From a virus, in IMG/VR virus record IMGVR_UViG_3300021142_000234, positions 1 through 20,412 of that record: a stretch of DNA of 20,412 nt; one strand, given 5' to 3'. Shown piece by piece: positions 1 through 20,412 of the stretch. The position numbers were made by a program, and so were the translations under genes. Position 1 is the first letter of the stretch. Each line of letters begins with the position of its first letter. Below the pieces are notes generated by a model. It did not search any database. It was given only the letters and a program-made list of their open reading frames with translations, and had not been told where the DNA came from.

Positions 1-160
1 CACAGTTTGCAGTGCCGCTTGTTTCACCAAGACCAGCAAGGTTGCCCGTGCCATCTGAGTGAACTACGTTACCAGCCGTGATTGGGCCGTTAAACTGTGT
101 GCCAGGCCAAACGGATGAACCGTTCGCATTTGGGTAAAAACCACCATTGATGTCTGACAT
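1..160 (-). CDS. Partial small virion-like protein, C-terminus outside window
   Basis: An open frame starts with ATG at 158-160 (MSDINGGFYPNANGSS...) and runs off the left edge after about 53 codons without a stop. It is preceded by a good ribosome site (AGAAAGGA) eight bases upstream. The visible part is rich in Gly, Asn, Ser and Thr with no charged clusters, similar in style to the structural protein at 1213-1830. It follows the major capsid gene in the late minus-strand operon, so a virion or decoration role is likely by position only. I do not recognise a family. Confidence 0.7.
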   Translation of the reverse strand, partial: MSDINGGFYPNANGSSVWPGTQFNGPITAGNVVHSDGTGNLAGLGETSGTANC

Positions 161-202
161 TTTGGCTATCCTTTCTGAGAGCCTACGGTTTGGTTTCTAA
201 GT

Positions 203-234
203 AGGTCTATGATTTTTTTTAGAACCATAGACCT
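203..234 (-). other. Stem-loop between capsid gene and next gene
   Basis: A perfect 9-bp inverted repeat, AGGTCTATG (203-211) and CATAGACCT (226-234), encloses a 14-base loop containing eight A's on the minus strand. It lies in the 124-base gap after the major capsid gene. There is no U-tract after the stem, so it is not a standard terminator. It could be an RNA-processing site, a 3'-end stabiliser for the capsid mRNA, or a partial attenuator. Confidence 0.5.
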
Positions 235-284
235 TTATGAAGATGTTTCAAGAGTTTACTACAGAAACCAATTTCTCAACATTA

Positions 285-1199
285 TCAAGATGTTGGGAAT
301 GAGCCGTAGATGCTTCTCCAATTGTAGTAGCCGAACGAGTAGCGTTCGTAACCTTTAACCAAAAGGTTATCAGTCACGAAGTCAACTTGCATGTCGGTTT
401 CGAACTTAATGCGTTCCATGTATGACAGACCATCAATGTTTGTCAGCAAGAACCATGCATAGGCTGAAGTCAAGAAGTCGTTCACCATGTATGATTCTGG
501 AAGACCACCGCTGGTCATCATAATAGCGTTAACATCGTTGTCAGCTGTACCTGGACGCAATTCTGTCTTTACGAGACGGATTGCAACTGGCTCCAACTGA
601 GGAGGAACGATGAGTTTACGCGCACGGGCAAACACTTTCAAACCAGCTTGATCGCGGAAGTTTGTACGAATTGCAATCATTGCGTTAAGCAATGTAGCTT
701 CGTTCAGATCAACCTGAGTTGAAGGAGTGTTAGCAACAGTACCACCGTCGATAGGATGGGATGTTGAGCAGAGAGCAACGCCGTCACCACCAATTGCAGA
801 ATTGTAGGTTGTTGCGGTGTTCAGGATGTTTGCGCCGTAAATTTCCTTGGTTTGCTGGAATGATTCGATCAAGCCAAGGTTTGAAGGAGCAAACTGTGTC
901 TTATAGAGGTTGTCGTCGATTGCCTTACGTGTAATCGCGTAGCCGAGAGCAATTTCTGTATGCTCTTGGTTGTAGACATAACGCTCACCTGCGCCGTTAT
1001 CGAAAGATGTCTGTGCACCTTCAGTTTTTAACTGAGCAAGGCCGAGGTAACGCATTTCAGCGGTACGTTCGAGAGCCATTTTCGAATCGTGCTTAGTGAA
1101 GATTTTGTCGTACTGAGATGGAATCATCTCGTACTTGCCTTCAACGCCCCGAAGTCCAGGGAGGAGAAGGTCTTTAATGGAACTGAGATTGACAGCCAT
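285..1199 (-). CDS. Major capsid protein, Mu gpT-like (HK97 fold)
   Basis: 304 residues. The middle carries the motif CSTSHPIDGGTVANTPS (about residues 143-159), followed by a segment on a degree of 'GLKVFARARKLIVPPQLE' and then 'ELRPGTADNDVNAI'. It ends with ERIKFETDMQVDF...KGYERYSFGYYNWRSIYGS. This order (S-x-HP-x-GGT, then the PPQLE strand, then GTADNDVNA, then the YSFG C-terminus) is typical of the gpT-type major head subunits of tailed phages, which build the icosahedral shell. The ATG at 1197-1199 is the first Met of the frame. The gene lies 13 bases after the structural gene at 1213-1830 and downstream of scaffold, as expected for a head module. The family call rests on remembered motifs, not on a search. 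Confidence 0.88.
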   Translation of the reverse strand: MAVNLSSIKDLLLPGLRGVEGKYEMIPSQYDKIFTKHDSKMALERTAEMRYLGLAQLKTEGAQTSFDNGAGERYVYNQEHTEIALGYAITRKAIDDNLYKTQFAPSNLGLIESFQQTKEIYGANILNTATTYNSAIGGDGVALCSTSHPIDGGTVANTPSTQVDLNEATLLNAMIAIRTNFRDQAGLKVFARARKLIVPPQLEPVAIRLVKTELRPGTADNDVNAIMMTSGGLPESYMVNDFLTSAYAWFLLTNIDGLSYMERIKFETDMQVDFVTDNLLVKGYERYSFGYYNWRSIYGSFPTS

Positions 1200-1212
1200 T
1201 GGTCCTTACTCC

Positions 1213-1830
1213 TTAGACGCCAGTGAAGTTGCGTGTAGCAACATTGTTGAACGCCACAATCGCCCAATCATATGCTTGGCCATTGGCATAAGCGCCAGGG
1301 AAGCCAGCAACGAAAGGTTGATAAATGCCAACCACTTTAAATGGAGCATTTACATAATATGTTGGGGTATTGAGCGTTGTCGTGTCGAGATAAGCGCCAG
1401 AAATACCATTTGAAGTATTTCCTGTGCCAATAGCGAAACCGATTGTCGCATTGATGTCAGTTGGGAAAGCAAGACCTGTGCTGTCCGTCTGAGCAATAAA
1501 GCGAGCATTTGGATCGTTGACAATATAACCTTCAACGTAATTGCCAGAAGCAACGTCGCTGCCAGGCCAATAATTTGACCAAACAGTACGCTTTTGGCTT
1601 ACTGAAAGATATTTGCAGCCAACAAAGATACCACCGATGCCGAGAGCGGCAGGAGTTGCACCTGTTGAAGCTGCTTGTGCGTAAGAACCGTCTGACTGTT
1701 GTGTTACTGGATCGCCGAAATAAATCGCGCCAGCATTATAGTCAATAACTACAGCAACTTGCTCGTATGTTGGAGCAGAACCGTTGCCGCTGTATTGACG
1801 GAATCCGAAAGGCGCATTTGTATTTGCCAT
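1213..1830 (-). CDS. Virion structural protein, decoration-like
   Basis: 205 residues, starting MANTNAPFGFRQY, a start often seen in structural proteins of uncultured tailed phages that sit just before the capsid gene. The protein is rich in Gly, Ala, Thr, Asn and aromatic residues, with few Lys or Glu, and has no signal peptide or membrane segment, which suits an all-beta head component. It has the strongest ribosome site in the operon (AAGGAGG, eight bases before the ATG at 1828-1830), which suggests high expression. A long leader (1831-1996) precedes it. Head decoration or head-completion protein is my inference; no catalytic motif is visible. Confidence 0.7.
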   Translation of the reverse strand: MANTNAPFGFRQYSGNGSAPTYEQVAVVIDYNAGAIYFGDPVTQQSDGSYAQAASTGATPAALGIGGIFVGCKYLSVSQKRTVWSNYWPGSDVASGNYVEGYIVNDPNARFIAQTDSTGLAFPTDINATIGFAIGTGNTSNGISGAYLDTTTLNTPTYYVNAPFKVVGIYQPFVAGFPGAYANGQAYDWAIVAFNNVATRNFTGV

Positions 1831-1996
1831 AACGGAGCCTCCTTATTACAGGAAAGTCCATCATCGCACACCGAGGCGACTTAGAACCAAGGAAGAGTTA
1901 AGACCTTCCACGCCGAGGGAAGGGAACCAGACAAGCTGTGTTCACCATTTGTTCTAATATAACTAAGCAATTATGTAAATAGGAATTTTTGCCTAT
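1831..1996 (-). promoter_or_regulatory. Leader region of the structural/capsid gene pair
   Basis: This 166-base gap holds no gene. On the minus strand it begins with an AT-rich hairpin (AAATAGG at 1977-1983 with CCTATTT at 1992-1998, overlapping the stop of the upstream gene), then AT-rich sequence including TATATT. A CCTTCC/GGAAGG stem follows near 1900-1920, and the region ends with the AAGGAGG ribosome site. A late promoter or processed 5' leader is plausible, but I cannot name a clean -35/-10 pair. Confidence 0.4.
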
Positions 1997-2236
1997 TTAT
2001 TTAATTTTTGTAAAAGTTGCAGGGGCATTAGCAGGAATTGACCGAATTACTACCCCAGCCAGGTCAAGAACCGCTTTGCGAAATTCGGGATTCTCGACAT
2101 TATTCATACCAGATAATAATAAATATGTGGCATAAACCCGTTCAGCAACCGAATCATAAAAGCGCGGATGCCGCTGTTCCTCTACAGGTTCGAAGAAAAA
2201 ATCGTCGTCCAGATCGTCATTAACTTCCGTGGACAT
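1997..2236 (-). CDS. Small acidic phage protein of unknown function
   Basis: 79 residues from the ATG at 2234-2236 (MSTEVNDDLDDDFFF). The frame is open further upstream, but this ATG has a GGGAG ribosome site nine bases away, while a longer start would bury deeply in the upstream gene. The N-terminus is very acidic (DDLDDD) followed by FFFEP; the rest (YDSVAERVYATYLLL, FRKAVLDLAGVVIRSI) predicts amphipathic helices. It overlaps the upstream gene by 17 bases. Its position between scaffold and capsid genes suggests a head-assembly accessory, but I do not recognise it. Confidence 0.65.
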   Translation of the reverse strand: MSTEVNDDLDDDFFFEPVEEQRHPRFYDSVAERVYATYLLLSGMNNVENPEFRKAVLDLAGVVIRSIPANAPATFTKIK

Positions 2237-2501
2237 CTTCTGGCTCCCGTCCTGTAGCGATCCAATCGTCGCTGACTGGATCGGGCATCTGAGGTTCTGG
2301 ATTACGCGCAGGGTGACTTGGTGACCGACGCACATAACCCGAAGAAACTTGCCTATCAGTGTACTTCTGAAGTTTGTTTAAGTCATCCATAATATGCAGC
2401 ATGGCAATTAATTCATCCGCCATATGAATTGATGCATTTTCTAAATTACCATATTTTTTTGTAAATTCGGCCACAAGGCCAGTAGCCAAGCTATTAACCA
2501 T
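2220..2501 (-). CDS. Small phage protein of unknown function
   Basis: 93 residues from ATG 2499-2501 (MVNSLATGLVAEFTKKYG). The frame is open to 2558, but that longer start would run through the hairpin terminator at 2521-2543 and lacks a ribosome site, whereas AGAGG lies just before 2501. The N-terminal half is helical (ASIHMADELIAMLHIMDDLNKL); the C-terminal half is proline-rich and probably disordered (SPSHPARNPEPQMPDPVSD). It overlaps the next gene by 17 bases, implying coupled translation. No family recognised. Confidence 0.65.
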   Translation of the reverse strand: MVNSLATGLVAEFTKKYGNLENASIHMADELIAMLHIMDDLNKLQKYTDRQVSSGYVRRSPSHPARNPEPQMPDPVSDDWIATGREPEDVHGS

Positions 2502-2520
2502 AATAAATCCCTCTGATAGA

Positions 2521-2543
2521 AAAGGGGGCTGATTTGCCCCCTT
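2521..2543 (-). terminator. Rho-independent terminator
   Basis: On the minus strand AAGGGGGC (2536-2543) pairs perfectly with GCCCCCTT (2522-2529) around a 6-base loop, and the U-run continues to 2520. It begins 16 bases after the stop codon of the gene at 2559-3152. It would separate or attenuate the scaffold transcript from the downstream small genes and capsid genes. Confidence 0.7.
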
Positions 2544-2558
2544 CTCAGTAGACCACAA

Positions 2559-3152
2559 TTACTTGTCGGAGGGAATAGGAATTGGTTCGTACCCATGAGA
2601 AATTTTAGGGCGAACCGAAGCGTGATCGCGACCAAATTGTCCATCTGGAGCGGAAGCAAGCTGGCTTTCTTTGGTACGGACCTGATTACGGGCATTGCGG
2701 TAATCAATAGCCCGCATTTCATCTGTAATTTCTTTAGGACGTTCCATAAGAACCATACCCTTACGCTCAATATGACCAGTTGCGCCAGGAGGCATCATTT
2801 CTGGGTGGCGAGATGCGGGTACAGGTTCCCATCCAGTGCGGCGAAGCGCAACAGTATAAGCAGGGTTTTCCTGCCCCAATACCTTCTGCGTCTTCCACTC
2901 ATAGGACCAACCATCTGGGACCATGTTCGGATCAAAATGAAACTCATCCTGACCTTCATCTAAATTGCCAAGGTGTCCACGTAATTCAGCGGCACGTTGG
3001 GCTGCACGGCTGCGTGGGTCATCTGATTTAGCTGGCTCTGGACGCATTGCAGGGCGGCTAACAACTGGTGTTTCCACTGCCTGTACTGCTTCGACTGTTT
3101 TCTTTTTTGTGCCGAAAGGACGGCCACGTTTTTTAGGTGCTGTTTCTGACAT
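2559..3152 (-). CDS. Conserved phage protein with AT-hook-like N-terminus
   Basis: 197 residues. The N-terminus is basic and disordered, with an AT-hook-like core (KKRGRPFGTKKK, residues 7-18; RGRP at 9-12), then a Pro/Ala/Arg-rich linker. A more ordered part follows from about residue 70 (DPNMVPDGWSYEWKTQKVLG, GWEPVPASRHPEMMPPG, RKGMVLMERPKEITDEMRAIDYRNARNQV). Similar proteins occur beside capsid genes in environmental phages, but I know no function. It starts with a one-base overlap (TAATG) with the scaffold stop codon, so the two are translationally coupled. A minor head protein or a DNA-binding assembly factor are both possible. Confidence 0.7.
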   Translation of the reverse strand: MSETAPKKRGRPFGTKKKTVEAVQAVETPVVSRPAMRPEPAKSDDPRSRAAQRAAELRGHLGNLDEGQDEFHFDPNMVPDGWSYEWKTQKVLGQENPAYTVALRRTGWEPVPASRHPEMMPPGATGHIERKGMVLMERPKEITDEMRAIDYRNARNQVRTKESQLASAPDGQFGRDHASVRPKISHGYEPIPIPSDK

Positions 3153-4042
3153 TACATTCTTCCTGCTTTTTGCAGAGCAATCTTATTCAGATAATACTCT
3201 TTTTCAGTTAATCCGCTGGCACGGGCCGCTTCTGCTTCCGCTTGCGTCAATGTGACGACATTTGGACGGCTGCCTGGGCCACCGCCTGTGCGAGAAACTG
3301 GTGCAGCCGCTGGAGACGAGCGGCGTTGTGTTGGTGCTGCTGCTGCTGACATAGCTGGCTCATTGGAACGATCTACATCGCGGTTATTAAACCCAAGTCG
3401 GCCTTCGATATAATCAAAATACTCACGAGTATCTGGAATAATACCATCATCAACCGCATCAGCGTGTGCGCGGAACATGCGATCAATTGTTTTTTGATTG
3501 CGCAAATTATCGCGGTTTTTATCCAACCAGGAAGCAGACGCTGGAGAAACCTGACTTATCAAGTTATCGACAGGATCTGATGGTTGATATTGTGGCTGCT
3601 TTTCTTTGGGACGGCTTTCCATAGCCGCTTTGCCATTTTCAAGCTGCAACAAGCGAGAAGTATTCTCAGACATGCTGAGTTGAATTTCCGCAGCCTTATC
3701 GTAATCACCAACTGTCATGGCATCACGATAATTAGCCTTTAGAATTTCATTTTCGCGCTTAACTGTCTCAATGACGTTGGTAACAAAGTGAAGGTTTGTA
3801 TCTTCTGCTTCATTCTTTGCACGAACAGCCAATTCAGCGGCTTCTCTTGCACGTCGTTCAGCCTCTAAGCGAGCCTGTTTTTCTGCTTCTAAACGCCTAG
3901 AAAGTTCCTCGATACCATCATTTGGTTCAATTTCTTCTTTCTTTTTGCTTTTAGGTTCTTCTTGGACAACAACCTCTGGTTCTACCGCAGGGGTTTCGTC
4001 TTCTAGTACCTTGACTTCAAAGTCATCATCTTTTTCTGACAT
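3152..4042 (-). CDS. Putative scaffold protein, coiled-coil
   Basis: 296 residues from ATG 4040-4042, chosen because GGTGAGG sits six bases upstream; a TTG start at 4057 in the same frame is less likely. The N-terminus is highly acidic (EDETPAVEPEVVVQEEPK). Residues of about 44-140 form a long charged coiled coil (RRLEAEKQARLEAERRAREAAE...), and the tail from about 230 is Ala/Pro/Arg-rich, ending in a short helix (LTEKEYYLNKIAL). An acidic, helical, coiled-coil protein a few genes before the capsid gene is the usual profile of an internal scaffold, which organises capsid subunits and leaves the head. The call rests on position and composition, since scaffold proteins are poorly conserved. Confidence 0.65.
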   Translation of the reverse strand: MSEKDDDFEVKVLEDETPAVEPEVVVQEEPKSKKKEEIEPNDGIEELSRRLEAEKQARLEAERRAREAAELAVRAKNEAEDTNLHFVTNVIETVKRENEILKANYRDAMTVGDYDKAAEIQLSMSENTSRLLQLENGKAAMESRPKEKQPQYQPSDPVDNLISQVSPASASWLDKNRDNLRNQKTIDRMFRAHADAVDDGIIPDTREYFDYIEGRLGFNNRDVDRSNEPAMSAAAAPTQRRSSPAAAPVSRTGGGPGSRPNVVTLTQAEAEAARASGLTEKEYYLNKIALQKAGRM

Positions 4043-4050
4043 TTTATACC

Positions 4051-4443
4051 TCACCAAACGCGATCTGGGTGGTCAACACGACCCTTAACAGTAATATCGT
4101 CCAGCATACGGCATAGAACGCCATTTACTGTGATACTCCAGCCATCTGAGGGACGGTGAACAAGCCAATCGCCTAATTCGTAATTAATACCATTGAACCA
4201 TTCGCCATCCGTATCAACGCAAGCGCTTGGTCCTTTCTTAACGAGCAAGCCAACTTTGGCCTGATAACGGTCTTCATCTGTTGTTTTGTCAGTTAAATAA
4301 AGACCGCTTTTTGTTTTTTGAGGACGGATATAAACCGCCACCAAAAGTTGGTTTTGGAATACTTCAACATTTGAAATATCGCCAAGTTCTTCTAACAACT
4401 TCTTACGAGGATCATCCTCGTGTTCCATAGTCATAAAAGGCAT
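4051..4443 (-). CDS. GroES-like co-chaperonin (Cpn10 fold)
   Basis: 130 residues. The core VFQNQLLVAVYIRPQKTKSG (28-47) followed by LYLTDKTTDEDRYQAKVGLLVKKG matches the GroES layout: an N-terminal strand, then a mobile loop with a hydrophobic triplet (LYL, residues 48-50, equivalent to IVL) that docks on GroEL, then the E/AKVxxVxxGP strand. The remainder (GDWLVHRPSDGWSITVNGVLCRMLDDITV) fits the closing barrel, where GroES has GDxVxF...E.L.....DI. T4 gp31 is the known example of a phage co-chaperonin needed for capsid folding. The position beside scaffold supports the same role here. The ATG at 4441-4443 has AGAGGGG eight bases upstream. Confidence 0.78.
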   Translation of the reverse strand: MPFMTMEHEDDPRKKLLEELGDISNVEVFQNQLLVAVYIRPQKTKSGLYLTDKTTDEDRYQAKVGLLVKKGPSACVDTDGEWFNGINYELGDWLVHRPSDGWSITVNGVLCRMLDDITVKGRVDHPDRVW

Positions 4444-4460
4444 ACTTTTCCCCTCTGTTT

Positions 4461-4667
4461 TTAACCAAGTTTTTGGGTAACTTCCTTCTCAGCTTCGTCG
4501 CACAATTCTAGTGCATCCCGAAGACCGAGAATGAAACCTGCATTGAATTGATAAGTTGGAAAATCGAAAACGCTATGACCTGTAACAAGGTTTTCTTTGC
4601 GTTGTTCTATCTCTCTCTCAATCATCTTCTTTAGTTCAACAATATAATATTCGTGTCTTGGCAACAT
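4461..4667 (-). CDS. Small helical phage protein
   Basis: 68 residues, MLPRHEYYIVELKKMIEREI..., with two predicted helices flanking a GHSVFDFPTYQFNAG turn and ending GLRDALELCDEAEKEV. A strong ribosome site (GAGGGGAG) lies eight bases before the ATG. It comes just before the co-chaperonin gene in the same operon. Similar short proteins occur near portal and scaffold genes in environmental phages; no function is known to me. Confidence 0.65.
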   Translation of the reverse strand: MLPRHEYYIVELKKMIEREIEQRKENLVTGHSVFDFPTYQFNAGFILGLRDALELCDEAEKEVTQKLG

Positions 4668-4715
4668 TAACCGCTCCCCTCAGCAGTTCCCTCTATTATT
4701 TGGTGGGACGGGATA

Positions 4716-4764
4716 TTAAAGAGGGGTTAATACCCCGCCCCTTTAACCACTCTACCGAAGAGTG
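4716..4764 (-). terminator. Tandem hairpins after the KxGG-repeat gene
   Basis: Two stem-loops follow the stop at 4766 on the minus strand. The first is a perfect 6-bp stem CACTCT/AGAGTG (4748-4764) with loop TCGGT. The second pairs TTAAAG (4741-4746) with CTTTAA (4716-4721) and GGGG (4733-4736) with CCCC (4723-4726), with a small internal bulge. No long U-run follows, so this may be a weak terminator or an mRNA processing/stability site. Confidence 0.45.
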
Positions 4765-4765
4765 A

Positions 4766-6322
4766 TTAACCCTTAATTGCTTTCGGAGGCTTAAGTCCGT
4801 AAGCTTTTTCTTTCTCTAAACGACCTTCACCCGAACCAGCACCGAACTTCATCTTTGGATAAGTACGTCCACCTGATTTGCGAGGCATTGCGCCACCTGC
4901 TGGAGGTGCTTGCATCGGCATAGGCATAGGCATTGGCATCGGCATTGCGCCACCAGCCATTGGCATACCCTGTGGAGGCATTGGAACAGGCACTGCACCT
5001 GGGCCACCCATAGGAGGCTTAGGAGGCATTGCACCCATTGGGTTTTGACCATCCTGTGGTTTTTGACCAGCAGAGATGATGATGTTTACGTTTGTTTTAC
5101 CCTTACCAGCGCGACCACCTTCTTTGCGAGCCAAACGGCCACCAGTTGGGCGTGTGCCACCAGTATAGTTGCTGCCATCAACTTCATTAGCTGCCCCACC
5201 ATTTTTGTGGTGCATACGCTTCAAAGTTTTTGCCAAGTTAGCGCGTTTAGCTAATTTAGGATTCTCGCTGTGAGATGCTTTTTCAAGCTTCTTAGCTGGA
5301 ATCTTTTCGCCAGCAGGAACGTGAAGTGACTTATGCAAAGCGCCAGGATGTTTAATAGCACCTTGAATCCATTTGCCATGAGTGCGACCACCACGTTTTA
5401 AATTCATTTGGTTGTTTTCATCCCACTCACCATAGTTTCGAGGATTTAGTCCTTGTGAACCTAGGTTTTGAGGGCCTTGGGTGCCTTGGGGGCCTTGGGT
5501 GCCTTGGAGGCCTTGTGGGCCTTGGTTTTTTGAAGATTGTGCCGCCTCCATCATAGCGCGGTTTTGCATTTCATCATAACCGCCATCAGCCCGATGCAAA
5601 CGACCGCCCTGCTTCTTGCCTGTAAGAGCAGAAGGCTTAACCATCTTGCGAACAAGTTGTTTATCAGCTGCTTCATCTGGATGGGCGATTTTGCCGCCTC
5701 TTTTTGCTGCCGTAGGAAGACCCATTCCAGCAGCACGCATGGGCGATAAAGAACCAGCGCCTACACGTTGGAAGTTCATGCGTGATGGATTAACACCAGC
5801 TGTTTGGGCTGCTTGTGCCATCTGCTGCATTGCTGCTGCCTGTGGGCCACCCATAGCTTTTTTGGTGCGACCGCCAGACTTGCGGGTTGTGGGTGGGCCG
5901 TTTTCATATTCTGGCTCGTAGTTGTTACCTTTACTATCAGTAACAGCACCAGATCCAGTGCGATCATCTTCGCCTTGCGCTGCGCCACCTCTGGTATAAC
6001 CACCAACATGATAAGAACCAAACTTCGCAGCATTGGCATCTTTTACATTACGGTTTACCTTGGCATTTACCCATTTTTCAACTTCGCCGCCAGACTTGCG
6101 TGGCTTACGACCAGCATGTTGCTTAGTCGCTTCACCCATCACCTTGCCGCCTTTTTTGAAAGCGCGACGTGATACAGGGCGTGGGCCAGTCTGTTTGTCA
6201 GCATTTTCCATTTCGGGGGGTGTCCAACCAGAGGCATCAACCTTCTGGTGTGGGTCGCCAGCGGCCATCTTCTGGGCCTTTGATTTAAGCGCCTTACGGG
6301 CAGCTTTTGCCATGTCGTTCAT
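4766..6322 (-). CDS. Basic low-complexity phage protein with [KR]xGG motifs
   Basis: 518 residues from ATG 6320-6322 (MNDMAKAARKALKSKAQKM), chosen for AAGGA eight bases upstream; the frame is open 18 codons further. About a dozen copies of a [KR]-x-GG-[KR] motif (KKGGK, RKSGGE, RKSGGR, KRGGK, KKQGGR, KRGGR, RKEGGR) are spread along the protein. Near residues 267-285 is a collagen-like run of Gly-x-Gln triplets (GPQGLQGTQGPQGTQGPQ). Near residue 458 is a Met-Pro repeat. The protein is strongly basic and probably disordered, with no enzyme motif. Proteins of this style occur in head/portal regions of environmental phages, function unknown. A DNA-binding internal virion protein would fit, but this is inference. 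Confidence 0.72.
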   Translation of the reverse strand: MNDMAKAARKALKSKAQKMAAGDPHQKVDASGWTPPEMENADKQTGPRPVSRRAFKKGGKVMGEATKQHAGRKPRKSGGEVEKWVNAKVNRNVKDANAAKFGSYHVGGYTRGGAAQGEDDRTGSGAVTDSKGNNYEPEYENGPPTTRKSGGRTKKAMGGPQAAAMQQMAQAAQTAGVNPSRMNFQRVGAGSLSPMRAAGMGLPTAAKRGGKIAHPDEAADKQLVRKMVKPSALTGKKQGGRLHRADGGYDEMQNRAMMEAAQSSKNQGPQGLQGTQGPQGTQGPQNLGSQGLNPRNYGEWDENNQMNLKRGGRTHGKWIQGAIKHPGALHKSLHVPAGEKIPAKKLEKASHSENPKLAKRANLAKTLKRMHHKNGGAANEVDGSNYTGGTRPTGGRLARKEGGRAGKGKTNVNIIISAGQKPQDGQNPMGAMPPKPPMGGPGAVPVPMPPQGMPMAGGAMPMPMPMPMPMQAPPAGGAMPRKSGGRTYPKMKFGAGSGEGRLEKEKAYGLKPPKAIKG

Positions 6323-6367
6323 GGTTTGTTCCTTAGCTAAGAAATAACGAGCGTCCTCGTGATGTGC

Positions 6368-6394
6368 ATAATACACGAGAAAATATTCTTACAA
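6368..6394 (-). promoter_or_regulatory. Possible sigma70-type promoter
   Basis: On the minus strand TTGTAA (6389-6394) and TATTAT (6368-6373) are separated by 15 bases, upstream of the [KR]xGG gene. The 183-base gap 6323-6505 is very AT-rich and holds no other recognisable feature. The spacer is short, so this is tentative. Confidence 0.35.
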
Positions 6395-6505
6395 CAGAGG
6401 TATTTTATCCATGTTTTTAAATATATTCCCATTTGTAAGTGAGTTATTTTGGTTGTTTATAGCATAACTTATTGATATTATTTGATTCTTTATGTTTTTG
6501 TGCTG

Positions 6506-6955
6506 TTATTCTAAGTATTCATACATTGTTTTGAGTATTTGGGGGTATTTTGATGTGTCTGAACCTTGTTCAAAAAGATTTGCGGCTTCCATAAGTCTTA
6601 GGTCTTTAAGGTCACAATCGCTTAGGTAAATTCGTTCTTTGGTATTGGCATCGCATATTAATCCACTTTCCAGTCCATCTGGGCGGTTAATTCGAGAAAA
6701 CAAATATACAAGATATTCAGTCCTTGGGTTAAAGGTATTTGTTAAGGTTTCCCTGTCGCTATACTTTAGAGTTGAATAAGTAAATATATTTGTCCCATAA
6801 ATTGAATGTAAACCCCCAGCCAAACAAACAACTTCAGATACATTTGCTTTTTTGAGTATTTGATAAGTATTTAACAAATGGTCACCTAAAGATCTACCAC
6901 TGTGCTTTGTTTTAAAGCATCCAACATTTGTTAGGAATTGAATCAAATTGTTCAT
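6506..6955 (-). CDS. DUF6817-like (HD-type) protein
   Basis: 149 residues. The pattern HSGRSLGDHLLNTYQIL (18-34), then CLAGGLHSIYGT (44-55), then LRLMEAANLFEQ (119-130) matches what I remember of DUF6817: HSxRxLxDHLxxT, AGLxHSIYGT and the EAANLxEQ close. The paired His residues (H18, H26, H50) and D25 suggest an HD-like metal site. It overlaps the oxygenase gene by four bases (ATGA), so the two form one unit. Both are visibly more AT-rich than the flanking structural genes, suggesting an acquired cassette. The substrate is unknown. Confidence 0.68.
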   Translation of the reverse strand: MNNLIQFLTNVGCFKTKHSGRSLGDHLLNTYQILKKANVSEVVCLAGGLHSIYGTNIFTYSTLKYSDRETLTNTFNPRTEYLVYLFSRINRPDGLESGLICDANTKERIYLSDCDLKDLRLMEAANLFEQGSDTSKYPQILKTMYEYLE

Positions 6956-7533
6956 TCTATTCTAACCTTAATAACAAAAACCATTCTTGCTGCTGGGCAT
7001 AAACGGCTAACTGATCTACCAACATGCATCATAGCACTTGGGAAAACAACACATCTGCCAAATTTTGGAATAACAGCAGTTAATATTTCATCTTTATCAT
7101 CAAAAAACATAGTTTCGCCAAACCATTCTGTTTTCCAATTTTCATTTAAATATACAACAATAGTCATATCACTATCATTTTCACTATCGGTATGGGTATA
7201 TCCTTCCGTACCAAATGTGTATGCGTTAATATAACATCTAATAACCACAGAATCTTCAGGTATAACCTTTCCCCTTAATGCAGATATAATATTAATAACA
7301 ACAGTGGGTATTTTATCTTCAATATCTTCTCTATTGTCTTTGCCTACCTTTTCGAAACTTAAATTCCAATGCCCATAATCAATTTTGTTATGAGACTTCC
7401 AACCATAGGTAAAACCATGATTGTTTATGTATTGTATTAACTCTTTAAGTTTATCTATTTGAATTATATCATCATATTTTTTTATTAGAAGCATTTGTGA
7501 GATACTATCCAATAACCCCTCTTCAATGTCCAT
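6952..7533 (-). CDS. 2OG-Fe(II) dioxygenase, prolyl-hydroxylase type
   Basis: 193 residues. The iron-binding triad is visible as H114-T-D116 (YTHTDSEN) and H170 (FPSAMMHVGRSVS), with R183 (AARMVF) in the place that binds 2-oxoglutarate. The strand order INAYTFGTEGYTHTD, TIVVYLNENW, GETMFFDD, IPKFGRCVVFPS, HVGRSVS is the double-stranded beta-helix of prolyl 4-hydroxylase-like enzymes. These couple 2-oxoglutarate decarboxylation to hydroxylation of a substrate, often proline in a peptide. The ATG lies two bases after the stop of the Pro/Gly-repeat gene, with AAGGA inside that gene's end. AT-rich codon use differs from the neighbours. The substrate is not known. Confidence 0.82.
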   Translation of the reverse strand: MDIEEGLLDSISQMLLIKKYDDIIQIDKLKELIQYINNHGFTYGWKSHNKIDYGHWNLSFEKVGKDNREDIEDKIPTVVINIISALRGKVIPEDSVVIRCYINAYTFGTEGYTHTDSENDSDMTIVVYLNENWKTEWFGETMFFDDKDEILTAVIPKFGRCVVFPSAMMHVGRSVSRLCPAARMVFVIKVRIE

Positions 7534-7534
7534 A

Positions 7535-8926
7535 TTATGTCCTTCGTTTCGCAGTCATAAAAGCTTTACGTATTTCTTTTTTTAAATCATCTTGAGACAT
7601 CATTTCAATATGTTTATTCCAATTATGTTTTACACGAAATGCTTTGGGCCTACGGTTGGGGTTTGTAAAACGACCACCGGTATGTCCATCATCATCCCCA
7701 CCAGGGCTGCCCCCATCTGGTGTTCCTCCATCTGGTGTTCCTCCATCTGGTGTTCCTCCATCTGGTGTTCCTCCATCTGGTGTTCCTCCTCCCGGTGTCG
7801 CGCCATCGGGTGGTGTTCCGTCAGGTGTTGTGCCATCAGGGGGTGCCGAAGATGGACTTTCAGCTAATGATGCCGAATTAATACCAGCTTGTGCGGCAGC
7901 CAATGCGCTTGCTTCCGTTGAATCTGGTCCAAAACTTGATGCTAAGTCACCATATCCGCCTGGCAAGGATGATCCTATTACCGAACTATAATTGGGAGAA
8001 GCGGCAATATTAGGATCGCTCAATGCGTTTGCAATTGTTGCAAGAGCCGTGTTTTGATCAAATGCCTGTGCCATACTTAATGGATTACCGCGATCAGTAG
8101 CACCCATTGTTGGATCGCCGTGGTTTCCATAAGAACCAAAATTTGTGCTGGCGCTTGCTACAGGCGCACCCGGACCCTGCATAGCCCCCAAAGAAGCGTC
8201 ATTTTGTGATACGTCATTAGTTTCCAGTGGTCCGTTGGATGGAAAACCAAAGGAACCAATATTTGATGAACCCGTAGGACCACTTAAACCAAACGCACCA
8301 GAATTAGTTGCACCTAAAGCATCACTTACTGTCGATGTTGGTGTGGAGGACGAATTAGTTGTGCTACTATTCAATCCAGCTTGAATATCACCCATAAGTG
8401 CGGCTGATGCTGCGTTAGTATCTTGTATATCAGCACCTAATTGATCTGACATTCCAGCATGTGAAGTTGAGGATGATGGGGTAGAACTTGTAGTTGTAGA
8501 AGTCGGTGCATTTGAATAACTAGCTACAGTTCCAACATTTGTTGGGGTGCTAGGTTCCGATGGTCCAACTAATGTAGATCCAATTGTAGGTCCGCCTAAT
8601 AAACCAGATACTGTATTTGCGGCACTTATTCCCATTCCAATAGGGCCAAGCGCACTAAGAGCAATCCCAGCGCCGATATTAGTTGCCGTCTGGCCTGGGT
8701 TGGCAATAGCATTGTCTATTGGGCCAAAACCAGTTGGTGACGTTGAATTATCAGATGTTGAAGGAGCGGGCGATGCGGAAGAACCATCCGCTCCACCGCC
8801 ACCATCTTGGGGTATAGGCAACCCAGTCACAGGATCAATTTTTACAGGTTGGCCGCCATCCGCAAATTTTCGACGCGCAAACTTCCTTGCGGTCATAATT
8901 GCGTTTCTGATGGCTTTATCACTCAT
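7535..8926 (-). CDS. Large disordered Ser/Thr/Pro/Gly-rich virion-like protein
   Basis: 463 residues. A basic N-terminus (MSDKAIRNAIMTARKFARRK, then FADGG) is followed by over 350 residues of Ser, Thr, Asn, Gly, Pro and Ala with one hydrophobic stretch (about 82-116, GAGIALSALGPIGMGISAAN). A tandem repeat of GTPDG (about residues 380-405) comes next, then a basic C-terminus (LKKEIRKAFMTAKRRT). The two ends share an IRxAxMTA[RK] motif. It overlaps the preceding gene by four bases (ATGA) and lies two genes after portal, where minor or internal virion proteins are common. No enzyme domain is visible. The hydrophobic glycine-rich stretch could interact with membranes during DNA delivery, as inference. 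Confidence 0.72.
   Translation of the reverse strand: MSDKAIRNAIMTARKFARRKFADGGQPVKIDPVTGLPIPQDGGGGADGSSASPAPSTSDNSTSPTGFGPIDNAIANPGQTATNIGAGIALSALGPIGMGISAANTVSGLLGGPTIGSTLVGPSEPSTPTNVGTVASYSNAPTSTTTSSTPSSSTSHAGMSDQLGADIQDTNAASAALMGDIQAGLNSSTTNSSSTPTSTVSDALGATNSGAFGLSGPTGSSNIGSFGFPSNGPLETNDVSQNDASLGAMQGPGAPVASASTNFGSYGNHGDPTMGATDRGNPLSMAQAFDQNTALATIANALSDPNIAASPNYSSVIGSSLPGGYGDLASSFGPDSTEASALAAAQAGINSASLAESPSSAPPDGTTPDGTPPDGATPGGGTPDGGTPDGGTPDGGTPDGGTPDGGSPGGDDDGHTGGRFTNPNRRPKAFRVKHNWNKHIEMMSQDDLKKEIRKAFMTAKRRT
7714..7788. repeat. Five exact 15-bp tandem repeats
   Basis: The unit CATCTGGTGTTCCTC occurs five times without a mismatch at 7714, 7729, 7744, 7759 and 7774, with degenerate units on both sides. 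On the minus strand it encodes GTPDG repeats of the large disordered protein. Exact DNA identity suggests recent expansion, so copy number may vary between phage isolates. Confidence 0.9.
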
Positions 8927-10062
8927 TGGTGTTTATGGCCCAAAAGATGACTAATCAAGCTAAGGGCATGGTGAAGAGGGTCATGTTTCTTTTCTTTAAC
9001 CGCACCACCACGTTTATGGCCATTATCAAACGTGTCATCTGCGTTGTTAGCGACGTAATTAGGGTCCATCTTTTGCAAAGCTTGGCTGGCGCGAAAAAAA
9101 TCTGCCGCGCTATCATTGTTCCCCCAATTAATATCAGTAGGGTCTTTTGAACCTTTTGGTGCAACTAATTGATTATTTGATTGGTAATTATCACCGCTAA
9201 ATAAACGAGAGAAAAATCCAGGCTGGGAAGCAGCCGCTGGACCAGAAGTTGGCCTAGTTGGAGGCGTTGGAACATTATTGCGATTTGCCCAAATATCTTG
9301 TTTTGCGGTTGGTGTAGTTGTTGATGCAAGTGCCTGACGAGGCGAATTTAAAACCTGCAATGCCTGTGTTTTGGCATTTTGTATATTAACTGGTGAATAG
9401 TTTGATGCCGCAACTGGTTTAAATTGATCGGAATCATCAGTATTTTCCAAATTATATCCATATCCTGTTGATTTAGCATTAGGATCTGTTGGATACATAA
9501 ATGGTGTTCCAGCACGATAGCCTGTCATTTGCTGTTCATCAACGGCATTACGAGAAAGCGCTTGATTGGCTGCTGCTTGCCGCGCTATATTTACAGCTAA
9601 ATTACTTGGAGATAAATCATATTGTGATCTTAATTCTTCATCCGAAAGACCATATTCTGGCAACATTGACATTTGTTGATTACGTAATGTTGGGTCAGTA
9701 ATTTGTGATACTGTTGAATAATTTAGCTGAGGATTTGTTGATGATAAACGATTATACCAACCAGTTGCATCGCTGACGGGTGGTTGTGAAGTATTAAGAA
9801 GGTTTATTAAGTTTTTTTCCTCATCAATTTCCGCTTGCGTAGTGACGTGACCCTGCTGTGGATTTCTTAATTGTTGTAGTCTTTGAAAGTCTTCTTTCCT
9901 AAATTGTGGTTGTGGAACAACTGGCACATCTCCACTTTTTTGCAAGGCAATTATCATAGCTTTATTCAGCATATCATTTTGACCACTTGTATTATCAAAT
10001 GTTTCTAATGATTGCCTTAAACCTAGAATTCTTTGACGACGTTGATCAGCTGTTTCAACCAT
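8923..10062 (-). CDS. Gln/Asn-rich virion-associated protein of unknown function
   Basis: 379 residues, hydrophilic and rich in Gln, Asn, Pro and Ser (RLQQLRNPQQG, SRNAVDEQQMTG). A short conserved-looking piece reads PGFFSRLFSGDNY (about 280). The C-terminus is His/Lys-rich and includes KRGGAVKEKKHDPLHHALSLISHLLGHKHQ in two parts: the KRGG motif shared with the 4766-6322 protein, then a basic amphipathic helix with six His. It starts 11 bases after the portal gene and ends in an ATGA overlap with the next gene. Position suggests a portal-associated or internal virion protein. No family recognised. Confidence 0.68.
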   Translation of the reverse strand: MVETADQRRQRILGLRQSLETFDNTSGQNDMLNKAMIIALQKSGDVPVVPQPQFRKEDFQRLQQLRNPQQGHVTTQAEIDEEKNLINLLNTSQPPVSDATGWYNRLSSTNPQLNYSTVSQITDPTLRNQQMSMLPEYGLSDEELRSQYDLSPSNLAVNIARQAAANQALSRNAVDEQQMTGYRAGTPFMYPTDPNAKSTGYGYNLENTDDSDQFKPVAASNYSPVNIQNAKTQALQVLNSPRQALASTTTPTAKQDIWANRNNVPTPPTRPTSGPAAASQPGFFSRLFSGDNYQSNNQLVAPKGSKDPTDINWGNNDSAADFFRASQALQKMDPNYVANNADDTFDNGHKRGGAVKEKKHDPLHHALSLISHLLGHKHQ

Positions 10063-10072
10063 CTGCCTGTTC

Positions 10073-12385
10073 CTACTCTATCGGTTGCGCCGAACCAGGT
10101 GTTATTGGGTTTTCATTTCCCTCTAAGCGCTGTAACAATCCTGGTTCAAGGATACTGCGCGCAATAGCCAAGCCTTGTGGGTCTTTTGCCATATCTTCTG
10201 CAAACTTAACTGCCGCCAACCGCTCATCGCTTTCACGATCACGCTTGCGGTTTGTCGCTTCAAGCAACATTTGCTGGCGTTCCATGTCAATTTCTTTAAG
10301 CTTAATCATGTTAGCCATCATTTGCGGGTCCATTTGACCGCCTTGTTGGCCAGGCTGTGGTTGTTGCATCTTAGCATGTAACTCCATAGCTTTTGCCTGA
10401 TCAAGCATAGCTTTAGCGTCGGCAATTTTCTTCTCGTTTGCAATTTTGGCTTGGATTTGTTGCAATTCTGGAGGAGGCTGTTGTTGTGCGGATGGAGGTG
10501 CCATAAACTGCTGAGGATTACCCCAACCAATGGCTTGCATCGCCGCAATATCAATCGCAATTGGGTCATACATTGATGGATTACCAGCCTGAAGCTGCTT
10601 CAATGCCGCAACCTTCATCAATCGTTGTGTTTGCGAAGCTGTGTTTGGATCGGCTTGCGGTGTTAATTCGCAATCTTCCAATGCTTGCAGGAATGTATCC
10701 TCATCCCATTGATATGCTGGCTTACGATTACGTTGCCAGAAGCTTTCTGGGTGTTCTTTAAAACACTGAACAAGTAATCTAAACTCTTCGGCTTGAGCAG
10801 CGTGCATACGTTTGTGGACGCTGTTCATAATCTTGGTGGCTTGTTCGATAGAAGCCAGGGTTGTGCCAACTGGTGTTTCAGTTACACCTTCACCAACAGC
10901 TTGCTCCGATGTCCCACCCAAGCGTTGGCCCGTTTCAACAATGTTCTGAACAAGATTCATCAGGGCAGCTGATGGTTCTTTGTACGGCAGCGGCATGATG
11001 GCTTGATTGATTGGCATACCACCCGTTTTCACAGGCGCACCACCGCCAGGAGGCACACGGAAGATGTTTGTATTCTGACGCATACCAACGTCAGCAAACA
11101 GGAAGCCTGGGAAGTTGCTGTACATACCAGCATCGAGCAATTCACGCCATGCAGCGGTCACTGCATTTGTTGTATTACCGAGTATGTGTAGCAAACCAAT
11201 ATCGTAAAAACCCATGCCAGGAACAAACGTATACTTCGCGAAACATTGCCGTGCTTCTGGTAGGTCTTTTGTATCTTCATCGTAATTTCGAACCACTGAA
11301 AGAATTTGTTTCGACGATACGTCGATTGTGACGCGATATGGAACTTCTAAACCAGTCTCTTTACCCTTGTAGGTATGTTCAAAACCGCGAATATCTAATT
11401 CACAATAAATCTCGTAAATCTCACGATCACGATCTTCTGGCTTTAGAATGTTATCTTCAATGCCTTGCTGAGTTTTCTTTTCACGCTGCAAGCTATCAAG
11501 TTTAGCAGGTAAAGGGGTTGGCAAATCAATGTCTTTATAAACGCCAAGAATTTGTAAACGGCGCACAGTCGAAGGCCGCATGAAAGTGCGATGCGTAATA
11601 CGTTTTGCATTGCGTAAATCCGTAGCAGAATTATTAACAATCAAGTCATCAGCATCCACAGTCTCAGAAACTGGGCGATTACGCAATGGGCAGAAGTAAA
11701 CTTTTTTAAATGCCGTTCCGCCAAAACCAAGCATAAGCAACATGCGGTCGGTATCAGGATAATATTCAGATGCTGTGCTGGTGAGGTAATGGTTTAAATC
11801 CCGCTCCAGCGCATTAGCCATCTGGTCTTCTTGCAGCGTGGCGTTGTTATTGTCGTTGCGGATCTTAACTGGGCCGTCTGTGGGCAGCATTTCCGAACGT
11901 GCATTAGCTTGAAAACGTAACACAGCCTCAAGCAGCAATGGATGGCGCACACGGCTCATGCCTTCAACTGGCGCACCTTCTGCTGATCCGCCAAGACCAG
12001 GAATCTCGATCTTAAGACCAAGAAGCTTTAAGCCAAGCGCACGATCTTCGACCCAATCCTTGCGGCTATTGATGTCGGCTTCCACACCAGATAAAAGTTC
12101 GCTGGAAATTCTGTTAAGTTCCATCTCGTCAATTTGATCGACGAGGTTATCGAACCACTCTCCGCCTTTTTCTTCCCTGTCTGCATTTAATGGCTTCCCA
12201 TCCAAAGAGATTGTGACCGACCCATCTGGGTGTTCAATCTTTAAAATATTGCCCGAATCATCAAATTGCGGCGCATCCGCATTGTCATCGGTAACTTCAA
12301 CGATAAAATCAGACGGAGCAATAGCAGAATCGTCTTGTGGGCCGTCTTGACGTATGGATGGTGATAAACCAGGTGTTAAAGGCAT
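10073..12385 (-). CDS. Portal protein
   Basis: 770 residues, right after TerL and one small gene, where the portal is expected. Recognisable segments include SRVRHPLLLEAVLRFQANAR (144-163), where the N-terminal wing begins, then RMLLMLGFGGTAFKKVYF (214-231) and the YDIGLLHILGNTTNAVTAAWRELLDAGM helix. A long stem and crown follow, with a Gln-rich coiled coil from about 613 (PPPELQQIQAKIANEKK...). The length is above that of small siphovirus portals and near that of the P22-type group. The protein forms the dodecameric ring through which DNA enters and leaves the head and on which TerL docks. TAAGGA precedes the ATG, which overlaps the upstream gene by ten bases. Confidence 0.85.
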   Translation of the reverse strand: MPLTPGLSPSIRQDGPQDDSAIAPSDFIVEVTDDNADAPQFDDSGNILKIEHPDGSVTISLDGKPLNADREEKGGEWFDNLVDQIDEMELNRISSELLSGVEADINSRKDWVEDRALGLKLLGLKIEIPGLGGSAEGAPVEGMSRVRHPLLLEAVLRFQANARSEMLPTDGPVKIRNDNNNATLQEDQMANALERDLNHYLTSTASEYYPDTDRMLLMLGFGGTAFKKVYFCPLRNRPVSETVDADDLIVNNSATDLRNAKRITHRTFMRPSTVRRLQILGVYKDIDLPTPLPAKLDSLQREKKTQQGIEDNILKPEDRDREIYEIYCELDIRGFEHTYKGKETGLEVPYRVTIDVSSKQILSVVRNYDEDTKDLPEARQCFAKYTFVPGMGFYDIGLLHILGNTTNAVTAAWRELLDAGMYSNFPGFLFADVGMRQNTNIFRVPPGGGAPVKTGGMPINQAIMPLPYKEPSAALMNLVQNIVETGQRLGGTSEQAVGEGVTETPVGTTLASIEQATKIMNSVHKRMHAAQAEEFRLLVQCFKEHPESFWQRNRKPAYQWDEDTFLQALEDCELTPQADPNTASQTQRLMKVAALKQLQAGNPSMYDPIAIDIAAMQAIGWGNPQQFMAPPSAQQQPPPELQQIQAKIANEKKIADAKAMLDQAKAMELHAKMQQPQPGQQGGQMDPQMMANMIKLKEIDMERQQMLLEATNRKRDRESDERLAAVKFAEDMAKDPQGLAIARSILEPGLLQRLEGNENPITPGSAQPIE

Positions 12386-12597
12386 ATTGTTTTCCTTACG
12401 GCTTCGTCCTTGGTTTCCATTTCATAGACAAAACGGCGAATACCCTCTTGAGCCGCCAATGTATCACTTTTTGCATCAATCGTATAGGTGCGAACAAAAT
12501 CATAAGGCTCCTCACCCCATACTTCCACGCGATAAAGATTCTCCCCTTTGGTGGCAGACTCGCGCAATATATCAACAATAGCCTTAGCTTTAACCAC
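12376..12597 (-). CDS. Small conserved phage protein before portal
   Basis: 73 residues, starting with GTG at 12595-12597 after a strong AAGGAGAG ribosome site. The sequence KAIVDILRESATKG...YRVEVWGEEPYDFVRTYTIDAKSDTLAAQEGIRRFVYEME predicts a helix, three strands and a helix. It sits between TerL and portal and overlaps the portal start by ten bases. Similar small proteins are common at this place in environmental phages, and I know no function for them. Confidence 0.7.
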   Translation of the reverse strand: MVKAKAIVDILRESATKGENLYRVEVWGEEPYDFVRTYTIDAKSDTLAAQEGIRRFVYEMETKDEAVRKTICL

Positions 12598-12639
12598 AGC
12601 TCTCTCCTTTTGGGGTAGTTTGGCAATAATAACAGAAAA

Positions 12640-14346
12640 CTACGCTGGGTAAAGCGGTTCTATCTTATCGTTGTACAATTGAGGCACGTCATCATAGGCT
12701 TTGCTCTCGTCCACACGCTGCAACAGACCAATTTGACGCAAATGACGTATTGCCATGCTTACTGTATCGACCAAATCGTCATGCTTGGCTTTTGGAAAGG
12801 CAGCAACTTGGTCAATAACCATGCGTGACCATGCTTTATCAGGCGCATAAATCAATCCATCAGCAAATAAATGCTGAATGGAGTAGAGTCGGGCTAGTTT
12901 ATCGGTTCCTTTAGGGTCATCTAGCTGCACAGCCCACTTTTCGTGGTTGTATAAACGCCGTAATTCTTGCGCCACACTGTATCCAGCCGCTTTATTCTCG
13001 ACTAAAACCTTATCTACCTTCAATTTTTTCATAGTTTCGGCAACTTTTGTCACCAATTCATGCAATTCAAGCTTGGCTTGCCATGCATACATCATCATAA
13101 CCTTGGCATGACGTTCCCCAAAGAAGCGATTTACCTCTAATTGCTGTGTTACAAATGATCCGTCGCCATCTTCCATCAAAACATCGACCACAACGCCGTC
13201 ACGAGTAATTTGTTTTGGTGCTGGAGCGGCGGTTTCTTGCGAAAATACGCCCCAAACTGTCATGGCGCTAAAGTCATTTTCCTGTTTTGTCGTGTATGCC
13301 GTATCCAAAGCAGCGACAATAAAGTCCATTGGAGGATATGCAGCCGCTTCCCACGGTTCCCACCATTCAACTTTGATTACACCACCGCCTTTAACTTCTG
13401 GACGCTGCTGTAATTGACCCGCTGTCGCCCAAGGACCAAGTTGTTTTTCTAGTGTCTGCACTTCCAACTCGCCAAATCGCTCTGGCCAAAGCAATTCATC
13501 CTCTTCTGTGCGAGGATCTTGCCATAAAACAGCCTCGCCATCGTCTGATTTATCAACTGGAACAAGCACGGTATGAAAAGAACGATGCGGTTCATACTTC
13601 ATTGGCAGCATTAAATGCGTCCAATTACCTACATCTTTCTCCAAGATATGACCCGTAAGGTCGTTTTCGGCGAGTCTTTGCTGGATGATGACGAAACAAC
13701 CTGTTTTTGGGTCGTTGAGACGGGTTGAAAGGGCAGAATCCCACCATTCAATTGTTTCGTGGATTTTTGCTTCTGAGAATGCTTCCTGTGCTGCGTTAGG
13801 ATCGTCAACGATGATGATTGATCCGCCTTCACCCGTAAGCGCAGAGCCAACCGATGTAGCAAGTCTCGAACCTCTTTTATCATTATCGAACCTTGTTTTA
13901 GTGTTTTGGTCCCCAACCAGATGGAAGCGTTCGCCCCAACGCTTCTGAAACCATTGAGATTCAATCAAGCGGCGGCATTTTACCGAATCACGCAACGACA
14001 ATTGTTGGGCATATGACGCTGTCAAAAATTGAACACCTGGCCCAGATGTTGGAGTTGGTGTTTGTTGCGTCCATGTCCACGCTGGAAAGGCACAAGAAAC
14101 CAGTGATGACTTAGCGCAGCGAGGTGGGATGTTGATGATCAAGCGCCGAATGTGGCCGTCTGTGACCGCCATAAGGTGTTTAGCAACAGCCTCAATAGGC
14201 CAGCCAGGGGTAAAGGGTGAAGCGTCTAAATATTTCCATCCCCTGCGTAAAAAAGTGTACAGATCGTCTTCGCATTCTTGCCTATCCATCGCCAATAAAT
14301 AATCTTGCGAATTAATCCGCTTGCCTTCGTGCTGTATAATGGCCAT
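12640..14346 (-). CDS. terL: Terminase large subunit
   Basis: 568 residues. The ATPase half has an adenine-binding/Walker A region with the deviant P-loop NIPPRCAKSSL (72-82), a motor segment FLTASYAQQLSLRDS, and Walker B SIIIVDDP (176-183). The nuclease half has an RNase H-like fold with acidic residues D348 (AALDTAY), E450 (VLVENKAAG) and D523/D524 (KHDDLVDTVSMAI). The enzyme cuts concatemeric DNA and pumps it into the prohead through the portal. The length is normal and both domains are intact. It starts with a one-base TAATG overlap with the gene before it. No small subunit is identified with confidence nearby. Confidence 0.93.
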   Translation of the reverse strand: MAIIQHEGKRINSQDYLLAMDRQECEDDLYTFLRRGWKYLDASPFTPGWPIEAVAKHLMAVTDGHIRRLIINIPPRCAKSSLVSCAFPAWTWTQQTPTPTSGPGVQFLTASYAQQLSLRDSVKCRRLIESQWFQKRWGERFHLVGDQNTKTRFDNDKRGSRLATSVGSALTGEGGSIIIVDDPNAAQEAFSEAKIHETIEWWDSALSTRLNDPKTGCFVIIQQRLAENDLTGHILEKDVGNWTHLMLPMKYEPHRSFHTVLVPVDKSDDGEAVLWQDPRTEEDELLWPERFGELEVQTLEKQLGPWATAGQLQQRPEVKGGGVIKVEWWEPWEAAAYPPMDFIVAALDTAYTTKQENDFSAMTVWGVFSQETAAPAPKQITRDGVVVDVLMEDGDGSFVTQQLEVNRFFGERHAKVMMMYAWQAKLELHELVTKVAETMKKLKVDKVLVENKAAGYSVAQELRRLYNHEKWAVQLDDPKGTDKLARLYSIQHLFADGLIYAPDKAWSRMVIDQVAAFPKAKHDDLVDTVSMAIRHLRQIGLLQRVDESKAYDDVPQLYNDKIEPLYPA

Positions 14347-14570
14347 TAGACCCTAACCTTTGCAAAGGAAACGTATTTTTCGCCAGTCTTTTTATCCTGA
14401 TAACAGTTAAATATAGCCATGTTTTTGTGGGCGGGGTTGTTTGAATAAATCAAATCCCCACCTGGTTCCTCATAGCAATACCCATAATGGTTATCCATTT
14501 CCTTTCGGCGCAGATAACCATAAGTATAATGCCAACCTTGGCTAATAAACTTATCGTTTGAATAACTCAC
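14346..14570 (-). CDS. Small Tyr-rich phage protein
   Basis: 74 residues from GTG 14568-14570 (VSYSNDKFISQGWHYTYGYL), chosen for GGAG eight bases upstream; an ATG at 14591 would add seven residues but lacks a good ribosome site. It is rich in Tyr and Asn (HYGYCYEEPGGDLIYSNN, MAIFNCYQDKKTGEKYVSF) and probably folds as a small beta sheet. It overlaps the preceding gene by 20 bases and TerL by one base. Function unknown. Confidence 0.6.
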   Translation of the reverse strand: MSYSNDKFISQGWHYTYGYLRRKEMDNHYGYCYEEPGGDLIYSNNPAHKNMAIFNCYQDKKTGEKYVSFAKVRV

Positions 14571-14835
14571 GCGATTTCTCCAGAACCTCATTGATGTGTT
14601 TATCCAAGTCTTCTTGTGTTATAGGTGTTAATTGCATCATGTTAGCACGAAACATATCTTTTAAAATCTTTATCTGATGGTGAGCCATTTGGATGTTGGC
14701 ATCGTATACATCCCCCGCCTTGCGCCAGATGGCCTGAACCTCGGCTGGCAATTCTTCCCAAGCTGGCGGCTTAATGTCGATCAATTTGGTGTTTTCGCAA
14801 TAAACTGCGTACATATTTTTAGCTAATTCATCCAT
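14551..14835 (-). CDS. Small helical phage protein, two genes before terL
   Basis: 94 residues from ATG 14833-14835 (MDELAKNMYAVYCENTK). The frame is open to 14997, but the longer product would lie almost wholly inside the nuclease gene. This start gives an eight-base ATGGATGA overlap, like other junctions here. It contains PPAWEELPAEVQAIWRKAGDVYDAN, then a long helix (HHQIKILKDMFRANM) and an acidic helical end. Position would allow a small terminase subunit, but no helix-turn-helix is clear, so I leave it unassigned. Confidence 0.6.
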   Translation of the reverse strand: MDELAKNMYAVYCENTKLIDIKPPAWEELPAEVQAIWRKAGDVYDANIQMAHHQIKILKDMFRANMMQLTPITQEDLDKHINEVLEKSRELFKR

Positions 14836-15304
14836 TGGTTTTTTCCCATCTTTTGAGTTGATCTTGGGTAAGGACGTATGTTTTTCCATGTCCAAGATCG
14901 GAGATGTTTTCTGGTTTGGTAAAATTCTCTTTTTCAATCCAGCCAGGAAACGTGACAGTATTACCATCCAATATTGCCAAGACATATATATCAACATCTT
15001 GGTTTTCTTTCAATGTTTTAATAAGTCGGCCATTTTTGACCCTTGTTGTCTTTACATCAATTCTTTTACCCCGAATCATGCAGTCAAAACTTCCAGATCT
15101 GATTGAAAGATCTACGGACATGAAGATATTGTGATATTTGCAAAAAGCATATTCGCCAATCACGCCGTCTTGATCAATATCAAATTTTCCTTGTTTGCCC
15201 ACTTGAGTGTCGGTAACAAAGTTAGATCGGCAAGCTATATGCCGCATATTACCTATCATTTGGCAGACAGCTAGTTCGCTATCGGTCAGCTGAACTGAGA
15301 ACAT
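14828..15304 (-). CDS. PD-(D/E)XK-like nuclease
   Basis: 158 residues. The core reads DGVIGEYAFCKY (46-57), then SFDCMIRGKRIDVKTTR (72-88), then DIYVLAILDGNTVTFPGWI. This gives the E51 helix, D74, and D83-x-K85 in an IDVKTT strand, the arrangement of the PD-(D/E)XK fold (restriction endonuclease-like). The N-terminus (LTDSELAVCQMIGNMRH) resembles related phage nucleases. Such enzymes cut DNA during recombination, repair or host DNA breakdown. It lies upstream of the packaging genes and overlaps genes on both sides. Its DNA target cannot be read from the sequence. Confidence 0.65.
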   Translation of the reverse strand: MFSVQLTDSELAVCQMIGNMRHIACRSNFVTDTQVGKQGKFDIDQDGVIGEYAFCKYHNIFMSVDLSIRSGSFDCMIRGKRIDVKTTRVKNGRLIKTLKENQDVDIYVLAILDGNTVTFPGWIEKENFTKPENISDLGHGKTYVLTQDQLKRWEKTNG

Positions 15305-15524
15305 TAGCCTTTTCCTTAATAGCTTCTACTTCTTCCTCAGAAAGATAGTAGCGCATGGTTATCTCAAATGAATTGACTAACTGTTTCCAGCTTTCTTCTT
15401 CACCATCTGCCATGACGATCAATCCTTTGGAAATCCCCCTTACCAAGGATATGTAATCGGCAGCTAAAATATTCTGCACCAATTCATCAGTCGTGCTATG
15501 GCTAAGTTTCAGCGCATGTTTCAT
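15279..15524 (-). CDS. Small acidic helical protein
   Basis: 81 residues (MKHALKLSHSTTDELVQNIL...MRYYLSEEEVEAIKEKANVL), mostly helical. It begins within the ATGA overlap at the end of the preceding gene and overlaps the nuclease gene by 26 bases, so translation is tightly coupled. No domain recognised. Confidence 0.65.
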   Translation of the reverse strand: MKHALKLSHSTTDELVQNILAADYISLVRGISKGLIVMADGEEESWKQLVNSFEITMRYYLSEEEVEAIKEKANVLSSADR

Positions 15525-15826
15525 GCTGCACCTTCAAGCACCACAAAATCTTGTTTGCGGCGTTTGCCAGTAATGTTCACAGCAAAATACTGAAAACAAT
15601 TTTTACCCTTACGTTTCTGCACAAGGGCAATCCTGCCGCGATTCATTTCGTTCCAAAGGACATCGGCTGCGTTGCTGATATTAGAATTAAATTCACGTGC
15701 CTTTGCTAACTCACCATGGCAATAGCAATATACGCTTCCGTATTGCGCATTTTGCAACCACACAAGCACATCTTCAACTTTTGCGCTAAATCCGACTGGG
15801 ACAGTTGTTTCATATTGGATGGACAT
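15521..15826 (-). CDS. Small phage protein, possible winged-helix-like fold
   Basis: 101 residues from ATG 15824-15826 (MSIQYETTVPVGFSAKVEDV), selected for TGAGGT just upstream; the frame is open to 15889 inside the previous gene. The C-terminal half (AADVLWNEMNRGRIALVQKRKGKNCFQYFAVN) has the helix, then Gly-turn, then basic beta-wing look seen in winged-helix DNA-binding proteins, but this is a weak resemblance. Function unknown. Confidence 0.62.
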   Translation of the reverse strand: MSIQYETTVPVGFSAKVEDVLVWLQNAQYGSVYCYCHGELAKAREFNSNISNAADVLWNEMNRGRIALVQKRKGKNCFQYFAVNITGKRRKQDFVVLEGAA

Positions 15827-15833
15827 ATTTACC

Positions 15834-16016
15834 TCAGATTGATTTACGTTGTGAAAGTGGGTTGTAAGGTGGTTTGGAGGTTTTTTCATATTCTTTTATA
15901 ATTTTTCTCAGACGTTCAATTTCATCAGCGGCAACATGGTTAACCAAACCAATCTCGCCATTGGGTAATTTCATAGAAACATCGGCTTGCCGAAGGTGTT
16001 TGACAATATCAGACAT
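15834..16016 (-). CDS. Small coiled-coil phage protein
   Basis: 60 residues (MSDIVKHLRQADVSMKL...HVAADEIERLRKIIKEYEK). The AADEIERLR helix is a common feature of short phage proteins of unknown role, and resembles the helices at 16813-16992, 17186-17404 and 17404-17646 here. The ATG lies one base after the preceding stop, and the gene ends seven bases before the next ATG. Confidence 0.6.
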   Translation of the reverse strand: MSDIVKHLRQADVSMKLPNGEIGLVNHVAADEIERLRKIIKEYEKTSKPPYNPLSQRKSI

Positions 16017-16017
16017 A

Positions 16018-16542
16018 TTATTTTTCTTTCACTAGATCACGCAGTTTCATAATTTCTTGTATAGCTTCATCAAACAGTTCTTCTGGTTGATAGTATTTTT
16101 TTGCATGATCAAGCTTCACAATAATGTCACCATTATCACGTTCTTCTTTCATCATTTTTAATTCTTCTATGGTATAGTCAAATTTGAAATGATACGGATT
16201 GTGATCGGATAATTGCATCCATTCTTCTGATGTTTGCGGTTCATCAAAATATCTAACAGCCTTAGTTTCTTTGTTTATGTAGGAATACTTAAGCTTTGCA
16301 TCTGGTTGAAATGCGTTTGGTAATCCCTGACCCTTATAACCAATGGCAGGGTCTTTATTCGGAATCATCTTACCCTTGCGTTCGGATGGTAAGATTAGAT
16401 TATTGTTGTAGGTTATATCTCTTAAATCCCTAAGTCCCATAATGGCAAAAGCCATATGAATTGGTTTTTCTGGGGGAGTTGGTTTTCTAACCCCAATCCA
16501 GATAAGAAACTTATGCCAAGAATTTTTGATTTGATTAAACAT
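16018..16542 (-). CDS. Hypothetical phage protein
   Basis: 174 residues, first gene after the structured intergenic region. AGAGGT lies ahead of the ATG at 16540-16542. The N-terminus is basic with tryptophans (MFNQIKNSWHKFLIWIGVRK) but too short and polar for a clear membrane anchor. The middle has SDHNPYHFKFDYTIEELKMMKEERDNGD, and the end is helical (EELFDEAIQEIMKLRDLVKEK). No family recognised. Confidence 0.68.
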   Translation of the reverse strand: MFNQIKNSWHKFLIWIGVRKPTPPEKPIHMAFAIMGLRDLRDITYNNNLILPSERKGKMIPNKDPAIGYKGQGLPNAFQPDAKLKYSYINKETKAVRYFDEPQTSEEWMQLSDHNPYHFKFDYTIEELKMMKEERDNGDIIVKLDHAKKYYQPEELFDEAIQEIMKLRDLVKEK

Positions 16543-16632
16543 AAAAATTACCTCTAATGCTTAGATTAACACAAGCATTACAACAGTCAAACAAAAGTTG
16601 ACAGAATAGTGTAATTTATTGAGAAACTAAAG

Positions 16633-16663
16633 GGGTGGCTGGCTATCGAGGAACCAACCACCC
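16633..16663 (-). terminator. Hairpin terminator of the small-gene cassette
   Basis: On the minus strand GGGTGGTTGG (16654-16663) pairs with CCAGCCACCC (16633-16642) over 10 bp with one G-U pair and an 11-base loop, followed by CTTTAGTTTC. A second 7-bp stem, GTAAGCA/TGCTTAC, lies at 16670-16692. The U-run is broken, so termination may be partial. Confidence 0.5.
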
Positions 16664-16788
16664 AAGTTTGTAAGCACTACCACAATGCTTACTTACAGCC
16701 CGTTATCGACCATGCGCCTGGTTTGGATAACAGGTCTGGTGGCTAACCTGCACATCATCCTCTACATTGATGACATGCGCACATAACA

Positions 16789-16816
16789 AATCTACCATAC
16801 CAGCGATAAGTGTCAA
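16789..16816 (-). promoter_or_regulatory. Sigma70-type promoter with extended -10
   Basis: On the minus strand a perfect TTGACA (16811-16816) is followed after 16 bases by TAGATT (16789-16794), with TGG directly before it forming an extended -10. The -35 overlaps the TGA stop of the gene at 16813-16992. It points towards the gene at 16018-16542, some 240 bases away, giving a long structured leader. Confidence 0.55.
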
Positions 16817-16992
16817 CTCATCTTTAGCAAAGCTTTATATTTCTCTTTTAGATCATTAATCTCATTTTCTAACTTTTCAATGTAATCCGCCGCTTCTAAT
16901 AGAACATCAGGATCGGGAGGCACCTCACCCCACCCATAAGCGAACATATCTTCCGCACTTCCACGAAGGTATTTTTTAATATCTTTTTCCAT
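16813..16992 (-). CDS. Small coiled-coil phage protein
   Basis: 59 residues from ATG 16990-16992, in a TGATG overlap with the DUF551-like gene; a GTG one codon earlier is possible. The sequence has DMFAYGWGEVPPDPDVLLEAADYIEKLENEINDLKEKYKALL: a short Trp/Pro loop, then a leucine-rich coiled coil. It is the last gene of the cassette before the terminator hairpin. Function unknown. Confidence 0.6.
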   Translation of the reverse strand: MEKDIKKYLRGSAEDMFAYGWGEVPPDPDVLLEAADYIEKLENEINDLKEKYKALLKMS

Positions 16993-17186
16993 CACTCATT
17001 CTCTTTCGGTGGTTTAGGCATATCCATCCAGTGGGTTGGCTCAACTTGATAACCAGTGGGGGTTACCCATCCATATTCTCCATCTCTAATTGGACACCAG
17101 CCCATCATGCCAACCCAACGTCCATCCGTACCTAAAATATCAAATGGGGTTTTTGGTGCTGTTTCTATTGGTTTCCATTCAGCCAT
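16992..17186 (-). CDS. DUF551-like protein (copy 1)
   Basis: 64 residues. It begins MAEWKPIETAPKTPFDILG and ends PTHWMDMPKPPKENE. The opening W-x-PIETAPK and the closing THWM-x-x-P-x-PP are the marks of DUF551, short proteins common in phages and prophages with no assigned function. A paralogue lies at 17896-18096 and shares the same ends but a different middle. TAATG and TGATG overlaps join it to both neighbours. Confidence 0.7.
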   Translation of the reverse strand: MAEWKPIETAPKTPFDILGTDGRWVGMMGWCPIRDGEYGWVTPTGYQVEPTHWMDMPKPPKENE

Positions 17187-17404
17187 TACTTATTATCCTC
17201 TAATGCGGTGCGAGCTATTTCAGCACATTTGCAAACAAACCCGCAGTCAACTTTTACAACTTCTCTTAATGCTGCTTCCAGCTGCTCAATGCGGTCGGCG
17301 GCTTCTTTGCGTTCAGTCTCATAAACTTTCATTTGATGCTGAATGTCTTCCCTAACATTCACAGAAAAATCTTCATTGAGCCGTTTCACAAGATCGTCAG
17401 TCAT
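17186..17404 (-). CDS. Small coiled-coil protein (AADRIEQL copy 1)
   Basis: 72 residues (MTDDLVKRLNEDFSVNV...KEAADRIEQLEAALREVV), with two cysteines near the end (CGFVCKCAEIA). The ATG at 17402-17404 lies in a TGATG overlap; GTG at 17407 is an alternative start. The AADRIEQLxxAL helix is repeated in the next gene upstream, suggesting duplication inside the cassette. Confidence 0.62.
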   Translation of the reverse strand: MTDDLVKRLNEDFSVNVREDIQHQMKVYETERKEAADRIEQLEAALREVVKVDCGFVCKCAEIARTALEDNK

Positions 17405-17646
17405 CACTTATCCCCGTTTATCGCAGCTACAGACCACCAACCACACATCATATGAGGCATATCACCCTCACGTTCTTTTTCAGCTTTATACAATGCACAT
17501 GGTTCGGTGCATTTACAACTATACTTACTTAAAGCATTGCTAAGCTGTTCTATTCGGTCGGCGGCCTGTTTGCGCTGCTCAATAGCTAATTCAATTTCCC
17601 AATCGTGAAGTTCTTGTCGCAATTGTCCAACAAAATTGTCAACCAT
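17404..17646 (-). CDS. Small coiled-coil Cys-bearing protein (AADRIEQL copy 2)
   Basis: 80 residues (MVDNFVGQLRQELHDWEIEL...KQAADRIEQLSNALSKYSCKC...). AAAGGAG precedes the ATG at 17644-17646. A C-x-C-x3-C pattern (CKCTEPC) and a later CGWWS follow the helix, so a small metal site is possible. It is a likely paralogue of the gene at 17186-17404. Confidence 0.62.
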   Translation of the reverse strand: MVDNFVGQLRQELHDWEIELAIEQRKQAADRIEQLSNALSKYSCKCTEPCALYKAEKEREGDMPHMMCGWWSVAAINGDK

Positions 17647-17722
17647 TATTTAATCTCCTTTAACGCAGCGTAAGCATAATCTTGCATCATTCTGATTTGC
17701 TCATGTGGGTCGTCGATTTTTT
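17646..17722 (-). other. Candidate -1 frameshift site and C-terminal extension
   Basis: At the A6 run on the minus strand (17717-17722) the -1 frame continues IDDPHEQIRMMQDYAYAALK plus EIK for 23 codons. It stops with TAA at 17646-17648, which overlaps the next ATG as TAATG, the junction style used throughout the cassette. In this frame the nearest upstream stop (TGA 17724-17726) lies just before the A6 run, so the switch must happen at or after the run. Either programmed slippage or a missing A in this homopolymer would explain it. Confidence 0.6.
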
Positions 17723-17896
17723 CTCATAACCAAACACATCCATTTTTATATCGCCATTTTTAATTTGCTGATATAAATTAAATCCAAAATACTGCGTCCA
17801 TCCTGGACCTTCAGCGACCAAACACATACTTTTCCCATAATAAATATGCCAATCTCCCAATGGCATGGCCCTCCAATAAAATTTAGATTTATCCAT
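17687..17896 (-). CDS. Small Trp/Tyr-rich protein, probably frameshifted near its end
   Basis: 69 residues in the uninterrupted frame (MDKSKFYWRAMPLGDWHIYYG...GPGWTQYFGFNLYQQIKNGD...). The last nine residues (STTHMSKSE) look like read-through of a wrong frame. After a -1 shift at A6 (17717-17722) the protein would be about 83 residues and end exactly at the next start codon. The start overlaps the preceding DUF551-like stop as TGATG. No family recognised. Confidence 0.62.
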   Translation of the reverse strand: MDKSKFYWRAMPLGDWHIYYGKSMCLVAEGPGWTQYFGFNLYQQIKNGDIKMDVFGYEKKSTTHMSKSE

Positions 17897-18096
17897 CAGT
17901 CAGTCTCTTTCGGTGGTTTGGGTAAAAGCATCCAGTGAGTAGCCTCATAATGTACAGATGAGGAGCAGCATCCGCAGCCATTGTGTTTTGGATACATTTC
18001 AAATTCTGTTTCAACCAGCCAAATATCTTTTCCATCCCAAACAAGGATTTCTGAATCTTTTGGTGCGGTTTCTATTGGCTGCCAGTCAGTCATCAT
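17896..18096 (-). CDS. DUF551-like protein (copy 2)
   Basis: 66 residues. It begins MMTDWQPIETAPKDSEILVWDG and ends ATHWMLLPKPPKETD, with a Cys cluster (CGCC) in the middle. It is a paralogue of the gene at 16992-17186. It is the first gene of the leftward cassette; GAGAGGGGA precedes the two adjacent ATG codons (18096 or 18093). The middle differs from its paralogue, so the two diverged long ago or were gained separately. Confidence 0.7.
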   Translation of the reverse strand: MMTDWQPIETAPKDSEILVWDGKDIWLVETEFEMYPKHNGCGCCSSSVHYEATHWMLLPKPPKETD

Positions 18097-18120
18097 TCAT
18101 TCCCCTCTCTCTATCTGTAG

Positions 18121-18153
18121 GTTGACATTATCATAGATATTGGGGTTGTCAAC
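18121..18153. repeat. Inverted repeat GTTGACA / TGTCAAC
   Basis: GTTGACA (18121-18127) and TGTCAAC (18147-18153) face each other 19 bases apart, just upstream of the leftward cassette. They could be half-sites of an operator, or back-to-back -35 elements. On the minus strand GATAAT (18127-18132) follows TTGACA after 14 bases, a spacer that is too short for a good promoter. Confidence 0.5.
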
Positions 18154-18241
18154 TTATTAAGCTTGGCAATAGTAATTTATTTTTTGGGTGGGATGTATTG
18201 CCCTACAAAATGAAAATATGTTGGGTAATAGCTTGGCAATT

Positions 18242-18274
18242 GGTGTGTACATGGTGTGTACATGTTGTGTATAT
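18242..18274 (+). repeat. Three 11-bp iterons
   Basis: GGTGTGTACAT occurs twice exactly (18242-18252, 18253-18263), then as GTTGTGTATAT (18264-18274). The 11-bp period keeps all three copies on nearly the same face of the helix. The third copy contains TGTGTATAT, one base from a DnaA box on the opposite strand. Confidence 0.75.
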
Positions 18275-18275
18275 A

Positions 18276-18348
18276 GGTTGACAGTTATTTGGAAAATTTT
18301 ACCCAAATATCGGGGAGGTGGGTTGACACTTGTTTTGAAAATTTTACC
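18276..18348 (+). repeat. Pair of 28-bp direct repeats
   Basis: Copies at 18276-18303 and 18321-18348 match at 25 of 28 positions. Each starts GGTTGACA and ends GAAAATTTTACC, so it contains a consensus -35 hexamer and an AAAATTTT palindrome. No matching TATAAT lies 16-18 bases after the TTGACA, so a protein-binding site is likelier than a plain sigma70 promoter. Confidence 0.7.
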
Positions 18349-18422
18349 ATTTTTACGTGGGGGCTAAATCATCATTACCATCGGCTATAGGGGGGTGTAT
18401 AGGGGGGCAACAGCCAAGCCGA

Positions 18423-18451
18423 ACAGAACGGGAACAGAATATATTCCTATC
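18423..18451 (+). repeat. Direct repeat left of parS
   Basis: This copy (ACAGAACGGGAACAGAA, then TATATTCCTAT) matches 18526-18553 at about 24 of 29 positions. It ends 30 bases before parS. Confidence 0.6.
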
Positions 18452-18481
18452 CTAGGCGCGCAGTCCTAAATAGCCAAGCCG

Positions 18482-18497
18482 TGTTTCACGTGAAACA
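18482..18497. promoter_or_regulatory. Perfect parS centromere site
   Basis: TGTTTCACGTGAAACA is a perfect 16-bp palindrome and identical to the chromosomal parS consensus bound by ParB/Spo0J; the Caulobacter form has exactly these bases. ParB loads here as a CTP-dependent clamp and, with ParA, segregates the replicon. It lies in the repeat-rich non-coding region with near-symmetric direct repeats on both sides. No parA or parB is in this window. Confidence 0.8.
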
Positions 18498-18525
18498 ATA
18501 TAGCCATGCTTCATGGTCAGGGAGA

Positions 18526-18553
18526 ACAAAACGTGAACGGATTATATTCCTAC
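18526..18553 (+). repeat. Direct repeat right of parS
   Basis: This copy (ACAAAACGTGAACGGAT, then TATATTCCTAC) starts 28 bases after parS. It contains ACGTGAAC, which resembles a parS half-site and recurs at 18659-18666. Confidence 0.6.
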
Positions 18554-18886
18554 CGCCTATTGTTAAGCTGTATGGTTATGGTTGACAATGCACCTTGGCA
18601 ATGTCACGGGATTGCTCAAGTATAAAGCCAAGCTAATTGCCACGCTGGGTTGGACATAACGTGAACAATGTTCATGATTTGTTCTTGTTTTGTTCTATTG
18701 CTGGAACGGAACGGAAACAGAACGTGTCTGGCGTTCTCGGTTTAATCCTAAACAATATTGAGGCGCATTGAGTGCCATAAGCCAACCTATCCGCTACCTA
18801 CGCTAGTCTTATTGCCAAGCCTAGTCATGATCGCTTTGTATTGCTATGGTTATGCGCGCGCGTGAGGGGGGCGGAAAGAAGGGGTT

Positions 18887-18895
18887 TGTGAATAA
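18887..18895 (-). promoter_or_regulatory. DnaA box next to an AT-rich tract
   Basis: TTATTCACA on the minus strand fits the DnaA box consensus TTWTNCACA at every position. It touches an AT-rich tract (about 18891-18940, with runs of A) that could serve as the unwinding element. A GCGCGCGCG run lies at about 18854. A single box is weak evidence alone, but its setting supports it. Confidence 0.5.
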
Positions 18896-18924
18896 AAATA
18901 ATCCCCAAAATAAAAAAAATCGTT

Positions 18925-18953
18925 TGCATTAAATAGCAATTCGCGGCATTATC
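18925..18953 (+). promoter_or_regulatory. Possible promoter for the rightward genes
   Basis: TTGCAT and CATTAT are 17 bases apart, some 70-95 bases before the ATG at 19020. Each hexamer has several mismatches to consensus, so this is only a candidate. Confidence 0.3.
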
Positions 18954-19019
18954 AGAGTGTGAGGCGCAAGTGATTTGCCTAGCAACACAAGGCCTTAGCA
19001 ATTAGATGGAGATTGAGAC

Positions 19020-19304
19020 ATGAGAATGATCATCGTTGATCGAGATTTCGGATATATCTTTGCAGATATAATCGCAAATACACCTATGCAAGCGGTCAAA
19101 ACAATGGATAAAAGCTTCGGCGGTTTTTACTCCAAATATTATCAGACGACAGCGTATGACAATAATGTTTCATATGATGTTTATAAAGTAGGTAAAGACT
19201 TCCCTCCAGTATATGACGGCACTGATCAAAATTTAATCGAAGCACTAGAAAGATCGGGCAAGTATATCGCAAGTATAGCAAGTATAGCAATGGAAGAGGC
19301 ATAA
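19020..19304 (+). CDS. Small phage protein of unknown function, first rightward gene
   Basis: 94 residues (MRMIIVDRDFGYIFADIIAN...). GGAG sits nine bases before the ATG. The N-terminus looks like a strand-turn-strand followed by a helix (TPMQAVKTMDKSF). The C-terminus is encoded by nine-base GCAAGTATA repeats (19258, 19269, 19278), giving SIASIA. No family recognised. It faces away from the structural genes and lies just right of the origin-like region, so an early role is possible. Confidence 0.65.
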   Translation: MRMIIVDRDFGYIFADIIANTPMQAVKTMDKSFGGFYSKYYQTTAYDNNVSYDVYKVGKDFPPVYDGTDQNLIEALERSGKYIASIASIAMEEA

Positions 19305-19309
19305 TTGCA

Positions 19310-19357
19310 GCTTCAAGCACCATAGCAATATGGTGTTTGTGGAAGCAATCAAGCTTC
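19310..19357 (+). other. Stem-loop with an alternative pairing before the next gene
   Basis: CACCATA (19318-19324) pairs with TATGGTG (19329-19335) around a GCAA tetraloop, and GCTTC (19310-19314) pairs with GAAGC (19342-19346). The same GAAGC can instead pair with GCTTC at 19353-19357. The second fold lies ten bases before the AGGA ribosome site of the gene at 19378, so it could control translation. Confidence 0.45.
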
Positions 19358-19377
19358 ATAATATAGAGGATTGAAGT

Positions 19378-19641
19378 ATGGCATACAAAATTATTATTTC
19401 TCGCCAATCAGCCGCTTTGTATTTACAAAAAGAATACGGGACGCAACGAGCTAATGTTATTCTTAAGAACATGCAAAAGGCAAAGGAAGGGTTTTGGTTT
19501 TTACCAACTATTTTTTTTGGGAAGCTTAAAACCAAAAAAAATGCCGTTGCATTAGCAGAGAGAGTAAAAATGTACGTTTTTTACCAACAAGGGAAACTTG
19601 GCAAGAAACTTTCTGACCCTTGCGTTTATCTAATATCTTAA
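19378..19641 (+). CDS. Small basic phage protein of unknown function
   Basis: 87 residues (MAYKIIISRQSAALYLQKEYG...), rich in Lys and aromatic residues (EGFWFLPTIFFGKLKTKKNAV), with no clear domain. GAGGA precedes the ATG. It is the second and last gene of the short rightward unit and is followed at once by a strong terminator. Confidence 0.65.
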   Translation: MAYKIIISRQSAALYLQKEYGTQRANVILKNMQKAKEGFWFLPTIFFGKLKTKKNAVALAERVKMYVFYQQGKLGKKLSDPCVYLIS

Positions 19642-19662
19642 TTTTATCCCTCTAGTCTTCCC

Positions 19663-19692
19663 CCCCTAGTTTTTTAGCTAGGGGTTTTTTTT
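19663..19692 (+). terminator. Rho-independent terminator, rightward
   Basis: CCCCTAG (19663-19669) pairs with CTAGGGG (19678-19684) and is followed by eight T's (19685-19692), 22 bases after the stop of the rightward unit. This is a textbook intrinsic terminator. Confidence 0.9.
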
Positions 19693-19722
19693 GACCGCTT
19701 TCCTATCCAGACGATGAGCCGT

Positions 19723-19756
19723 AAAAAAGAGAGCGACCACCCCGAAGGATAGCCGC
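19723..19756 (-). terminator. Rho-independent terminator, leftward, UUCG loop
   Basis: On the minus strand GCGGCTATCC (19747-19756) and GGGTGGTCGC (19733-19742) form a 10-bp stem with G-U pairs, closed as C(UUCG)G, then TCTCTTTTTT. It ends the gene at 19784-20410 and faces the rightward terminator, so neither transcript enters the other unit. The direct repeat ATAGGTTATT (19773, 19792) lies just before it. Confidence 0.85.
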
Positions 19757-19783
19757 CCCAAGTCTCCCCGCTATAGGTTATTG

Positions 19784-20410
19784 TTAAGCCGATAGGTTAT
19801 TCTTGCCCGCGCCATGCACTTCAATTGCTATGCTCTTAGCCTTTATTGCTGAACCTTTGCATAATCCGCAATCCGCGCACTGTATGCCTCGGCTTGATGG
19901 GCAAGCAATCTCATTGTCCTTATCTAATTCATTATAAGACTTAACTACGCGAAACGTGCGCACACCATTGCGCCATGCCGATTGCGCTTCAATTATACTT
20001 TCGACCGATTGCATCATAAGCTTAGCATTAAAAGCCGATTGTGTTTGCTTTGCTTGGTGTGAATAGCCAGTGTAAGACTTTGCACGGCTTAAAAGGCTTT
20101 CCCAAACGTATGACGGCACGGCAGCAGGATCACCATAGGTGCCAAGACGCACCATTGCGCCTGCACCTAAGCTTGCTATTGCTTCATGGCTTTGTGCAAT
20201 AGGATAGCCGCCTCTTTGTAAGTGCTTCCAAACAATAGTCGGGCCTTGGCCTAAAAGAACGTAACATGTGCGATTCTTGGCTTGCTTGGCACTTGCGTCA
20301 TCTGTTGCATTGCCACGCATAGGACAATCTCCGCATATTGCAAAGTCTAAGCCTTGTTTACTTGCTTGCAATGGCGAAATATCTGAGCGGATAATGTATG
20401 TTTGCACCAT
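19784..20410 (-). CDS. Cysteine-rich conserved phage protein
   Basis: 208 residues from ATG 20408-20410, two bases from the window edge, so a longer N-terminus cannot be ruled out. Conserved-looking parts are ICGDCPMR (C26-x2-C29), CYVLLGQGP (C49), VRLGTYGDPAAVPSYVW, YTGYSHQ and ACPSSRGIQCADCGLCKG (C170, C178, C181, C184). Similar proteins are widespread in phages; I recall them under a DUF label (DUF7227), from memory only. The cysteine pattern suggests a zinc or iron-sulphur site. It is the only leftward gene right of the origin-like region and has its own terminator. Confidence 0.7.
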   Translation of the reverse strand: MVQTYIIRSDISPLQASKQGLDFAICGDCPMRGNATDDASAKQAKNRTCYVLLGQGPTIVWKHLQRGGYPIAQSHEAIASLGAGAMVRLGTYGDPAAVPSYVWESLLSRAKSYTGYSHQAKQTQSAFNAKLMMQSVESIIEAQSAWRNGVRTFRVVKSYNELDKDNEIACPSSRGIQCADCGLCKGSAIKAKSIAIEVHGAGKNNLSA

Positions 20411-20412
20411 GT

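Follow-up and report, generated by a model that had tools for sequence, protein, structure and literature searches.

We found that a virus fragment of 20,412 bases (hereafter the window, i.e., the whole stretch of DNA that was analyzed) carries at positions 18482–18497 a perfect 16-bp palindrome, TGTTTCACGTGAAACA, which matches the ParB/Spo0J consensus and is probably an orphan chromosome-type parS with no ParB of the phage's own, an assignment that rests on its relatives, the window being a fragment. ParB dimers load at parS sites, close with CTP, slide and spread along the DNA, recruit SMC and interact with ParA. We predict from the sequence that the ParB of the host very likely binds the phage site.

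A chromosome-type parS palindrome in an intergenic gap

The palindrome is present in a single copy, with no second TGTTTCACGTGAAACA-like site at up to three mismatches elsewhere in the 20,412 bases, and an exact copy is expected about 5e-6 times in 20.4 kb of uniform bases (20412/4^16). The initial annotation, which had claimed both an exact match to the host-type ParB site and the improbability of such a match by chance, holds on both counts, the second being strengthened by a control palindrome and by conservation (see below), which is stronger evidence against chance than the p-value. Its description of the sequence as a phage genome is right as to the phage origin of the DNA, but the window is only a 20.4-kb piece, the relatives being about 52–62 kb long. 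The site is intergenic and lies in a 923-bp (0.92 kb) noncoding gap that separates the early genes from the terL/portal/capsid module. The principal features are as follows:

285–1199, major head protein, left of the gap
10073–12385, minus strand, portal protein of the SU10 type, left of the gap
12640–14346, minus strand, terminase large subunit (TerL), the marker gene for finding relatives
18097–19019, no strand, noncoding gap with the site; leftward small genes and the terL module on one side, rightward small ORFs on the other
18482–18497, no strand, parS-type site TGTTTCACGTGAAACA, with exact copies in L202, L203 and the sister clade
19784–20410, minus strand, DUF7227/phrog_2554 protein, probably starting past the window end

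To the right of the gap are two small rightward ORFs followed by the DUF7227/phrog_2554 gene, and the gap region aligns with that of L290, another member of the window's clade, over about 1.1 kb at a mean column identity of 91%. A promoter scan of the gap was uninformative, with four promoters against 3.3 expected. We also considered a replication origin, as the GC skew changes sign near the gap, but the skew largely tracks gene direction in a 57.9-kb relative, and we therefore make no origin claim. The structural genes of the window additionally include, all on the minus strand, a GroES-like co-chaperonin (4051–4443), a DUF6817 protein (6506–6955), a 2OG-Fe(II) oxygenase (6952–7533) and a protein with a run of GTPDG repeats, a collagen-like low-complexity stretch (7535–8926).

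Conservation of the site in related phages

Relatives were collected by comparison of TerL and of the DUF7227 protein. The exact TGTTTCACGTGAAACA is kept in L202 and L203, two close relatives that were found by their DUF7227 proteins at 96% and 93% identity, respectively, and in L203 one flank has been replaced with the 16 bases of the site unchanged. Phages of the window's own clade have one copy each, and those of a sister clade, whose TerL is about 60–65% identical, have two to four exact copies along with center variants (L133, L136, L137, L139, L142, L143, L146 and L147). In the long sister-clade records the sites are restricted to the interval between the small terminase subunit (TerS) gene and the TerL gene. 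The 57.9-kb relative G014 has three exact copies and one near copy, all within 309–569, and no further parS-type site outside this segment. Both position and sequence are thus kept across clades at this level of TerL divergence, with the flanking DNA differing. The site is thus present in related phages (L202, L203, the sister clade and G014), whose lack of it the initial annotation would have counted against its reading; of the further parS sites that it proposed to look for, none is found elsewhere in the window, and sister-clade phages have several in the interval homologous to the gap region.

On the TerL tree, several deep forks of which are poorly resolved, the presence of the site is clustered in the window's clade, in a 12-row clade whose members all have sites or variants and in one more small group that has a variant, and rows lacking a site stand between these groups. 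Many of the TerL relatives have no site at all, which indicates that it is not essential to this type of phage.

The TerS–TerL interval and phased GAACA repeats

Both the window's clade and the main sister clade have their sites between TerS and TerL. In L136, TerS spans 2138–2833 and the first site begins at 2846, 13 bp past the TerS stop; in G014, whose TerS was assigned by phrog_1482 and Sf6_terminase, a site at 554–569 abuts the TerS stop codon at 570; and in the window's clade, TerS is farther away, beyond DUF7227 (3749–4297 in L290), and the site is in the gap on the TerL side. Most of these phages also feature, in the same interval, GAACA repeats at an exact 11-bp spacing, which in the window take the following forms:

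18421–18436, plus strand, a pair of GAACA repeats spaced by 11 bp, GAACAGAACGGGAACA
18524–18540, plus strand, GAACAAAACGTGAACGG, a degenerate pair of the GAACA repeat to the right of the parS-type site, recognized from sequence
18669–18695, minus strand, a GAACA array of three units spaced by exactly 11 bp, putative TerS/pac or iteron sites

The gap contains three same-strand 11-bp GAACA pairs, against 0.0015 expected from dinucleotide shuffles, and a single such pair occurs in positions 1–18096. Arrays of at least three repeats are found only in site-bearing loci among the relatives, i.e., the window, L136 (2873–2899), L137 (4915–5098), L203 and G014 (239–423 of L285); the L142–L147 group displays sites without GAACA arrays, and its sites shortly precede genes. 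The repeats could plausibly serve as a TerS-binding (pac) site, or possibly as an iteron array. A separate observation concerns a tRNA-Gln gene (3294–3384 in L136; 763–853 in L133): a variant parS (TGTTTCACGGGAAACA / TGTTTCCCGTGAAACA) is only 1 bp away from its 5′ end.

Being close to TerS, the sites may also influence packaging or neighboring genes. As an explanation in its own right, host ParB would be recruited for packaging or gene control, with clamps beside TerS and the GAACA arrays marking, protecting or insulating the pac region or damping transcription until late infection. This could account for the placement of the sites in the TerS–TerL interval, such as those next to TerS in G014 and L136, for the arrays in the same interval being confined to site-bearing loci, and for the sites that closely precede genes in L142–L147. 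We nevertheless consider it unlikely: the pac role of the arrays is only putative, the L142–L147 group has sites without an array and, to our knowledge, no mechanism by which ParB acts on packaging has been described.

The presence of several copies in each sister-clade genome, which would be multiplied by phage replication, could alternatively indicate a decoy that pulls ParB off the host origin and disturbs segregation or division to the benefit of the phage, much as the parS-like sites of SGI1 destabilize its helper plasmid (PMC10954446). This appears improbable, given that phages of the window's clade have just one copy; hosts themselves often have only one to three sites, yet their ParB is probably not limiting.

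Partition and integration genes

The initial annotation had allowed for segregation by a ParB encoded either by the host or by the phage itself, as a plasmid-like prophage, or for the drawing of host ParB to the phage DNA, and had proposed a search for parA and parB. We found no ParB_N domain in G014, despite its length of 57.9 kb and three exact sites, nor in the other site-bearing relatives tested among 15 viral records related through TerL or DUF7227; the sole match in this set is a weak, sub-threshold one in G001, which has no site. Neither a ParA-type ATPase nor a tyrosine integrase was detected in 17 related records, G014 included. No partition operon was seen among the scanned part of the relatives' proteins, and neither G014 nor any other tested relative with a site has parAB genes next to it. 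Of the options in the initial annotation, the phage's own ParB and the plasmid-like prophage are therefore not borne out, nor is an integrated prophage, and the drawing of host ParB is the best reading of the sequence. A host-type site combined with no ParB in the site-bearing relatives examined suggests that the phage probably borrows the segregation protein of its host.

It is conceivable that the site is instead the operator or centromere of the phage's own ParB or of another DNA-binding protein, as in the partition of phage-plasmids. The window being a fragment, a ParB gene could lie in the unseen part of this phage's genome, L290 encodes a YdaS/Cro-type HTH protein, and phage ParB/parS systems have been discussed for extrachromosomal mycobacterial prophages (PMC7157519). 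Nonetheless, G014 is devoid of ParB_N, ParA and tyrosine integrase, and an identity with host parS that extends to its variants is unexpected for a private operator, which together make this a very improbable explanation.

Center variants shared with chromosomal parS sites

The central four bases of the sites in the related phages are ACGT in 30, ACGG in six and ACAT in four cases. The general form TGTTTCNNNNGAAACA is present in 62 of 76 Alphaproteobacterial genomes, often as only one to three sites per genome; among the matches listed, the ACGT center predominates, and both ACAT and ACGG also occur. With gene names read from ORF sequences, such sites lie beside rsmG-parA-parB in G122 (ACAT and ACGT) and G088 (ACGT), beside mnmG-rsmG-parA-parB in G143 (ATGT and ACGT), beside mnmG in G077 (ACGT) and G137 (ACAT), and beside smr and hslUV in G106 (ACGG). 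Gel shifts with the ParB of Hyphomonas neptunium used exactly the 16-mer TGTTTCACGTGAAACA (PMC6650430), which is also listed as the Hyphomonas parS, and the parS of Thermus thermophilus, TGTTTCCCGTGAAACA, is the ACGG variant read on its other strand (PMC7022226). The phage sites hence share the identical 16-mer and the same central variants with the chromosomal parS of Alphaproteobacteria such as Hyphomonas neptunium and Caulobacter (PMC6650430, PMC7022226), but differ in lying in the TerS–TerL interval without parA or parB. That they obey the sequence rules of chromosomal parS, exceptions included, suggests that host ParB is the protein that reads them.

These variants also bear on an RNA hairpin or terminator with a conserved TGTTTC/GAAACA stem and a four-base loop, which would explain why changes fall mostly in the central four bases. 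However, no site among the matches at up to two mismatches has two arm changes (e.g., compensatory pairs), the sole arm variant, TGTTTCACGTAAAACA of G014, breaks a pair, and the site is absent from terminator-like matches. The missing arm covariation and the occurrence of the same central variants in chromosomal sites beside parAB rule out this reading, to which we attach hardly any credence.

The site is also far more frequent than expected: the 905 kb of sequence from relatives should contain TGTTTCNNNNGAAACA 0.05 times but has it dozens of times, and at least 120 IMG/VR contigs have the exact site, against three with a palindrome of equal base composition. A neutral relic of captured host DNA or a chance match, which would suit the one copy in the window, is thus of negligible probability in view of this enrichment and of a position and sequence kept across clades while the flanks differ, chance itself being ruled out by the conservation and the control palindrome.

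Probable Alphaproteobacterial hosts

GcrA is an Alphaproteobacterial regulator. We found it encoded by six relatives (G014, at 17291–17761 of L285, G010, G018, G020, G030 and G032), including all five of those tested that exceed 50 kb; a control set gave matches in Caulobacter and, oddly, Sulfolobus. Its presence in near-complete relatives indicates Alphaproteobacterial hosts and suggests that these phages exert cell-cycle control through a GcrA-family regulator. Among NNnNN palindromes, none is more depleted in the window than GANTC (31 against 58.8 expected), which ranks second in L290 (14 against 40.5); this is compatible with a host of the CcrM type. CCNGG is likewise strongly under-represented in both the window and L290 (3 against 23.5 in the latter); the scarcity of both motifs suggests that the phages avoid sites of host methylation or restriction. 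Two bins, Rhodospirillales G077 and Alphaproteobacteria G079, contain TerL relatives and carry the identical 16-mer as a chromosomal site. TerL relatives also sit in MAG bins of several phyla, with no site on those contigs, and bins alone were for this reason not used to assign the host. From the relatives, the host of the window's phage is probably Alphaproteobacterial.

A predicted loan of the host segregation machinery

Taken as a whole, we favor, as rather more probable than its rivals together, the explanation that the palindrome is a functional orphan parS, bound by host ParB, through which the phage hitch-hikes on host segregation or positioning. On infection, the chromosomal ParB of the host, Alphaproteobacterial as judged from the relatives, would bind the palindrome, close into a CTP-loaded clamp and spread along the adjacent phage DNA; its potential downstream partners are the ParA, SMC and polar anchors of the host. 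The predicted benefit would be that, during delayed lysis, the phage genome, although unintegrated, stays with the daughter cells or at the cell pole, rather than replication or lysis as such; we know of no lysogeny or carrier state in this phage group. A more far-reaching version, which we regard as doubtful, is that ParB clamps at parS act on the packaging-start region with its 11-bp phased GAACA repeats and tie packaging or delayed lysis to the host centromere and cell cycle, orphan host-type parS sites being more broadly a common and overlooked device of lytic-type phages. The GcrA of the relatives is noted alongside this coupling of packaging to the cell cycle.

Orphan parS sites in other phages and their precedents

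In an annotated phage collection, 315 records, many of them near-copies of one another, match a parS-centered query, against four for a scrambled control palindrome. The site-bearing phages infect Listeria, Microbacterium, Arthrobacter, Gordonia, Bacillus, Lactobacillus and Ruegeria, and also include small inoviruses and microviruses; a ParB_N gene is absent from all nine of the site-bearing records that were examined. Orphan host-type parS in phages hence looks like a widespread pattern. Individual cases with an exact parS, often intergenic, and no ParB_N are Gordonia phage Woes, Listeria phage P100plus, Lactobacillus phage Bacchae, Bacillus phage vB_BcoS-136, Ruegeria phage DSS3P8 and Arthrobacter phage Huntingdon. 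The 6.2-kb inovirus L309 (PQ006097.1, bajarodino virus 3), also without ParB_N, has six exact sites (704, 740, 3041, 3583, 4380 and 5921).

The virulent Bacillus phage phi29 is reported (Meijer et al., EMBO J 2005) to engage host Spo0J (ParB) via parS sites, reportedly for entry into spores. The system predicted here is alike in that host ParB would be engaged through parS, and the phi29 relative B103 has one exact site and no ParB_N; it differs in that the phage is unrelated, the site is located differently and Alphaproteobacteria are not known to form endospores. Extrachromosomal mycobacterial prophages, likewise phages with centromere sites, are said to have their own partition proteins and replication system; they bring these proteins along, whereas no ParB or ParA is found in the relatives of the present phage group. 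What would be expected of parasitism on host ParB, a host-type parS without an own ParB, is found here, the second part as read from the relatives. Another close precedent is SGI1, which hijacks the ParABS of IncC plasmids: in both, a mobile element has orphan parS or parS-like sites that are read, here by prediction, by the ParB of another replicon for its own stability, but SGI1 pairs an integrative element with a plasmid ParB and the present case a phage with a chromosomal one (PMC10954446). We found no papers on host-type parS in phages in a search that covered a minority of subscription journals. Two things appear new: a phage lineage in which a putative orphan parS of the chromosomal type is accompanied by GAACA repeats phased at 11 bp, and evidence for a wide occurrence in phages of such sites, for which ParB binding and function are predicted.

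If true, phages outside spore-formers that are free of partition genes would plug into host chromosome segregation via 16 bp. This would offer testable ideas on the inheritance or positioning of unintegrated phage genomes and on possible causes of altered phage outcomes in ParB or SMC mutants. The enrichment across cultured phages of many hosts makes it testable in Bacillus phage B103, Gordonia phage Woes and Ruegeria phage DSS3P8.
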